This document shows, piece after piece, positions 1-64,000 of a stretch of DNA of 64,000 nucleotides. The DNA lies in assembly GCF_003172895.1 (NCBI RefSeq), contig NZ_QGKL01000039.1:310001-374000 (forward strand), read 5' to 3'. Position 1 is the first letter of the stretch; the number at the start of each line of letters is the position of its first letter. This DNA is from Leucothrix arctica (GTDB lineage: Bacteria > Pseudomonadota > Gammaproteobacteria > Thiotrichales > Thiotrichaceae). The position numbers and the translations under genes were made by a program. The notes beneath the pieces are model-generated. The model did no database searches, was not told where the DNA came from, and saw nothing but the letters and a program-made list of their open reading frames with translations.

Positions 1-607
1 TCTGGGTGCATTGCATTTCAGTATTTTGCACATGGTGACGTTGGCTGATTCAGACATCAATACCGTTGCTGATCTAAAGGGTAAGAAAATCGCAATTGGC
101 CCAGCTGGTGGTGGAACGATTCCATTCACAAAGCAGGTGCTAGGCTTACATGGTGTTGATATTAAAGATATTACGCCAAGCTTCCTGTCTTACTCAGACG
201 GTTTTAGCCAATTGTCAGATGGTAATGTTGACGCAGCATTTGCACTGAGTGGTTTCCCAGCAGGTGCGGTGATGCAAGCACGCGTGAACAAGAAACTGAA
301 GTTCATCAAGATCACGCCTGAAGCATTAGCAACAGCACTCGGCAAGTATGAAAACTATAACGAAGTGACTGTGCCGAAAGATGTTTATGACATGGATGAT
401 GACAGCGTAGTACTTGGCGTAAATAACTTGTTATTTGTTCGTGCTGACATGGACGACGAAAAAGCATACCAAATCACTAAAGCGGTTTACGGTAACTTAG
501 GTGAATTTCAGGAGCTGAACTCTCATGCGAAGCAGATCAATCCTGAAAACTCTAAAAAGCTAAAGATTCCACTACATCCTGGTGCAGCACGTTTCCATAA
601 CGAATAA
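1..607 (+). CDS. TAXI-family TRAP transporter solute-binding protein (3' part)
   Basis: Periplasmic solute receptor of a TRAP transporter, truncated by the window edge; the frame is open from base 2, so the true start lies upstream. About 200 C-terminal residues are visible. They show the TAXI-family core: a DLKGKKIAIGPAGGGT segment, where these proteins begin the ligand-binding lobe, followed by the LSDGNVDAAFALSG segment typical of the family. The neighbouring gene is the matching fused membrane component, and two RNA hairpins lie between them. The ligand cannot be read from sequence; TAXI proteins with known ligands bind mostly carboxylates such as glutamate. The signal peptide is outside the window. 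Confidence 0.9.
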   Translation, partial: LGALHFSILHMVTLADSDINTVADLKGKKIAIGPAGGGTIPFTKQVLGLHGVDIKDITPSFLSYSDGFSQLSDGNVDAAFALSGFPAGAVMQARVNKKLKFIKITPEALATALGKYENYNEVTVPKDVYDMDDDSVVLGVNNLLFVRADMDDEKAYQITKAVYGNLGEFQELNSHAKQINPENSKKLKIPLHPGAARFHNE

Positions 608-613
608 GCGGTA

Positions 614-684
614 CTTGGTCTCATGAAGCACTAGTGAGACTCCCCAAGAAAGTCCTAGCGTACCGCGATCAGTGGCGCGCTAGG
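614..684 (+). other. Two intercistronic hairpins
   Basis: The 103-base gap between the binding-protein and permease genes holds two stem-loops. The first pairs CTTGG (614-618) with CCAAG (644-648) outside GTCTCA (618-623) with TGAGAC (635-640). The second pairs CCTAGCG (654-660) with CGCTAGG (678-684). Neither is followed by a T run, so they look like RNA stabilisers or partial attenuators that keep binding-protein mRNA in excess over permease mRNA, a common design in transporter operons. That role is inference. Confidence 0.5.
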
Positions 685-710
685 CACCCCTAATATTCTA
701 AGGTTAAAGT

Positions 711-2597
711 ATGTCATTCTCTTCTGAACGGGCGACAAAAGCCCTGATTGTCATTTTTGCGTTTTCCATTGGTTTGTTTCATCTCGCCAATGTGTCTGGT
801 GTCTTTGTATTGTCGACGCAGAGCATTCGTATTTATCACCTGATGATGATGTTGGCACTGCTATTTTTATCCAAGCCGTCTTTTCCAAGTTTTAAAGACA
901 AGGTCGTGGATAAGTGGGTCAGTGGTTTCCTGACTGTTGCATCCTTAGGGACAGGTCTTTACATGCTGTCGCGCTGGCAAGATATTGCGATGTCAGGTGG
1001 TGAGACTGAGTTGTTAGACGCAATCGTTGGTGTCGCAATATTGGCACTGGTACTTGAAGGCGCAAGGCGTGCGGTAGGTAATATTCTTGCCATCATCTGC
1101 CTAATGTTCTTTATCTACCCATTTGTAAGTCCGTATTTACCGGGCGTACTAGAAAGTCGTGGTTACTCACTACTGCGTATTTCTGAGATCTTGACGACAA
1201 CATCTCAAGGTTTGTACGGCATCCCACTGGGTGTATCGGCAACCTACATCATTCTATTTTCTATCTACGGGGCCTTCCTAACTCAGTTTGGTGCTGGAGA
1301 GTTCTTTTTCAAAATAGCCAGCCGTGTCACGCAAAACATGCGTGCGGCGGGTGCTAAAACAGCCGTTATTTTCTCAACACTATTGGGAATGGTTTCTGGC
1401 TCAGCCGCTGGAAACGTGGCAGTTACCGGTACGCTCACCATCCCAATGATGAAGCGTGAAGGTTACAAAGGACATCAGGCAGGCGCGATTGAAGCGGTTG
1501 TGTCTACTGGTGGTCAGTTGATGCCACCTGTCATGGGTGCTGCGGCATTTATTATGGCCGAGATCATCGGTACGCCTTACACCAACATCATGAAAGCAGC
1601 GATTGTGCCTGCGTGTTTATTCTTCTTATCGATCTTTTTAGTGGTGCATTTACAAGCGTGTAAAGCCGATCTAAAACCGATGGAAGTGGACAGTGATGAT
1701 CGCCCAATGTGGAAAGTGTTGTTAAGTGGTGGTCAGTACATCATCCCATTTGCAACGCTAGTGATTATGATCATTCAAGGTTATTCACCGTTTAAAGCGT
1801 GCTTCTACTCGATCCTTATCTTGCTGGCTTGCAACGTCATTTGGGAGCGTAAGATAAACAAAACGTTCTTTATTAAGTCGTTTAATGCGATCACCCAAGG
1901 TGCGAAGTCTGTTATCCCGATTGCAGTTGCATGTGCGGCGGCAGGTATTATCGCGGGTACATTAGGCATCACTGGTCTTGGCTCGAAAATCTCAGGCATC
2001 ATTATTTCAACGTCTGGTGGTGTGCCGATCTTTGCTCTACTACTAACTATGGTTGTGGCGATTATCCTAGGTATGGGTCTACCAACAACCGCGGCTTATT
2101 TGATCTTGGCGACCGTTGTTGCACCCGCGTTATCACAGCTAGGTGTTGATATTCTAACGGCTCACTTGTTTGTATTCTTCTATGGTTGTGTCTCTACCAT
2201 CACTCCACCAGTGGCCTTAGCGTCCTATGTGGCGGCGGGTATTTCTGGCTCGAGTATTAGTAAGGTGAGTTGGACGGCGTTTTTCTACGGGATTACCTGT
2301 TACATCTTACCGTTTATGTTTTTCTACGGGCCGGGCTTGTTACTACAAGGCTCGATACCAGAAATCTTATTAGCAGTCAGTACCGCTATTATCGGTGTAT
2401 TTGCTATCGCCTCTGCAGTGGTTGGATTCTACCGTTACAGCTTGAGTATCCCTGTTCGTGTGGTGATTTTTGGAACGGGTATCTTGCTAATGCTTCAAGG
2501 GATTACTACTGACCTAATTGGTGCCGCTATCTTAGCCGCCTTCCTACTTCTTCAAAAAAACTTAACTCCTAAAGGACAACTTAGCAATGACTTATAA
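711..2597 (+). CDS. TRAP transporter permease, fused small and large subunits
   Basis: Inner-membrane component of a Na+-driven TRAP importer of the TAXI type, in which the 4-TM (DctQ-like) and 12-TM (DctM-like) subunits are one polypeptide of 628 residues. Hydrophobic segments run through almost the whole length. The DctM signature GMGLPTTAAYLI is visible near residue 454, and an internal STGGQLMPPVMGAAAF segment near residue 265 is typical of the first half of the large domain. The ATG at 711 follows a weak AAGGTTAAAGT ribosome site. It works with the upstream binding protein, and its 3' end overlaps the cupin gene by 11 bases, so the three form one operon. Confidence 0.93.
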   Translation: MSFSSERATKALIVIFAFSIGLFHLANVSGVFVLSTQSIRIYHLMMMLALLFLSKPSFPSFKDKVVDKWVSGFLTVASLGTGLYMLSRWQDIAMSGGETELLDAIVGVAILALVLEGARRAVGNILAIICLMFFIYPFVSPYLPGVLESRGYSLLRISEILTTTSQGLYGIPLGVSATYIILFSIYGAFLTQFGAGEFFFKIASRVTQNMRAAGAKTAVIFSTLLGMVSGSAAGNVAVTGTLTIPMMKREGYKGHQAGAIEAVVSTGGQLMPPVMGAAAFIMAEIIGTPYTNIMKAAIVPACLFFLSIFLVVHLQACKADLKPMEVDSDDRPMWKVLLSGGQYIIPFATLVIMIIQGYSPFKACFYSILILLACNVIWERKINKTFFIKSFNAITQGAKSVIPIAVACAAAGIIAGTLGITGLGSKISGIIISTSGGVPIFALLLTMVVAIILGMGLPTTAAYLILATVVAPALSQLGVDILTAHLFVFFYGCVSTITPPVALASYVAAGISGSSISKVSWTAFFYGITCYILPFMFFYGPGLLLQGSIPEILLAVSTAIIGVFAIASAVVGFYRYSLSIPVRVVIFGTGILLMLQGITTDLIGAAILAAFLLLQKNLTPKGQLSNDL

Positions 2598-3129
2598 AGT
2601 ACGCCGTGTAGTAACGGGCCATGACAAAAACGGCAAAGCAATCTGCGTGTCAGACAGTATTGCCACTGATGTATTGCAACGTGAGAGTCGCCCAGGTGTG
2701 ACCCTGACAAACCTGTGGAAAACGACGTCAATGCCATCGAAATTTGATGGTCCAGATGAGTCGCTGGAAGGGCCGTTTGTGCTGCATCCACCAGAGAACG
2801 GCACTATCTTTCGTGTGATTGAGTTCTTACCAGAAGATCCAGAAGTGATTGCGAACATCGACGGTAAAGCAGCGTTTGCAGCCATGGGCGCGGCAGATAA
2901 CATTATGGAGGATGCACGTCATCCTTATATGCACCGTACGGATACGCTGGACTATGCGATGGTCATTAAGGGCGAAATCTGGATGGTGATGGAAGAAGAA
3001 GCGGATGACGTGTTACTGAAAGCAGGTGACGTGGTTGTGCAGCGAGCGAACTACCATGCTTGGGCAAACCGTGGCACAGAGCCTTGTGTGATGATGTTTG
3101 TACTGACGGATGGTGAAGGAACGCGTTAA
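2587..3129 (+). CDS. Cupin-domain protein
   Basis: A 180-residue soluble protein with a C-terminal cupin barrel (about residues 110-178): a histidine-containing first strand region (HPYMHRTDTLDYAMVIKG), an LLKAGDVVVQRANYHAWAN motif with GD and the second histidine, and a final VMMFVLTDG strand. Similar stand-alone cupins occur in catabolic operons of carboxylates and aromatics. It starts inside the end of the TRAP permease gene (11-base overlap) with AAAGGACAACTTAGC before the ATG, indicating translational coupling and a role with the transported compound. The exact reaction, if any, cannot be read; it could be a binding or isomerase-type cupin. Confidence 0.8.
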   Translation: MTYKVRRVVTGHDKNGKAICVSDSIATDVLQRESRPGVTLTNLWKTTSMPSKFDGPDESLEGPFVLHPPENGTIFRVIEFLPEDPEVIANIDGKAAFAAMGAADNIMEDARHPYMHRTDTLDYAMVIKGEIWMVMEEEADDVLLKAGDVVVQRANYHAWANRGTEPCVMMFVLTDGEGTR

Positions 3130-3148
3130 GTCGCTTGCTTCGAAACCT

Positions 3149-3190
3149 AAAAAGCCTACCGAGTGTATTCAGCCTCGGTGGGCTTTTTTA
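3149..3190 (+). terminator. Rho-independent terminator of TRAP-cupin operon
   Basis: AAAAGCCTACCGAG pairs with CTCGGTGGGCTTTT around a short loop and ends in a run of six T, 20 bases after the cupin stop codon. Confidence 0.9.
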
Positions 3191-3325
3191 TGTTCTGATT
3201 ATCGAGGTTGCTAATAAAATATTGGGCACGATTGCACGTTAGTTTTTTGCCCCGTTTAGGCTGAAGTATCCTGCTGTGTGTGCTACAAAGTATTGTCGAT
3301 TACTAACCTAAAGAAAGTATTACTC

Positions 3326-3910
3326 ATGACTGCTACGACTGAACGCTTAGAGCAACAACTCGCCTTTCTTACCGAAGCTGACAAGCTAAAATCAATACTG
3401 CGTGCGACATCACTTTGCGACGGCTCACGTCGTGAAAACTCAGGTGAGCACTCATGGCATATTGCGCTGTACGCGATGACGTTGGCGGAGCACAGTAACC
3501 GCCCAATCAATATATTGCGCGTGATTAAAATGTTATTGATTCATGACTTAGTAGAGATTGATGCGGGTGATGTGCCTGTTCATGCAGCCTATGATGTCGC
3601 AGCGCATGAAGCGAAAGAGCAAGCAGCGGCAGATCGATTATTTGGTTTGTTACCTGACGATCAGCGTGATGAGTTCCGTGAAATTTGGGATGAGTTTGAA
3701 GCGGCTGAGTCTGATGATGCAATTTTTGCAAAGTCGATTGATCGTGTGCAGCCAGTGATTTCTAACCTTGAAACCAATGGCGGAACATGGCCAGAGTTCA
3801 ATGTGACTGCTGAGCAGTTAGAGTCACGAGTAGGGGTTAAGGTCAGTCGTGGCGCACCTGCGGTTTGGGATATATTGCAGACGCGTATTCGGGCTTGGTT
3901 TAAGGCTTAG
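3326..3910 (+). CDS. HD-domain phosphohydrolase (YfbR-like)
   Basis: Predicted metal-dependent phosphohydrolase of the HD superfamily, 195 residues. The metal site is visible as H42/H45 in GEHSWH, HD at residues 73-74 in LLIHDLVEIDAGD, and a distal D in FAKSIDRVQP. Relatives of this short form (HD_3, E. coli YfbR) are 5'-deoxynucleotidases. The ATG at 3326 is chosen because the upstream in-frame extension to a GTG at 3278 has no ribosome site, whereas AAAGAAAG precedes 3326 and the product then begins like family members. Monocistronic; the DUF1801 gene downstream is convergent. Confidence 0.85.
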   Translation: MTATTERLEQQLAFLTEADKLKSILRATSLCDGSRRENSGEHSWHIALYAMTLAEHSNRPINILRVIKMLLIHDLVEIDAGDVPVHAAYDVAAHEAKEQAAADRLFGLLPDDQRDEFREIWDEFEAAESDDAIFAKSIDRVQPVISNLETNGGTWPEFNVTAEQLESRVGVKVSRGAPAVWDILQTRIRAWFKA

Positions 3911-3932
3911 TCGTTTTAGGTGAAGGTGATTA

Positions 3933-4331
3933 CTAGTTGTTTTTAGTCAAATGGTACTTAAGCGCCATGCTGATACAAACCTGCACTTCGTTTTCAGGAA
4001 GTGCTTGGTTGATATCAAAAACGACCGCTCTATCACCCTCACACGTTAGTTCTGGAAATAAAGAGCGGTACGTATCAATGAGCATGGTCTGACAATTAAC
4101 GTACATTACATATTGCTCAGGGTGTTTCGGCTTCCAATCAATTCGAATCGTTGTACCGCTTTTAGTCTTTGTTGTTAAGTAGGCAGGCTCGCCCCATTTC
4201 AGTGTTTCTTCTAGCTCGCCAATGCTTTTGTCACTGGCCGCGACATCTAAAATAAGTTGGCGCAAGTGTTCTAGCTTTGGGCGAATATGCTCAGGGTAGG
4301 ATTCGAACTTCTTCTGCACGTCTGTATTCAT
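3933..4331 (-). CDS. DUF1801 (YdhG-like) protein
   Basis: A 132-residue small protein of the DUF1801 family. It shows the family opening (YPEHIRPKLEHLRQLI), the ETLKWGEPAYLT motif in the centre, and the basic KSGTTIRIDWK strand. Family members adopt a YdhG/frataxin-like fold and have no firmly assigned reaction. It converges on the HD gene and shares its upstream region with the DnaA-box pair at 4394-4420. Confidence 0.8.
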   Translation of the reverse strand: MNTDVQKKFESYPEHIRPKLEHLRQLILDVAASDKSIGELEETLKWGEPAYLTTKTKSGTTIRIDWKPKHPEQYVMYVNCQTMLIDTYRSLFPELTCEGDRAVVFDINQALPENEVQVCISMALKYHLTKNN

Positions 4332-4393
4332 TTGATTTAGCCCTATTGGTCATTTGCTACGATTATTTCCTGACACCTAACCGTCACAACAAA

Positions 4394-4420
4394 AGTTATC
4401 CACAAAAGGTGTGGATAACT
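4394..4420. promoter_or_regulatory. Inverted pair of consensus DnaA boxes
   Basis: TTATCCACA (4396-4404) and its reverse complement TGTGGATAA (4410-4418) lie head to head with five bases between them; the symmetry extends to 11 bp per arm. Each is a perfect match to the strict E. coli DnaA box. No dnaA, dnaN or gidA gene is in the window, so this is more likely a DnaA-controlled or DnaA-titrating site than the chromosome origin. It lies in a 315-base gap (4332-4646) that otherwise holds only the short ORF at 4472. Confidence 0.7.
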
Positions 4421-4471
4421 CTGTTAACAGTATTCCAACAACTATATAAGAGTGCGCTATAGCTTACTAGA

Positions 4472-4606
4472 ATGCTAGTTGCTTGTTTTTTAGTCAGCGG
4501 TTGTGTTGACGATGGTGACAACAAGAAAATACTCAATAACAGACAGAACAACGGGTATGTAATAGTGCTTATTACTGACTCATTAATTACAAACCACTTC
4601 TGTTAA
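4472..4606 (+). CDS. Possible 44-residue lipoprotein
   Basis: A short frame starting MLVACFLVSGCVDDGDNKK carries an LVSGC lipobox 11 residues from the start followed by acidic residues, as in outer-membrane-bound small lipoproteins. A TATAAG sequence lies about 25 bases upstream. There is no clear ribosome site, and the C-terminal part (VIVLITDSLITNHFC) is not distinctive. It may be a genuine micro-lipoprotein, the remnant of a larger one, or chance. Confidence 0.3.
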   Translation: MLVACFLVSGCVDDGDNKKILNNRQNNGYVIVLITDSLITNHFC

Positions 4607-4646
4607 GCTCCCGACTCAATTAAGTTATAGAAGAAAAGGTGTAACG

Positions 4647-5471
4647 ATGAATGGACTCACGGCACTTGTATCTGGAGCACTGTTATCAGGCGTAGTACTA
4701 CTGACACCAAGCGTTGTGTCGGCTGCTAATAATGAACTGATTAAACACTCCAATACGAAATATAGTGGCGACTATACATTTCGCCACTGCAAAGCGATTA
4801 CTAAAAAGCCATTTGACCTCAAGGCGCAAAGGCGTAAGGTATTGATCATTGGCGATAGTCAGGCATGTGACTTTTATAATGGCGTGGTTGAAACAGGCCG
4901 CCTTAAAAAATACCAAGTCAGCATGCGCTACATTCCGTACCAGTGTCAGCCGACATTTGATACGAATGTGATCGCGCCTAAAGACCGCCCTCTATGCTCA
5001 AAAGAGGCACGTGCTGATAGCTTGAGGCTGGCGGCAGACCAGATAAAAGAGGCTGATATTGTTATCTTTACTGCACGTTGGAAGCTCAAAGCTGCACGAG
5101 CATTGCCGCATACCCTAAAGTATTTAAAGTTTCGGGCTAACCAACGTGTGTTTGTATTGGGGAATAAAAACTTCGGTAAAATCAACATCCGAAAATACCT
5201 ACGCATGTCTCCTGACAAGCTTCCTAAGCAAACCAACGATGTGCCTCGCCACATTCGAACGGTCAATACCATCCTGCAAGAAGGACTCAAAGGCACGCGT
5301 GTGAGTTATATCGACCAACAAAAGGTCTTGTGCGGTGGCTCGGACGAGCACTGCCACGTCTTTACCAGCAATCGCAAATTGATTTCTTATGACGGTTGGC
5401 ATTTAACAGAGTCTGGTGCGCGTTTTGCCGGCTCATTGTTATTCAGGAAAACCAAACTCGGAAGTTTATAA
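4647..5471 (+). CDS. Exported SGNH-domain-like protein
   Basis: A 274-residue protein with a Sec signal peptide (cleavage about VVSA-A, residue 26). Residues 65-80 read VLIIGDSQACDFYNGV, the GDS block I of SGNH hydrolases, and the C-terminal part has DGWHLTESGARFAG near residue 250, the DxxH block V that supplies the acid and histidine. This arrangement resembles the SGNH domain fused to acyltransferase-3 proteins, here as a free periplasmic or secreted form. A role in removing or placing acetyl groups on envelope glycans is possible but not demonstrated. The ATG follows AAGAAAAGGTG. No operon partner. Confidence 0.65.
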   Translation: MNGLTALVSGALLSGVVLLTPSVVSAANNELIKHSNTKYSGDYTFRHCKAITKKPFDLKAQRRKVLIIGDSQACDFYNGVVETGRLKKYQVSMRYIPYQCQPTFDTNVIAPKDRPLCSKEARADSLRLAADQIKEADIVIFTARWKLKAARALPHTLKYLKFRANQRVFVLGNKNFGKINIRKYLRMSPDKLPKQTNDVPRHIRTVNTILQEGLKGTRVSYIDQQKVLCGGSDEHCHVFTSNRKLISYDGWHLTESGARFAGSLLFRKTKLGSL

Positions 5472-5510
5472 AAAGTCCTAAGGCTGCTGTTAAAGTGCTT
5501 TGAATTACAT

Positions 5511-5529
5511 AAGTTATGATATAACGTAT
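5511..5529 (+). promoter_or_regulatory. Putative Zur box
   Basis: GTTATGATATAAC (5513-5525) is a GTTAT-N3-ATAAC inverted repeat closely resembling the gammaproteobacterial Zur consensus (GTTATAATATAAC). It lies 41 bases before the COG0523 GTPase gene, where a Zur site is expected. Confidence 0.65.
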
Positions 5530-5565
5530 CATTTATAATTCAAGCTAGCCAAATAGGACTCGTAA

Positions 5566-6780
5566 ATGAACCCTAGTACGACGGGATTACTCCCAGTCAC
5601 CGTGCTTTCTGGTTTCCTCGGAGCAGGGAAAACCACGGTACTTAGCCATATCTTGAACAATCGACAAGGCAAGAAAGTTGCAGTGATCGTGAATGATATG
5701 AGCGAAATAAATATAGATGCATCGATGATCCAGCAGGACGTCAGCTTAAACCGCAGCGAAGAAAAGCTGGTAGAAATGAGTAATGGTTGTATCTGCTGCA
5801 CCTTACGAGAAGATCTCTTAGAAGAAGTCACCAAGCTTGCGCAAGACAAGCGTTTTGACTATCTGCTCATCGAGTCTACGGGTATTTCAGAGCCTTTGCC
5901 CGTTGCCGAAACCTTCACCTTTGCTGATGAAAATGGCGTGTCCTTATCCGACGTTGCCAAGCTAGATACCATGGTCACCGTGGTTGATGCTGTCAACTTC
6001 CTAATCGACTATGAAGAAGCGCTATCGTTACAGGAAAAAGGCGAGTCTTTAGGCGAGGATGATGAACGCAGTGTGGCTGATCTGTTGGTTGATCAAGTAG
6101 AGTTTGCTGACGTTATACTGATCAGTAAAACGGACTTGGTCGACAACGCTGACATTCAGCGTCTAACCGCCATTTTGAAAACGCTTAATACAGATGCTCG
6201 CATCGTGCCGATTGTAGAGGGTGGTGTAGACCTTGATGCGGTATTGAACACGGGCTTGTTTGATTTTGACAAAGCGCAACAAGCACCGGGTTGGCTAAAA
6301 GAAATGCGTGGCGAGCACGTTCCTGAGACGGAAGAGTACGGCATTAGCAGCTTCAGCTATCATGCACGTCGCCCATTTAACCCTGCAAAGTTTTTTCACT
6401 TCCTGCACAACACCGAAGGCCATGGAAAACTCATTCGTTCGAAAGGTTACTTTTGGTTGGCCACACGTCCTGAGTTTGCTGGCTCGTGGAGTCAAGCAGG
6501 CGGGATTGCGCATTACGGCTTTGCAGGTATGTTTTGGAAAGCGATTCCTGAATCTAACTGGCCAACGGATGAAGAGTCGCTCGCTGAAATCAAAAAGCAA
6601 TGGGTTGAGCCTTTTGGAGACATGCGTCAGGAGCTGGTCTTTATTGGACAAGGGCTTGATGAGGAAATGTTTACGACGCTACTCGATGAGTGCTTACTGA
6701 GCCTTGAAGAAATGGCGCGTGGTAAAGCGTATTGGACGTCGTTGGATGATCCATTTCCTGATTGGGATGATAATGAATGA
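5566..6780 (+). CDS. COG0523/CobW-family zinc metallochaperone GTPase
   Basis: A 404-residue cytoplasmic G3E GTPase. Walker A is GFLGAGKTT (16-24), the family metal motif CxCC is C74-I-C76-C77 in NGCICCTLR, and the NKxD equivalent is SKTDLV. The C-terminal half matches the CobW_C domain. The Zur-like box directly upstream and the following DUF1826 gene indicate the zinc-scarcity subgroup (ZigA/YeiR type), which is thought to deliver zinc to client enzymes when the metal is limiting, rather than the cobalamin CobW subgroup. Expression is probably derepressed under zinc starvation. The stop overlaps the DUF1826 start (ATGA). Confidence 0.9.
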
Positions 6781-7385
6781 GTGTGAGTTATGCCCTTGCT
6801 GATATTCATCAGGATGATGTCAGTATCGCTATTTCGCAGCAAACGATTAGCGGTCGTCTGAAGTGTGCGGTGGAAAGTTTCCTTGATGAGAGCCCTAACT
6901 TTAAAATCATCACCACGATGTCGTCGAATGATGCGTTAGCTGAAGTCAGTCAATTCGCCAATGGAACCATACCCACTGAGCTAGCTGGAAGCATTGCGCT
7001 GCATGTAGACACGTATTGCAAACTCTTCAAGATCGACTCTGTCAGGCTGAGTTTGACCGCGATTAACCATGTCATGTGCCCACAGTTTCATACTGATCGA
7101 GTGACTTGTCGGTTGATTACATCTTATTGCGGCCCAGCGACGGAGTGGTTGCCGCATGATGCTGTAGACCGCTCAAAGCTTGGACTAGGGAATAACGGGT
7201 TGCCTGATCATTTGTCGGGTTTGTATGAGCATGACGATGACATTCAGCAACTTGACTGCGGTGATATTGCGTTGCTTAAAGGGACGCTTTGGGCAGAGCG
7301 TGAGAACGCTGGTCAGGTACATAGATCACCGTCGGTTGGGCCTGGTGAGCGGCGGTTATTGCTGACGTTGGACTTTGGGAGTTAA
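6777..7385 (+). CDS. DUF1826 protein, zinc-GTPase partner
   Basis: A 202-residue protein of the DUF1826 family, which is recurrently found behind Zur-regulated COG0523 GTPases. Visible family features are [26 protein letters not shown], with H, D and C residues suited to metal binding, and a C-terminal [18 protein letters not shown] motif. The spacing of HxD and the distal HRS resembles a 2-oxoglutarate/Fe oxygenase-like barrel, but that is my inference. The 4-base ATGA overlap with the GTPase gene points to translational coupling and a common zinc-homeostasis function. Confidence 0.85.
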
Positions 7386-7411
7386 TGGTACTTTGGGGAG
7401 TCAGAAATTAA

Positions 7412-7837
7412 TCATGTCACCTTACGTTTAGTGGCAATATTCATTAGCCGCAAAAACGTCGGACACTCTAAATGATCTGGGGCAGAACAGTTTGCGGCAT
7501 GCCTTAGCCCATCACGCATGGTGGTGAGCTTCTTAATACTCCGATCAAGCTCATCTGCTTTGTCCATCAATGCAATACGGTCTAGCTGCGGCTTACCATC
7601 GGCGCCAAACATCTCACCGACCTCATCTAAAGAAAACCCTGCATGTCTCCCCAAGGCAATGACAGCCAGTTGGTCTAGTACTGACTCTTGGAATAAGCGC
7701 GTTAAACCCCGACGGCCACTCGACTTAATCAAACCTTTCTCCTCATAATAGCGGAGTGTAGATGCGTTTAAGTTGGCGCGTTTGGCGACTTGCCCGATAG
7801 TAAGTGTGTTTGAATCTGAGATAAGGCTTGACCTCAA
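7412..7837 (-). CDS. MerR-family transcriptional regulator
   Basis: DNA-distorting activator with the MerR winged helix (LTIGQVAKRANLNASTLRYYEEKGLI) followed by the dimerising helix and a C-terminal CSAPDHLECPTF segment with two cysteines eight residues apart. It is not SoxR: the CxxCxC 2Fe-2S ligand cluster is missing. The start is uncertain. The frame is open to a TTG at 7882 and a GTG at 7864; the TTG at 7837 is preferred because it puts 11 residues before LTIG, as in SoxR. All choices lack a good ribosome site. It is divergent from the methyltransferase gene and overlaps the SoxR-like operator, so it most likely activates that gene and controls itself. Confidence 0.82.
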   Translation of the reverse strand: MRSSLISDSNTLTIGQVAKRANLNASTLRYYEEKGLIKSSGRRGLTRLFQESVLDQLAVIALGRHAGFSLDEVGEMFGADGKPQLDRIALMDKADELDRSIKKLTTMRDGLRHAANCSAPDHLECPTFLRLMNIATKRKVT

Positions 7838-7858
7838 GTTGACTTGAGGTTTTATCCT
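7828..7858 (+). promoter_or_regulatory. MerR-type promoter with SoxR-like palindrome
   Basis: TTGACC (-35, 7828-7833) and TATCCT (-10, 7853-7858) are separated by 19 bp, the long spacer that marks MerR-activated promoters. The spacer carries the palindrome ACCTCAAGTTGACTTGAGGT (7831-7850), one base off perfect symmetry and nearly identical to the E. coli soxS operator. It faces the methyltransferase gene. Confidence 0.85.
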
Positions 7859-7893
7859 AGACACATCTAACGACGAAAACAACAGGATAAATT

Positions 7894-8535
7894 ATGGAAT
7901 TCAATCATTGGCACGACCGCTGGGAACAAAATCAAATCGGCTTTCACGAAGGGCAACCAAACGTTTTATTGGTTGAGTATTTCAGTGCTTTAGCATTGGA
8001 TAAAGGCAGTCGAATCATGTTGCCCTTGTGTGGCAAAACGGTAGATATTCACTGGCTGTTGGAGCAGGGCTATCAAGTTGTTGGTATCGAACTCAGCGAG
8101 ATTGCGGTTAAGCAGTTGTTTGAGGACTTAGCGACCACGCCAACGATCACTGAAGTCGGTGCGTTAAAACGCTACGAAGCGACAAATGTTGTGATTTATG
8201 TCGGTGACTTCTTTGAGCTAACGGAAGAAGCGTTAGGGGCTGTTGACCTAGTGTATGACCGTGCAGCACTCGTCGCACTGACAGAGCCGCAACGCAAACG
8301 TTACACCGCACACTTGAGACAGATTACTCAGAACGCACCGCAACTGGTGATTTGTTATGAGTACGACCAATCAATTGTGGCAGGCCCACCGCATAGCATT
8401 AGTGCTGAAGAGATGCGTCAGCACTATGCTGAATATTTTGAGTTGAAGCATTTGGCGGAAGTGCCTGTTGAGGGTGGGTTGAAAGGGACGTGCCCTTCTA
8501 CTGAGCATGTTTGGTACTTGGAACCAATTAATTAA
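7894..8535 (+). CDS. tpm: Thiopurine S-methyltransferase
   Basis: SAM-dependent methyltransferase of the TPMT family, 213 residues, the usual bacterial length. It has the family N-terminus (WHDRWEQNQIGFHEGQPN), the SAM motif region IMLPLCGKTVDIHWLLEQGYQVVGIELSE, and VDLVYDRAALVAL. Bacterial TPMTs methylate thiols and also tellurium and selenium oxyanions. An AGGAT ribosome site precedes the ATG. Control by the divergent MerR protein through a SoxR-like box suggests induction by oxidants, electrophiles or metalloids. Confidence 0.9.
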   Translation: MEFNHWHDRWEQNQIGFHEGQPNVLLVEYFSALALDKGSRIMLPLCGKTVDIHWLLEQGYQVVGIELSEIAVKQLFEDLATTPTITEVGALKRYEATNVVIYVGDFFELTEEALGAVDLVYDRAALVALTEPQRKRYTAHLRQITQNAPQLVICYEYDQSIVAGPPHSISAEEMRQHYAEYFELKHLAEVPVEGGLKGTCPSTEHVWYLEPIN

Positions 8536-8571
8536 GAAAATACTTTGTATGAGCTGAGTGGAATATAGCGT

Positions 8572-8613
8572 CTTCAAACAAAAAGCGCCCGACCCGTTTC
8601 CCGGCCGGGCGCT
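8572..8613 (-). terminator. Terminator of the 5'-nucleotidase gene
   Basis: AGCGCCCG pairs with CGGGCGCT (8584-8613) in a GC-rich hairpin. On the minus strand it is followed by TTTTTGTTTG, so it ends the leftward 5'-nucleotidase transcript; it may also stop the rightward tpm transcript. Confidence 0.85.
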
Positions 8614-8645
8614 TCCATGTTTAGCTAAAAAATGCTTCAGTCAAA

Positions 8646-10523
8646 TTACTGCTGAACACCTTCTGTGCTAACAAAGCTCTGTGTACTGTACTCAGCGATA
8701 GGCAGCTTCGCAATCGTATTACCCGCTGCTGTCTCCGCTTCAACATACTCAACGAAAGACAATGCATAGTCCAAGAAAGTATCTGTCTTTAGCCCATCAA
8801 CGATATTGCCGAACGTGTCGTAACCATCACCACCCGCTGCGATAAAGCTATTTGTCACAACCTTGTACGTTGCACTAGTATCAATTTCTGCCCACTCACC
8901 CGCAACACGAGAATTGATCTCTACATTAGTGAAGCGCTCGCCTTCAGCAGCTGACAGATCAACGTTCCAACGTAGTCCAGAAGCATAAGGGTAGGCCCCT
9001 GACGAACCGTCCAATGTTGCAATTGCCGCTTCTTCTAGTGTGTCGATGATTTGCTGACCCGTCATTTCAATCTCAACGAGCGTGTTGGCAAACGGTAGCA
9101 AGGTATAAGCCGTGTCATAAGAGATCTCACCCGCTGGTACGTCGATACGCACACCACCACCGTTTTGGATACAAATATCAGACGTGTTACTCATCTCAAG
9201 GAACGCTTTTGACACAATGTTTGAAATATCAGAACCGTTTGAGAATGTCTCCGATGCATCACAAATCGTGCTTCTACCTTGTCCTGGGATACGCTCTAGG
9301 CATAGGTCTTCAGCTGCTGAACCAATCACTTGCTGCTTTAGCTCATCCACTTTTTCACTGAAAGTCGCTAAGACTGCAACCGTATCCGCATCTTCTTCCG
9401 TGATCGATAGTTCATCCATTGCATCAATCGCTGCTTCTAGTGTCGCTAGCTCAGCACCTTCTGGTGAGTACTCTTCACCGTCAGCATCTTCACGAGTGAA
9501 TGTGTCTGCCAATGGCATGTGTGGTGTACCTTCACAGCTGGTGACCACACCATCTGCGTCAAATGATACGTTTAGCTCACCAAGGATAGACGCGTACTGC
9601 CACGCTTGAACAACACAGACTTCATCGCCATCTAAGTTAGTCACGACAGTTGGATAAGAACCTGCAACCGTCTGGCCCATATCAACATACGCATCACCCA
9701 ATAATGTATGAGAGTCACCGCCCACAATGACATCGACACCTGTTAGGTTACGACCCAACTCAAGGTCATTTTGGAATTGGTAGTGGGTCAGTAGGATGAT
9801 CTTGTTAACACCCATATCCATCAATTCATCAATGTATTGCTGAGCCGTTTCAGTCTCATCAAGGAACACTGTTGTCTCGTCAGGGTTTGATGAGTTTTTA
9901 GTTTTATCGGCAATATCAATACCAATAATTCCGTATTTCTGATCGTCCACTTCTTTGATTGTGTAAGGCTGAATATAGTCCGTTGCGCTGTTTAACGCGA
10001 GCGGTGAAACACCTACCTCAGGCACCACATTTGCCGCTAGCGCAGGCGTCGTACAGTCATCAGAACTGTTTAGGTAATCTAAGAATGTCACCAAACCCGC
10101 ATCGCCGCTATCAAACTCATGGTTACCCAGTGCGAAAGCATCGAAACACACTTGATTCATCATGGCTGCGTCAGCTTCACCCTTGAATAATGTGTAGTAA
10201 GTTGTCCCGGTGATCGCGTCACCCGAGTGTAGTTTTAGCACGTCACGATCGTTGTCTTCTGCTGCGGTTTGCAACTCGTTAAACTTGGTCACTAAGCGAG
10301 GGAAACCACCCGCAGTTACTTCTGTTTCGACGCCGATGTTTAGGTCTAAGTCATCTGCTTCAAGGTGTGAGTGATGGTCGTTGATGTGCAGAATGCTTAA
10401 CTCTGCAGGTGTGCCCGTTGATACGCTTTCGTTGTTATCATCGTCGTCATCATCAAATAAGTTACAGCCACTTAATAAGCTGGTGGTGACCAGCATCGCT
10501 AATAAAGATCGCTTAAATTTCAT
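8646..10523 (-). CDS. 5'-nucleotidase/UshA-type metallophosphatase lipoprotein
   Basis: A 625-residue lipoprotein that should hydrolyse extracellular nucleotides. The start at 10523 is preferred over the upstream frame end at 10565, because CAGGAGAG precedes it and it gives a clean signal peptide with lipobox LLSGC (C20) and a six-Asp spacer. The catalytic metallophosphatase domain begins at LSILHINDHHSH (D49, H51) and continues with GNHEFDSGD and GGDSHTLL. The C-terminal 5'-nucleotidase substrate domain includes ICIQNGGGVRIDVPAG and the nucleobase-stacking region near SGLRWNVDL. Stand-alone gene with its own terminator; role in phosphate and nucleoside scavenging at the cell surface. Confidence 0.9.
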   Translation of the reverse strand: MKFKRSLLAMLVTTSLLSGCNLFDDDDDDNNESVSTGTPAELSILHINDHHSHLEADDLDLNIGVETEVTAGGFPRLVTKFNELQTAAEDNDRDVLKLHSGDAITGTTYYTLFKGEADAAMMNQVCFDAFALGNHEFDSGDAGLVTFLDYLNSSDDCTTPALAANVVPEVGVSPLALNSATDYIQPYTIKEVDDQKYGIIGIDIADKTKNSSNPDETTVFLDETETAQQYIDELMDMGVNKIILLTHYQFQNDLELGRNLTGVDVIVGGDSHTLLGDAYVDMGQTVAGSYPTVVTNLDGDEVCVVQAWQYASILGELNVSFDADGVVTSCEGTPHMPLADTFTREDADGEEYSPEGAELATLEAAIDAMDELSITEEDADTVAVLATFSEKVDELKQQVIGSAAEDLCLERIPGQGRSTICDASETFSNGSDISNIVSKAFLEMSNTSDICIQNGGGVRIDVPAGEISYDTAYTLLPFANTLVEIEMTGQQIIDTLEEAAIATLDGSSGAYPYASGLRWNVDLSAAEGERFTNVEINSRVAGEWAEIDTSATYKVVTNSFIAAGGDGYDTFGNIVDGLKTDTFLDYALSFVEYVEAETAAGNTIAKLPIAEYSTQSFVSTEGVQQ

Positions 10524-10811
10524 TATAGTCTCTCCTGTTGAATGGAATTCGTCAGGCAAAATCACTCCATGCAGGCCGTGGCTGACAAAACAGGTCGAGC
10601 TTATAAAAAAGATATTAAACTTATGTTACAGATTAGTTGTTTTTGTAGAGGCGCTTAGTTTTAGCGCGAGCCAACCAAAACAAAAATACTGTACGACACC
10701 CAGATTCAATTCATTTACCAGCACACCTAAGGCACAAAATACCTTTATACCTGCCTTAATAAAAAGGTAGCATGCGCGGCTAGTTTACGTAAAACAAAGG
10801 ACATTGCCGCT

Positions 10812-11165
10812 ATGTTAGGCAGCACCATCATATACGAACCTGATTGCATCAAATTAGCAGGATTAGGGGAGGTCGATAACATTGAAGATGTTGTCTCCGT
10901 TGACTTAGAGACACTGTCGCTGGTCGACCTTTATCCGCTATTGCAGGATAAGAGCATTCGCTTACTTGAAGAGGAAGAGCCTGTAATCGAAGATCCTGAA
11001 AACGACATCCTGATGTTAGAAATAAACCCAGACGGGTTACAGTATATTTTGAAGCAAGCGGCTAATGGCGCGTTTGCTGAGTATGCTGATGACTTTAAAA
11101 AGCTCGCTAGAATTACCAAACATAATGGCTTTGAAGATTTCTATGAGATTAAGTCATTGTATTGA
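10812..11165 (+). CDS. Hypothetical acidic protein
   Basis: A 117-residue acidic soluble protein that I do not recognise. It has no signal peptide or membrane segment. The centre is very acidic (LLEEEEPVIEDPENDILMLE), and the C-terminal half looks helical (YILKQAANGAFAEYADDFKKLARI). AAAGGA lies 12 bases before the ATG. It borders the toxin-antitoxin remnant at 11.2 kb and could be part of the same mobile patch. Confidence 0.5.
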   Translation: MLGSTIIYEPDCIKLAGLGEVDNIEDVVSVDLETLSLVDLYPLLQDKSIRLLEEEEPVIEDPENDILMLEINPDGLQYILKQAANGAFAEYADDFKKLARITKHNGFEDFYEIKSLY

Positions 11166-11251
11166 AGTGCCATAAGTGATCACAGTGGTTTGGTGCTGGA
11201 TGGTGTATTGGTGCATAATTTTGGTGAATTAGTGTTTTTAGGAGTAACAAT

Positions 11252-11494
11252 ATGCGTAGCAATATCGTACTAGATGAGGCGTTAATTCATGAAGCGTTTG
11301 AATTAACCGGCCTAAAAACTAAGCGCGAGTTGATTAACTACGCATTATTAGAATTAGTCCGTCTTAAAAAGAAGTCACTTAAGAAAAGCCTGTGTGATGC
11401 TTTTACAGAACTAAACAAGCTTGAACTAGCAAACGATCCGTTTCCCGAAATCAAGCGTGAGAATCGTCCAAATCCTTTAGCAGATCAGTTGTAA
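11252..11494 (+). CDS. VapB-type antitoxin, possibly chimeric
   Basis: An 80-residue protein. Residues 1-45 match the VapB antitoxin ribbon-helix-helix family (RSNIVLDEALIHEAFELTGLKTKRELINYALLELVRLKK). The rest (ANDPFPEIKRENRPNPLADQL) instead resembles the toxin-wrapping tail of Phd/YefM-type antitoxins that pair with FitB-like PIN toxins, so it may be a fusion of two modules. AGGAG precedes the ATG. The gene ends TAATG into the truncated PIN gene. Confidence 0.7.
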   Translation: MRSNIVLDEALIHEAFELTGLKTKRELINYALLELVRLKKKSLKKSLCDAFTELNKLELANDPFPEIKRENRPNPLADQL

Positions 11495-11718
11495 TGATGC
11501 TTGGTGACTATTGTGAGGTTTTGCCAGTCACGGATAAGATCGCTCGTTATGCAGGTGAAATAAGAGGAAACTTACAGGCACAAGGCCAGCCGCGTACCCA
11601 GGCTGACATGATTATTGCCGCAACCGCAGCGGTACATAACCTGACGCTGGTAACGCGAAATGAGAAGGACTTTCTGTCTTGTGGGGTTACTGTTATCAAC
11701 CCATTTTCAACAGATTAG
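11494..11718 (+). pseudogene. Truncated PIN-domain (FitB/VapC-like) toxin
   Basis: A 74-residue frame aligning only with the C-terminal half of FitB-like PIN ribonucleases: VLPVTDKIARYAGEIRGNLQAQGQPRTQADMIIAATAAVHNLTLVTRN, ending in VTVINPF. The first half, with the leading catalytic Asp and the central Glu, is absent, so it cannot form the PIN active site. It begins with the TAATG overlap used by intact modules, which suggests a deletion that removed the toxin's front half. Probably inactive. Confidence 0.75.
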
Positions 11719-11833
11719 TACCGACCTCTATCTGTTATTTCTCACGCATCGAGATCATCGGTTTTATACAGGGTGTACCTTCATAGAAGTAACTTATATC
11801 ACTACCCTTCATATACAGCGCTCGATGATCAAT

Positions 11834-12159
11834 TTAGTCGGTTAGCGCCTGTTTGAGCAGCACTATTATTTCAACGTCTATAATCGGGTTATGCTCCATT
11901 GCTAGTAGATAATCGTCCTTATCGACGTTATTCCAGTCCAAGACCTGCTTTAATTCGTGTTTTAGAATGTGATCCAGCCAAATACAAGTGATACGGCCAT
12001 TACCTTCTCTAAAAGGATAGGTAGAATTAATTTCCACACACTTCTCAATAACTTCATCAATACTGAATTGAGGCATGGGAGTGATGTTTTTAGGGCGACA
12101 CCGAGATACATCATGGGGGCGAATCTGAAATTACCTTTGGCAATGTTTCCTAAGGTCAT
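11834..12159 (-). pseudogene. fic: Fic-domain protein remnant (frameshifted, truncated)
   Basis: Two consecutive frames on the minus strand together make the C-terminal part of a Fic adenylyltransferase. One (up to 12159) gives NIAKGNFRFAPMMYLGVALK; the other (from 12076) gives MPQFSIDEVIEKCVEINSTYPFREGNGR and continues to LLKQALTD. They would join if the run of five A (coding strand) had six. The N-terminal half is missing, with a stop just upstream, and the catalytic motif reads TYPFREGNGR with Tyr in place of the essential His. The gene is therefore broken in three ways and is most likely a remnant. Confidence 0.8.
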
Positions 12160-12714
12160 ACTGTTACGTGCTCCTTATACAAACTATTGAGGGCGATGGT
12201 AAATCAAAATTAATGGGTCCGTTAAGCGAAATTATTGTCTCATGAGTACGGCAAATGCGCCCCTATCCAGATAGTGCTTTTAGGTGCATTGAGGTAGCAC
12301 TGCGTTCAACCACCACTATCTGCATCATCTACGGTATGCCTAACTGGTGGACTATTCTTAGTTGTATCGCTTTTTCCAAGTGCCCCCCCCATTTTTGTGA
12401 AGTTTATCGGAAGTTTTATCAATGTCATTGTGAGATTTTTAGAGGGGAGAGGCTTGGACAGTATGTGAAGTTAGGCACCTCAACCCAGAACCCGCACTAT
12501 TACGTCAAAGTTAAACATACACACATTAGAAGTTATGATGATAATTAAACAATAAAGATGGATATTAATAAATTATTATGTGTTTTAAGGGTAGTTGTTT
12601 TTAATTTCTACTATAGTTGATATTTATATTAGATTTTTTTAACTACTTGCTAAGCTTAAGACTGTCTTAGCAAGCTAAGGACTCTCAAATAGTTGTCATG
12701 CTGGGAAGCGCGTT
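12160..12714. other. 555-base gap before the receptor island
   Basis: No supportable gene. The left half is a mixed-composition scar with a run of eight C (12383-12390); a 97-codon frame here matches nothing I recognise. The right part (about 12540-12660) is very AT-rich and probably holds the promoter of the large receptor gene, followed by an inverted repeat at 12646-12674. Confidence 0.5.
12646..12674. promoter_or_regulatory. Inverted repeat upstream of receptor gene 1
   Basis: CTTGCTAAG (12646-12654) and CTTAGCAAG (12666-12674) are perfect 9-bp inverted arms with centres 20 bp apart, about two helical turns. They lie 41 bases before the ATG of the first CHAT-STAND gene and could be a regulator site or an mRNA leader hairpin. 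Confidence 0.5.
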
Positions 12715-15700
12715 ATGAGTGTAGCATTTACGATAGAAATTACTTTACAGCCACCCCAAAATAAAAGTTGGCCTATTGCTGCTGTTCTTAAGTCTGGTAA
12801 AAGCGAGACACCTCCCCGTTGGTGTTTTAGTAATTTATCTTTTGATGATAGTTGGCGAGAAGATCTTCTATCGGTGTCCAATAATCCAGAAGACTACGGA
12901 CGTGTTCTGGGTCGGGCATTATTTACAGAAACTTTGCAGGCACTTTTAAAGGACGCGTTGGTTGATTCAGAGCATATACGTCTGTTCTTGGTCATTGAGG
13001 CTCCCGAATTAAAGTCAATTCATTGGGAAAGAACTTATTTTAATGATGAGACTGGGCAGTGGACATCATTCGCTCAGGACCAGCGTATTCTTTTTTCCTT
13101 ATACGAACCTGGTCAATCAGAACGATACTATCCTCGTTTTGTTCAGCGAGAACTGAAGACATTGGTGGTGATCAATAGTCCTCACCCAGACTATCAAGAT
13201 GCAGCGGGAGCTAACTTCAGTACCTTTGATACCGACTTGTTAGCGGGGCAGTTATCAGGAATAAATAAAGAGTTGCCCGATACTGTTTCCCCCCCAGTTA
13301 TTCTTTCAAATGCACCAAACAATAGTTGGCGGTCAATGACGGCTGCTTTAAATACGGGGCAGTACCATATTTTACACATTGTTTGTCATGGTTTTTATCA
13401 TGAAAGTAGCCAGGAGAGTTATTTGGCCTTTCAGAATGAAGATCAGCGTTTGGAAGCGATTTCAACCAAGCAGTTTGTTAATGACCTTAAAAAAATATCA
13501 CCACTGCCTCAGCTTATATTTCTATCTAGCTGCGACACCGCTCACCCAGAGGCATCAGTAGACTCCCAAGGTCAATTTGCCCAACATATTCGTCAGGCAC
13601 TTGGCACACCAGCCGTAATTGCCATGAGTGGTAAAGTAGCGCAGTCAGCGGCTAATACCATCAGCCAAACGTTTTACCCACACCTCTTATCAGCACCTCA
13701 TGTGGATATCGCATTGAGCCGTGCCAGTCATGCCTTATATCAAGACAAAAATAACAATCGTTTCATGCCTGTCCTTCGTCAACGGCTCGGTCATGAGAGT
13801 TTGTTTGGTTTGAGTGAATGGTCGATACATGAACTTAATACCGCACAACTAACCTCAGGTTTGAAGCGACTAGAAGAGTTATTACCTGAGCGTGCGCCTA
13901 TGTACAATCAGGAACTGGCAGACATCCTAACTAGTCTTGATTTAATTGAAGAAGAGCCTGAATCAAAACTACTTACCCCTAATCAAACAACATTCCTCCC
14001 CAATGTTGATATAGACCCTAACCTAGAAGTCTTAGATCGCTTCTGTCATGACGTCACAGGTATTGACTTTGCTACCCTGACACAAGATGAAAGCAGTCTA
14101 CCGGAGTATGATAGTCGCTGTCCTTTTCCAGGTATGGAGCCATTTAAAAACACGGACCGGCAAGACTTCAGGCAATTCTTTTTCGGGCGAGACAAAGACA
14201 TAGCGGCTGTTTGTCAAAAGCTCATCGACGAGCCTATTGTTGCTGTTGTTGGATCATCCGGCTCTGGAAAGTCATCATTGGTCTTTGCTGGTATTTTACC
14301 TAAGTTAGCGACAGAAGGATGGCAGCTATTAGGAGATCAGCAAGAAGGCATTCGCTTACAGTTATCAGATCAATCGCAACAAAGCGGTAATTTAGAAGCT
14401 CAGCTTAATCAAGCGTTAGAGTCATTAGATGCCAATCAGAAAACGCTGCTGTATCTGGATCAGTTTGAACAAGTCTTTGTAGGTTCTGATGAACATTATC
14501 TCAAGCAGCGTCAAACCCTCTTCAAGAAGCTGTTTGAATTACCAAAGCAATTCCCCAAACTCCGTGTCTTGCTAACGATCCGAGCAGATTATGCACTTGA
14601 AGATGCCAAGCAATACCTAGGCGATATCATAACCGAACAGCGTTATGACCTAAGTGCTTTTACCACTCCCGAATTACGTCAATTAATAGAACAGCAGGTG
14701 GCAAGTACAAACCTTATCTTCGATGATGGACTAGCTCATCGAATACAAAGTGAAGTGATCGAAGATCAAAAGGGTGTACTGCCACTATTACAGTACTTAC
14801 TTTGGCAGCTTTGGCAGCGTCGCAAAGGAAGGTTACTTAGAACGCAGGATTACGAAGCACTTAACGGTATCCAGCACGTTGTGACCACCATCGCTGATCG
14901 AGTGTTTGAGCAATACGAACCAAACGAGACCACGCCACAAGAATATAAAGACGCACAGTACTACCTACGCAATATTTTCATGCGACTTACACAACCGGAT
15001 AAAGAGCGCAAAAAAGCGTTTGGTGACCACTACCGTGATATCAAGCAACCAGTTGCAAAGGCTTCCTTATACCCATTTGGTGTCGATGAGGGTGTGATTG
15101 ATGAGTTATTGATTACTCTTCATGACGAACGTCTTATCACGACTCGTATTGATGGGGCTGGTAAGCAACAAGTTGAAATTGTTCATGAGTCACTAATACA
15201 ATACTGGGATAAGCTGAGAGGATGGCTACAAGACCGTCAGTTGATCGAAATGCAGCAAGAACTGAGTGAATACGCACAGCATTGGAGTGAACGATCCAAT
15301 AAAGTTACCAAACGCAACTCAGGCCGACTGGAAAACAATGAAGCACTTCGGCACAGTGGTTCTCAGATTAAAGAAGTCTGTGATCAAGAAGATAATCAAC
15401 AGTTGTTTTTGAATAGTACTGAGCAAGAATACTTGGGTGAATGTAAGCGAAAAGATATTAGGATTGAGAAAAATAGAAAACGAGTTAAGGTTTTTTCATG
15501 GTTTATGGCTTTTTTATTAATTATTGTTTCTACTATGTTAATAGTGGCATTAAATTTAAAATATCAGTCTGATGAGCGGCTAGCCAGTCAATATTTTGAT
15601 CAAGGTCTTAAGTTGAAGGAGAGTAATATGGAAGCTGGCATAGCTAATACATATTTTTCGAAGGCAGTTGATGCTACTTGGTCACATCAATATGCTTACA

Positions 15701-18700
15701 ACTACGCAATTACAGAAAGACAGAGCACTCATGGGGATTTAGTAACAGTTTTTGAGCATGGAAATAGCTCTCCGGGGATAAATATCTTTGAAAATGGAGA
15801 AAAAGTGGTTACTTGGAGTTATTCTGGCCTAGTGCGAATTTGGGATATAGCAACTGGTGATCAAGTAAACGCTCCAATTCAATTGCGAGTTTCTAGAGGT
15901 CAAGGGGCTATCGAGCAAAGAAGTCATGGAATCAAATCATTGAACTTATCGGATAACAATTTAATGTTAGTTGGAGTAGATACTTCTGGTGGTATAAGTA
16001 TTGTAAACCTTTTAACTGGTCAAGATATAACTCCTACTTCATTGTTGGGTAAATCAATAAGCCAAGCAAAATTTTTTGATAATGATTCAAAACTGCTTAT
16101 TGAGTTAAGCAACGGAATAAGAGTTTGGGATATTATAAAAAGAGAAGAGGTTAATATTTGCGGATCAACTCCAAGACTTGGATATTCTTCAAGAATGAAT
16201 AATGAGTCAGTATTCATGAGAAGCTCAAAATTTATAGCAGGAGAAAGTAAAGGTAGTATTTGTATTCTTGACTTAGAGTCCGAAGATTTATTTGATATAA
16301 AGCACTTAGGTATCGAAAGTGTAGAAAGCGGGTTAGAAATTCGGTTGTTTGATAATGGGTCAAAGATATTAGTGTGGAATAGGAGTGATTCTTATAGAAA
16401 TAATGAAAGCGTAATAAAACTTTGGGACTTAAACACAAGGTCAAAAAAAACAGCAATAGTTCCCCAAAAACTAAATAAGAATATTAGAGAAGTTTTCATA
16501 CTAGATGAAAATAAGTTTTTAGTCTTAACGGATAAATCTACTGTTCATATTTGGGATTCACTTGTCAATGAGTTTACAACTATTCCGATAAAATTTAACT
16601 CTAGTTTGGCTGCGAAAACAGTCGTTGAGGGAAACTTAATTCTTTTTTCTTGGAAGTCTGAGTTAGATGTTAAGGTCAGCATATGGGATATAAACTCAAA
16701 AGTTTTAGTAGCGCTCCCAGATGATCATCGAGGAGAAATTTTAAGCGCCCAAGAGCTGAAGGGTAAGAAACAGTTTCTGACGGTGGATAGTACAAATATA
16801 GTTCGTTTATGGGATGCAAAAACTTTAGAGTTGATCAGTAAAAATATAGAACACACACATTCAAGTGATTTTTTTTACTCTATACAAACTATTAAACCTA
16901 TGAACCGCTCTCCTAAACTATTAGACAATGACTCTAAATTACTTACCCGAAGTGAAAATGGTTCACTTTCTCTGTGGGAGCTAACAACTGGCGTAAAACT
17001 GTGGAGTATTATGCCTAACGGTTTGGAAAGCTTTGATGACGTTCACCTATTAGCAGGTAGTGGCCAGTTATTAACATCATCTTCAAAGAGTGGTGATGTG
17101 CAAATATGGGATTTTAATATTGGAAAAATAATCGCTAACCCATTAATTTTAGATGAAAAGGTTTTAGGTGGCCGTATTTTTGCATCCGGTAAAAAAATTC
17201 TAACTTGGAATAATCATGGTGAAATTCGAATTAAAGACTTACTAACCAGAGTAGATTTATTCCCTCCTCTTTTCCATAAAAAAGGTGAGAGACAGATGAC
17301 TCGAACGGTGAAATTTAACCAATCACGAAGAGCTAGAGTTGTACGTCGGTCGTCTTCTATTGAATACAATCATTCTGATACACAAAAAATTGAGCGGCAA
17401 CAGCCCAACCCAACCAATGTTTCAAATGTCCGGGTGGGTGATATACCTTTACCTTCTGAAAGAAATTCTACCCCAGAGGAAGTTTCTCTTGAAGTAGATT
17501 TGTTTGCTGAAGGGACGAAGTTGTTGACATATAGTCGAGACGGAATGATCCGATTTTGGGATATTCTAGTAGGTAAGGAAATATATGCTCCTTTACAATT
17601 AAAATACTCTAATAGTATAGGAGGTGTTCGGCTTTTTTCAAATGAAACTAGGTTACTAACATGGTCTCATGGAGGGCGTATGTATGATATTTGGGATGTT
17701 TCAAGTCAAAAAAAATTAGCTAATTGGAAGTCATCAGGAGGAAAACCAACTATTTTTGCTAATGGTACCAAGGTAGCTACGTCCGCGGATACAACTAGTG
17801 AATCCCAAGTTATTAGAAATACAGACGGTGAGATTATAAACTCTAACTTGAAGAAATTAAATCTATTCAAAGGCCTAGCCAGTCATAATGAATTGGTTTG
17901 TTCCGAGGCTTATCAGTTAATAGCACAAGATAATAGAATCAAGGTATTAACTGTTGATAGAGGTAGTTTGCTAAAAGACTTCTCCGTAGGGGCGATAATT
18001 ACTGAAGTCAACCCTTTTAAAGAAAGTTGTGGTGTTCTAATTTGGACCTCTGATGGTTTGGGCCGTATCTTTAATCCTTTAACGGGTGTAGAAGCTCAAA
18101 TTCGCATGGATAATAGTGTTGATGTTGTTGAAGCGGGGTTCTTAGATAGTGAAACTAAGATTTGGACATTAGGAAGTGATGACGGCATCAGAATTTGGGA
18201 TTTATCATCCTTTAAACAAGTTGGTATTACTTTGAAGCATACTAAAGCAGTGGAAGAAGTATATTTTTTATCTGATGAGCGAAGGTTATTTACTCAAGGG
18301 AAGGGTGGAACAATCCTTCTTTGGGATGTAGTAACAGGTGAGATTATAGGAACACCTATGAATCATGCAGGCCCTATTGAACATTTGGAGTTATCTGAAG
18401 ATGAGTCGATCATGCTGGTGGTAGCAGGTCAAGAGGGGAGACTCTGGATGTTACCTGACCAAAGTCAAGATATAGGGTTTAATCATGAAATAAAGCAAGC
18501 AATTAAGTCTGGGTTCTATATAAATGACTCAGGAGACTCAGTCTTTTTAAGTAGTAGTGATATTAACAGTTGCATGGAAGAAATTAAATCTATTGAAGAT
18601 TGTAACAGCTCTTCAGAGGCAAAGTGTTGGATTAAAAGAAAAGTATTGGGCGTTTTAAAGCTCTTTGACCAACTTCCAAGGCCAAGTAACTGTGTAGGAG

Positions 18701-18768
18701 TTGCTACAGAGGAAAGTACGATTCAAAATATGGCAGGAACTACACAACCTGCTGGTATGGGCATGTAA
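12715..18768 (+). CDS. CHAT-nSTAND-TM-WD40 receptor 1
   Basis: A 2017-residue signalling protein. In order: an N-terminal region (1-200) shared with its paralogue; a CHAT caspase-fold protease (about 205-370) with catalytic H225 in HIVCHG and C273 in LSSCDTA; a DSRCPFPGMEPF linker; an nSTAND1 NTPase with Walker A GSSGSGKS (513-520) and Walker B LLYLDQFEQ (D582), then helical regions to about 920; one membrane helix (about 927-947) with basic residues before it; about 14 degenerate WD40 repeats (such as GLVRIWDIATG, DGIRIWDLSS, TILLWDVVTG); and a tail with four cysteines. STAND proteins oligomerise on ligand binding and activate their effector, here probably the protease. It heads a strand-wise run of three enzyme genes. 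The membrane-distal part is strikingly AT-rich. It could also regulate cell differentiation rather than immunity. Confidence 0.92.
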   Translation: MSVAFTIEITLQPPQNKSWPIAAVLKSGKSETPPRWCFSNLSFDDSWREDLLSVSNNPEDYGRVLGRALFTETLQALLKDALVDSEHIRLFLVIEAPELKSIHWERTYFNDETGQWTSFAQDQRILFSLYEPGQSERYYPRFVQRELKTLVVINSPHPDYQDAAGANFSTFDTDLLAGQLSGINKELPDTVSPPVILSNAPNNSWRSMTAALNTGQYHILHIVCHGFYHESSQESYLAFQNEDQRLEAISTKQFVNDLKKISPLPQLIFLSSCDTAHPEASVDSQGQFAQHIRQALGTPAVIAMSGKVAQSAANTISQTFYPHLLSAPHVDIALSRASHALYQDKNNNRFMPVLRQRLGHESLFGLSEWSIHELNTAQLTSGLKRLEELLPERAPMYNQELADILTSLDLIEEEPESKLLTPNQTTFLPNVDIDPNLEVLDRFCHDVTGIDFATLTQDESSLPEYDSRCPFPGMEPFKNTDRQDFRQFFFGRDKDIAAVCQKLIDEPIVAVVGSSGSGKSSLVFAGILPKLATEGWQLLGDQQEGIRLQLSDQSQQSGNLEAQLNQALESLDANQKTLLYLDQFEQVFVGSDEHYLKQRQTLFKKLFELPKQFPKLRVLLTIRADYALEDAKQYLGDIITEQRYDLSAFTTPELRQLIEQQVASTNLIFDDGLAHRIQSEVIEDQKGVLPLLQYLLWQLWQRRKGRLLRTQDYEALNGIQHVVTTIADRVFEQYEPNETTPQEYKDAQYYLRNIFMRLTQPDKERKKAFGDHYRDIKQPVAKASLYPFGVDEGVIDELLITLHDERLITTRIDGAGKQQVEIVHESLIQYWDKLRGWLQDRQLIEMQQELSEYAQHWSERSNKVTKRNSGRLENNEALRHSGSQIKEVCDQEDNQQLFLNSTEQEYLGECKRKDIRIEKNRKRVKVFSWFMAFLLIIVSTMLIVALNLKYQSDERLASQYFDQGLKLKESNMEAGIANTYFSKAVDATWSHQYAYNYAITERQSTHGDLVTVFEHGNSSPGINIFENGEKVVTWSYSGLVRIWDIATGDQVNAPIQLRVSRGQGAIEQRSHGIKSLNLSDNNLMLVGVDTSGGISIVNLLTGQDITPTSLLGKSISQAKFFDNDSKLLIELSNGIRVWDIIKREEVNICGSTPRLGYSSRMNNESVFMRSSKFIAGESKGSICILDLESEDLFDIKHLGIESVESGLEIRLFDNGSKILVWNRSDSYRNNESVIKLWDLNTRSKKTAIVPQKLNKNIREVFILDENKFLVLTDKSTVHIWDSLVNEFTTIPIKFNSSLAAKTVVEGNLILFSWKSELDVKVSIWDINSKVLVALPDDHRGEILSAQELKGKKQFLTVDSTNIVRLWDAKTLELISKNIEHTHSSDFFYSIQTIKPMNRSPKLLDNDSKLLTRSENGSLSLWELTTGVKLWSIMPNGLESFDDVHLLAGSGQLLTSSSKSGDVQIWDFNIGKIIANPLILDEKVLGGRIFASGKKILTWNNHGEIRIKDLLTRVDLFPPLFHKKGERQMTRTVKFNQSRRARVVRRSSSIEYNHSDTQKIERQQPNPTNVSNVRVGDIPLPSERNSTPEEVSLEVDLFAEGTKLLTYSRDGMIRFWDILVGKEIYAPLQLKYSNSIGGVRLFSNETRLLTWSHGGRMYDIWDVSSQKKLANWKSSGGKPTIFANGTKVATSADTTSESQVIRNTDGEIINSNLKKLNLFKGLASHNELVCSEAYQLIAQDNRIKVLTVDRGSLLKDFSVGAIITEVNPFKESCGVLIWTSDGLGRIFNPLTGVEAQIRMDNSVDVVEAGFLDSETKIWTLGSDDGIRIWDLSSFKQVGITLKHTKAVEEVYFLSDERRLFTQGKGGTILLWDVVTGEIIGTPMNHAGPIEHLELSEDESIMLVVAGQEGRLWMLPDQSQDIGFNHEIKQAIKSGFYINDSGDSVFLSSSDINSCMEEIKSIEDCNSSSEAKCWIKRKVLGVLKLFDQLPRPSNCVGVATEESTIQNMAGTTQPAGMGM

Positions 18769-19096
18769 TACATTCATTTTTGATGTTAGAAACTGAACGG
18801 ATTTATTAAATCGGAAGGCTATTCAATGAAATAAGGATGAGTCGCCAAGAAAATTTTTAGGTGGATAGCTTGAATTTTACTTATTATCACGACTTTCGAT
18901 CTAAACTGTTATAGCACATGAAGGTAGCAGGGTAATAAGCGTGTAAGCTTTTCTATTTTTCGTTATATGGTGGATTACTATATTCAGGTGGTAATTATTT
19001 AAAAACTATTTCTATCTGTTTTTGGAATATTTCTCTAAGTGGTTGAGGTGACCAATTTTTTTATGATTAATTTTGTTCCTTTTGGAGAGTGATAAT
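18769..19096. other. 328-base AT-rich gap
   Basis: No gene and no strong hairpin seen. It separates receptor 1 from the enzyme cassette and probably holds a promoter for the three enzyme genes, so that they can be expressed apart from the receptor; no confident -35/-10 pair could be assigned. Confidence 0.4.
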
Positions 19097-20467
19097 ATGC
19101 CTCATTTATCTGTAAGCCATGATGGTAGTAATATTCAATATTTCCTAATCTGTTACGACAAGCTCGGAAACGAGCGTGAGGACGACCCTCATGGTGACTC
19201 TGGTATACTGAGTCTAAAAGTAATCCAACTTGCTAACAGTTGCGAATACACAGATATATTCCTCATCAGTCACGGATGGAAGGGTGATATACCTGCTGCA
19301 ATAGATCAATATAACCGTTGGATCTCGGCAATGGCTGCTTGCAAGGCTGACCTAGATCGACTTCAAGCAAGACCCGAGGGCTTTAATCCTCTAATTATTG
19401 GTTTGCACTGGCCGAGCTTACCATTTGGGGTTGAGGAGCATGCTCAGCTCTCTGAAGACCTTGATCCCGAACTACAAAGCTTTGATGTGAGCCCAACTAG
19501 TGATGACTGGAAAGATCAGGCTATTGAATCAATCGCTGATAGTTTAGAAGGGCAAGAAGCACTTCGTGCCTTTCTGGACGCTTATGATTTTTATGATTCA
19601 CCTTATGAGCTAACGGATGAAGCGTTTACTGCCCTCAACTCAATACTTGCTACTGAAATTCAAACTTCTGATATACCTACCGAAGAACAAGTAAACGTTG
19701 ATGCAGGGACTTTGTTTTCTGCAATTAAAGATCAGGTTGATAAAGAGTCTTCCTCAGATGCCTTTGTGTCATTTGGCTCAACGGTAAAAAAAGGTGGGGT
19801 AATTGCGGGTATTTTGACTCAGTTATCCGCTTGGAAAATGAAAGAACGTGCCAGAACATTTGGTGAAAATGGCGCGAGTCTGTTATTACGAGAGCTTCAG
19901 TCAGTTACAAATACTGATACCCAATTCCATTTAATGGGCCATAGTTTCGGCACAATCGTTGTTTCATCTGCAGTTACTGGTGAAGGGGGTAGTGAGGTTT
20001 TGAAGCGTCCAGTCAATAGTATGATGTTAGTTCAAGGTGCTGTTTCGTTATGGGCTTTTTGTAAAGATATACCGGTTAAAAAGGGTACAAGTGGTTACTT
20101 TCAACAGTTGTCTAATCCTAATTACATCTCAGGGCCGTTAGTTGTGACTTACACGGCTAACGATACTGCTGTAAAAACTATTTACCCCTTAATGTCATGG
20201 ACTTCAACATACGAAACCGTTTCATTTGATTCTAAGTCTTACCCTAGACACGGTGCTATTGGTCGCTTTGGTGTACAGGGTGATGGTGTACAGATTGAAC
20301 AACTCGAGATGTTGTCTCTGAATGGGAAATATTCCTACAAGTCAAATACGTTTTATAACCTACACTCTAGTGAATACATAAAGGAGAATGAATCGTTATT
20401 TGGCGGTGCGCATAATGATATTGATCACCCAGAAGTAGCGCACGCATTTTTATCTGCAATTACTTAA
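19097..20467 (+). CDS. Alpha/beta-hydrolase (lipase-like) effector candidate
   Basis: A 456-residue cytoplasmic protein (no signal peptide). The nucleophile elbow GHSFG (S283) lies after a typical strand (FHLM), and an upstream DIFLISHGWKGD (about 53-64) looks like the strand and oxyanion-hole region of alpha/beta hydrolases. Candidate triad histidines are in GGAHNDIDHPEVAH near the C-terminus. The ATG at 19097 is chosen because TTTGGAGAG precedes it; the frame is open to a TTG at 19073. It lies 13 bases before the cysteine protease gene. A membrane-lipid or ester hydrolase effector is plausible; the substrate is unknown. Confidence 0.75.
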   Translation: MPHLSVSHDGSNIQYFLICYDKLGNEREDDPHGDSGILSLKVIQLANSCEYTDIFLISHGWKGDIPAAIDQYNRWISAMAACKADLDRLQARPEGFNPLIIGLHWPSLPFGVEEHAQLSEDLDPELQSFDVSPTSDDWKDQAIESIADSLEGQEALRAFLDAYDFYDSPYELTDEAFTALNSILATEIQTSDIPTEEQVNVDAGTLFSAIKDQVDKESSSDAFVSFGSTVKKGGVIAGILTQLSAWKMKERARTFGENGASLLLRELQSVTNTDTQFHLMGHSFGTIVVSSAVTGEGGSEVLKRPVNSMMLVQGAVSLWAFCKDIPVKKGTSGYFQQLSNPNYISGPLVVTYTANDTAVKTIYPLMSWTSTYETVSFDSKSYPRHGAIGRFGVQGDGVQIEQLEMLSLNGKYSYKSNTFYNLHSSEYIKENESLFGGAHNDIDHPEVAHAFLSAIT

Positions 20468-20480
20468 AAGGAGCTCTTGG

Positions 20481-21929
20481 ATGACTGATGAAACAAAGAA
20501 TGATGAAAGCTTAATTGCTTTTAATGGTATCAATGGATCTACTGGTGAGGAGCTTTTTCAACCAGTAGGTGTATCTGATGTTGCAGCAGTATTTCGTGGT
20601 GAAAAACTCGATATCGATAGCTATAAATACGCACGGTATATTGAGGATGAGAGAAGCTTGGATCACTTTGGTGTCGTAGGTAACGTCGAAACGGATGTCA
20701 CTAAGGCAGGTTGGGGAATTGTTATTAACCCTGAAATGAACGATTTCAAAGAAATACTTGCAGCTCTTGATCCGCTACTAAAGCATCGAGAAAACCAAGT
20801 TGATGCGGGATTATTTAAGCGTTTGTCCTTTTTGCCTGACAAGGACGTCTTAATTACGCGCTGGTTAGCAAGAAATGGTGCAGGAGCATCTGCTGTTGAG
20901 CCAGAAAACATTCCTTACTATTTATTGATAATAGGGTCTCCAGAAGATATCCCCTTTTCATTCCAGTACAGCTTAGATACACAATATGCAGTTGGGCGTG
21001 TTGACTTCCAGTCGGTAGAAGACTTTGCAACTTATGCTGCACAAGTTGTAGAAAGAGAAGTGAGCACTACACATCGTCATAGCAAGCAAGCGGTTTTGTT
21101 TGGTGTAAAAAATGAGGATGATGCGGCAACACATGCTAGTGACGTTAAGTTGATTCAACCTTTGCATGCATCACTTTCAACGGAGCATAGCGATTGGAAA
21201 ATTGATGTTGTAAGAGGAGAAGAGGCAAGCAAGAGTCAGTTATCAAAAATATTTGCCAAAGATGATTTACCCTCTTTTTTGTTGACCGCGTCACATGGCC
21301 TAGGCTTTGAAAAAACCGATGCTAGGTTCGAAGCTGACCAAGGTGCTTTACTCTGTGGCGATTGGCCAGGAGTCTCAAAATGGGGCAATAACCCGATCCC
21401 TGAGGAGCACTATTTCTCTGCCAAAGACCTTCCAAATAATACAGATTTACAGGGAATGGTGTGCTTTATTTTTGCTTGTTATGGTGGGGGTATGCCAAAG
21501 TTTGATGCATTTGACCATCAAGCTACTGGTAACGTTAATATCATAGCAGATGCTCCTTTTACCTCTAAGTTACCTTCGCAATTACTGGTTTCAGGTGCAT
21601 CAGCGGTTATTGCACACGTAGAGCGCGCATGGGCAGCATCTTTTATTGGTGACTTTTCTGTTGATAATAAAGGGGCATTTAAAGGGACTATTGATGACTT
21701 GTTGACAGGAGTACCTGTTGGTCACGCCATGCACTTTATCAACGACTACGCATCTCTTATGCAAGCTGAAATGGGTGATTTGCAGGAAAATAGCCGTCTT
21801 GACCCTTTTTATATTGATAACCATGACATTACCGACCAAGTAATGGCTGGTGTTTATATTCGGAAGAATGATGCACGAAATTATATATTGTTGGGAGATC
21901 CAGCGACTTATCTAAATGTAGAAAAGTAA
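20481..21929 (+). CDS. Caspase-fold (C25 gingipain-like) cysteine protease
   Basis: A 482-residue protein with the clan CD protease pattern: a hydrophobic strand ending in His (FLLTASHG, H272) and a second ending in Cys (CFIFACYGG, C333). The upstream YLLIIGSPEDIPFSFQYSLDTQYAVGR block resembles the N-terminal subdomain of C25 (gingipain) peptidases. It has neither the signal peptide nor the propeptide of secreted gingipains, so it should act in the cytoplasm. GGAGCTCTTGG precedes the ATG; the spacing to both neighbours is 13 and 24 bases. It may be a downstream executioner or processing protease activated by the CHAT receptor. Confidence 0.8.
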   Translation: MTDETKNDESLIAFNGINGSTGEELFQPVGVSDVAAVFRGEKLDIDSYKYARYIEDERSLDHFGVVGNVETDVTKAGWGIVINPEMNDFKEILAALDPLLKHRENQVDAGLFKRLSFLPDKDVLITRWLARNGAGASAVEPENIPYYLLIIGSPEDIPFSFQYSLDTQYAVGRVDFQSVEDFATYAAQVVEREVSTTHRHSKQAVLFGVKNEDDAATHASDVKLIQPLHASLSTEHSDWKIDVVRGEEASKSQLSKIFAKDDLPSFLLTASHGLGFEKTDARFEADQGALLCGDWPGVSKWGNNPIPEEHYFSAKDLPNNTDLQGMVCFIFACYGGGMPKFDAFDHQATGNVNIIADAPFTSKLPSQLLVSGASAVIAHVERAWAASFIGDFSVDNKGAFKGTIDDLLTGVPVGHAMHFINDYASLMQAEMGDLQENSRLDPFYIDNHDITDQVMAGVYIRKNDARNYILLGDPATYLNVEK

Positions 21930-21953
21930 TTTAATTCCAAGGAGAAGAGCTAA

Positions 21954-23054
21954 ATGAGTACGAATTTGTTGTGTTGTTTGAAAGAGCCTTATGCTCGGCA
22001 AAAGGAACTAGATAAATTAGCGGAGTTTGATCCGTTTCGTTCATTTGCGATCTTTGCATTGGATCAAATATGGATGAAGGGAAGTGAGATTACTTACCAT
22101 TTCTTTGATGAAAGCAGTGACTATGGCTACCTTGAGTCTGATACAGATCAAAAAAATAAGGTCAGTTGGGTTGGAGTAGAGGCTGAAAAAGAACTGGTAA
22201 GAAAAGCATTTAATGTTTGGAACAGCGTTGGGATAGACCTTGACTTTGTTGAAGTGACCGATCGTAAACAAGCTAAAATACGTATTGGTTTTATGAAAGG
22301 CGATGGTAGTTGGTCTGCTGTAGGAACAGATTGTTTGTTATACAAACATGCTGATACTCGTACAATGAATTTTGGTTGGAGAATTTCTGGCGACCCAGAT
22401 CTTGCACTGCACGAAATTGGCCATGCGTTAGGTATGCACCACGCTCATCAAAATAAAAATGCAGGAATTGAGTGGAATGAGGAAGCGGTCATTAAAGAGT
22501 TCTCGGGAAAGCCAAACTACTGGAGCGAAGAAGATATAAGAAACAATATATTAGCGCCTCTTGCACCTGCTAAGTACTCTGCATCGAACTGGGACAAGGA
22601 TTCTTGCATGCAGTATCACCTTAATGCCGGTCTTATTAAGGAGCCGACTGAATACATGACGAAAGCGCTTTTACCCAAAGGAGGACTATCCGACTTGGAT
22701 AAAGAGTGGCTGAAGAAAATTTATGGTCCTGAAGAACAAGCGCAAAATGCTTCTGCAATCGAAGTGCTCAAGTCAGAAAAGCTCCAAATGAACAATGGAG
22801 ATCAGAAAAATTTCCCGATTGAAGTAAACGAAACACGTGAATACAGCATACAACTATCGGGAAAGTCAGATGCGGTAATGGTTCTTTTCGAAGAAACATC
22901 GTCTGGTTGGCAACAAATAGCTGCAAGTAACGATAGTGGTACTGATGCTAACGCGCTGATACAGCAAACTTTGCATGCAGATAAACGATACAACCTTAGA
23001 ATACAACTGTATTGGGAAGGTAGCGCGGGTGAGACTATTGTGACGTTATGGTGA
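21954..23054 (+). CDS. Metzincin zinc metalloprotease
   Basis: A 366-residue protease of the matrixin/astacin type. The zinc site HEIGHALGMHH (H153, E154, H157, H163) matches HExxHxxGxxH exactly, and CMQYH (M219) is the likely Met-turn. The C-terminal 90 residues (about 275-366) form a beta-sandwich resembling the bacterial pre-peptidase C-terminal domain. There is no signal peptide, unusual for a metzincin. AAGGAGAAGAG precedes the ATG. Last gene of the three-enzyme cassette; possibly kept inactive until cleaved, for instance by the neighbouring cysteine protease (inference). Confidence 0.88.
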   Translation: MSTNLLCCLKEPYARQKELDKLAEFDPFRSFAIFALDQIWMKGSEITYHFFDESSDYGYLESDTDQKNKVSWVGVEAEKELVRKAFNVWNSVGIDLDFVEVTDRKQAKIRIGFMKGDGSWSAVGTDCLLYKHADTRTMNFGWRISGDPDLALHEIGHALGMHHAHQNKNAGIEWNEEAVIKEFSGKPNYWSEEDIRNNILAPLAPAKYSASNWDKDSCMQYHLNAGLIKEPTEYMTKALLPKGGLSDLDKEWLKKIYGPEEQAQNASAIEVLKSEKLQMNNGDQKNFPIEVNETREYSIQLSGKSDAVMVLFEETSSGWQQIAASNDSGTDANALIQQTLHADKRYNLRIQLYWEGSAGETIVTLW

Positions 23055-23454
23055 ATATTGGGTCGGAGAGGGGGGGGGGAATATAGATGCTTAGAATCTT
23101 TGGTAGAGCTCAAATACGTAGAGAAACTTGCTATCACCGGAGGTTTAGAGTTAGCATTTTTAGGGTGCTGGGTTAAGGATAGTTTTAAACCCTAATATGC
23201 TTAATAAGAATTAAGTACTGGAGGCTTTAAGTCTCCATGTTACCCAAAAAAGTTGTAGGACACTATGTATAGTTAAATTTAGCAATCAAAAATGGCACCT
23301 ACTAGGTATCAAGTTATAGCCGCAAAGCGGCGAAACGATCTTAAAATAAGAAGTGTTTAATGCAACCACCGTTAATAAATTGGGAGTTAGTCTCCAGTAA
23401 ATTTATAATTGGTGTGATCAATTTAACCACCTTTTATATAAATAATTCTATAGT
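23055..23454. other. 400-base gap between convergent modules
   Basis: No supportable gene. A run of ten G (23070-23079) lies 16 bases after the metzincin stop codon. A short hairpin TGGAG/CTCCA is near 23220, but no clear rho-independent terminator serves either convergent transcript. The remainder is AT-rich. Confidence 0.5.
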
Positions 23455-26400
23455 TTATTTAATATGAGGGTTTAAATCAGTTGATTCTCGACACTTAGTT
23501 ATTGTTGGTAGTTCGCCCAAAAACTGTTGAGCTGTCCACTTTGTTTTACACCATAAGTTGCTTTCAATATTGCATTCTTTGTAAGGTTCAGTGGCTTTAT
23601 CGCAGCGCTTTAGCTGATCAGAACTTAAGTATCTTGGCTGACCATACTCATCAATATAAGTCCCCGTTTTAACGGCTTGATTCATTTCATTAAGAAACTG
23701 ATCGGGGGAGGGGGCTAAATTGAGCTTCCATAAGTAAAGCTTCTTTTTACTCCAGGTTATAATAGATTTCTGATCAGGGGCTACTCTAACTCCTTCAGTA
23801 TAATTTTTTTGCATCATTGGATAACTTAGCATAAGTCCAGTCTTTGCATCCCAAGCACGTATTGAGTTTTTACTGAATGTCAATATTAACTCTCCTTGTG
23901 GAAATATAGTGGCGCCACCTATATTTTTGTAGATAACGTGGTCGCTCCTTAAGTTAGAGGCTCTCATTACTTTTTCAGTTGGATCGTCAGGTAAGATGAA
24001 GCTGTGCAAGTCACTTTCACTCCATTCAGGAATAGGTTTACGGCCTCTTTCGATTGTTAAACTTTTGTTTTCTGAGAAAAAATCTCCAGAACTACCACTA
24101 AAACTACCGCCTTCTGACGTCAGTATCAACTTTCCTGTTTGTTTTTCTCTTATTTGTAATACTGTTCCGGCGCCTTCGGATGTGCTCCTGATGAATATAT
24201 ACTTTCCACTTTCTGATTCTGTGGCGGTAAAGCTAAACTCATGCATTCTGAACCCGATAAAACCTTCGGGATCATGACTAAATGCAACGCCAACTTTACC
24301 CAAAATTGCATCATAAATCTGTATTTCTTCTTCGTCGTTGACGAACAATAGAGTCGCCGAGCTACCCAGTACCTGCAATCGAGCATCGATTGTTTCATCT
24401 CTAACTTTTATTTTATCTCCAATTTGCTCAAAGGTTAATGCATCCCAGAATTGTACTGTATCACCGTAGTTTGCTAGAAATCTTTTTTTATCGAAGGAGA
24501 CAAGCACTCTCTTATTCCCATTATGCGGGAACGTAATACCAGTAGACTTTCCGGTAGCAACATCCCAAGCGTGGGCATGACCGTCATCACTACTCCATGT
24601 TAGTAAGTGTTTATCGTTATACAATAAAATAGGGGGGGCAGATTCGCCTGAATGTTTTTTTGCCACGCCTTTTTCTTTAATTTCTTGAGTTGTTGATATA
24701 TCCCAGAGACGTGCAGAATCAGTTCCCCATGTTAATAATTGTTTGCCCTTAGAAAATACATGAAAGCCGAGGATATCCGTTCCATGCTTTATTGTATTGC
24801 CTATAACATCAGGTGAAGACTTATCCAAAATATGAACGACCCCATCAGTGTATGATATTATTAGTTGATTATTACTTGTTAGCTGTGCATTCTGAATGGT
24901 TGGGGGAGCTGCTTGGTTGTCTGTATTTCTAACAGCAATTTTTATCGAGTGTTTACTCAAAGTACCAATTCGGATTTTATCCATTAAATAATTTGTAAAA
25001 TATAACTCATTAGAAAGCTCTGAGTCTAAATTTGGTTGTATTCTGTTAACAGAGGAGTTTTTTAAAAACACACCTCGGCTTGTTAATAAATTATCGTAAT
25101 AAATTCCATCAGAATTTTCACCTGATGTGCACTCACTTGAAGAAAATGGATTCAGAACTCCTTCTTCTATTTGTCTTTCTAACACTTCAATATTAATTCT
25201 ATCTATTATCTGGCCTGTCTGTATGCTATGGATATCTATCCATGAGTCGTGAACAATATATGCACATTTTTCATTCTGGGATATGCTAATCTCCGTATCT
25301 AAAAACTCTTCAAGTGAATTGTCGTCTATAATATTTAAAGTTTTTAATGTAGGTACTTCGATGATGTGAATTTCCCCATATGAGCGACCTACAGGCGTAC
25401 TAATAAACGAACGTGAACCGTTAATAAGTAACCTCGTCTCTCCCCTTAAAAGCCCTATTGAGTCTATCTCTCTGCCTGTAGCTTCAACGCTTTTGATCAG
25501 TCTACCTGTAACTAAATCGTACAGATATAATTGACCATCGTAATCCCACGATAACAGGCTTTGTTCATTATTAAACACAATACCGCCTGTAAACACACTC
25601 GTAGGGCCATCAGGTTCCCACGGTGTTGCCTCATACCTCGTTGCACTGTGCTGCATCAACCCGCCAATACTTACTCCTGTTGATAAATCCCAAACTTGTG
25701 CTATCCCAGCTTCATCTACAGTTAAAACTTTTGCACCATTTGAAATTGGTGTTGCGTCTATAATATCGTTCTTTGTAAATTTTATAGTTGGCCCAAGCTT
25801 GTTCTTTAAGTCAATATCCCAAGCCTCAACAAAATTACCACCCCACACCAATAGCTTGCTACTGTTATCAAATTCAGTTATTCCTAAAATTTTATGTTTA
25901 AGCGTTTCAGCCAGCTTAAAGTCTAAAAGGCCAATTTCTGCGAATGCGTTATGAATAAGGTTCTTAGTTTCCTCTGTTGTGCTGGCATCTTTAGCTTTAG
26001 CAAATGCTACAGATGCTTGGTACCAAAGGTTGTCAGCGCTTAAGTTATACCCTATTTTCAAATATCTCTCAGCGTCTAAGTTACTTATTAGATTTTTTTG
26101 ACCTATTGCTACCCACGATATAATCCCTGAAATAGAAAGTAGTACAGCAAAGAAAACTGCTAAAATGCGTACATATCTTTGATTCCTCTCCCGAGTATGA
26201 TCTTCAATTTTACAGGCTTCCAAATACTTTTCTTCATCCTTGGTCGTGAAAAGCAACCCTTCAGCTTTATATTTCCCAATGTCTTCTAAGCGAGTTCCCG
26301 TATGCATCAACTGACTTTTCTTATAGTTCTTATCTGTCTCCTCTTTCCAGGCTCGACTCGCTTCAATAAGACCTTGTCTAATTATGTTTATGCCTGAATC

Positions 26401-28860
26401 ATTAAGCCAACGATCTAATCTAGGCCAATTATGAATCAAACTTTCATGGGCAATTTCTACATCATGCTCATAAGTTACGATTAAACGTCTTTCACCATCT
26501 GACAGTTCCTGAATAAGTTGACGAAGTAGTATCTTGTTTGCATCTTGAGGGTATAGTTCTTGTTGTGAAATGCGTTGACGAGTATCTCGGTATTTATCAT
26601 TTCCAATTTGCGTTTGTCGTTCGTTATCTGGTCGTGTAAGGCGTAGATAGATATTTCGAAGGTAACGCTGAGCTTCTGAGTTATTCTTATATTGCTTGTA
26701 ATGGGTCTCAGCAATCTCAGCAATTGCATTGCCAGATTTTTTGATTTTGTCGTATTCCTGATTGCGCAAGTGTTGCCCTCGTCGTCTGTTCCAAAGGGAG
26801 CGGAGGGATTGTTGTAGTAATGGCATAGCGCCAGGCTGCCCATCTACATCATTCAAAATGCGTTGCAGTAACCCTTGCTCTAAAGTGAGCTTAACGGAGT
26901 CTGCTTGCTGCTCAATAGCTGTGCGTAACTCTCTTTGATTCATCGGTGGTAAAAGTTCAGCCTGGTCCTGAACTATTTTCCGAAGGTTTTCATAGGGAGC
27001 GCAATCACCACTGAAATCTACCCGCATCGTTAATACGACTTTACAAAGAGGGTATTTATTGGGGATTTCTAGTAGAGTATTGACATAAGTTTTGATGGCT
27101 TGCTTTGTTTTTTTCGCATCATATTGTAGATGAGTAGTAAAAATTTCTTCAAACTGGTCAACAAAGAGAATATTATTTTTTTCAGGGTTTATCTGGGTAA
27201 TAAACGTATTTAGCTGTTCTAGCTCATGATTGTGAGGACGTAGGGTTGTAATTACCAGCGGTTGGTTTTCTTCTTTTGCTTGTCTATCTATAGCCGGTAA
27301 TACGCCAGCGTATACAATCGAAGATTTACCCGAACCTGAGTCTCCTTTGATCATGAGTACACTGAGTGAATCTAGGCGCTTGGTTAGTTCTTTTACTTTT
27401 GTCTCTCTTCCAAAAAAGTAAGGCCTATAGTCAAAATTGTCTCCAGTATCTTTATCCTTAAAAGGACGTAAGCCAGGAAACGGACAACGCGCATCATAGG
27501 ATGCAACCGCCTTAGCCTGTGCAAGTGCTGCAAAGCCAATGCCAGTTGTTTCTTGTGTGAGTTTATCTAGTTCCCGAAGAGTATCTTGTTGTTCACTAGC
27601 GGACTTACTGATATCCAGTTGCTTATATAGCTTTTTGTAAGCGGAAGTTAGGGCTGGGGCACGTTCATCTATAAGTCCATTATTTCCATTTATATTACCT
27701 AGTTGGTCACAGCCATATTTAATTTCAGCTGGCGTGAGTTGATCTAGAGATTTTTCTTCTGTTGTAAATAGTGGTCTGCTACCTAAGCGCTGATAGAGCA
27801 CAGGCATGTGGCGATCAGCCGCATTTAATAACGATACTCCTGCTTTAGATAATGCAATATCAACGTGAGCTTCCTGAGTTAAGTGACCGTAAAAGTGTTT
27901 TGTTAGTGTGTGGGCGGTATCAATCGATACCTTATCACTCATAGCAATAACAGCAGGTGTTCCCAAATCTTCTAACAAGCGAAGTGCTAGAGGTCTAGAC
28001 CTATTATTGTCGTCAGTGATTTTACTGGCTTTCGGGGTAGCAGTCTCGCAGCAGGATAAGACAATTAGGTTTGGTAAAGTAGAGAGGCGTCCCAACTCTT
28101 TAACTATTTCATCTTCGTTAATGATTGAGCGACCTTGATAAGGGATGATTAATGCATGTTGTTTGCTTTGTTCATTGTAAAAACCATGCGCTACAATATG
28201 AAGGATGGGGTAGGGCCTTTTATTAAGAGTTTGAAGAAGACTTTCCCAGCTAACCTCTTTTTTATCGCAAAGATAAGTAACGGGGGGGGTGATGCGACCT
28301 TCTGACTCATAAGCCTCTTCTATTTTAAAAGCCTGCTTGGCTGTATCAATGTCAAAGGGGTGGTAGTCTCCTAGAGTGTTAGAGGGGCTGCTAATGACAG
28401 CTAAAGTGTGCAGATTATGTTTGCTAAGCACCGGATATCTACGATCAATCAAACTCGGGATGTAGTAAGAGAATACCAGTTGCTGATGTTGTGCTAGCGA
28501 CTCCCATTGACCAAGGTCATTTTTGAAGCACAGTCTTTCCCATTTAAGGTGCTTTAAACCTTTTGCTTCGACATTAAGAAAAACCTGTGTGAAAGTTGGT
28601 TTGCCGTTGTCATAACTGTTTTTGGTAGCATCCCTAGTTATATCGAAGATACCATCATTGAATAATGCTCTACCAATATATTCGCCGTATTCATCAGAGT
28701 TAAGGTCCAGTGCAAGTAACTTACTTTCCCAGTCCTCTTCTAGCTTGAGTGTGCTTTCTCTGCGATGAGGCAATGCATCATGATGATGCAATGTTGCAGT
28801 CACTGGCCAAATGTTTTCATCTGGTGATTGTAGAGTAATTTGGAGATAAGCGTTTGGCAT
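23455..28860 (-). CDS. CHAT-nSTAND-TM-WD40 receptor 2
   Basis: An 1801-residue paralogue of the 12.7-kb receptor with the same order: N-terminal region; CHAT protease with H225 (HIVAHG) and C271 (LSCCETA); DARCPFPGLRPF linker; nSTAND1 NTPase with Walker A GDSGSGKS (506-513) and Walker B ILFVDQFEE (D568); a membrane helix at about 898-920 after a basic stretch (RERNQRYVR); WD40 repeats that are fewer and more diverged; and a tail whose four cysteines keep the spacing of receptor 1. All catalytic residues are present. The gene lies 33 bases after the 218-residue protein, with which it likely forms an operon, and points toward the enzyme cassette. The weak ribosome site before the ATG suggests coupling or low expression. 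Confidence 0.92.
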   Translation of the reverse strand: MPNAYLQITLQSPDENIWPVTATLHHHDALPHRRESTLKLEEDWESKLLALDLNSDEYGEYIGRALFNDGIFDITRDATKNSYDNGKPTFTQVFLNVEAKGLKHLKWERLCFKNDLGQWESLAQHQQLVFSYYIPSLIDRRYPVLSKHNLHTLAVISSPSNTLGDYHPFDIDTAKQAFKIEEAYESEGRITPPVTYLCDKKEVSWESLLQTLNKRPYPILHIVAHGFYNEQSKQHALIIPYQGRSIINEDEIVKELGRLSTLPNLIVLSCCETATPKASKITDDNNRSRPLALRLLEDLGTPAVIAMSDKVSIDTAHTLTKHFYGHLTQEAHVDIALSKAGVSLLNAADRHMPVLYQRLGSRPLFTTEEKSLDQLTPAEIKYGCDQLGNINGNNGLIDERAPALTSAYKKLYKQLDISKSASEQQDTLRELDKLTQETTGIGFAALAQAKAVASYDARCPFPGLRPFKDKDTGDNFDYRPYFFGRETKVKELTKRLDSLSVLMIKGDSGSGKSSIVYAGVLPAIDRQAKEENQPLVITTLRPHNHELEQLNTFITQINPEKNNILFVDQFEEIFTTHLQYDAKKTKQAIKTYVNTLLEIPNKYPLCKVVLTMRVDFSGDCAPYENLRKIVQDQAELLPPMNQRELRTAIEQQADSVKLTLEQGLLQRILNDVDGQPGAMPLLQQSLRSLWNRRRGQHLRNQEYDKIKKSGNAIAEIAETHYKQYKNNSEAQRYLRNIYLRLTRPDNERQTQIGNDKYRDTRQRISQQELYPQDANKILLRQLIQELSDGERRLIVTYEHDVEIAHESLIHNWPRLDRWLNDSGINIIRQGLIEASRAWKEETDKNYKKSQLMHTGTRLEDIGKYKAEGLLFTTKDEEKYLEACKIEDHTRERNQRYVRILAVFFAVLLSISGIISWVAIGQKNLISNLDAERYLKIGYNLSADNLWYQASVAFAKAKDASTTEETKNLIHNAFAEIGLLDFKLAETLKHKILGITEFDNSSKLLVWGGNFVEAWDIDLKNKLGPTIKFTKNDIIDATPISNGAKVLTVDEAGIAQVWDLSTGVSIGGLMQHSATRYEATPWEPDGPTSVFTGGIVFNNEQSLLSWDYDGQLYLYDLVTGRLIKSVEATGREIDSIGLLRGETRLLINGSRSFISTPVGRSYGEIHIIEVPTLKTLNIIDDNSLEEFLDTEISISQNEKCAYIVHDSWIDIHSIQTGQIIDRINIEVLERQIEEGVLNPFSSSECTSGENSDGIYYDNLLTSRGVFLKNSSVNRIQPNLDSELSNELYFTNYLMDKIRIGTLSKHSIKIAVRNTDNQAAPPTIQNAQLTSNNQLIISYTDGVVHILDKSSPDVIGNTIKHGTDILGFHVFSKGKQLLTWGTDSARLWDISTTQEIKEKGVAKKHSGESAPPILLYNDKHLLTWSSDDGHAHAWDVATGKSTGITFPHNGNKRVLVSFDKKRFLANYGDTVQFWDALTFEQIGDKIKVRDETIDARLQVLGSSATLLFVNDEEEIQIYDAILGKVGVAFSHDPEGFIGFRMHEFSFTATESESGKYIFIRSTSEGAGTVLQIREKQTGKLILTSEGGSFSGSSGDFFSENKSLTIERGRKPIPEWSESDLHSFILPDDPTEKVMRASNLRSDHVIYKNIGGATIFPQGELILTFSKNSIRAWDAKTGLMLSYPMMQKNYTEGVRVAPDQKSIITWSKKKLYLWKLNLAPSPDQFLNEMNQAVKTGTYIDEYGQPRYLSSDQLKRCDKATEPYKECNIESNLWCKTKWTAQQFLGELPTITKCRESTDLNPHIK

Positions 28861-28893
28861 GCTAATTATTCTTTTAGTCCAAAGACATGAAAA

Positions 28894-29550
28894 TCAAACT
28901 TTTTCTTCATAGTTTAGAACGGTAGGGATAATGAATGCCATGCTTTCCTCACCGAAAACGATTTTCTGGATTTCACGAAATGCATTCATATATTCTATGC
29001 AAGACTCGACATTGAGCTTGGTAGGTGCTGGTAGGTATTGACCTAAGGGACCAGTGAAGCCTGTTACAGAAATTCCCACTCGAGTGTCAGTGTCTTTGAG
29101 TTGGGCGGATGCTGCTAAATTTGGCAGTGTTAGGTCAATGTTAGTATCTAAATTACTTGTAGCTACAGATAACCTGACGGCTACACCGATCTCCACGTTA
29201 TGTTTATCTGTTGATTCGATTGAAAAACGCTTGGCTTCGTGAATAACTCCAGCTTTTACCTTTTCCACCTCTCCTCCAAATAAGCCAGCTAGGAGGCTGA
29301 CTTTAGCGGCCTGTTTTTCACTGTACGCGTAGGCTTGAATGTCCCATCGCTCGAGGGGGTAGTTTGTTTTTTTAGATTCTATTTCGTCAGTGGTTGCTGA
29401 TAGGGTTGAGAAAGATTGGTTGGCATCAGAGTCAGGCTCTTTGGAACTCTTAAAAAAAGTAATCATCTTACTATCTCTAAGGCTACGGCTAATCTCTGCT
29501 ACATCAGTAGGCAAAGTTTGCGCTGATGAATCTGCAATAATCTTTTTCAT
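28894..29550 (-). CDS. Unknown protein preceding receptor 2
   Basis: A 218-residue protein that I do not recognise. The first 60 residues are polar and look disordered. The centre has a small-residue stretch (SEKQAAKVSLLAGLFGGEV) followed by alternating, probably beta-strand segments (VEIGVAVRLSVATSNLD, TNIDLTLPNLAASAQL, TRVGISVTGFTGPLG). There is no signal peptide, canonical TM helix or cysteine-rich site. GAGGTGTC precedes the ATG. Being first in the operon with a CHAT-STAND receptor, it could be the receptor's protease substrate, an inhibitor or a membrane-active effector; all three are inference. Confidence 0.75.
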   Translation of the reverse strand: MKKIIADSSAQTLPTDVAEISRSLRDSKMITFFKSSKEPDSDANQSFSTLSATTDEIESKKTNYPLERWDIQAYAYSEKQAAKVSLLAGLFGGEVEKVKAGVIHEAKRFSIESTDKHNVEIGVAVRLSVATSNLDTNIDLTLPNLAASAQLKDTDTRVGISVTGFTGPLGQYLPAPTKLNVESCIEYMNAFREIQKIVFGEESMAFIIPTVLNYEEKV

Positions 29551-29835
29551 GAATTTGACACCTCTCCATTACATAGTAATTACACGAATATCATATATAG
29601 CATAGGAAAAATATTCTATTTTCTTAAGTGTTTTTCGTTTTAAATTCAGGTGATTAGTTCATTTCTCTATTATTTTCACATAAATTTAAATATTGATCTT
29701 TTCTCCATTCTCCTAAACCCGGGTTTTACCTTCGTTTCTTCAGAGTGAAATTTCCGTTTTGTATAGCCTGTTGGGGTCTTATCTATTTCATGGTGTTATT
29801 CTTTGTGGAAAGTGGTTTTTACAAAAGCGTAAACA

Positions 29836-32382
29836 TCACCCCAACCCCCTCAACAAAAGCGCCGGTTTAACACTCATCCTCCTGTGCAAATACTGCGCCC
29901 CAACCACCAACGTACTAACACTAACCACCAGCGCAGTGACAAACCCCACCCAAACCAAGTCCGTAGAAGGTAGTTTCATCCGCCATTCCAACAACGGTAT
30001 AGCAATAGCCGAACCCAGCAACACTGCAAATAACGCAGTCACCACCGCGATCAGGAAAAACTCCAAATACAAACTTTTACGAATTTCAGAAAGCCGCACA
30101 CCCAGCGCATTCAACACTGACGCTTCGTAAACCTGACGCACACGACTGGCGGCGATCACGCTAAACAACACCAGCAAACTAGCAAGAAAACTAATCACCG
30201 CAACCACCAATAATCCACTGGTGGCTTGGCCGAGTAGTTCACGCGCACTGGCCAAAATACGAGCGGTGCGAACGGTCACGACATTGGGTGCAACATCGCC
30301 AATGCTTTTCTGCACTTGCAGGGCTTGGTCGTCATCCATCCAAGCTGCGCCGACATAACGCTGAGGCGCGTCGCCAAACACGCCATCCGAGACGATGCCT
30401 TCAAACCAGAAGCGCGTTTGCACACCTTTTTGTCGGTGAATCGCTGCGATGTTAAATGTCATGTTTTGGCCAGCGACTGCATAGCTAATGCGATCACCCA
30501 CGTTGATGCCAATGCGACGGGCTTCGCGGTCTTCCAGTGACATGCTCGGAATGGTTTGGTCTTGGTCGTCACTCCACCAGCTACCTTCAATCAGCTCAAT
30601 GCCATCGACATTGCCGCCGCGATAACTGAGTTTGTGGTCGTCGTTTAAGGTGTCGCGCAAGTCGTCTTCACGGTCAGAGCCTGCGACGGCATTCTCCAAC
30701 AAGCTGGCGACCGTTTCCCCATTAACCGAGACGATACGGCCTTGGACTAATGGTACTAGCTCTGCTTTTGCTTGTGGCGCGCTTGTTTGTATGGCGTTTT
30801 TAACGTCATCGACCTGACCAGGACTGATGTCGTATAACACCAACGCGGGTGACTCTTCAGGAATGGTTGCCTGAATCGTGCGTTGCAGCGACACCACTAC
30901 CAAGGTACAAATCACCAGCAAAGTCAGTGCTGAGCCGAGTGATAATAAGGAGCTGCGAAGCGGTGCCGCTGGGCGATGTAGGTTAGCCAAGGCTAAGCGA
31001 AACGCGATACCTGTGCGGAAGTCTTTAGAGTTTTCAAGTCGCTGTGCGCCACGTCTAATCAGGCGAAGAGTGACTTCTAACAGCCCCAACATCAACGCCA
31101 CGACCAGAATAAAACCAATACCAAACAGTAAGGAAGGCACGCTGATCAGTACCAAGGTAATGATCCCAACCGCACAGGCAGCCGTTGCTATCGCCCAGTT
31201 ACGCGGCACGCTTAATGCACTGTTGCCACCGTCACGAAACAGGCTCGCGGGCGATACGGATAATGCCGTTCCAATCGCAGGTAAGGCAAAGCAAAACGCG
31301 GTTAACAAACCAAACACAACAGCACTAAAAAACGGTGCGGGTAGGGCGGCAAAGGTGGTGCTAATCGGTAACTCTGCGGCCACCGCCGCACTGCCGAGTA
31401 ACGCCAGTGTCATGCCCAGTAATCCCCCTAACAAACTCGCACCACCACCCATGATGCCGACTTGTAATAGGTAAACCGCTGCGATGCGTCCATTGCGCAA
31501 ACCCAAAGAACGTAGGGTCGCGATGGTTTTTAGCTTGCTTTGTAAATACGATTGGATGCTGCTGAATACGCCCAAGCCGCCAATAAACAGCGTGCTAAAT
31601 CCGATGATCAACAGACCAGAAGCGATCTGCCCAATACGTTGAGAGATGCGTTCGCTACGGTCTTCAAAGGTACGTACTTCCCAGCCGCGATCAGGGAATT
31701 GCTCATAGAACTGATCTTTCCAAGTGGCGGTGGGCAGCTCGGTTGCGACTCGATAATCGTAGCCAACACGTGAGCCGGGTCTGAGTAACTGCGCATCGCT
31801 AATCGCTTGCGGAGAGATCAGTACCGGTGAACCACGCCAGTCTGCGGTGAGGTTACGGTCGGGCTGTTTTATGATCAGCGCGCGCACGTCCATTTGCAGG
31901 CTACCGATGGAAACGGTGTCACCCACTTTTAGCTCATAACGTTCTGCCAGTGAGTTGTCGATAGCGACACCCCAGCGTTCGTTTTGCTTGCTGATCAGTT
32001 CGCTTAACGGTTTTTCAGGTGCGAGCTCTAACTCTCCATAAAGTGGATACAGGTCATCAACGCTTTGTAGTTCGACGAGGACAAAGTCTTCTTTGGGTGT
32101 GCCGAGCATGGTGCGCAGCTCGATAAGTTCTGACACTTTGCCGCGCGCTGACATCCATTCCACAGCTTCATCGGGAAGCGCTTGTTGGTTGTTAACACGG
32201 ACTTGCAGGTCACCCCCTAATAACTGGCGCGTGTCTGATAACAGCGCGTCACCGACTAAGCGATACATGCTGCCACTGGCTGAAACTAGCGTCACACCGA
32301 GCACTAAACAGGCACAGAAAATCCACAGTGAACGACCACTGGCGCGCAGGTCACGCCACGCTAAACTAAGCAGAAATCGCAT
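29836..32382 (-). CDS. FtsX-family ABC transporter permease (YbbP-like)
   Basis: An 848-residue inner-membrane permease. It starts MRFLLSLAWRDLRASGR, has one N-terminal membrane helix, a long periplasmic region, then FtsX-type membrane bundles around residues 260-370 and 430-500, and a third at the C-terminus (LLVVAVISFLASLLVLFSVIAASR). The length and ten-helix pattern match E. coli YbbP, which with YbbA forms a MacB-like mechanotransmission complex often linked to the TesA lipase/esterase; tesA is not in the window. It overlaps the ATPase gene by 17 bases. Confidence 0.9.
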   Translation of the reverse strand: MRFLLSLAWRDLRASGRSLWIFCACLVLGVTLVSASGSMYRLVGDALLSDTRQLLGGDLQVRVNNQQALPDEAVEWMSARGKVSELIELRTMLGTPKEDFVLVELQSVDDLYPLYGELELAPEKPLSELISKQNERWGVAIDNSLAERYELKVGDTVSIGSLQMDVRALIIKQPDRNLTADWRGSPVLISPQAISDAQLLRPGSRVGYDYRVATELPTATWKDQFYEQFPDRGWEVRTFEDRSERISQRIGQIASGLLIIGFSTLFIGGLGVFSSIQSYLQSKLKTIATLRSLGLRNGRIAAVYLLQVGIMGGGASLLGGLLGMTLALLGSAAVAAELPISTTFAALPAPFFSAVVFGLLTAFCFALPAIGTALSVSPASLFRDGGNSALSVPRNWAIATAACAVGIITLVLISVPSLLFGIGFILVVALMLGLLEVTLRLIRRGAQRLENSKDFRTGIAFRLALANLHRPAAPLRSSLLSLGSALTLLVICTLVVVSLQRTIQATIPEESPALVLYDISPGQVDDVKNAIQTSAPQAKAELVPLVQGRIVSVNGETVASLLENAVAGSDREDDLRDTLNDDHKLSYRGGNVDGIELIEGSWWSDDQDQTIPSMSLEDREARRIGINVGDRISYAVAGQNMTFNIAAIHRQKGVQTRFWFEGIVSDGVFGDAPQRYVGAAWMDDDQALQVQKSIGDVAPNVVTVRTARILASARELLGQATSGLLVVAVISFLASLLVLFSVIAASRVRQVYEASVLNALGVRLSEIRKSLYLEFFLIAVVTALFAVLLGSAIAIPLLEWRMKLPSTDLVWVGFVTALVVSVSTLVVGAQYLHRRMSVKPALLLRGLG

Positions 32383-33100
32383 CGGTAGCGTCCTCTACTA
32401 ATCTACCTTGTTGTAGGCGGAATATACGTTGGCATTGTGCGGCGATGGATTCGTCATGCGTCACTAAGATCATGGTTGAGCCACTCTCGCGGTTTAAACC
32501 AAACAGTAATTCGATAATGCGTTCGCCTGTTTTTGCATCTAGATTACCGGTTGGCTCATCGGCTAATAGCAAGCGTGGTTTGTGAACGAGGGCACGAGCA
32601 ATTGCTACACGTTGCTGCTCACCACCGGATAGTTGTGTTGGGTAATGACCAGCACGCTCGCCCAAGCCTACGCGTTCTAGTATGGCGATGGCGGTTTCGC
32701 GGGCATTGTCTCGTTCGGCTATTTCCAGCGGTAACATCACATTTCCCAGAGCGGTTAGGCTGGGTACTAAGTGGAACGACTGAAACACGATGCCTAAGCT
32801 GTCACGACGCAGGTCTGCCATTGCGTCTGCGTCTAGTTTGGCGAGGTCTTTGTCATCTAGCAAAATAGCGCCGCCAGTGGGTTGCTCTAGTCCTGCTAGC
32901 AGTAATAAAAGGGATGTTTTACCTGAGCCTGACGGGCCTAAGATGGCGACGGTTTCGCCTTGTTGGAGCGTCAGGTCAACGTCGATCAATACGTCCAGCT
33001 TGGACTCTTGCATCTCGTAGGAGAAGTTTAGCTGCCTGAGGTCTACCACGGTTTTTGTCTGTGCTGTGTCAGATGTTTTGTTAGCCGAATTCGAAGTCAT
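32366..33100 (-). CDS. ABC transporter ATP-binding protein (YbbA-like)
   Basis: A 244-residue ABC ATPase of the LolD/MacB group. Walker A is GPSGSGKTS, the signature motif LSGGEQQR, Walker B LLLADEPTG, and a switch His is in LVTHDE. It is first in a two-gene operon with the large FtsX-type permease, whose start lies within its last codons. It energises that permease; the pair extracts or moves hydrophobic compounds or lipids at the inner membrane. Confidence 0.92.
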   Translation of the reverse strand: MTSNSANKTSDTAQTKTVVDLRQLNFSYEMQESKLDVLIDVDLTLQQGETVAILGPSGSGKTSLLLLLAGLEQPTGGAILLDDKDLAKLDADAMADLRRDSLGIVFQSFHLVPSLTALGNVMLPLEIAERDNARETAIAILERVGLGERAGHYPTQLSGGEQQRVAIARALVHKPRLLLADEPTGNLDAKTGERIIELLFGLNRESGSTMILVTHDESIAAQCQRIFRLQQGRLVEDATDAISA

Positions 33101-33291
33101 AGCGCTTACGTCTCTGTCAGTGGTTCAAGGGCTGGTGTGTTGGGTTGAGTATAGATGTTACACCAAACTTTAAATGTAAAAAGATATCGCTATAAGAAAC
33201 GGGGATATGTTGCGGGAGGATGCGGAAGTTTTGTTAAGATTTTGCAAAGATGGGCTGCACTAGTGTCGCCATTAGTTGCTGTAGTATCAGC

Positions 33292-33732
33292 TCAACTGAC
33301 TTGCAATACGATATAACTAATAACGACATACCGTAGCAATTTACCCGCAGTCACCAATATAAGAAACCAGTGCAAGCGAATCCGCAAAACACCTGCTATC
33401 ACGGTTAACGGGTCACCAATGATGGGCACCCAAGCAAAGCATAAGGACAGCATGCCGTATTTTTTAAAGCGTTGTTCTGCTCGCAAGAAATCATCTTCAG
33501 ACATCTTTAACCATTTTTTCACGAGGGGAATGCCTCCCCAGTAGCCAAGGGCATAGTTTGTTAGAGAGCCCAATACATTGCCTGTTGTTGCAGTGATGAC
33601 CAGTAGGGTGGGTGATAAACCATTGAGCAATAACGCACTCAGCACAACTTCCGAGCTTAAAGGTAAGATCGTTGCGGCTAAAAATGCCGAGATGAAGAGG
33701 CCAAGATGTCCGAGTTCTGTAAAATATTCCAT
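33292..33732 (-). CDS. yqaA: YqaA-family membrane protein
   Basis: A 146-residue protein with about four hydrophobic segments and the VTT/DedA-type motif (FAWVPIIGDPLTVIAGVLRI), the re-entrant loop motif of the SNARE-associated family. Its length and the opening FTELGHLGLFISAFLAATILPLSSEVV match the YqaA subgroup. DedA-superfamily proteins scramble or flip lipids such as undecaprenyl phosphate; YqaA itself is uncharacterised. Single gene, no good terminator seen. Confidence 0.85.
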   Translation of the reverse strand: MEYFTELGHLGLFISAFLAATILPLSSEVVLSALLLNGLSPTLLVITATTGNVLGSLTNYALGYWGGIPLVKKWLKMSEDDFLRAEQRFKKYGMLSLCFAWVPIIGDPLTVIAGVLRIRLHWFLILVTAGKLLRYVVISYIVLQVS

Positions 33733-33866
33733 GATGGGGAATAGTAACGATTAACGCTCAGATTGTCTGACTTTAAGTATGAATAGATCCTGCGCTAGTT
33801 CGTACTGGTAGCAAGTTGCATAGGAGTGCGCTAGTGTCGCAGGGCTAAAATCACAAGGTGAATGAG

Positions 33867-33929
33867 ATGAAAGACACACTAACGCCATTTAATGATGACA
33901 ACTCTTATCATCTGATGAGTGAGGACTAA
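33867..33929 (+). CDS. Possible 20-codon leader ORF
   Basis: An ATG preceded by AAGGTGAATGAG opens a 20-codon frame whose TAA stop is one base before the ATG of the DUF2293 gene (TAATATG). The downstream gene's GAGGAC ribosome site lies inside this frame. The arrangement allows translational coupling; whether a peptide is made is unknown. Confidence 0.3.
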   Translation: MKDTLTPFNDDNSYHLMSED

Positions 33930-33930
33930 T

Positions 33931-34605
33931 ATGACTATTGAAACATTGGACGTTAGCCCTTCTGCTAAAGTGAGACACGTTGTGAATGCTGAAGGTGAGA
34001 TGCTAGCCGTTCCAGACGGTTGGATATTGCTTGAACCCGGTGATGCGGCACTGAGCCGACGGATTAAGAAAGATGGGCCAACGTGGACCATGAAGGAGAA
34101 AAAAGGTCGGCGGCTTTTTTCAAAAGGCATTTGGGCACCTGCGGATAGAATCGCTGTTCTACGCGCTGAGTTGGAACAAGAGCGCCTCGACCCGTCTTAT
34201 CAAAAGAAGCTCGATGCGGGTCGAAAGCGGCGCGAAAAAGAACAAGTTGCCTATGCCGCTGATTTTGAAAGCTCTGTACGTGACTATTTATCCTTCGCGC
34301 CTGTCTATGATGCACTCGCGATGGAGATGGCTAAACAAATAGCTGACCATGCGACGCCTGTGGGGAGTGGGACGGTTGCACGCACTAAACGGATTTCGAT
34401 TGAGCAGCGTGCAGAGGCGGCGACTATTGCTTGGATGCGGCATCAGACGACAGCTTATGACGATATGGTGATTCCACGGGTTAAAGGGCAGCGCCGCGAA
34501 GTTCGAAAACAATTGGCTCAGCGTTCTAAGCAGTTGCTTAATGATTATCGTAATGGTGCGGAAAGGCCTCAGGAGTGTCCGTTGGCTGCGGCTTTGAAGG
34601 GTTGA
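33931..34605 (+). CDS. DUF2293 protein
   Basis: A 224-residue, basic, mostly helical cytoplasmic protein. The C-terminal region (ISIEQRAEAATIAWMRHQTTAYDDMVIPRVKGQRREVRKQLAQRS) is the DUF2293 domain, where conserved basic and RHxxT residues suggest nucleic-acid contact. The N-terminal half begins with a VPDGWILLEPGDAALSRRIKK segment also seen in full-length relatives. The ATG at 33931 has GAGGAC eight bases upstream; a GTG at 33919 is less likely. Function unknown; monocistronic apart from the small leader frame. Confidence 0.8.
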   Translation: MTIETLDVSPSAKVRHVVNAEGEMLAVPDGWILLEPGDAALSRRIKKDGPTWTMKEKKGRRLFSKGIWAPADRIAVLRAELEQERLDPSYQKKLDAGRKRREKEQVAYAADFESSVRDYLSFAPVYDALAMEMAKQIADHATPVGSGTVARTKRISIEQRAEAATIAWMRHQTTAYDDMVIPRVKGQRREVRKQLAQRSKQLLNDYRNGAERPQECPLAAALKG

Positions 34606-34757
34606 GACGTTGGTTCGTTAGTATGAAAATTACTATGGTTCAGTTAGATGGATTTGCTTGCTGTTTTAATCACACCGTTCAGCATTTTAGTAAGCTGCTT
34701 TTGAATTCAACAGCACTGGGGTAAAGTAGCCCCCACCCAACAACCGTGTGAACCTCA

Positions 34758-36350
34758 GTGTCTTTCCAAAAACGATTTAATACAGTAGCGAGCGCATGCT
34801 ACCTATGTCTGTGCGCTTGCTTACTCAGTTTTTCCGCTCAAGCAGAAGAAGACTACCCCGTCATGACGCTCTTTGGTGAGTCAGATAGTGGCGTGTTTCA
34901 TGACTTAGCCTCGGGTAAACTCCTCAAGACTGTAGAAGACAAACTGGGTACGTTTTACCTAGAGCAAGATGGTGATATTTTTGAAGAAGATGTTGCCACG
35001 CTAGATGACCAATATTTCTCGCTGCAAAATACTTACTCCTTTAGCAAGTCAAAGCGTCTGTTGGGAACTGAGGTCTACACCGAGCACTTACTCGCGTTCT
35101 ATAGCGGCTGTCGTTACCGCTTGTATCAGAAGAAATTCATCCCCGTACAAAGTAGCTGTGGCTTCAAATACCGTAAGAATAAAGCGCGCTCAGAGCGAAT
35201 AGAGTGGGAGCATATTGTACCTGCTTGGCACTTTGGGCATCAGTTACGTTGTTGGCAAGACGGTGGCCGAGCGCATTGCCGCAGTAGTAACGAACAGTTC
35301 CGTGAAATGGAAGCTGACATGCACAACCTTGTGCCTGCGATTGGTGAGATCAACGGTGACCGTAGTAATTATAAATACGGCATGATTGCTAACGAGCCGC
35401 GTCTTTACGGTAGTACGGTGAACATGGAGGTCGAGTTCAAATCAAGTAGTGCAGAGCCACCTGAGAATGTGATGGGGGATATTGCGCGTGCTTATTTCTA
35501 TATGGCTGACCGCTACCAACTACAGATCAGTGATCAACAAAAGAAGCTGTTTATCGCGTGGAATAATATCGACCCCGTGGATGATTGGGAGCGTGAGAAA
35601 AACCAACGGGTAAAGGCGCTGCAAAACACTGAAAATGAATATATCACTCACTACAAAAAGCTAACGCAGAATGAAGTAGTAACCAGTGCACCAGAGACTG
35701 ACTTTGGCAATATTGCGCAGTCGCTGAGAGAGCGTTTTAGTTTCTTGTTTGACTATCTGCCTGCACAAATCGTTGAGGTGTTGATACTGCTGGGAGCGGC
35801 TTATTTGTTTTGGCGAAATCGTCGTAAGAAGAAGGCGAGTGCTAAAGAAGAGAGTGCCAGTACTGAGGATGGTAAGGGGACTGAGAAAGTTGAAGCTAAG
35901 AAGCAAACGGACAAAGCGCCCACGAAAGAGGCTGACCCTGAATACGTTAAAATTCGCTCGGTGATGAATAACTATGTGTTGTCTGTCGAGGATGATGGGC
36001 AAGTGGTTGTGGAGAAAAGTAGCCGTGCCCATGCGCAGCGTTGGCAGCTTATTGATACGAATAAAACCGAAGGCTTTGTGTTTATTCAGCACTTGGAAAC
36101 TGACAAGGTTTTGGCAGTTGAAGGCGGGCTTAAAAAGGATGGAGCGCCTGTGGTATTAGAGGCGCAGAAGCGACGGTCTAATAATCATCAGGAGTGGAAG
36201 TTTATAGAAGTGGAAGCTGGTTTGGTTGTTGAGAATCGTGAGACTGGGTTGGCTTTAGTTATTGATGGGAGAAGTAGTAGAGTTATGGGGCTGGAGAGTA
36301 AGTCTAAGGGTGCGTTAAATCAGCCTTGGCGTGTTGAGTTGAAGAACTAA
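34758..36350 (+). CDS. Endonuclease I fused via TM helix to ricin-type domain
   Basis: A 530-residue exported protein: signal peptide (1-29), an insert (30-105), an endonuclease I catalytic domain (about 106-300) with the His-Me signature RIEWEHIVPA (H152) and MHNLVPAIGEINGDRSNYKYG, a helix-rich tail, a membrane helix (about 332-351), a lysine/glutamate-rich linker, and a C-terminal beta-trefoil (about 396-530) with QxW-type repeats (AQRWQL, HQEWKF, NQPWRV). Endonuclease I enzymes are periplasmic or secreted nonspecific DNases. The GTG start has no strong ribosome site but gives the complete signal peptide. By the basic residues after the helix, the trefoil should be cytoplasmic, which is odd for a ricin-type domain. 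Confidence 0.85.
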   Translation: MSFQKRFNTVASACYLCLCACLLSFSAQAEEDYPVMTLFGESDSGVFHDLASGKLLKTVEDKLGTFYLEQDGDIFEEDVATLDDQYFSLQNTYSFSKSKRLLGTEVYTEHLLAFYSGCRYRLYQKKFIPVQSSCGFKYRKNKARSERIEWEHIVPAWHFGHQLRCWQDGGRAHCRSSNEQFREMEADMHNLVPAIGEINGDRSNYKYGMIANEPRLYGSTVNMEVEFKSSSAEPPENVMGDIARAYFYMADRYQLQISDQQKKLFIAWNNIDPVDDWEREKNQRVKALQNTENEYITHYKKLTQNEVVTSAPETDFGNIAQSLRERFSFLFDYLPAQIVEVLILLGAAYLFWRNRRKKKASAKEESASTEDGKGTEKVEAKKQTDKAPTKEADPEYVKIRSVMNNYVLSVEDDGQVVVEKSSRAHAQRWQLIDTNKTEGFVFIQHLETDKVLAVEGGLKKDGAPVVLEAQKRRSNNHQEWKFIEVEAGLVVENRETGLALVIDGRSSRVMGLESKSKGALNQPWRVELKN

Positions 36351-36430
36351 GTAACTGTATCTTGTGGGTATCTATGAGGTAGTATTCTGGTAAAGTAATT
36401 GAAATGGCTATATCTGAAAGTGAGGATGAC

Positions 36431-36808
36431 ATGAAAATTAAACGCTTATTAACCAATATTTGTTCGCAAGATTTGGCTCAATCCAAAGCCTTTTACATCT
36501 CCTTATTCGCATTTAAGGTCGACTTCGATAGTGATTGGTTTGTACACCTAGTTTCAGAAGGTAGAGAGCTGGAGCTGGGTCTAATCCTTCAAAGCCACGA
36601 AGTAGTGCCTGAGCAAGCGAAAGCGAGTATTACTGGTGCGTACCTAACCTTTGTCATTGATGATGTTGATCGCTTTTATAAAAAAGCGCAGGGCTTGGAC
36701 GTTAACATTCTACAAGCACCTGAAATGACGCCATACGGTCAAAAGCGTATGCTACTACAAGCACCAGAGGGTACAGTTTGCGATGTTTCGTCGCCTGTAA
36801 ATGTGTAA
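36431..36808 (+). CDS. VOC (glyoxalase/bleomycin-resistance) family protein
   Basis: A 125-residue single VOC-domain protein: the opening IKRLLTNICSQDLAQSKAFYISLFAFKVDFDSDWFVHL and the C-terminal KRMLLQAPEGTVCDVSSP correspond to the paired beta-alpha-beta-beta-beta modules. The ATG at 36431 is chosen because GAGGATG precedes it; the frame is open to 36404. Substrate unknown; likely metal-bound dimer. It is followed 35 bases later by a cupin gene, possibly in one transcript. Confidence 0.85.
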   Translation: MKIKRLLTNICSQDLAQSKAFYISLFAFKVDFDSDWFVHLVSEGRELELGLILQSHEVVPEQAKASITGAYLTFVIDDVDRFYKKAQGLDVNILQAPEMTPYGQKRMLLQAPEGTVCDVSSPVNV

Positions 36809-36843
36809 CTAAGTTATGACAGGCAATGTGCAGAGGAGGGCCT

Positions 36844-37239
36844 ATGAGCATTAAAGTACACAACATTCAAAAAGACTTTGTCGTTTTAAGTCCAGAGAAA
36901 ACAGCCACTGTAGAAACGGCTGATTCAACGCTATATCAACGTCTTGAGCAAAACTATCAAGGCTTCAAAGGCCACGAGATGATTGCCGCGTTTGAGTTTG
37001 AGTCAGACTGGGATACATGGGAAATTCACCCCAATGGGGATGAGATTGTGATGTTGATGTCTGGAGAGATAACGTTCGTGTTAAAACTTGAAGACGGTGA
37101 GCAAACAGTCGATTTGAAAGAGTCCGGTACTTATATCATTGTGCCTAAAGGTGTATGGCACACGGCAAAGACTACTGTTAAAAGTAAGTTGCTGTTTATT
37201 ACCCCAGGTGAGGGGACGAAAAATGCTGCTGAGCCGTGA
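36844..37239 (+). CDS. Small cupin-domain protein
   Basis: A 131-residue cupin: WEIHPNGDEIVMLMSGEITFVLK is cupin motif 1 (H, E) and GTYIIVPKGVWHTAKT is motif 2 with its histidine. GGAGGGCCT precedes the ATG at 36844, so the longer frame from 36826 is not used. It follows the VOC gene closely. The reaction is unknown; similar small cupins are often stress- or detoxification-associated. Confidence 0.8.
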   Translation: MSIKVHNIQKDFVVLSPEKTATVETADSTLYQRLEQNYQGFKGHEMIAAFEFESDWDTWEIHPNGDEIVMLMSGEITFVLKLEDGEQTVDLKESGTYIIVPKGVWHTAKTTVKSKLLFITPGEGTKNAAEP

Positions 37240-37347
37240 CAAGGCCAATGTAAGTTAGCAACAGTTTGTATTAAGTTAGGCCAGTAAAACCAGCAATCAT
37301 GGACTATATTAGTAGTTAAACACACTACATTCATAGGATAAGGACTC

Positions 37348-38577
37348 ATGCCCTGTCGCATTCGCTTGGCCAGCTTCGTGTCATTAGTACTTGTTCTAGT
37401 ACTCACAACTTCCTGTACACAAAAAAGTAGCAGTGAGCCGGAGACTAATGGCCCTGACTCCTCAGAAGGCTCCGATAAGCCTTTACCCCCAAAAGTATCA
37501 ACAGCGCCTCCATCAGCAATTGTGAGAAGAGCGCCTACTGCGGCTGCAGCTCCCATGAAAGTTGAGGCATCTGACTCATTCAGAGCGTTCGGTCAGATTC
37601 TTTACAACCCACCCACTGAAATGACGCTCAATGTTGCAGAAATGATTGAGGTCAGAATAGCCAAAAATGAAGTGAGTGATAAAGGGTTGAGCGGCAGCGG
37701 TGAGGTTAGACGGGAGGAAGTTCCAATCACTCAAGTGATGAGCGTGCGCTTGTGTTGTGGTGACTCAGGCAATGGTGATCCATTTGATATAACGACTGCA
37801 AGTGCTGAGGAGCAGTTAGTAAATTCTCCTTTGCTTATAGAGGGAGAGTTTACTGAATGGGTGTTTCAGGTGACCCCGCGTGTTAAAGGTGAGCAAAAAC
37901 TCACGCTTCATGCTATAGCAAACTACACTCTAGAAGATGGTAGAAGCGTCCCTATAGGCAAAGTACTGAGCCGCGATATTGTGGTTCAAGTCGATGCCCC
38001 GACAGAAGTTTGGCGCTGGCTAGTAGAAAACTGGTATTGGTTTGGTATTTTACTGGTGATCCCGTTGACGGCATTACTCATTAACCGCCGAAACCAAGCC
38101 TCCAGTATCCCCCATATTCCTTCAGGCAACGAGTCAGTATTTATTAGTTATCGACGGGATGACAGCAGTGGCCACACTTTGGCTGTTTACGAAAAGTTAA
38201 AGTCAGTGATGGGTGATGAACATGTGTTTATGGACTCGGATGACATCCCTCATGGTGCTGACTTTGCTGAGCATATTGAAAAGGTGCTAGACAGCGCGAG
38301 TACGGTATTGGTGATGATTGGCCCAGCTTGGTTAAACGCGAGTAATACGCAAGGTCGTCGTTTGGATAACCCTCAAGATTTTGTCCGTATGGAGGTTGCA
38401 ACGGCGTTGGAGAAAAAATTACGGGTGATTCCAGTGCTCTTACGAAACACTGAAATGCCATCTTCCGACGAGCTACCAGACGTGCTAAAGGGCTTGAGCA
38501 CGCGTAATGCTATTCGTATTTACGATGATCAGTTTGATTCAGGCATTCAACGTCTAATAAAGTCAGTGGTTAATTAG
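37348..38577 (+). CDS. Membrane-spanning TIR-domain protein with periplasmic domain
   Basis: A 409-residue protein: N-terminal signal with a lipobox-like LTTSC (C23), a low-complexity Ser/Pro linker, a beta-rich domain (about 75-215), one membrane helix (about 226-246) followed by NRRNQ, and a C-terminal TIR domain (about 260-409). The TIR has the first strand SVFISYRRDDS, a BB-loop region DSDDIPHGADF, and E349 in FVRMEVATAL at the position of the catalytic glutamate of NAD-cleaving TIRs. Topology: sensor domain in the periplasm, TIR inside. This looks like an outside-in receptor with a potential NADase effector. The lipobox is imperfect (Thr at -3). Confidence 0.85.
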   Translation: MPCRIRLASFVSLVLVLVLTTSCTQKSSSEPETNGPDSSEGSDKPLPPKVSTAPPSAIVRRAPTAAAAPMKVEASDSFRAFGQILYNPPTEMTLNVAEMIEVRIAKNEVSDKGLSGSGEVRREEVPITQVMSVRLCCGDSGNGDPFDITTASAEEQLVNSPLLIEGEFTEWVFQVTPRVKGEQKLTLHAIANYTLEDGRSVPIGKVLSRDIVVQVDAPTEVWRWLVENWYWFGILLVIPLTALLINRRNQASSIPHIPSGNESVFISYRRDDSSGHTLAVYEKLKSVMGDEHVFMDSDDIPHGADFAEHIEKVLDSASTVLVMIGPAWLNASNTQGRRLDNPQDFVRMEVATALEKKLRVIPVLLRNTEMPSSDELPDVLKGLSTRNAIRIYDDQFDSGIQRLIKSVVN

Positions 38578-38587
38578 TCGCTGACTT

Positions 38588-39079
38588 TTAAAGCCTCGCA
38601 TCCTGCCAAGTCTCAATAGGCTCCGCAGGGTATGGCGTCAGTTTCACCGTTTTCACCGCTTCAACCGCCACAAATTCATCCTTATCAGAAGCGTCACCAC
38701 TGACACCTACCGCACCAATTACCATGCCTTCTTTATCACAAATAAGTACGCCACCTGGTACAGGTACAAATCGACCTTGCGAAGCCGCAGCTAACGCACC
38801 TTGAAAAGAAGGGCGATCTGAAAGGCGATTACGAATAGTTCGACTAGAAATACCCATACCTAGCGCACCCCATGCCTTACCTGTCGCTATATCTGCGCGC
38901 ATAATGCCCGAGCCATCTTCACGCTTCATGGCGAGCATATGACCGCCAGTGTCTAGCACCACGACAGTCAGTGGTAATAGTCCGTACTCTTTACCAAGCT
39001 TCAAAGCGTGGTCGACGATAGCTGAAGCTGCTTCAAGAGGTAGTGCTACCTTTAGATGCTTGACGTAATAATCAGACAT
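38588..39079 (-). CDS. GlcG/HbpS-family (DUF336) protein
   Basis: A 163-residue protein of the GlcG/HbpS heme-binding-like family: VVVLDTGGHMLAMKREDGSGI, IATGKAWGALGMGISS and GGVLICDKEGMVIGAVGVSGDASDKDE are the family signature blocks. Members accompany glycolate, propanediol and carboxylate catabolic genes, and some bind heme or act as redox sensors. It is divergent from the malonyl-CoA decarboxylase gene across a perfect long palindrome, suggesting common control. Confidence 0.85.
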   Translation of the reverse strand: MSDYYVKHLKVALPLEAASAIVDHALKLGKEYGLLPLTVVVLDTGGHMLAMKREDGSGIMRADIATGKAWGALGMGISSRTIRNRLSDRPSFQGALAAASQGRFVPVPGGVLICDKEGMVIGAVGVSGDASDKDEFVAVEAVKTVKLTPYPAEPIETWQDARL

Positions 39080-39184
39080 AGATGAAATCTCTTTTTTTGA
39101 TCGTTGTTTTTTAGTAGCTAGGCTCTTGGGAGAATTATGAGCCTTATTGACTAAAATGATAGATAAATTTAATACCGATTATAT

Positions 39185-39224
39185 CGCTAAAACAAATAAA
39201 ATGTCGATTTTATTTGTTTTAGCG
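39185..39224. promoter_or_regulatory. Perfect 18-bp inverted repeat
   Basis: CGCTAAAACAAATAAAAT (39185-39202) and its exact reverse complement (39207-39224) flank a 4-base centre GTCG. It lies between two divergent genes, 47 bases before the malonyl-CoA decarboxylase ATG and 106 bases before the GlcG-like start. Without a U tract it is unlikely to be a terminator; a regulator operator or an mRNA hairpin is more likely. Confidence 0.75.
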
Positions 39225-39270
39225 TGGGTATTTGTTTAATATAAAGATTCTCAATAGCCAACAGAACTCC

Positions 39271-40605
39271 ATGACTATGTTTCAATTAATAGATACTAGA
39301 AACGGATTGCTTAGCGACCTCTTAACAAGAGTGACGGATATTGGGAGAAGTCTCGACTCCGTTATTAAGCAACGGGAAAAGCCGCTGCTTGAACAGTGCG
39401 AAGGCCTGTTAGATAAGAATGGTGAGGCCGCTAGTCTTGCCAAAGCGCAACAGTTGCTAAAGCATTATGATGAGCTTAATGATGAGGAAAAGGGCGTTTT
39501 CTTCCTTGAAATATTAGCAAATTTTGGCACAGATAACGCAGCCTTAGAGAAGGCGATCAATAACTGGAAAAGTGACAGTAGTGAAGCCAATGCACGCGTT
39601 TTGCACTTTGCCAGTGAGCCAAGAAGTCAGATTTTATTACGCCGTATTAATCAAGCGCCGAATGGCACATTGGCGTTGGTAAAAATGCGTGCAGATTTGT
39701 TACGTTTTACACGTACTCACCCCGAATTAAAAATCTTAGACCAAGACTTTGCACACCTGTTTTTGTCGTGGTTTAACCGTGGTTTCCTCAAACTACAAAC
39801 GATGGACTGGGGCACACCCGCCAATATTTTAGAGAAAGTCATTGCCTACGAGGCGGTGCATGAGATCAGTAATTGGAGCGCGTTACGTCAACGCGTCGCT
39901 GACCCTGACCGACGTTTATACAGCTACTTTCATCCAGCCTTGGGTATTGAGCCGCTGATTTTCGTACAAGTGGCATTGACCGACCACGTTCCCGGTGCGA
40001 TTGCACCCATACTTGAGAAACAACGCGAGCCGCTAGATCCTGAGAAAGCGACTACGGCAGTGTTTTACTCCATCTCAAATTGCCAGACAGGTTTGAAAGG
40101 TATTTCCTTTGGTAACTTCTTAATTAAACAAGTGGTTGAGAACTTACGTGAAGAGTTCCCAAAATTGGAGACTTTCATCACCTTATCGCCAGTGCCAGGC
40201 CTGAGACGATGGGCGTTACAGCAGCTTGAAAAGCCTGACGCTGTTACGACAGCAGAGCACTTGGAGTTGATACGTGACTTAGAGCGCGCTCGGCTTGAGG
40301 GTACTTTGACTTCATTGCTGGAAAATAATAAAGCGTTTAAAAACTTAGTCGCAACTTATTTAGTGAGCGCACGCTCACCTAGAGGTGGCGCGACTGATCC
40401 AGTGTCTCGCTTTCACTTAGGAAACGGTGCGCGACTTGAAGATATTCACCTTCAAGGGGATGTCTCAGAGAATGGATTGAACAACTCATGGGGTTGCATG
40501 GTTAATTATCAGTATAGAATAAGTGACATCGAAAAAAATCATGAGACTTATGTGAATGCGGATAAAATTATTACGTCATCAGCAGTAAAAAGTCTGCTGA
40601 AATAA
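39271..40605 (+). CDS. Malonyl-CoA decarboxylase
   Basis: Converts malonyl-CoA to acetyl-CoA and CO2. A 444-residue protein with an N-terminal helical domain and a C-terminal GNAT-like catalytic domain: FYSISNCQTGLKGISFGNFLIKQVV carries the active-site Ser region, and RFHLGNGARLEDIHLQGD near residue 380 carries the catalytic His. The length and motifs match the MLYCD/MatA family. The frame is open to a TTG at 39232; an ATG at 39271 (or 39277) is more likely, though neither has a good ribosome site. It is followed 30 bases later by a CoA-transferase and then a stump of malonyl-CoA synthetase, placing it in malonate use. Confidence 0.92.
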   Translation: MTMFQLIDTRNGLLSDLLTRVTDIGRSLDSVIKQREKPLLEQCEGLLDKNGEAASLAKAQQLLKHYDELNDEEKGVFFLEILANFGTDNAALEKAINNWKSDSSEANARVLHFASEPRSQILLRRINQAPNGTLALVKMRADLLRFTRTHPELKILDQDFAHLFLSWFNRGFLKLQTMDWGTPANILEKVIAYEAVHEISNWSALRQRVADPDRRLYSYFHPALGIEPLIFVQVALTDHVPGAIAPILEKQREPLDPEKATTAVFYSISNCQTGLKGISFGNFLIKQVVENLREEFPKLETFITLSPVPGLRRWALQQLEKPDAVTTAEHLELIRDLERARLEGTLTSLLENNKAFKNLVATYLVSARSPRGGATDPVSRFHLGNGARLEDIHLQGDVSENGLNNSWGCMVNYQYRISDIEKNHETYVNADKIITSSAVKSLLK

Positions 40606-40635
40606 AACGACCCACCAATTTAAGGAGTTTTAAAT

Positions 40636-41805
40636 ATGACAAGTTCTATGCCGCTAGAAGGCATTCGAGTGATTGATATGACGGAGGCTTTGGCTGGCCC
40701 CTATTGTGCGATGATGTTGGGTGATATGGGGGCAGATGTCATTAAGGTTGAGCGTACAGGTTCAGGTGATCAAGCACGCAAATGGGGCCCTCCGTTCTTA
40801 GAGAGCGAGAGTGCCTATTATATGTCGACCAATCGAAATAAACGCTGTATCACGGTCGACATTAAAGACCCCGATGATCTGGCGCGGTTGCATAAACTAC
40901 TGGAGACAGCGGACGTTTTTATTACCAATAATCCGCGTCTCGATTCACTAAAACGCTATAAATTAGACCCTGATTACTTGCGCTCCATCAATCCTAAGCT
41001 GATTTTTTCGGCGTTGAGTGGTTACGGCCATACGGGTCCAAAAGCAAACCGTGGAGGCTATGACCTTATCGCACAGGGCGAAACAGGTTTGATGGCGATT
41101 ACCGGTGGCCCAGAAGACGGACCGATGCGATTCCCTACACCAATTTCGGATATTACAGGTGGCCTTTACTCAACGATTGGTATTTTGAATGCCTTGTATG
41201 CCCGCGATAAAAAGGCAGGCGGATCGGGCAGCGGTCAGTTCCTTGATGTTGCTTTAGTAGACTCAGAGATGACGTGGCTAGCAAATTTAGGCGGTAGTTA
41301 CCTAAATGCAGGTCAGAAGCCTAAAAAGATGGGCAATCAGCATCCAACGATTACACCGTATCAACCGGTACGCGCTAAAGATAAAGATATCATTATTGCT
41401 GTCGGTACTCAGGCTGTCTGGGGGCGTTTTTACAAGATTTTAGACTTGGATGAGGCATTAGTGGCATCGCGCTTCGCCACCAATGAGCAACGCAACGAAC
41501 ATAGAGATGAGCTAATTGCATTGATCGAAGAGGTACTGATGACGCAAAACGCGGATCATTGGATCGATCAATTTGTCGCGCACCAAATCCCCGCTGGACC
41601 AATCAACCTACCTGACGAAATTTTAGAGGATGAGCACACCTTGGCTCGTGGCATGGTGATCGAAATGGATCATCCACTCGTGGGAACTGTTCGAAATATT
41701 GGTAACCCAATTAATTTATCGGAGACACCCGTCACTTATAGGAAGCATCCGCCAATGCTGGGGGAGCACAATGATGAGATTGATGAGGAGATTGGTTGGC
41801 AATAG
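40636..41805 (+). CDS. Family III (CaiB/BaiF) CoA-transferase
   Basis: A 389-residue enzyme that moves CoA between carboxylic acids through an enzyme-anhydride on an aspartate, here D172 in PISDITGG. Opening LEGIRVIDMTEALAGPYCAMMLGDMGADVIKVE and the C-terminal PAGPINLPDEILEDEH are family hallmarks. AAGGAG precedes the ATG. Its position directly after malonyl-CoA decarboxylase suggests that it loads malonate (or a related diacid) with CoA, regenerating acetyl-CoA or succinyl-CoA as donor. The substrate is inference. Confidence 0.9.
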   Translation: MTSSMPLEGIRVIDMTEALAGPYCAMMLGDMGADVIKVERTGSGDQARKWGPPFLESESAYYMSTNRNKRCITVDIKDPDDLARLHKLLETADVFITNNPRLDSLKRYKLDPDYLRSINPKLIFSALSGYGHTGPKANRGGYDLIAQGETGLMAITGGPEDGPMRFPTPISDITGGLYSTIGILNALYARDKKAGGSGSGQFLDVALVDSEMTWLANLGGSYLNAGQKPKKMGNQHPTITPYQPVRAKDKDIIIAVGTQAVWGRFYKILDLDEALVASRFATNEQRNEHRDELIALIEEVLMTQNADHWIDQFVAHQIPAGPINLPDEILEDEHTLARGMVIEMDHPLVGTVRNIGNPINLSETPVTYRKHPPMLGEHNDEIDEEIGWQ

Positions 41806-41809
41806 TGTG

Positions 41810-41980
41810 CTAAACGGAAGGGTTAGTCATGTTGAGAGCAAAGCATTGCTCAATACTGACTTGGCTAAGTACAAGCAGCCTAAGAAGATTTTCTTTGTGG
41901 ACGAGTTAACTCGTAATGCGATGGGTAAAGTTCAGAAAAAAGCGTTACGTGAAACTTATGACGGAAGTTTTTTTAAGTAA
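41810..41980 (+). pseudogene. matB: Malonyl-CoA synthetase C-terminal remnant
   Basis: In another frame after the CoA-transferase stop, about 45 residues read LLNTDLAKYKQPKKIFFVDELTRNAMGKVQKKALRETY, the C-terminal subdomain of acyl-CoA synthetases including the catalytic GKVQK lysine, and closest to MatB malonyl-CoA synthetases. The rest of the roughly 500-residue enzyme is missing. The stump occupies the position where intact matB follows the decarboxylase in malonate operons. Confidence 0.8.
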
Positions 41981-42077
41981 CAATACAGTGTTAGTGAAAT
42001 AGTTACTTTTGGTTGAGTAACTACCTTGGGCGCTGCGGTCATGCTTTGAAATATAGGCATGGTTGCAGCGCCATTTT

Positions 42078-42935
42078 TTATTGTGGCGATAAGGATAAAA
42101 AATCAAACTGGTACTTTTTGACTGACGCAATCAGTTTCTGTTTCTGTAAAGGCGCCAGTGAGTTGAATAAGTCTGACATCAACGTCAAGGTCAGCTGCTT
42201 ACGTTGCTGATAAGATTGCTTTTCAGCAGCACTAGCGTAGCGCTCTTGAGTCTTAAACTGAGCAAGAATACTTCGGTTAAATTGCTCTGGGTTAGAACGA
42301 TTGTTTAACAGCTTAGGGACGACCTCTGAAAGACGTTTATGGCGCTGCTCTCTTAGCATGTTGTTAGAGGCAGTGGCTTTTGCCCAGTCAGCAATGAGGT
42401 TGGCTTGTGATTTAGTCAATCGGCCAACTAGCTTAGCCATGCGCTTTATCATTCGGTTTTGTCGTCTGACTACTTGCTGCTTAGGTGTTCTGGCTAGGTC
42501 TTCTTTTAAGTCTTTCGTTAATTCTCGTTCAATGTTTTTAATCACGGAGGGAATTTGTTTGGCGTCTAATGAAAACAGCATGGTTGTGATAATAGGCACT
42601 AGCTCATCTACACTGGCCATTACTAAATCAAAGACCTCATCATAAATCTTGCTAACGTCCTGAGGGTTCAGTGTTTCTTGTTTGAACTGAACCGCTTTTT
42701 TAGCCATAAAGTCGGCATAGACTCGCAGCTGTGTTGATTGATGCCAGTAGTGAAATTTATTGATATCTCGATTTAACGCAGCACCTTGCGAGCTTGTTAA
42801 AGACACATAATCATTGATCTTCCAGCGTATCGCATTATCCAAAAAACGATAACTGACTTTGATGGTGCTGCAACCTACTAACAGCGACAGTAATAAGGTA
42901 ACTAGCAGCGTTTTTAGAGATATTCTTACGTGCAT
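42078..42935 (-). CDS. DUF6279 family lipoprotein
   Basis: A 285-residue lipoprotein: signal peptide with lipobox LLVGC (C22), then an all-helical body beginning STIKVSYRFLDNAIRWKINDYVSLTSSQ, the hallmark of this gammaproteobacterial family. Many Lys/Arg and Gln residues. No known function; probably attached to the periplasmic face of a membrane. Monocistronic. Confidence 0.85.
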   Translation of the reverse strand: MHVRISLKTLLVTLLLSLLVGCSTIKVSYRFLDNAIRWKINDYVSLTSSQGAALNRDINKFHYWHQSTQLRVYADFMAKKAVQFKQETLNPQDVSKIYDEVFDLVMASVDELVPIITTMLFSLDAKQIPSVIKNIERELTKDLKEDLARTPKQQVVRRQNRMIKRMAKLVGRLTKSQANLIADWAKATASNNMLREQRHKRLSEVVPKLLNNRSNPEQFNRSILAQFKTQERYASAAEKQSYQQRKQLTLTLMSDLFNSLAPLQKQKLIASVKKYQFDFLSLSPQ

Positions 42936-43079
42936 TGTTTGACTACCTTGCTGTTAGTTGCTGAGAGTACTTGAATGAAAGCACAGAACTTGGCTGGTTG
43001 TCCTATTACTGTTTATTTACTTTCCTTCAAACACTGACCATATAGGGTGTCATTAAAAATCAAGCTTGCTTTTGGATTT

Positions 43080-43118
43080 ATTTAGACGTATAAATAAATA
43101 ATAAATATACGTCTAAAT
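43080..43118. promoter_or_regulatory. Operator of the PIN toxin-antitoxin pair
   Basis: ATTTAGACGTATA (43080-43092) and TATACGTCTAAAT (43106-43118) are perfect 13-bp inverted arms, 13 bp apart, 13 bases before the antitoxin ATG. This is the expected place for autoregulation by an antitoxin/toxin complex; the AT-rich spacer probably includes the -10 box. Confidence 0.75.
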
Positions 43119-43130
43119 AGGTGTAGTGAC

Positions 43131-43367
43131 ATGCAAACCAAACTTACATTGCGCGTAGAAGATTCCCTAATACAACAAGCTAAGGACTACGCAAAGAAAA
43201 ATGATAAGTCCTTATCACAGATAGTGACTGACTACTTTCGAGCTTTGACAGAAAGTAAAAAGCTTTTGGAAAACGCACCTATCACACGATCATTGATTGG
43301 TGTGTTAAGTGAGACAAAAGTTGATGAAAGCGACTACAAAAAGCATTTAGAGGATAAGTATCTGTGA
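43131..43367 (+). CDS. DUF6364-type antitoxin
   Basis: A 78-residue protein with a ribbon-helix-helix DNA-binding N-terminus (KLTLRVEDSLIQQAKDYAKKNDKSLSQIVTDYFRAL) and a toxin-binding tail. It overlaps the PIN toxin start (GTGA). It should neutralise the toxin and repress the operon through the palindrome upstream. Confidence 0.88.
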   Translation: MQTKLTLRVEDSLIQQAKDYAKKNDKSLSQIVTDYFRALTESKKLLENAPITRSLIGVLSETKVDESDYKKHLEDKYL

Positions 43368-43780
43368 AGGTTTTGATTGATACTAACGTCATTCTTGATG
43401 TGCTTCTAAATCGCGAGCCATTTGTTGAGCTTTCAGCAAATATCGTTAGCTCTGTTGAGACTAAAGATATTGAAGGCTACCTGTGTGCGACAACTGTTAC
43501 TACGTTGGATTACTTAATCTCTAAAGCGAAAAACCGTCAACAGGCTAAGTCTGAAATTAAAAAACTGCTACATCTCTTCGGAATAAGTGATGTGAATGCG
43601 CGTGTTTTAGCATTGGCAGCGGACTCTGAGTTTACGGACTTTGAAGATGCTGTTTTGTACTATTCAGGGGAGTGTACTGGCGTTGACTGCTTGGTAACGC
43701 GAAATGTTAAAGACTTTAAGCATGCAACATTGCCTGTTTATACACCTGAGGAGCTTTGGGGCATATTGCTGGTTAGATAA
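43364..43780 (+). CDS. PIN-domain toxin (VapC-like)
   Basis: A 138-residue PIN ribonuclease, complete: first acidic site D6/N8 in VLIDTNVILD, a central acidic residue region (TTVTTLDYLI), DFEDAVLYYSGE with the third acidic site, and CTGVDCLVTRNVKDF at the end. GTG start coupled to the antitoxin stop. VapC toxins cleave tRNA or rRNA. With an intact operator and antitoxin, this module looks active, unlike the remnant at 11.3 kb. Confidence 0.9.
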   Translation: MKVLIDTNVILDVLLNREPFVELSANIVSSVETKDIEGYLCATTVTTLDYLISKAKNRQQAKSEIKKLLHLFGISDVNARVLALAADSEFTDFEDAVLYYSGECTGVDCLVTRNVKDFKHATLPVYTPEELWGILLVR

Positions 43781-43824
43781 GTAGTTAGATGTACATGTCG
43801 GTAGTATACGGAGAAGAGCAAGTT

Positions 43825-44484
43825 ATGTTATTTAGTGGCAAGGGGGCCGATAGTCGTTTTTGCGCAGTACGTGATAATGGGCCTGATTTTAATTTAGATA
43901 TAAATGGTCAAAAAGTATTTGTAGAAGCAGCTGTTGCGAGTAGAGGCACGACTGAGGATAAGATACCTGATATAGGTCAGTATGATGAGACTAGAGAACC
44001 TTTAGTTCCGTTTAAAGAGCTTGCTCTTAGAGTAACAGCTAAATTAAAGGATAAAGCCGAAGCTAATAATGCTAGGGAAAACGCTAAAGAAGGCCCCTAT
44101 ATTATTGCGATTAATTTACCTTATAAGGAAGCTTGGCTCTGTTCTAGCCCACCATTAGCTGCTCAAGCAGCACTGGGTGTTAAGGGGCAGTTAATCGAAT
44201 TTAATGAACATGGGGTGAGTTCAAGTTTTACTCATAACCCCAATATATCAAGGTCTACTGGTGCCTTGGTTCCTACAGAGTACTTTCTGAGAGATGAGTT
44301 TTCACATATTAGTGCATTAATAGTGGCATCAGTAAATCCATTTAGTACAAGTTATTCAAGCCCTTCGTTGGAGTTATTACATAACCCAAAAGCAACTAAA
44401 CCAATAGATCGTGGGTTGATCACCCTTGGGCGAGAATACTGGGTTGAATCAGGAGTATTGAAAGAACTTAACTATGATGACTAG
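43825..44484 (+). CDS. Hypothetical protein, possible PD-(D/E)xK-like
   Basis: A 219-residue soluble protein not assigned to a named family. The region NGPDFNLDINGQKVFVEAAVAS has the spacing of a PD-(D/E)xK nuclease core (D in GPD, then ExA on the next strand), but the usual Lys is missing, so activity is uncertain. A later IAINLPYKEAWL strand fits the same fold. GGAGAAG precedes ATG 43825; the frame is open to 43789. Relatives appear to carry a longer N-terminus, so this copy may be 5'-truncated. Directly behind the toxin-antitoxin pair, suggesting an accessory or defence role. Confidence 0.55.
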   Translation: MLFSGKGADSRFCAVRDNGPDFNLDINGQKVFVEAAVASRGTTEDKIPDIGQYDETREPLVPFKELALRVTAKLKDKAEANNARENAKEGPYIIAINLPYKEAWLCSSPPLAAQAALGVKGQLIEFNEHGVSSSFTHNPNISRSTGALVPTEYFLRDEFSHISALIVASVNPFSTSYSSPSLELLHNPKATKPIDRGLITLGREYWVESGVLKELNYDD

Positions 44485-44570
44485 CTCATAGGAACTAATA
44501 TTTATTCAGTAGTAGTCTTACGCATTACATGTTTTGATAGGCGAAGTTAAAATGTGTTCTGATATGTAAG

Positions 44571-44605
44571 GTTGTATTGACAACTTTACTGATTAAGCCT
44601 ATCGT
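44571..44605 (+). promoter_or_regulatory. Promoter and operator of the GntR gene
   Basis: TTGACA (44577-44582), a 17-bp spacer and TATCGT (44600-44605) form a sigma-70 promoter only six bases from the ATG, implying a leaderless mRNA; no ribosome site is present. GTTGT-ATTG-ACAAC (44571-44584) overlaps the -35 and is a candidate self-repression site. Confidence 0.55.
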
Positions 44606-44611
44606 TAAGCC

Positions 44612-45355
44612 ATGAACCTAAACAGCCAATCTCCCATCCCGCTTTATATCCAACTCGCCCAGCGTCTACGCTCGGGTATTGAGAGTGGCGTATATACCGT
44701 GGATGAGAAAATTCCCTCTGAAAATATACTGGCAGATCAGTTCAGCATTGGCCGCCCAACGGTTCGCCAAGCGACTGATTTACTCGTCAGAGAAGGGCTA
44801 TTACAACGACGTCGCGGCTCAGGTACTTACGTACTGCCACCACCACAAAAGATTGATTTATTCTCACTAACAGGCACAACTGCTGCTTTGCAAAAAAGTA
44901 AGGTAGCCAGTGAAACACAGCTACTGTGCAAACCAGTGTTATTGTCTGCCGATGAAGTCTCTACGCAGTCACAACTTCCCGCAGTACTATCTCAGCGCGA
45001 GCTTTACACGCTACAACGCCTAACTAGTCTTAACGGCAAAGCGGCGCTAGTTGAGCACATGTATTTGGTTGCAGATGTTTTCCAAGGTATCGAAAACCTC
45101 GACTTGGAAAATCAATCATTGTCACGAGTAGTGAGTGATGAGTTTCACTTACATGCAACCGCGGCAGACCAGTCATTTGATATCTGTTACCCCGAGCTAA
45201 AAGTGGCTCAAGCATTAGAATTAGAAAGCGCGCAGCCTGCGTTACACGTTAGCCGACTGCTGCACTTTGGCGATCTTCAAGGGGCGGTTTACTGCGATAT
45301 TTATTGCCGTACGGATCGTTTCCAGTTTTCACAAAATATTACGGTGACTGAGTAA
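44612..45355 (+). CDS. GntR-family regulator with UTRA domain (HutC-type)
   Basis: A 247-residue repressor: winged helix at residues 8-75 (IPLYIQLAQRLRSGIESGVYTVDEKIPSENILADQF... RRRGSGTYV) and a UTRA ligand-binding domain at about 90-245. It lies 43 bases before trpB on the same strand and probably controls trpBA. The effector is unknown; UTRA domains bind small metabolites such as sugars, amino acids or urocanate. Confidence 0.9.
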   Translation: MNLNSQSPIPLYIQLAQRLRSGIESGVYTVDEKIPSENILADQFSIGRPTVRQATDLLVREGLLQRRRGSGTYVLPPPQKIDLFSLTGTTAALQKSKVASETQLLCKPVLLSADEVSTQSQLPAVLSQRELYTLQRLTSLNGKAALVEHMYLVADVFQGIENLDLENQSLSRVVSDEFHLHATAADQSFDICYPELKVAQALELESAQPALHVSRLLHFGDLQGAVYCDIYCRTDRFQFSQNITVTE

Positions 45356-45398
45356 TGCACTCGGCACTTTTTACCGCATTTAACGATAGGATTCACTC

Positions 45399-46631
45399 AT
45401 GAAACACAGTGGTTATCACAGCCGATTCGGTGGCGCGTTTATCCCCGAAATATTGCAAACAACTTTTGATGAGCTAGAGATAGCTTATCTTACAGCAAAA
45501 GACGACCCCACTTTTTGGGCAGAGTATATGCACCTTATGGGTACGTACTCTTGCCGTCCAACGCCAATTACGTTTGCAGAGAATCTGACGAATCACTTCG
45601 GTGGCGCACAGATTTATATCAAACGTGAAGATTTAAACCACACGGGCGCGCACAAGGCGAACAACGTGATGGGGCAGGGCTTGTTGACGAAGCGCATGGG
45701 TAAGACGCGTGTAATCGCAGAAACAGGTGCGGGTCAGCACGGTGTTGCAACGGCAACGATGGCGGCTAAGTTTGGTTTTGACTGCACGATTTACATGGGT
45801 GCGGTAGACGTTGAGCGTCAGCGTCCAAACGTATTTTGGATGGAGCAGTTGGGTGCAACGGTTGTCCCTGTGACTGACGGTAGTGGTACGCTGAAAGATG
45901 CGATTAATGAGGCATTTCGTGACTGGGTAACTAACATGGATAACACGCATTACGCTTTGGGTACGGCGTGTGGTCCTTATCCTTTCCCTGACATGGTGAC
46001 ATGGTTCCAGTCGGTTATTGGTACTGAAGCGCGTGAGCAAATCCAAACGTATGCTGGTCGTTTACCATCACGTGCTTATGCGTGTGTGGGTGGTGGCTCT
46101 AACGCGATGGGGCTTTTCAGCGGCTTTATGGATGATAAAGAGGTAGAGCTTGTTGGTGTTGAGGCTGGAGGACGTGGTCCAGGTATGGGTGAGCATGCGG
46201 CTCGCTTGGCTTATGACGATGCATCTGTCGGTGTTGCTCAAGGTTACAAGACGTACTTCTTGCAAGATAAAGACGGTCAAATGCAGGAAACACACAGTAT
46301 TTCAGCAGGTTTGGATTATGTGGGTGTATCGCCAATTTTAGCGCATTTGCATGAAACGAAACGTGTGCGTTTTGAAGCGGCAGAAGACAAAGATGTAGTT
46401 GCTGCAATGTCACTAACAATCAAGAAAGAAGGTTTGATTCCAGCACTAGAGACGTCTCATGCATTTGCTCAAGCGTTTAAAGAAGCACCAGAAATGGATA
46501 AAGATGAAGTGATTTTAATCAATCAGTCGGGTCGCGCAGACAAAGATATCTTCACCGTTGCAGACGCACTGAAAGATCCGAAATGGGAAGAGTTCATCAT
46601 CGCTAAAGCTAAGGAGTATTCAAATGCTTGA
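45399..46631 (+). CDS. trpB: Tryptophan synthase beta subunit
   Basis: PLP enzyme joining indole and serine to tryptophan, 410 residues. The PLP lysine lies in HTGAHKANN, the phosphate-binding loop is GGGSNAMG, the catalytic Glu region is AETGAGQHG, and the C-terminus has NQSGRADKD. AGGATTCACTC precedes the ATG. The following trpA start lies within its last codons (8-base overlap). Neither trpC nor trpE is nearby, and the pair is preceded by a GntR regulator, an unusual setting. Confidence 0.95.
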   Translation: MKHSGYHSRFGGAFIPEILQTTFDELEIAYLTAKDDPTFWAEYMHLMGTYSCRPTPITFAENLTNHFGGAQIYIKREDLNHTGAHKANNVMGQGLLTKRMGKTRVIAETGAGQHGVATATMAAKFGFDCTIYMGAVDVERQRPNVFWMEQLGATVVPVTDGSGTLKDAINEAFRDWVTNMDNTHYALGTACGPYPFPDMVTWFQSVIGTEAREQIQTYAGRLPSRAYACVGGGSNAMGLFSGFMDDKEVELVGVEAGGRGPGMGEHAARLAYDDASVGVAQGYKTYFLQDKDGQMQETHSISAGLDYVGVSPILAHLHETKRVRFEAAEDKDVVAAMSLTIKKEGLIPALETSHAFAQAFKEAPEMDKDEVILINQSGRADKDIFTVADALKDPKWEEFIIAKAKEYSNA

Positions 46632-47388
46632 GCAATACATTCGCGATAAACGAAAAGAGAAAGACCTGCTGTTAATGACGCACATCGTACTGGGTTATCC
46701 TTCGTATGATCACTCGATGCGCATGGTTGAATCGATGGTTGAGGCGGGCGTTGATCTCATGGAGTTACAGATTCCATTTTCAGAGCCGATGGCTGATGGC
46801 TCGGTGATTTTGCGTGCAAATGCAGAAGCACTAAAGTCTGGTGCGACGGTTGAAAAGAGTTTGGAAATGGCGGAGAAGATCACCGCTGCGTTTGATATTC
46901 CTTTCTTATTCATGACGTACTACAACATTTTGTACCGCAACGGCGTGACGCACTTTGTGGATAATATGAAGCGTATTGGTATTCAAGGTTCTATCATTCC
47001 TGACTTGCCGCCAGAAGAGGCTGAGGAATACTTGGCAGCGATGGCGAAGAACGAGCTTTGCCCAATTCACATTTACACACCAAACACGAGCGAAGAGCGT
47101 TTGAAGTTTTTGGGTGAGAAGAGTGAAGGCTTTGTTTATGTGACGGCGCGTAAAGGTGTGACAGGTAAAGACACTGCGTTTGACCAAGACATCGCTGATT
47201 ACCTTGGCAAATGTCGCAAGGCAACAGACTTACCATTAGCACTAGGCTTTGGTGTGAAGTCGCGTGAAGATATGGAATTCATCAAGGGCAAAGCTGATAT
47301 TGCGGTTGTTGGTTCTGAGTCTATTCGTGTGATGGAAGAGCAGGGCGTTAAGGCTGTTGGTGGGTTTATTAAGAGCTTGATTCTATAA
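46624..47388 (+). CDS. trpA: Tryptophan synthase alpha subunit
   Basis: TIM-barrel lyase releasing indole from indole-3-glycerol phosphate, 254 residues. Catalytic E47 and D58 are in MELQIPFSEPMADG, and the phosphate site includes GFGVKS and GSESIRV. AAGGAG inside trpB precedes the ATG, so the two are translationally coupled. The active-site loop reads FSEPMADGSVIL rather than the common FSDPLADGPVIQ, a modest divergence. Confidence 0.93.
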   Translation: MLEQYIRDKRKEKDLLLMTHIVLGYPSYDHSMRMVESMVEAGVDLMELQIPFSEPMADGSVILRANAEALKSGATVEKSLEMAEKITAAFDIPFLFMTYYNILYRNGVTHFVDNMKRIGIQGSIIPDLPPEEAEEYLAAMAKNELCPIHIYTPNTSEERLKFLGEKSEGFVYVTARKGVTGKDTAFDQDIADYLGKCRKATDLPLALGFGVKSREDMEFIKGKADIAVVGSESIRVMEEQGVKAVGGFIKSLIL

Positions 47389-47471
47389 TTGCTTTGACTA
47401 GTAACTACTGCCTCAGCAGTTATGAGGCACAGATTTGGTGAAGTCTTTAATGTACTCAAGGGCTTCACCAT

Positions 47472-49010
47472 TTATTTGGTGTCTTCAGCGACCTCTGAAA
47501 CATCATCATAAAACGCAAAGTTATTCTTACCCTTTCGCTTCACAGCATACATCATGTCATCCGCTTTCTTGATCAATAGACCAGGTTCTTTCTCATGATC
47601 AGGGTAGAGGGCAATACCCACGCTGGCACCGATGGAGGCAACTTCTCCGCTGATTGTGAATGATGCCGACATCGTATCAATAATTTTTTGAGCGACAGCC
47701 GAGACATCGTCACGGTTCTGAATGTCACTCAGCACAATAATAAATTCATCACCGCCTAAGCGTGCAACCGTGTCTACTTCACGAATACACTGAGTCAGTC
47801 TTTCAGCGACCTTCATTAATAAAATATCACCAATGTTGTGCCCAAGCGTGTCGTTAACGTTTTTGAAGCCATCCAGATCAATAAATAAAACCGCTGCTTT
47901 ACTATGATTGCGACGCGCAATCGCGAGCGCACTCATTAGTTTTTCCTGAAACACACGACGCATGGGTAGGCCTGTTAGCGTGTCGTGATCGGCAAGGTAT
48001 TTAAGTCGCTGCTCGGCTTTCTTCTGCTTGGTAATCTCAGTACGAATGGCGATATAGCGCTCAGGTTTTCCGTGATCATCTAAGCAAGGGACGATACTGG
48101 CGCTAACCCAATACTCTTCACCTTTTTTATTCAGATTACATAACTCACCACGCCAGACCTTGCCCTGCGTAATCGTTTCCCACATCTCTTTGAAAAACGT
48201 CGGGGAATATATATTCGTTCTTATCATGTTATGAGTTTTGCCAATTAACTCTTTGCGAGAGTAGCCGGTGATATCAACAAACTTTCTATTTACACTAGTG
48301 ATTAAGCCGTTTTTATCCGTCGTGCTTACAATCGCATGTTCATCAACGACATGCTTTTGAAACGTTAACTCTGCTGACATCACACTGAAAGAGTTTGTCA
48401 GCGCACCGATTTCATCGGGTGTAACCTTGGGTAATTGGACATTAAAGTCACCTAGTGTGATTTTGTTGGTGGCTTCGATGAGTTTTTTAAGCGGCCTGTA
48501 AATAATCCGATACTGACTGAGCGTGTTGATAAACAAGATTAGAATGATCGTTAATATGATCATGTCCCTAATGCTTTTCAGGTTCTCTTGGATAAGCTCT
48601 TTTTCATGACTCCAATCGACATCGACCTCAAACTGCCCAAGCTCCGACGTCCCCATTTTAAGAGGATAGACAACGTGTAAAATATTGTCTTCATGATCTG
48701 TAGCATCGCGCTTTTTCTCGAATAACGGATAGATCAGTTTTTTGTTTTCGTTATAGAGTTTTATATTTAACCAGCGGTTTTGATAAGTCTCTTTTATATA
48801 ATCCATGCTGGAATAAAGTGCACCGAGGTCTCGCTCCAACAGTTGTTGAATGATGCCTGACTCGGTCGCAACGAGTAACTCTTGCGTATGCTCGGTAAAG
48901 TGGGCCTTGGCCTTTTTCAGTTGTATTGGCTCCCAATAGTTATGGATTAGCACAATAGTGACTACTAATCCGATAACGGAAGGGAGCGCGAGTTTAAACT
49001 TAATTCGCAT
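47472..49010 (-). CDS. Membrane diguanylate cyclase (HAMP-PAS-GGDEF)
   Basis: A 512-residue inner-membrane sensor that makes cyclic di-GMP. Two membrane helices (about 8-25 and 150-168) flank a periplasmic domain; then HAMP (about 170-222), a PAS domain with PAC (about 225-345) and a GGDEF domain. The active site is GGDEF at 419-423, and REVD five residues upstream is a complete inhibitory (I) site. The start overlaps the stop of the preceding PhnD-like gene (TAATG), so the binding protein probably feeds this sensor. Confidence 0.92.
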   Translation of the reverse strand: MRIKFKLALPSVIGLVVTIVLIHNYWEPIQLKKAKAHFTEHTQELLVATESGIIQQLLERDLGALYSSMDYIKETYQNRWLNIKLYNENKKLIYPLFEKKRDATDHEDNILHVVYPLKMGTSELGQFEVDVDWSHEKELIQENLKSIRDMIILTIILILFINTLSQYRIIYRPLKKLIEATNKITLGDFNVQLPKVTPDEIGALTNSFSVMSAELTFQKHVVDEHAIVSTTDKNGLITSVNRKFVDITGYSRKELIGKTHNMIRTNIYSPTFFKEMWETITQGKVWRGELCNLNKKGEEYWVSASIVPCLDDHGKPERYIAIRTEITKQKKAEQRLKYLADHDTLTGLPMRRVFQEKLMSALAIARRNHSKAAVLFIDLDGFKNVNDTLGHNIGDILLMKVAERLTQCIREVDTVARLGGDEFIIVLSDIQNRDDVSAVAQKIIDTMSASFTISGEVASIGASVGIALYPDHEKEPGLLIKKADDMMYAVKRKGKNNFAFYDDVSEVAEDTK

Positions 49011-49849
49011 TATTCGTTTATTGGTGACATATAAAAGCGTTCAAGGCCTAAGCTTTTAAGTGGTAAGTAATCATCCATACTCGCTAAACCGATTTCTTTC
49101 ATAGGGATTTTAGACAGTAGTTCTTTGCCTTCTTCTGACTCCCCAATCTCCATCAACGCTTTGTGAATGCTCTCTCTTATTTCTTTATCAACACTAGGAA
49201 GAATGGCAATAGGGTGAGGGGGAACAGCCTTGGTCTTATGAATGACGCGTAACATGTCTTGGTACTCTTCCTTTTGACGGCCGAGCGTCTTTTGTACGCC
49301 ACCGCCCGCAGCGGCCTCGCCTAATAGGACGTTTAAATAAACCGAGTCATGTGTTTTTACAAAGTTAGACTTAAACTTGATGCCAAAGTCATCCTCAAGC
49401 TCCTGACGCATTTGCAAGGAAGCGCCCAGTGCATTGGGTGCGGGAAAGGCTAACGTCTTGCCATCCAGTTGTTTAGGATCAGTGATGTCACTGTCTTTTT
49501 TTACAACCAATACGCCAGACAAACTACGTCCATGATCTCTCACTAGCGGGATATACCCTGCGTATTCATTGGCGATCACTAGGTGATAAGGGTTCATATA
49601 GGCAATATCAAATTTGCCCTCAGTCAGTTCTTTTTCAAATTTTGGGATGGATGGCGAACCACGAAGCTTAAATTTATAACCTGATTTTTCTTCTAAAAGA
49701 TCAAGTATAGGCCGCCAAGTGCTGTGGAGCACACGTGCCTCAAACTGAGGAACAACACCCACAATAAAGACGCCGTCATGGTTGTCAGCATAAGTGACAG
49801 GGCTGATGGCGCTCAACGCTAAAACAATCGTGCCTAATAATCTTTTCAT
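49010..49849 (-). CDS. PhnD-like periplasmic binding protein
   Basis: A 279-residue exported binding protein: signal peptide (1-21, cleavage after TYA), then a type II periplasmic fold with RPILDLLEEKSGYKFKL, GKFDIAYMNPYHLV and DPKQLDGKTLAFPAPNALGASL, as in phosphate/phosphonate (PhnD) receptors. No ABC permease or ATPase follows; instead a diguanylate cyclase is coupled at its end, so it likely acts as the ligand sensor of that cyclase. Confidence 0.88.
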   Translation of the reverse strand: MKRLLGTIVLALSAISPVTYADNHDGVFIVGVVPQFEARVLHSTWRPILDLLEEKSGYKFKLRGSPSIPKFEKELTEGKFDIAYMNPYHLVIANEYAGYIPLVRDHGRSLSGVLVVKKDSDITDPKQLDGKTLAFPAPNALGASLQMRQELEDDFGIKFKSNFVKTHDSVYLNVLLGEAAAGGGVQKTLGRQKEEYQDMLRVIHKTKAVPPHPIAILPSVDKEIRESIHKALMEIGESEEGKELLSKIPMKEIGLASMDDYLPLKSLGLERFYMSPINE

Positions 49850-50002
49850 ATGCTGTAAGCCTAGTTATAAAAACTTCGTTTGTCTCATTTTAAACTTATA
49901 TTCATTAACCTAGTTTAAATATGACCTAGCTAATGTACTCGTTCACGCACTGTGTAAAGAGTTATTGCTTAAAGTTTAGTATATCTGGCTCAGGGGTTTG
50001 GT

Positions 50003-51379
50003 TCATTGACTGGCTTCAATAACAGCCTTTAAGCGTTCGACGAGATACAAAGGCAGAGAATGTAGTGGGTATTTCACCGCTTTTGTTTTTTGTCCGTTTT
50101 GAATGGTTGTTTCTACTGTGCTAACTGAGGGAAGAGAGGCGTCAAAACGAACCGCTATTGGCGATTGTTTCTCGCCCATAAATTGGTGCAAAGATTTCAT
50201 ACTGCCGTTCTTGCCCGCTTTAATTTCAATTGGAACAATTTGCCCTGAAAGCGCTACGACATAATCGACCTCAGCATTTGCCGAACGACCTTCTCTAAGC
50301 CAATAAGTAAGTTCTCTATTGGGTGAGTCAGCTAATAGCCCTTGTAGGTGCTGCCCAATGAATTGCTCAGCGATTGATCCCTCGTTCACCAGTTTGTGCT
50401 CATCCATTTGGGAAAGTGTATTGTAATTTAAGCCGCAAATCGCATTCATCAAACCGACATCTAAAAACAGTAACTTATAGGCTTTTTCATCTAAGTCAGC
50501 TTGCAGAGGTAAGCCTGAACAATGGCTATGAACAACCTTGCTAATAACACGCGCCATACACAATAACTCTAAGTCGGCTTTCAATGTAACGCTCTGTTCC
50601 TCCCTAGAAATATTGCTATATTTCACTTTTACCCCTGCATTACGCGCAGCGAAGTTAAATACGTTCAACATCCTAGCGAGGTTACGACGGTCACCGTACT
50701 TCGGAAAATCTTCACGGTAGGTGTCAATAATCGAGTTGTGCACCTCACTAACGGCTCTAAAGCTTTTGGTTTCTGCATACACCGCAACAGCTTCTGGCAT
50801 ACCACCAACGAAATAGTAAGTACGTAACAAACTTAGTAGGCGTTTATGGGCGATGTCAGGAATAACATCATGGGGTAGATAGTTACTGATTAGTTGATGT
50901 AGTTTGTCTTCTCCAATCGCAGCTAAAAACTCAGTAAATGTCATTGGCCCCATTTGTAGGTACTGGACTCTGCCTACGGGCATGGAAAACTTGTGGTCGG
51001 ATAATGTGAACTCTAGCAGTGAACCAGCACTGATTAATGGTAACTCAGGCATATCTTCATAGAAGTAACGTAAAGCGGGGATTGCCTCTGAAACCGCTTG
51101 GATTTCATCCAAAAACAACAGTGATGACGGATCGAGAGCTGGAGTGCGGGGTAGCATTTCAAGCGCACTGACTATTTGTTGAGGATCGTTACTGATAAAT
51201 GTGGTTGCTAGCTCAGGATAACGCTCAAGGTTTACATTCATTAATGTACGTGACTGCTCTTTGGCAAATAGCTCAACAAGAGTTGATTTTCCTACTTGGC
51301 GCGCACCTCGGATGATCAGTGGTTTACGATTTTTATTATTAAGCCATTCTTGTAGGAGGTTGAGTTGTTGACGATACAT
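50003..51379 (-). CDS. AAA ATPase with DUF4143 domain
   Basis: A 458-residue protein of the AAA_14/DUF4143 group. Walker A is GARQVGKST (25-33), Walker B LLFLDEIQ, and a sensor-type GSLLEF follows. The C-terminal DUF4143 region has NAEVDYVVALSGQIVPIEIKAG, a PD-(D/E)xK-like core (D, E, K) suggesting a nuclease fold. Such genes are scattered through bacteria, often in many copies per genome, with unknown roles. Single gene. Confidence 0.9.
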   Translation of the reverse strand: MYRQQLNLLQEWLNNKNRKPLIIRGARQVGKSTLVELFAKEQSRTLMNVNLERYPELATTFISNDPQQIVSALEMLPRTPALDPSSLLFLDEIQAVSEAIPALRYFYEDMPELPLISAGSLLEFTLSDHKFSMPVGRVQYLQMGPMTFTEFLAAIGEDKLHQLISNYLPHDVIPDIAHKRLLSLLRTYYFVGGMPEAVAVYAETKSFRAVSEVHNSIIDTYREDFPKYGDRRNLARMLNVFNFAARNAGVKVKYSNISREEQSVTLKADLELLCMARVISKVVHSHCSGLPLQADLDEKAYKLLFLDVGLMNAICGLNYNTLSQMDEHKLVNEGSIAEQFIGQHLQGLLADSPNRELTYWLREGRSANAEVDYVVALSGQIVPIEIKAGKNGSMKSLHQFMGEKQSPIAVRFDASLPSVSTVETTIQNGQKTKAVKYPLHSLPLYLVERLKAVIEASQ

Positions 51380-51595
51380 TGTGCTAGTCCGTGGTTGGTT
51401 CTTTTTATGATACCATTTTCTTATGAGATTATCATTTTAAGGGGGTGTTTTAGTGTCCTTGTTATTATTTTAGAGGGGTCTTTTTTTTCTGGTGTCATCT
51501 ATTCAGACTACAGGGCTAGCCGTCATTGTTGCTGACTATAGAAGCCTGTACCACCATGCTAGTATAGGTAATAACATAATTCTTGGTGGAAAAGT

Positions 51596-51973
51596 ATGCA
51601 AACAATAAAGCAAGAAACACTAACGGTTACAGAAGCAAACCAAGCGCTTGAGGTAAATTACGAATCTGGTCTATGGGCATTAATTGTCAAAATGATGGCC
51701 TATCCAGAGCTAACGTTTGACGCCAAAAAAGAAACCATCGTTTTTGAAGGATTTGTGCCTTTCCAAGAGCTTGCTAAGGAGTGGATTATTGGCATCAACG
51801 ATGGCACTTATGATGTACAGCAATGCCAGTCTTGTGATGCGTATTTCGATATCAATACCGCAGAAGGAATCTATGGCAAACCTGAAGAGTTTGAGGAATT
51901 CATTTGTATTCCTTGCGCAGATAAAATGACGGCACGTGAGTATTATCAGCGGTTTGTGGAACGCACGGTTTGA
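51596..51973 (+). CDS. Hypothetical protein with zinc-ribbon-like cysteines
   Basis: A 125-residue cytoplasmic protein with CQSCDAYF in the middle and CIPCADKM near the end, two CxxC knuckles about 30 residues apart that probably bind zinc. The rest (YESGLWALIVKMMAYPELTFD, VPFQELAKEWI) matches no family I know. Weak ribosome site (TTGGTGG). 95 bases before fabV. Confidence 0.6.
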   Translation: MQTIKQETLTVTEANQALEVNYESGLWALIVKMMAYPELTFDAKKETIVFEGFVPFQELAKEWIIGINDGTYDVQQCQSCDAYFDINTAEGIYGKPEEFEEFICIPCADKMTAREYYQRFVERTV

Positions 51974-52068
51974 TCTGTCTAAAAATGCTTTTCCCTCAAT
52001 CTTACTCATCTTAGGCAAATGCTCTATAATGTTGTTTTTTGACTCTGAACCAATAGAAAGGCTCTTCC

Positions 52069-53259
52069 ATGATCATAGCACCCAAAGTCCGTGGATTTAT
52101 TTGTATCAACTCGCATCCAACAGGTTGTGCGGCCAATGTACAAGCGCAAATTGACTACATCAAAGCACAAGAAGGTTATGTTGATGGTCCGAAGAATGTA
52201 CTAGTCATTGGTTCATCGACTGGCTACGGCATGGCTTCTCGTATTACAGCGGCCTTTGGATATGGCGCTAAGACGCTGGGTGTATTCTTTGAAAAGCCAC
52301 CAAAAGCTAAGAAAACGGGTTCTGCGGGTTATTACAATGCCGCTGCATTTGATCAAGCGGCTAAAGACGCTGGCTTGTACGCTAAAAGCATCAATGGTGA
52401 CGCATTCTCTGATGAGTGCAAAGCAAAAACGATTGAGCTGATCAAAGAGAACATGGGCAAAATTGACCTAGTCATCTACAGCTTGGCATCGCCTCGTCGT
52501 ACTGACCCAGTCAGTGGTGAAGTGTTTAACTCAACGCTAAAGCCAATCGGTAACAGCTACACGGCTAAAAACCTAAACACAGACACAAAAGTAGTCGGTG
52601 AAGTTACGGTAGAGCCAGCAAACGAAGAAGAAATCGCTAACACTGTAAAGGTGATGGGTGGTGAAGATTGGGAGCGTTGGATGAGCGCACTTGCGGATGC
52701 AGACGTTCTGGATCAAGGCGTTCAAACCGTTGCTTACACATACCTTGGCGAAAAGCTGACTTGGCCTATCTATGGTCACGCGACGATTGGTAAAGCGAAG
52801 GAAGATCTTGACCGCGCAGCAAGCGCACTTCGTGACTCACTGAAAGGCCTAAACGGTAATGCGTCTGTTGGTGTGTTGAAAGCGGTTGTTACACAGGCGA
52901 GTTCTGCAATTCCTGTGATGCCTTTATACCTAGCGGTTTTGTTTAAAGTAATGAAAGCAGAAGGTACGCACGAAGGTTGTATTGAGCAACTAGATCGCCT
53001 TTACCGCGAATGCTTATACACAGATACGCCACGTCTTGATGATGCATTGCGTATGCGTGTTGATGATTTGGAGTTGACGCCAGAAGTACAAAGCAAAGTA
53101 GAAGCAATTTGGCCACAGGTTACGACTGAAAGCTTGGATGAGTTGTCAGACTTTGCGGGTTACCAAGATGAGTTCTTGAAGCTGTTTGGTTTTGGTGTGG
53201 ATAGCGTTGACTATGATGCTGAAGTATCACCACTTGTAGACGCTGATTTCATTAGTTAA
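52069..53259 (+). CDS. fabV: Enoyl-ACP reductase FabV
   Basis: NADH-dependent trans-2-enoyl-ACP reductase, last step of fatty-acid elongation; FabV enzymes are triclosan-tolerant. 396 residues, typical length. Opening [20 protein letters not shown], the NAD loop [16 protein letters not shown], the [11 protein letters not shown] motif, and the long-spaced active site Y235-x8-K244 ([10 protein letters not shown]) match V. cholerae FabV numbering. GAAAGG precedes the ATG. Single gene. Confidence 0.96.
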
Positions 53260-53588
53260 TAAAGCTCAATTAGAAAAAACTAAGGAGTTATCTCGATAGA
53301 TAACTTCTTGGGGATAACGTGGAATGATTTAAGCCTTCTGAGTTGAGCGGTTTTAGTATCCAAAACCCACTCTTTCATCTGTTTGAGCTTTATACATAGC
53401 TGGTTAGCCGTAACATTGTTTTTATTCGGAATAACAAATGAGGCACTACGTGCACGAAGTGCGGACGCATAGGCCGTCGGTATATTGGTTGCGTAAAGAT
53501 AAGCCAAGTATTCTCTTTCAAGTTATTTTGTGTTGAAATAATGGTCAATATAGATTGAGCCTTGAGTTAATCGCTTAAGTAATAAACG
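53260..53588. other. 329-base gap with a 12-bp hairpin
   Basis: AAGGAGTTATCT (53282-53293) pairs with AGATAACTTCTT (53298-53309, one G-U) across CGAT. It probably ends fabV; on the minus strand the stem is followed by TTAGTTTTTTC, so it also looks like a leftward terminator. A 75-codon minus-strand frame (53280-53507, TTG start) fills part of the gap but matches nothing known. Confidence 0.6.
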
Positions 53589-54221
53589 ATGAATGCATTG
53601 ATTATTGAACCTTCAGATGTTGTCAGAACGTTTCTACGTGAAATTTTTGAAAAAGCAGGCTTTGATGTTGATACTCCTTATGGGGAAGAAGGCTTGTATA
53701 TCGGCGTGCATGATGAGTACCAGTTTATTATTTGTAATGCATGGCTTTTTTCTGACACCTCTGAGAACTACACAATGTCAGGACTTGCTGCAATAAGGGT
53801 GTTTCGAAATGAGGGAGTTAATTGCCCAATTTTGATGTATTCAGCAAGAATTAGCTGGGATGACCTGCTTGCGGGGTACATGGCAGGTACTGATGACTAC
53901 ATCCGTAATGGAGAGGGAGCAACAGAGGATAGTATTTTATTACGAGCTAGGCAGTTAATGGCTGGAGAAGAGAGTGCTGAAAAATCGACCGATATAAGCT
54001 ATATCAGGCAAAAAATGCAGGAAGAGGGAGAACTAAAAAGAATAGCTTCAGCTAAAATTTTGGACCACTGCAAGGCTGATCGCGTCTGGCTTCCCTACGA
54101 AGTTGAAGAGGAGTGGCTGTTTCGAGAGAAAAGTAGGCAGGAAAGAATAGAAGCAAGACTTAGGGCCGTTTCGCAACTTTCCCGTATAATTAACGAGAAT
54201 CATCACACCCGTAATACGTAG
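53589..54221 (+). CDS. Degenerate response-regulator receiver protein
   Basis: A 210-residue protein whose first 125 residues follow the CheY fold (NALIIEPSDVVRTFLREIFEKAGFDVDTPYGEEGL) but lack the chemistry: the phospho-acceptor Asp is N50 (IICNAWLF), and the conserved Lys region reads DDYIRNG. The tail (130-210) is charged and helical. It is likely a phosphorylation-independent pseudo-receiver or protein-binding adaptor. No partner kinase adjoins. Confidence 0.75.
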   Translation: MNALIIEPSDVVRTFLREIFEKAGFDVDTPYGEEGLYIGVHDEYQFIICNAWLFSDTSENYTMSGLAAIRVFRNEGVNCPILMYSARISWDDLLAGYMAGTDDYIRNGEGATEDSILLRARQLMAGEESAEKSTDISYIRQKMQEEGELKRIASAKILDHCKADRVWLPYEVEEEWLFREKSRQERIEARLRAVSQLSRIINENHHTRNT

Positions 54222-54323
54222 TACTCACCGCGCTTTTATACCCGCGATGTCCAGTTTTTTTGTATTGCTTTAGTGCTGTTTACCACTGTTATTGCTTATT
54301 TTTGCTGAGCTTACTTAAGCAAA

Positions 54324-54354
54324 GCTGCAGGTGTTAACTATCGACACTTGCAGC
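54324..54354. terminator. Hairpin between convergent genes
   Basis: GCTGCAGGTGT pairs with ACACTTGCAGC (one G-U) around a 9-base loop, in the gap between the receiver gene and the leftward alpha-2-macroglobulin gene. No long T run on either side, so termination is probable but imperfect. Confidence 0.5.
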
Positions 54355-54369
54355 AGACTTCTTTACTTA

Positions 54370-57300
54370 TCACTGAATAGACAGCCTAGCTCCACTAGAG
54401 TACGCATTAAACTCAGGCGCATACACACTCTGTACCTGCGCTGGCGCAACTCTAAACTGTCCCGACGTGGTCGCTCTCAAACGATACTTAAACGTGTACT
54501 GCCCAGTCCGCAGCGAATCAAAGAAGTAGTTCATTCCACTATCTCGAATCTCTTGATAGAAACCTGTCCCACCTTGCCAACGATAACCTGACTCAGTCTC
54601 CATCGGCTCAAAACCTGCACCACGCGGCGCACGTAAATGCACGTATTCCGCATTGTGCTTGGAGCGTAATACCAACTGCACTTCCAGTTGATCACCGACT
54701 TTAACCGTCGCACCTTCTGCCAACGGTTGCAGCGTCCAGTTGTTATTCACCTGTACTCGTTTAAAGAACTTTCGTGTCACACCAAAGAAGTCACCTTGCG
54801 CACTCGTTGGGGATTTCTCTGTGGAGAAGTGCCATGTCGCAGAGGCAAACATCAACGACTTACTCTGGTTATTCAGTTTGATCGTCGCCATGTCAGGCGT
54901 GATGTCTTTATCCTTTACTACTAAGTGCTGCTTGCCGCCTGTGTACTTGCTTGGCTCAAAGACAAAGTCCTTTTGCAGCGTGTTACCGACCTTAACCGAC
55001 ATGCGTTCTTGCTGGTTGAGCTGTCCTTCTTTCTTCATGTAGTGAACAAGGGAATAGATGCTCTCAGCCGTGGCGCGTGTTGACTTCCAGTGGTTGAGTT
55101 TCTTGTTCAACATCAGCCACTGAACCAAGCCGTGACGACGCTCATCTTGCGGTGTAATTTCCATCATCGCGCGCAACATAAAGGCATGCGTGTCGATGCG
55201 GTCGTTATACCAAAGCCATGAGCGATTTTGCTGCGGCCAGTAAGTCCCATTGTCCTTATCAGTACGTGCTGAGTTCATGATGCTGTCAAAAATCAACGCA
55301 GCTTCTTTGGTTCGTCCAGCACGTTTCATGCTGAGTGCAAGTTGTGCCTTTAGCATGGTCGGTAGCTTGAGCCAGTCAGCAAACGCGAGATTCAAAATGT
55401 ACTGTTTGTCAGCCGCCGTAAACACATTATTCGTCCAGCTTGTGTCAGGGTAACTCGACAACATGTAACTCAAGGTCGCTAACGAACTCACGTTTGTACG
55501 CTTGTTTGCGATCTCAGGTTTCAGCGTTTTGACGTAGTGATCATGCAGGTATTTCCAAGCACGCTGCACATTCGCCTTTGGCACTGGGATATTAAACTCA
55601 GTCGCTTTAGCAAAGCTTTGGAGCAAGTAGCGAGTCATGTAATACGACGAATTACCACCGTCCCACCACGGGAATCCACCGTCGCTATTTTGCGCTTTGA
55701 GCAGCTTAGCAAGCGCACTTTTTTGCTGTGCATTGGCAATAGCAGGGTTGAGGATATTAAGTACTTCATTATCATTCGCACCGCTTTCTGCTTGTCTCAG
55801 CCATGGTGTTTCTTCTAGTAAAATACGGTTGTTTGGATCTTTGTTAATCGCATCCCACTTCTCAAGCTTAGTACCCCGAGTGGCAAAGCTTCGAGCCATG
55901 GTGCGTAGTGCAGGGGACTGAGCAAAGGTTTGATTGATAATCCCCGTCGATAAGAAACGGTTCATGGTCTGCTCAGTACACTCATACGGGTACTGCGTCA
56001 GGTACGGCAGCGCTTTGAGTGTTGAGTAAAACAGTTGGCCGTCTACCGTGACCACAAAGCTGTCATTAACCAGCGTTGAGTCGTTGTTACGCGCTAGCTC
56101 GCTGAACTGCAGTGTGCTTTGCGTGTTGCCTTGCATGGCAGCGAAACGGCTTTGCGCGAGATGGATACGACTCGGCAATACAGGCAGTGGACGTTGCTCG
56201 CCATCGCCAAACTGTTGTGTACCGTCTGAAGCGCTGGCCTTGGCGCGTATGGTTACCATGCCTAAGTCTTTCGGTGTGGTTATTGAGTAACGTAAGCGCG
56301 TGCTTTGTCCTGCTTTGACGTTGAATGCGCGAGGTTGTGGGTTGAGCTTAAACGTCGATGCGATGGTCTTGTCAGTTGCAGGGTCGATAATGTCAAAACT
56401 CATCTTTCCTGACATAGCTTTGTCGCTAGCGTTGTTAACAAGTACTTCGATGTTGGCCTGATCACCTGTGCGCAAGAAGCGCGGTAGGTAAGGGCGAACC
56501 ATCAGTTCTTTGCTGGTACGAGAAAGAGCGGTTGTGCTGCCGCCGCGTAGGTCGCGAGTGATAGCAGATACCCAAACTTTCCACTGTGTTAGTGACTCAG
56601 GGACTTCGAACTCAAAGGTCACGGTGCCGTCTTTTTCAAGGATTAAGTGAGGTTTGAAAAAGGCGACTTCGTTAAAGTTTTTGCGGGTTTCTATGTTGTC
56701 TAGGTCAGTATTTGAAGAACCATTGTCGGTATTGCTATCATCGCTATCACCTTCAGCTTTGATCTTAGACTGCTGGGCAAACACATCGACCGCTCCCCCT
56801 GAGGTGCGCTTGTAAACGCGTTTCTCTACTGCTCTGACCATCCGCGGAGCAGCCGCTGGTGCTGCCATCGCTACCATAGGTTTTGGAGCACCATAACCAT
56901 GACTACCAGCATTCCCCTTATGACAATGCTTAATCTCCTTCGTCAAAGCATTAGCAGGGTGAGTATGGCAGTTCAAATCAGAGAAGATATTAACCGTTAG
57001 ATTAAGGTCAGTACTTGCATAAGGCGCAGGCGTTGGTGTTTTATAAGGGGGTCTAACATAGTTAGATGCGCGGTTTTCACCAAGACTATCGTAACGACTT
57101 AAGGTGTTACTTTTACTACGATAAAGCCCCTGAACCGACGGATACGTGTGGTTACCAAATAACTCTAAGCTTCGATCAAACATAGACGCGAGCACTTCTG
57201 CTGCACCTTGTTCCAGTGGTCTATTTTTCGAGTCTTTAACGCTAATGCGCCAAGTCTCTTTTTGTCCAGGACGTAGCTTATCTCTAAACGTTGAGAAGCT

Positions 57301-60300
57301 AACGTTGAGGTTACGGTCAGTCCACGGCACGTTAACGAACTTTTCTTGGCGAATCAGTTGGTAGTCTTTTAATGTCGTCAGTACAAAGCTCAAACCACCA
57401 CGGTGCTCTGCGGTGACTGCAAACTGTTGAGTCTTAATCCCACCTTGTAACGTGGTGCGTTTAAGCAAGGTATTACCGTGATAAACCTCTAGTAAACTCG
57501 GTGTCTGAGTAAAACCAGAGCCTGCCAATAACGACACTCGCTGGCCCACTTCAACACTCGACTGAGCTGTTTCTAGGTAAGCAGGTAGTTGAGCGACCGT
57601 TTGCTGCTGGTTACTAACCACAATAGTTTTCACTGCTTTAACGACTTGCCCCCACTTATCTTTCGTGGTGTAACGCAGACGGTATAAACCCGCTTTTGGC
57701 GCTTTTAAGGTCACAACCACATCGCCACTTTCAGGGTGACGTATTGAGCCTTGGGCAACTTTACCCGCATCTCGCCACTCATCTATGTAGTCGGCTACTT
57801 CTGGATAGCTGGTCCAGCGGGCGTGTTGTTTGTCGCCTTTAGTTGCGTAGCGAAGCTCAGCTTTTGAGAGTCCTGTAACAGGTCTTTCAGAAGGCATAAT
57901 GATATTTTGTGGTTGCTGAATAGGGTGGAAAGACCAGAAGCCAGAACCCGCACGACCGTTACTGTCTAAGTCCTGTCGGCTAATGGTTAACTTAAACGGA
58001 CGACCCGCTGTAACAAACGCAGCATCACTATTAATCTGAGCTTTGATGGTTGCCTTCGCAATAGTAAATGTGCGGCTTGTACTACGTGTCTCGCCACCAG
58101 TATCTGTAATGTCTGCACTAATTGTATAATTGAGTGCTGAGGCGTCATTAGAGCCACTAGTCGGTATAGCACTTGGTTTAAAGGCAATTGTAAATTCACC
58201 TTTGTCGTTGAGTTGCACTGTTCCGTTGGCGACTGTTTTAGAGCTATAAGACTGTCGGTTAGTATAAATCGCATTTCTAGTTACTCGCCAAGTAACCTTT
58301 CCTTCGGTCACTGCGCCACCAAAATAATACTCAGCAGAACCTGTCACTTTAGCTGCTTGATCTAGTCGCAGCGCTTGTTTTGGTTTGCTGATGCTGGCTT
58401 TAAAAGTAGGGCGTTTGTACTCCTCGACCTTAAGGGATTTGCTGCCACCCCAGACGGTTTCAATACGCCATTGCCCAAGTAGACGGTCAGCTTTAGCAGT
58501 GAACTCACCGGAGGCAGAGCCAAATGCATTCGTCGTGACAGCGACTTTCTGTACCTCTTTATTGTTGGCGTCGAGTAGTCTGACCCAGCCTTTAGCATTG
58601 GGTGAAACGCGGTACTTGCTCTTATCCGAGTCACCACTGTAGGCAACGACCTTCCAGTTAATTGTTTGGCTAGGACGGTAGATGGCGCGATCAGTAAAGA
58701 CGAGTGCGCTTTTTACTGTATTTTGATTAGCGTAGCCGCGGCCGTAAGTATTAACGTGACTCACAATGGCGGTGCTGCTTTGATGGTTTAACAGTAGGCT
58801 GTATTGCTTATTCTTATCAGCATTTAATAGCGCAACACCTTGAGCATTGGAGCTCACTCGTTGCACGGCTTGTGCGCCATTTTCAGGCCATAACTCGACT
58901 GATACATTGGGCGTTATTTTTCCTGACTCGCCATCGTAAGTGAGGACTTCCAGCTTATCGTTTGTATAACGAATGTCTGCGGTGAGCTTGGTCAAGTCAA
59001 GTAGATCCGTTAGTACGTATTTTCCCTCGACTTGTTTCTCTGAAAAATCATCCTGACTAGATGCAGCGATCAACCAATAGCCTTCTTCACTGATAGGCGG
59101 TGTGATGTAGCTGTCGTGGTTTTTATAGTTCGTGTTTTTCTCTAACGTTGACTGCCACACAGCATCAGGCTTAGTACCTTGTCTCAGCTTTATACCTAGG
59201 AAAATACTGCTGCGTGAGTGGGTAGGGGTTGTCAGCGCTTGCTTAGGATCAATTTTCCATGCTCTAAAATAAACCGTCTCGACATTATTGTGAGTCAGCT
59301 CAATAGAGCGCTTACCCAAACCGTCAGATAGGCTCATAGACATACCAAGAAAAGGCGCTTTGATGCTCTCTTCAAGGTTTTTACACAGTGTTAATAGCTC
59401 AGGTAACTGCTGGCTAGTTAGACACGGCTTTAACGCTGCCAGACTTTGAATATTTGAATCTGGAGTGTTGAGTGCTTTTAGCTTCGTCGCCAACTCAAGT
59501 CGAAGTCTGTTTAGCCATGGCGTATGCTGCTTCGCGTTTTCTTGCTGCTTAATGCGTAAACGCAGCGCGTGAAGAATTTGTTTTTTATCAGTTTCAGACG
59601 ACTTGTTATTGCCAATAACGTTGAGCTTAACTCTAAATGCTTCCAAGTTGCCGTCAACATTGCGTCGTGACAGTTGGTGTTGCTCTAAGTCACTCAATAT
59701 TTTAACCGCACGCTTTAACGGATGCTGTTTCAAGTCGTAAGGGTTAACCGTCTCACGATACGGCGTCGCTAATAGCTTCGGCGTTAACAATTTAGCACTT
59801 TGTGCGTCTTGCTCTGGTGTCCAGTAGCTGCTGTTTTGAAGCGCGTCTACCCACAGGTAGGTCACCGTGTCTTTCAGTGTGCCACGGACATTTTTTGGGT
59901 AAGGGTTTTCACTCGTAAAGTAACTGTCTAAACGCTGCAGTGACAGCTGACTGACTTGCTCAACTCTTTCACCACGTTGCTGTGCCAGTCGGTGAGTCTT
60001 TGAAAATGCAGTATGCATGGCTGTTTGTAACTGCGTCATGGTTTGTTTTGCGACAGGTATCGGCTCTTTAGACTTCACTTCTTCACGATTACGAATCTGC
60101 CAGCGGTGGTTGCCGATGTACTTTGTTAAATAATAACCAAGGTGCAAGTTAAGCAGTAATTGAGAGTCTTGGTCAGTTGGCCAAGCTTGTTTAGTGAGTG
60201 TGTCGATTGCTGTTTGTGCATCTTGGCTATATTCGCCCAGTGCTGCACTAGCATTGAGAAGCAGTGCCTCGCGCCATGCTTTATTGTCTTTGCGTTGTTT

Positions 60301-60456
60301 AGCTTGCTCAATAATGAGCGGGATTTGTTTTTGTACGTCTGCAAGCTTGCCTTGTTTGGCGAGGGCTTCTACCTGCGTCCAGTTGGGAGCAGCGATGGAG
60401 GTGGAGGCAGTCGCCCAGAGGCATAGAAAGAAAATTAGGCAGTTTAATAAACGCAT
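54370..60456 (-). CDS. Bacterial alpha-2-macroglobulin
   Basis: A 2028-residue exported protease inhibitor. Signal peptide (1-23, before APNWTQ), a helical N-terminal region, then macroglobulin-type beta domains (for example DRAIYRPSQTINWKVVAYSGD) and the C-terminal thioester domain. The thioester motif CTEQ is intact (C1493 in YPYECTEQ), so it can trap proteases covalently. The signal lacks a lipobox, unlike the E. coli yfhM lipoprotein form, so this one is soluble in the periplasm or released. No pbpC gene follows. A low-complexity Ala-rich and acidic linker lies near residues 1190-1255. Confidence 0.92.
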   Translation of the reverse strand: MRLLNCLIFFLCLWATASTSIAAPNWTQVEALAKQGKLADVQKQIPLIIEQAKQRKDNKAWREALLLNASAALGEYSQDAQTAIDTLTKQAWPTDQDSQLLLNLHLGYYLTKYIGNHRWQIRNREEVKSKEPIPVAKQTMTQLQTAMHTAFSKTHRLAQQRGERVEQVSQLSLQRLDSYFTSENPYPKNVRGTLKDTVTYLWVDALQNSSYWTPEQDAQSAKLLTPKLLATPYRETVNPYDLKQHPLKRAVKILSDLEQHQLSRRNVDGNLEAFRVKLNVIGNNKSSETDKKQILHALRLRIKQQENAKQHTPWLNRLRLELATKLKALNTPDSNIQSLAALKPCLTSQQLPELLTLCKNLEESIKAPFLGMSMSLSDGLGKRSIELTHNNVETVYFRAWKIDPKQALTTPTHSRSSIFLGIKLRQGTKPDAVWQSTLEKNTNYKNHDSYITPPISEEGYWLIAASSQDDFSEKQVEGKYVLTDLLDLTKLTADIRYTNDKLEVLTYDGESGKITPNVSVELWPENGAQAVQRVSSNAQGVALLNADKNKQYSLLLNHQSSTAIVSHVNTYGRGYANQNTVKSALVFTDRAIYRPSQTINWKVVAYSGDSDKSKYRVSPNAKGWVRLLDANNKEVQKVAVTTNAFGSASGEFTAKADRLLGQWRIETVWGGSKSLKVEEYKRPTFKASISKPKQALRLDQAAKVTGSAEYYFGGAVTEGKVTWRVTRNAIYTNRQSYSSKTVANGTVQLNDKGEFTIAFKPSAIPTSGSNDASALNYTISADITDTGGETRSTSRTFTIAKATIKAQINSDAAFVTAGRPFKLTISRQDLDSNGRAGSGFWSFHPIQQPQNIIMPSERPVTGLSKAELRYATKGDKQHARWTSYPEVADYIDEWRDAGKVAQGSIRHPESGDVVVTLKAPKAGLYRLRYTTKDKWGQVVKAVKTIVVSNQQQTVAQLPAYLETAQSSVEVGQRVSLLAGSGFTQTPSLLEVYHGNTLLKRTTLQGGIKTQQFAVTAEHRGGLSFVLTTLKDYQLIRQEKFVNVPWTDRNLNVSFSTFRDKLRPGQKETWRISVKDSKNRPLEQGAAEVLASMFDRSLELFGNHTYPSVQGLYRSKSNTLSRYDSLGENRASNYVRPPYKTPTPAPYASTDLNLTVNIFSDLNCHTHPANALTKEIKHCHKGNAGSHGYGAPKPMVAMAAPAAAPRMVRAVEKRVYKRTSGGAVDVFAQQSKIKAEGDSDDSNTDNGSSNTDLDNIETRKNFNEVAFFKPHLILEKDGTVTFEFEVPESLTQWKVWVSAITRDLRGGSTTALSRTSKELMVRPYLPRFLRTGDQANIEVLVNNASDKAMSGKMSFDIIDPATDKTIASTFKLNPQPRAFNVKAGQSTRLRYSITTPKDLGMVTIRAKASASDGTQQFGDGEQRPLPVLPSRIHLAQSRFAAMQGNTQSTLQFSELARNNDSTLVNDSFVVTVDGQLFYSTLKALPYLTQYPYECTEQTMNRFLSTGIINQTFAQSPALRTMARSFATRGTKLEKWDAINKDPNNRILLEETPWLRQAESGANDNEVLNILNPAIANAQQKSALAKLLKAQNSDGGFPWWDGGNSSYYMTRYLLQSFAKATEFNIPVPKANVQRAWKYLHDHYVKTLKPEIANKRTNVSSLATLSYMLSSYPDTSWTNNVFTAADKQYILNLAFADWLKLPTMLKAQLALSMKRAGRTKEAALIFDSIMNSARTDKDNGTYWPQQNRSWLWYNDRIDTHAFMLRAMMEITPQDERRHGLVQWLMLNKKLNHWKSTRATAESIYSLVHYMKKEGQLNQQERMSVKVGNTLQKDFVFEPSKYTGGKQHLVVKDKDITPDMATIKLNNQSKSLMFASATWHFSTEKSPTSAQGDFFGVTRKFFKRVQVNNNWTLQPLAEGATVKVGDQLEVQLVLRSKHNAEYVHLRAPRGAGFEPMETESGYRWQGGTGFYQEIRDSGMNYFFDSLRTGQYTFKYRLRATTSGQFRVAPAQVQSVYAPEFNAYSSGARLSIQ

Positions 60457-60588
60457 TTTTTATAGTCTCAATAAATCGCAAAGGAGCAGCTGTTTTAGAG
60501 TTTTAGTGGCTATAAGTTAACGCGTTTGGTGGTTTAAATCTACGGCTAAAGAGAGAGGTTAATAATATTTGAGTGCCCGCAGAGTGGC

Positions 60589-61521
60589 TCAGAAAGCCAC
60601 TTGCAGGGATGAATTATAGAGTTTGTTGGTTTGTCTTTTAATAACCGCAGTCAGGATATTATGATCAGACAGGACTTCGTCTAATACGGTTTGCTCAGCG
60701 ATCTCAAACGCTGGGCTCACTAATATCCAATCGATACGTGAGTTCAAAAAAGGAAACGTAACGATTGAAGGATCATCCACTTTCCATGCTTTCAGTTGAG
60801 TCTCTTTGAGAAATGCAGGGAGTAACTCTTCCGACATATCCGTATTAAAGTCGCCCATCATAATGACTGGCTTACCTGAATTTTTCACAGTCTCACTAAG
60901 GACGGCTAACTGCTTTTCTCGCACGTCATTACTCGCAAAATCAAGGTGCAAGGAGATTACATCAAACTTAAATGAAGGGTCACCGGGCCACTCGGAAGCA
61001 ACCACAACAAAGCCTTTACTCAAGGTCGGGACGTTCTTTTCAAAGGTAACCTGACGGGCTTCTGACACTTCTAACTGAGTGACAACCGCAGTGCCATACT
61101 GCAAGCCTAAGCCTTCAATATTGGTGCCTTGAACCGCTGACTTCATCCCTGCTAGTTTACCGATAGCGTTCACATGTGAGTAATTACCACTCCACCAAGA
61201 CGGTGCGTCCGCTTCTTGTAACGCGACAACTTGAGCAGCTTCCTTTGCTATTAAATGCCCGATTGCAGTGACGTTCTCTTTAATGGCGTCATTGGATTGG
61301 AGTATCTGACTTGTGCCGTCACCTCTACCGTGTGCGAGGTTAATGGTCATCACCTTTATCTGGTCTGTGTCGAGTGTTTGCTGCTGGTTCTCTATGGAAA
61401 ACACACTCACCGATTTACTTTGGCCATGAGTCGCATGAACGGTTGCGTAGCTACAGATTGCCAAAGCGATAATAAATAAGAAGGGTAAAGCTATCCGCTT
61501 TTTTTTAAGAGTTTTTATCAT
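60589..61521 (-). CDS. Endonuclease/exonuclease/phosphatase-family protein
   Basis: A 310-residue EEP-fold hydrolase anchored or exported by an N-terminal hydrophobic segment (KKKRIALPFLFIIALAICSYATVHA). Active-site motifs: MTINLAHG, VVALQEAD (metal Glu), MGDFNTDM (DFN), SRIDWILVSP and LSDHNILTAVI (catalytic SDH). The ATG at 61521 is preferred; the frame is open to 61623, and upstream ATGs would place a second hydrophobic segment in front. Could act on nucleic acids, phospholipids or phosphoinositides. Confidence 0.85.
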   Translation of the reverse strand: MIKTLKKKRIALPFLFIIALAICSYATVHATHGQSKSVSVFSIENQQQTLDTDQIKVMTINLAHGRGDGTSQILQSNDAIKENVTAIGHLIAKEAAQVVALQEADAPSWWSGNYSHVNAIGKLAGMKSAVQGTNIEGLGLQYGTAVVTQLEVSEARQVTFEKNVPTLSKGFVVVASEWPGDPSFKFDVISLHLDFASNDVREKQLAVLSETVKNSGKPVIMMGDFNTDMSEELLPAFLKETQLKAWKVDDPSIVTFPFLNSRIDWILVSPAFEIAEQTVLDEVLSDHNILTAVIKRQTNKLYNSSLQVAF

Positions 61522-61731
61522 GTATATAGCCAATAGGTTGTTTATTTTTAAAAGCATCGTGCCACTTAAAAAGAACACAATATTGCTTGATATTATTAAT
61601 GATGGGGGCATTGTCACTACCACACAAGTAGTTCGAGATTACAAATGATGCAGAAGATAGGGTTGAGGCGTATATTTAATGTGCCGACAATAATGCTGTC
61701 TGTATTAGACATAAGAACTCAGGAGCGTTCC

Positions 61732-62691
61732 ATGAAAGTTGCAGTGTTAGATGACTATCAAGAAGCCGTAAAAACGTTAGATTGCTTTGATCTACTCAGT
61801 GGTCATGACGTGACTGTCTTTAATAAAACGTATACCAACGAAGACGAGCTTGCTCAAAAGCTCGCTGATGTTGAAGCGGTGGTACTGATAAGAGAGCGAA
61901 CTATTATTACCGACTCTCTACTCTCCAAATTGCCCAAGCTGAAACTGATTAGTCAAACAGGCAAGATCAGTAATCACTTAGACCTCGCGACCTGTCATAA
62001 GTTCGGTGTTGCTGTGGCAGAAGGTAGAGGCTCACCAGTGGCTCCTTCTGAGTTGTGCTGGGCTTTGATTATGGCTGCTTCACGCAACATTCCTGAATAC
62101 GTTAATAACCTTGAACAGTCACAATGGCAACAGTCCGGCGCTGTTGGGCTAGGGCGCACCTTAAACGGTTTGACGTTGGGTATTTGGGGTTATGGCAAGA
62201 TCGGTCAACGTATTGCGCAGTACGCAAAAGCCTTCGGAATGTCTGTGCTGGTTTGGGGAAGTGTGTCATCCAGAGCCTTAGCGGTGTCGCATGGCTTTAG
62301 TGCTGCGCAGACTAAGCAAGCGTTCTTCAGTGCAGCAGATGTGGTGTCACTGCACCTGCGCCTAAACGAGGCAACGAAGCACTGCGTCACACAAGAAGAC
62401 TTGTCAGTGATGAAGAAAGACTCGCTGTTTGTAAATACGAGTCGAGCTGAGTTAGTTCAGTCAGGTGCTTTGTACTTAGAAATGAAAGCCAACCCAACAA
62501 AGCGTGCCGCGTTAGATGTGTTTGAAATAGAGCCTGCTACGCTAGACAATGAACCTTTAATTTCATTAGCTAACGTGTTGTGCGCACCGCATATTGGCTA
62601 TGTAGAGAAGGGGAGTTACGCGCTGTATTTTAAGATTGCGTTTGAGAATGTGGTCGCGTTTGCAGAAGGGCGGCCGGAGAATATTGCCTGA
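61732..62691 (+). CDS. D-2-hydroxyacid dehydrogenase family protein
   Basis: A 319-residue NAD(P)-dependent oxidoreductase. The nucleotide fold is GIWGYGKIGQRIAQYAK; catalytic residues are Arg in NTSRAELV, Glu in FEIEP and His in APHIGY. The ATG at 61732 is chosen because GGAGCG precedes it and MKVAVLDDYQ is the usual beginning; the frame is open to 61645. The substrate is a 2-hydroxy- or 2-ketoacid. Single gene. Confidence 0.92.
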   Translation: MKVAVLDDYQEAVKTLDCFDLLSGHDVTVFNKTYTNEDELAQKLADVEAVVLIRERTIITDSLLSKLPKLKLISQTGKISNHLDLATCHKFGVAVAEGRGSPVAPSELCWALIMAASRNIPEYVNNLEQSQWQQSGAVGLGRTLNGLTLGIWGYGKIGQRIAQYAKAFGMSVLVWGSVSSRALAVSHGFSAAQTKQAFFSAADVVSLHLRLNEATKHCVTQEDLSVMKKDSLFVNTSRAELVQSGALYLEMKANPTKRAALDVFEIEPATLDNEPLISLANVLCAPHIGYVEKGSYALYFKIAFENVVAFAEGRPENIA

Positions 62692-62844
62692 TACTTACAA
62701 CATAGCTAGGGTCACCAAAATGGGTAATATGTGTTTTGGAAGAGCACATATTAATTCGGACAGCTCACTAAGTTAGTGTACTTATAGGCAAGCATTAAAT
62801 GCTGTCAGGTTAAGTGGTGATTCCTCGTTGTTCAATTTCTGCCT

Positions 62845-63297
62845 TTGAAGACCGATGTGGTGTCTGAGAAAAAGTACTCTGACCGCATACTAGAAACACT
62901 ACGCAAGTACCACAACCGAGCGATTGAAACTGCGCAAGTCATTGAAGAAATGATTCAAATGGCTAAGGATATGGCGGCAGATGCTGAGCTTGCGGAGAAG
63001 TCGGGGTTAAATACGGATGAGTTGGCGTTCTATCGTGCATTGATTCAAAACGAGAGTGCGGTGAAGGAGTTGGGTGATAATACGCTTAAGGCTTTAGCGA
63101 CTCATGTGACTGAGCAGCTAAGAAAATCTACAACGGTGGATTGGCAGGTGCGGGATAGTGTGCGAGCTAAGTTGAGAAACTTAGTGCGTCGTGCTTTGCG
63201 TAAGTGGAAGTACCCACCAGATGGGGCTGATGAGGCGATTGAGTTGTGTCTTAAGCAGGCTGAGGCGCTGAGTGAGCACTGGAGTGCTGGCGTTTAG
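62845..63297 (+). pseudogene. hsdR: Type I restriction HsdR C-terminal remnant
   Basis: 150 residues matching only the C-terminal helical domain of HsdR subunits: ILETLRKYHNRAIETAQVIEEMIQMAKDM, DELAFYRAL, VDWQVRDSVRAKLRNLVRRALRKWKYPPD. The helicase and nuclease domains (about 900 residues) are gone, and there is no hsdM or hsdS. The frame starts at a TTG without a ribosome site. A leftover of a lost restriction system; the domain alone might still bind the specificity complex, but expression is doubtful. Confidence 0.85.
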
Positions 63298-63368
63298 CTA
63301 AATTGTGCATGTTGTAGCGTTTGCAGATGTGAAACCGTAGAACACAGTGAAGATATAGCGCAAATGAA

Positions 63369-63398
63369 AATAGCTTTCCCATGAGCTGGAAAGCTATT
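63369..63398 (-). terminator. Terminator of iscR
   Basis: AATAGCTTTCC pairs perfectly with GGAAAGCTATT across an 8-base loop. On the minus strand it is followed by TTCATTT, ending the iscR transcript; it also lies after the hsdR remnant on the plus strand. Confidence 0.75.
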
Positions 63399-63440
63399 AG
63401 TTATTCGAAGGGTTAGGTGTCGCTTTATAAAGCAATGCCA

Positions 63441-63923
63441 TTAACTAGCCCGGGAGATTGGTAAAAACATAGTGTTTATATAGTTTGAAGCCGAATCCTG
63501 AGGCATACGCATATGTCTGATTTTAGGTTCTTTCACAAAGTCAGCGAGCGTTATGTCATTCAAAAACTCATAAAGCTTGAAGCTCAAGTCTTCCCACAAC
63601 TTGTGAGTTAAGCAACGATCACCACTGCTACAGTCTTCTGCACCCAAGCACTGTGTGCTATCGATGGATACATCTGCTGCTTGCATGATTTGAGCAATCG
63701 TAATCTGGTTGATTGGTCTTGCTAGTCGGTATCCGCCACCTGGTCCACGCACACCTTCTACCAAGTCTGCCTTTCTAAGTTTAGAAAAGATCTGCTCTAG
63801 GTATGAGAGCGAGATACTTTGATTCTTAGAAATGTCAGCCAAACTCATTGGGCCTGTGCGGTGGTTGATCGCTAGATCCATCATTGCCGTTACTGCGTAA
63901 CGCCCTTTTGTTGATAATTTCAT
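63441..63923 (-). CDS. iscR: Rrf2-family regulator IscR
   Basis: Fe-S-sensing transcription factor, 160 residues. Winged helix MKLSTKGRYAVTAMMDLA... KLRKADLVEGVRGPGGGYRL and the three 2Fe-2S cysteines C92, C98 and C104 (CLGAEDCSSGDRC) are exactly as in E. coli IscR. It controls iron-sulphur assembly genes. Here it is not followed by iscS-iscU; a terminator and the hsdR remnant come next, so it is a solitary copy. Upstream is a 15-bp palindrome that may be its own operator. Confidence 0.92.
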   Translation of the reverse strand: MKLSTKGRYAVTAMMDLAINHRTGPMSLADISKNQSISLSYLEQIFSKLRKADLVEGVRGPGGGYRLARPINQITIAQIMQAADVSIDSTQCLGAEDCSSGDRCLTHKLWEDLSFKLYEFLNDITLADFVKEPKIRHMRMPQDSASNYINTMFLPISRAS

Positions 63924-63934
63924 TCTCGAATACC

Positions 63935-63949
63935 TCAGTCTATGACTGA
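63935..63949. promoter_or_regulatory. Palindrome upstream of iscR
   Basis: TCAGTC-TAT-GACTGA is a perfect 6-bp inverted repeat 12 bases before the iscR ATG. Possible autoregulatory site; it does not match the IscR type 1 consensus well. Confidence 0.4.
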
Positions 63950-64000
63950 TTGAAGGTTAAAAATGCTTGGTTTTGGTAATAACCAAGTAACTTACTAGGT

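Follow-up and report, generated by a model that had tools for sequence, protein, structure and literature searches.

A class III CoA-transferase gene in the probable former place of matB, next to a matB remnant, in Leucothrix arctica

Background

Which enzyme would activate malonate in a bacterium that has kept an intact malonyl-CoA decarboxylase (MCD) gene, matA, but only the very end of the malonyl-CoA synthase gene, matB, that follows it in related genomes? The question is raised by a locus of Leucothrix arctica in which a gene for a class III (CaiB/BaiF) CoA-transferase stands between matA and the remnant of matB. The window, by which we mean the whole stretch of 64,000 nucleotides that was analysed, covers positions 310,001 to 374,000 of contig NZ_QGKL01000039.1.

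Activation of malonate by CoA transfer is an old idea: Hayaishi is said to have proposed, in the 1950s, a transfer of CoA from acetyl-CoA to malonate, and such an activity was reportedly found in anaerobes by Dehning and Schink. Malonate CoA-transferase carries the number EC 2.8.3.3 and, in the part of PMC8307300 consulted, is listed without a KEGG function number and with reference to work on Pseudomonas ovalis. No report in which a class III transferase is coupled to MCD was found among the titles and opening lines of abstracts searched, a collection that lay mostly outside the subscription journals.

If the transferase does act on malonate, the locus would provide a candidate gene for activating free malonate through a CoA transfer that needs no acyl carrier protein (ACP), as well as an example of a pathway step taken over by an unrelated enzyme while the stump of the old gene is still present. 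The enzyme would possibly make malonyl-CoA from malonate at no direct cost in ATP, with a modest energetic gain. In the present work, we compare the locus with its counterparts in related genomes, examine the transferase and its neighbour matA, and weigh the reading that malonate is activated here against three alternatives.

Results

Layout of the locus and identity of the matB stump

The features of the locus are collected in Table 1. The transferase begins 30 bases 3' of the end of matA, and homology to matB can be followed codon by codon from about 41822, which is 16 bases past the stop codon of the transferase.

Table 1. Features of the matA-transferase locus (coordinates are those of the window)
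Feature	Coordinates	Strand	Basis and remarks
hbpS (HbpS-like gene)	38588..39079	-	Divergent from matA, syntenic landmark; Pfam HbpS-like, 101 bits; 82% identity to the gene of G004, same position and orientation
matA, malonyl-CoA decarboxylase, intact, 444 aa	39271 (ATG) to 40605 (stop)	+	Pfam MCD, 313 bits, and MCD_N, 93 bits, both full length
AAGGAG, putative ribosome-binding site of the transferase	40622..40627	+	By eye; 8 bases ahead of ATG 40636
Class III (CaiB/BaiF) CoA-transferase at the former place of matB, intact, 389 aa	40636..41805	+	Pfam CoA_transf_3, 403 bits, model positions 1-366 of 366
matB stump, last ~52 codons and stop	~41822..41980	+	Frame differs from that of the transferase; matches to NF005702 and to MatB of G004
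Terminator-like hairpin followed by a T run, 3' of the stump	42029..42072	+	18 pairs, 10 of them G-C

The reading frame at 41699-41980 matches the malonyl-CoA synthase model NF005702 at positions 460-504 of 506 only (E 1.6e-14), and this model is the best of the 36 NCBIfam families for that frame, on which no Pfam family gives a match. When MatB of a relative in the same genus (G004) was compared with the whole genome of L. arctica, it led to the same place, window 41813-41962, with 76% identity over residues 454-503 of 507. Taken together, the family match and the similarity to the relative's protein identify the stump as a genuine MatB remnant and not a chance similarity. The first-pass annotation had read the locus as a decarboxylase, a class III CoA-transferase and a C-terminal stump of a synthetase closest to MatB; both the order, from Pfam, NCBIfam and the comparison with G004, and the affinity of the stump are borne out, while its length needs correction, since the roughly 45 residues given are the length of the model match and the stump runs to about 52 codons.

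When 40603-41830 was compared locally, as DNA, to the terminal part of matA and to matB of G004, no further convincing piece of matB came to light (best score 31). No direct repeats 6-12 bases long were found to be shared by 40591-40650 and 41796-41840, and no tRNA genes were found within the window. The hairpin scan found two terminator-like sites in 38500-42300, where shuffled sequences lead one to expect 3.7.

The matA-matB arrangement in relatives

In G004 the genes run FAH, TRAP permease, TAXI receptor, hbpS (reverse), matA and matB, the last three intact, and the same six genes are found in an Oceanospirillaceae metagenome-assembled genome (MAG; L017); two further Oceanospirillaceae MAGs (L016, L037) have FAH followed by matA-matB. 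Since hbpS, matA and an intact matB follow one another in G004, the transferase sits where matB was, and we consider its replacement of matB in place, as judged from this synteny, to be almost certain. Replacement had already been proposed in the first-pass annotation, together with a comparison with relatives; that comparison supports it through the intact hbpS-matA-matB of G004 and L017, the matA-matB of L016 and L037 and the search of the genome of L. arctica, in which no other MatB was found (below). A relative with both an intact matB and this transferase was looked for in the genome samples described below and not met; locus L065, which has matB, carries upstream of its MCD gene a transferase of 37% identity that is not an ortholog.

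The FAH, TRAP permease and TAXI receptor genes are retained in L. arctica (85%, 81% and 80% identical, respectively) on the same contig, but they lie immediately ahead of the window and some 39 kb away from hbpS-matA, whereas they are contiguous with these genes in G004 and L017. Beside them are genes for a dioxygenase, DctP, DctM and a nitroreductase-like protein. In Pacificitalea (L313) a dioxygenase, TRAP genes, a 'malonic semialdehyde reductase', FAH, MCD and MatB are clustered.

As separate observations, the intervening stretch of about 39 kb (window 1-38587) opens with a further TAXI-TRAP pair, the second (window 11-2597). An intradiol dioxygenase, a TRAP transporter and FAH occur together in L. 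arctica (L311, 3705-10586), in L016 and in L313, and in the latter two the group adjoins MCD and MatB; two of the three groups have the nitroreductase-like gene, the one in L313 being that annotated as malonic semialdehyde reductase.

Age of the replacement

Divergence was gauged by counting codon differences. Over a core of 38 codons the stump differs from matB of G004 by 15 synonymous and 4 nonsynonymous codons, and it carries a P to T change within the conserved PRNAMGK stretch. Its core stands at 14, 10, 9 and 12 nonsynonymous differences from four other matB genes, about as distant as matB of G004 itself (13, 9, 10 and 10), so that most of the divergence of the stump seems to have arisen while matB was still functional, though 38 codons are a small sample. 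The stump is thus scarcely decayed, and on the same 38 codons the loss of matB looks recent.

It might be asked whether the junction is real. An assembly artefact that joins unrelated pieces at the transferase would agree with the absence of a close relative of this gene from the genomes searched. Judged from the assembly, we regard an artefact as very improbable, however, given a contig of about 410 kb, a transferase present as a single full-length copy in the genome, and GC3 and codon use of that gene that are host-like, within the range of 24 open reading frames of the window.

Constraint on matA

The genome, listed as 99.6% complete, yielded one MCD; G003 and G004, both of the same genus, each carry in addition a second, distant one. 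In a 160-row MCD alignment MatA of the window has Ser306 and His382, which are conserved family-wide, and departs from the 72 conserved columns once (E233Q). It is 72% identical to MatA of G004, and over 442 codons the two genes differ by 192 synonymous and 121 nonsynonymous codons, which marks matA as under constraint. In the MCD tree the two form a pair (97/94) within a group of five (100/99) that also takes in L016, L017 and L037. Of the MatA-MatB pathway, then, the MatA component is predicted to be present and no intact MatB was found.

These data bear on the possibility that the use of malonate is decaying, with matB lost, the transferase a passenger and matA on its way out. Such decay does befall the matA-matB locus: in G003 the mirror image is found, with matB intact and the orthologous matA cut to its last 81-86 residues (L119, about 7352-9215). 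The end branch of the window's matA is, moreover, somewhat long (0.28 against 0.15 for G004), and Tajima tests of the two genes with three outgroups gave chi2 values of 4.09, 0.86 and 1.85. We nevertheless think decay improbable here, in view of the full-length matA with both conserved residues and a single changed column, the retained FAH, TRAP and TAXI orthologs, and a transferase that is itself intact, is preceded by what to the eye is a good ribosome-binding site and has a fold predicted with high confidence.

The transferase

A full-length CoA_transf_3 domain and a class III fold place the protein in the CaiB/BaiF class. The AlphaFold model, which drew on 44 of the 60 transferase rows besides that of the window, has a mean pLDDT of 93.9, and the 50 hits listed by Foldseek (TMq 0.83-0.95) are class III enzymes. 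The first hit is human succinyl-CoA:glutarate CoA-transferase (SUGCT; PDB 9br6, chain A; TMq 0.94, 37% identity), which is also the first match by sequence, and the closest solved relatives are SUGCT, Brucella enzymes and the acetyl-CoA:oxalate CoA-transferase YfdE, 33% identical in the fold match. Asp172, for which a catalytic role is predicted, aligns with the catalytic Asp of YfdE and is D in all 62 alignment rows; GNQH at 233-236 aligns with the GNxH loop that characterises the YfdE-like group. The modelled fold, Asp172 and the loop fit the class III enzymes that use acetyl-CoA or succinyl-CoA.

In the parts of PMC3720670 consulted, YfdE and UctC, both GNxH enzymes, form oxalyl-CoA from acetyl-CoA and oxalate, the GNxH loop marks the group and the Asp of YfdE is the site of covalent catalysis. 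A succinyl-CoA:mesaconate enzyme with GNxH is, by the corresponding part of PMC5592240, strict for succinyl-CoA and uses neither acetyl-CoA nor methylmalonate; from that account the loop settles neither the donor nor the acid. GNxH is a common motif from which little can be learned about the acid, and 'malonate' as a separate word is absent from the main texts of these two papers as consulted.

The scores of the protein fall below the cut-offs of the NCBIfam equivalogs for succinate-glutarate (347 against 750 bits), mesaconate (256 against 700) and oxalate (246 against 522). Of 108 conserved columns it deviates at 26, the fourth most among the 62 rows, for which the median is 2, and its end branch in the transferase tree is 2.57; long branches meet in this tree, so that the row of the window is left unplaced and its position is unsure. 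Within samples that are a part of the genomes that exist, no ortholog was found in 57 genomes of relatives, L. arctica included (best 42% identical), in plasmids (best 44%), or, among the best few candidates scored per genome, in 369 genomes of the class (best 43%) and 398 of the phylum (best 47%). At 1e-95 the gene matched only its own genome among 63 of the order, and no relatives were found in viral contigs. With 47% as the best identity met, the donor lineage is probably unsampled.

Other activating enzymes in the genome

Outside the stump no MatB was found in the genome, the best match to MatB of G004 elsewhere being 33% identical. Seven AMP-binding places are present; the family scan covered four, comprising two FadD-like proteins, one AcsA above cut-off and one Acs/PrpE-like protein, and the other three lie in frames of 2462, 1158 and 937 residues. 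No whole MdcA was found either, PF16957 matching over 75 of 546 positions (25.8 bits, cut-off 25.4). Since neither another MatB nor a whole MdcA was met in the genome, the transferase would be the best candidate activator if malonate is used. The genome also encodes, at L125 8980-11493, a protein of 837 aa whose two halves are both class III CoA-transferases and which, from its size, may be DddD-like.

Survey of MCD neighbourhoods

We examined 176 MCD loci: the best 80 of at least 590 relatives found, 86 of the 87 MCD places outside L. arctica in the phylum sample (G669 left out), and 10 plasmid loci hand-picked from 60 listed of 238 matching records. A MatB, an MdcA or a class III transferase was called where a tblastn hit inside the fetched stretch exceeded a bit limit. 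By this measure matB occurs at 105 loci, L065 included. A class III transferase lies directly downstream of MCD on the same strand at two, one in a betaproteobacterial MAG (L055, MCD then transferase) and one in Pseudoroseomonas (L315, GntR-MCD-CoAT); at one more (L284) it is on the other strand. MdcA stands directly upstream of MCD at two (L255, and L318 of Bradyrhizobium), and the remaining 66 loci have none of the three, an upper bound because some fetched stretches end near MCD. Because L315 and L318 belong to the plasmid loci chosen by hand, they give no rates. On the count of 66, MCD often stands without the three activators.

The transferases of L055 and L315 share 49% identity, and their identity to that of the window is 38-40%. 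A residue signature common to the three was sought and nothing beyond chance emerged, 928 of 1891 row pairs equalling it. The variable residue of GNxH is Q in the window and in L315 (SNQH) and L in L055 (GNLH); Q is found there in two of the 62 rows other than the window's, L315 counted, which is a post hoc tally and is not used as evidence. The MdcA of L318 scores above its family cut-off and that of L255 is 79% identical to it. MdcA followed by MCD (L255, 2785-5930; L318, 4320-7257) may constitute a two-gene system for malonate decarboxylation; other mdc genes are not annotated in the L318 stretch.

Discussion

On the position of the gene, the content of the genome and the recurrence of MCD-transferase pairs, we put the probability that malonate is the physiological acceptor of the transferase at about 0.6. 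Weighing against this reading are the divergence of the transferase, a GNxH loop that does not point to malonate, the failure to find a signature common to the MCD-paired transferases, the longer end branch of the window's matA and the 66 MCD loci at which none of the three activators was found. In the mechanism that we propose, matA remained intact while the transferase took over the activation step. CoA would be transferred through Asp172, while His236 in the GNxH loop lies close to the acyl moiety; the donor would be acetyl-CoA, regenerated by MatA, or succinyl-CoA, as in SUGCT, and MatA would decarboxylate the malonyl-CoA to acetyl-CoA. With acetyl-CoA as the donor malonate would be converted to acetate and CO2, in a cycle like that of formyl-CoA transferase and oxalyl-CoA decarboxylase.

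The first-pass annotation had spoken of an ATP-free malonate cycle. With acetyl-CoA as the donor this holds for the decarboxylation but not for the process overall, since the acetate needs reactivation, for which AcsA is present; on pathway reasoning, malonate would be decarboxylated without ATP, and reactivating the acetate would cost what MatB would. A succinyl-CoA donor would save about one ATP equivalent relative to MatB.

The main competitor is that the transferase activates another acid, for example one from the dioxygenase and FAH catabolic genes, that MatA only clears malonyl-CoA arising by other routes and that the use of free malonate has ceased. Many different acids serve as substrates of class III transferases, and the one described here scores below the cut-off of every named subfamily; the dioxygenase, FAH and transporter genes are on the same contig, and the 66 MCD loci with none of the three activators agree with an MCD that works without them. 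Against this, the transferase occupies the place of matB, immediately behind matA, and elsewhere MCD is directly adjoined by class III transferases and by the malonate transferase MdcA. We judge the activation of another acid to be unlikely, if by no means negligible. The reading in which malonate is activated is plausible and gains support from the other MCD-transferase pairs.

Compared with the known MatA-MatB pathway, the locus has an intact MatA and the hbpS, FAH, TRAP and TAXI genes of its matA-matB relatives, but a class III CoA-transferase where MatB should be, and FAH, TRAP and TAXI at a distance. With formyl-CoA:oxalate CoA-transferase and oxalyl-CoA decarboxylase it shares the pairing of a class III transferase with an acyl-CoA decarboxylase, and with YfdE the catalytic Asp and the GNxH loop. 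Unlike in the oxalate systems the decarboxylase is an MCD, so that the acid would be malonate, and the transferase lies below the oxalate family cut-off. SUGCT is near in sequence and fold, but its loop reads GTAH in place of GNQH, its family model scores the protein far below cut-off, and ours is a bacterial gene paired with MCD. In the Mdc malonate decarboxylase and EC 2.8.3.3, malonate is likewise activated in a cycle by transfer from an acetyl thioester (for MdcA, the part of PMC5534430 consulted); MdcA, however, belongs to another protein family and serves ACP, and L. arctica has only the short partial match to its model. We offer as a tentative generalisation, for which the odds are a little short of even, that a class III CoA-transferase with MCD is the malonate counterpart of the FRC-OXC cycle of oxalate, one that has repeatedly evolved as a substitute for MatB and is here accompanied by a molecular fossil, with MdcA and MCD as a third solution.

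Elsewhere in the window two giant CHAT-nSTAND1-WD40 proteins are encoded at 12715-18768 (forward) and 23455-28860 (reverse), and between them lie two open reading frames that match no Pfam family and the gene for a matrixin/astacin-like metalloprotease (21954-23054); the whole stretch, 12715-28860, has a low GC3 and looks like a CHAT-protease defence-type island. The gene at 37348-38577 encodes a membrane protein whose C-terminal part is TIR-like by eye.
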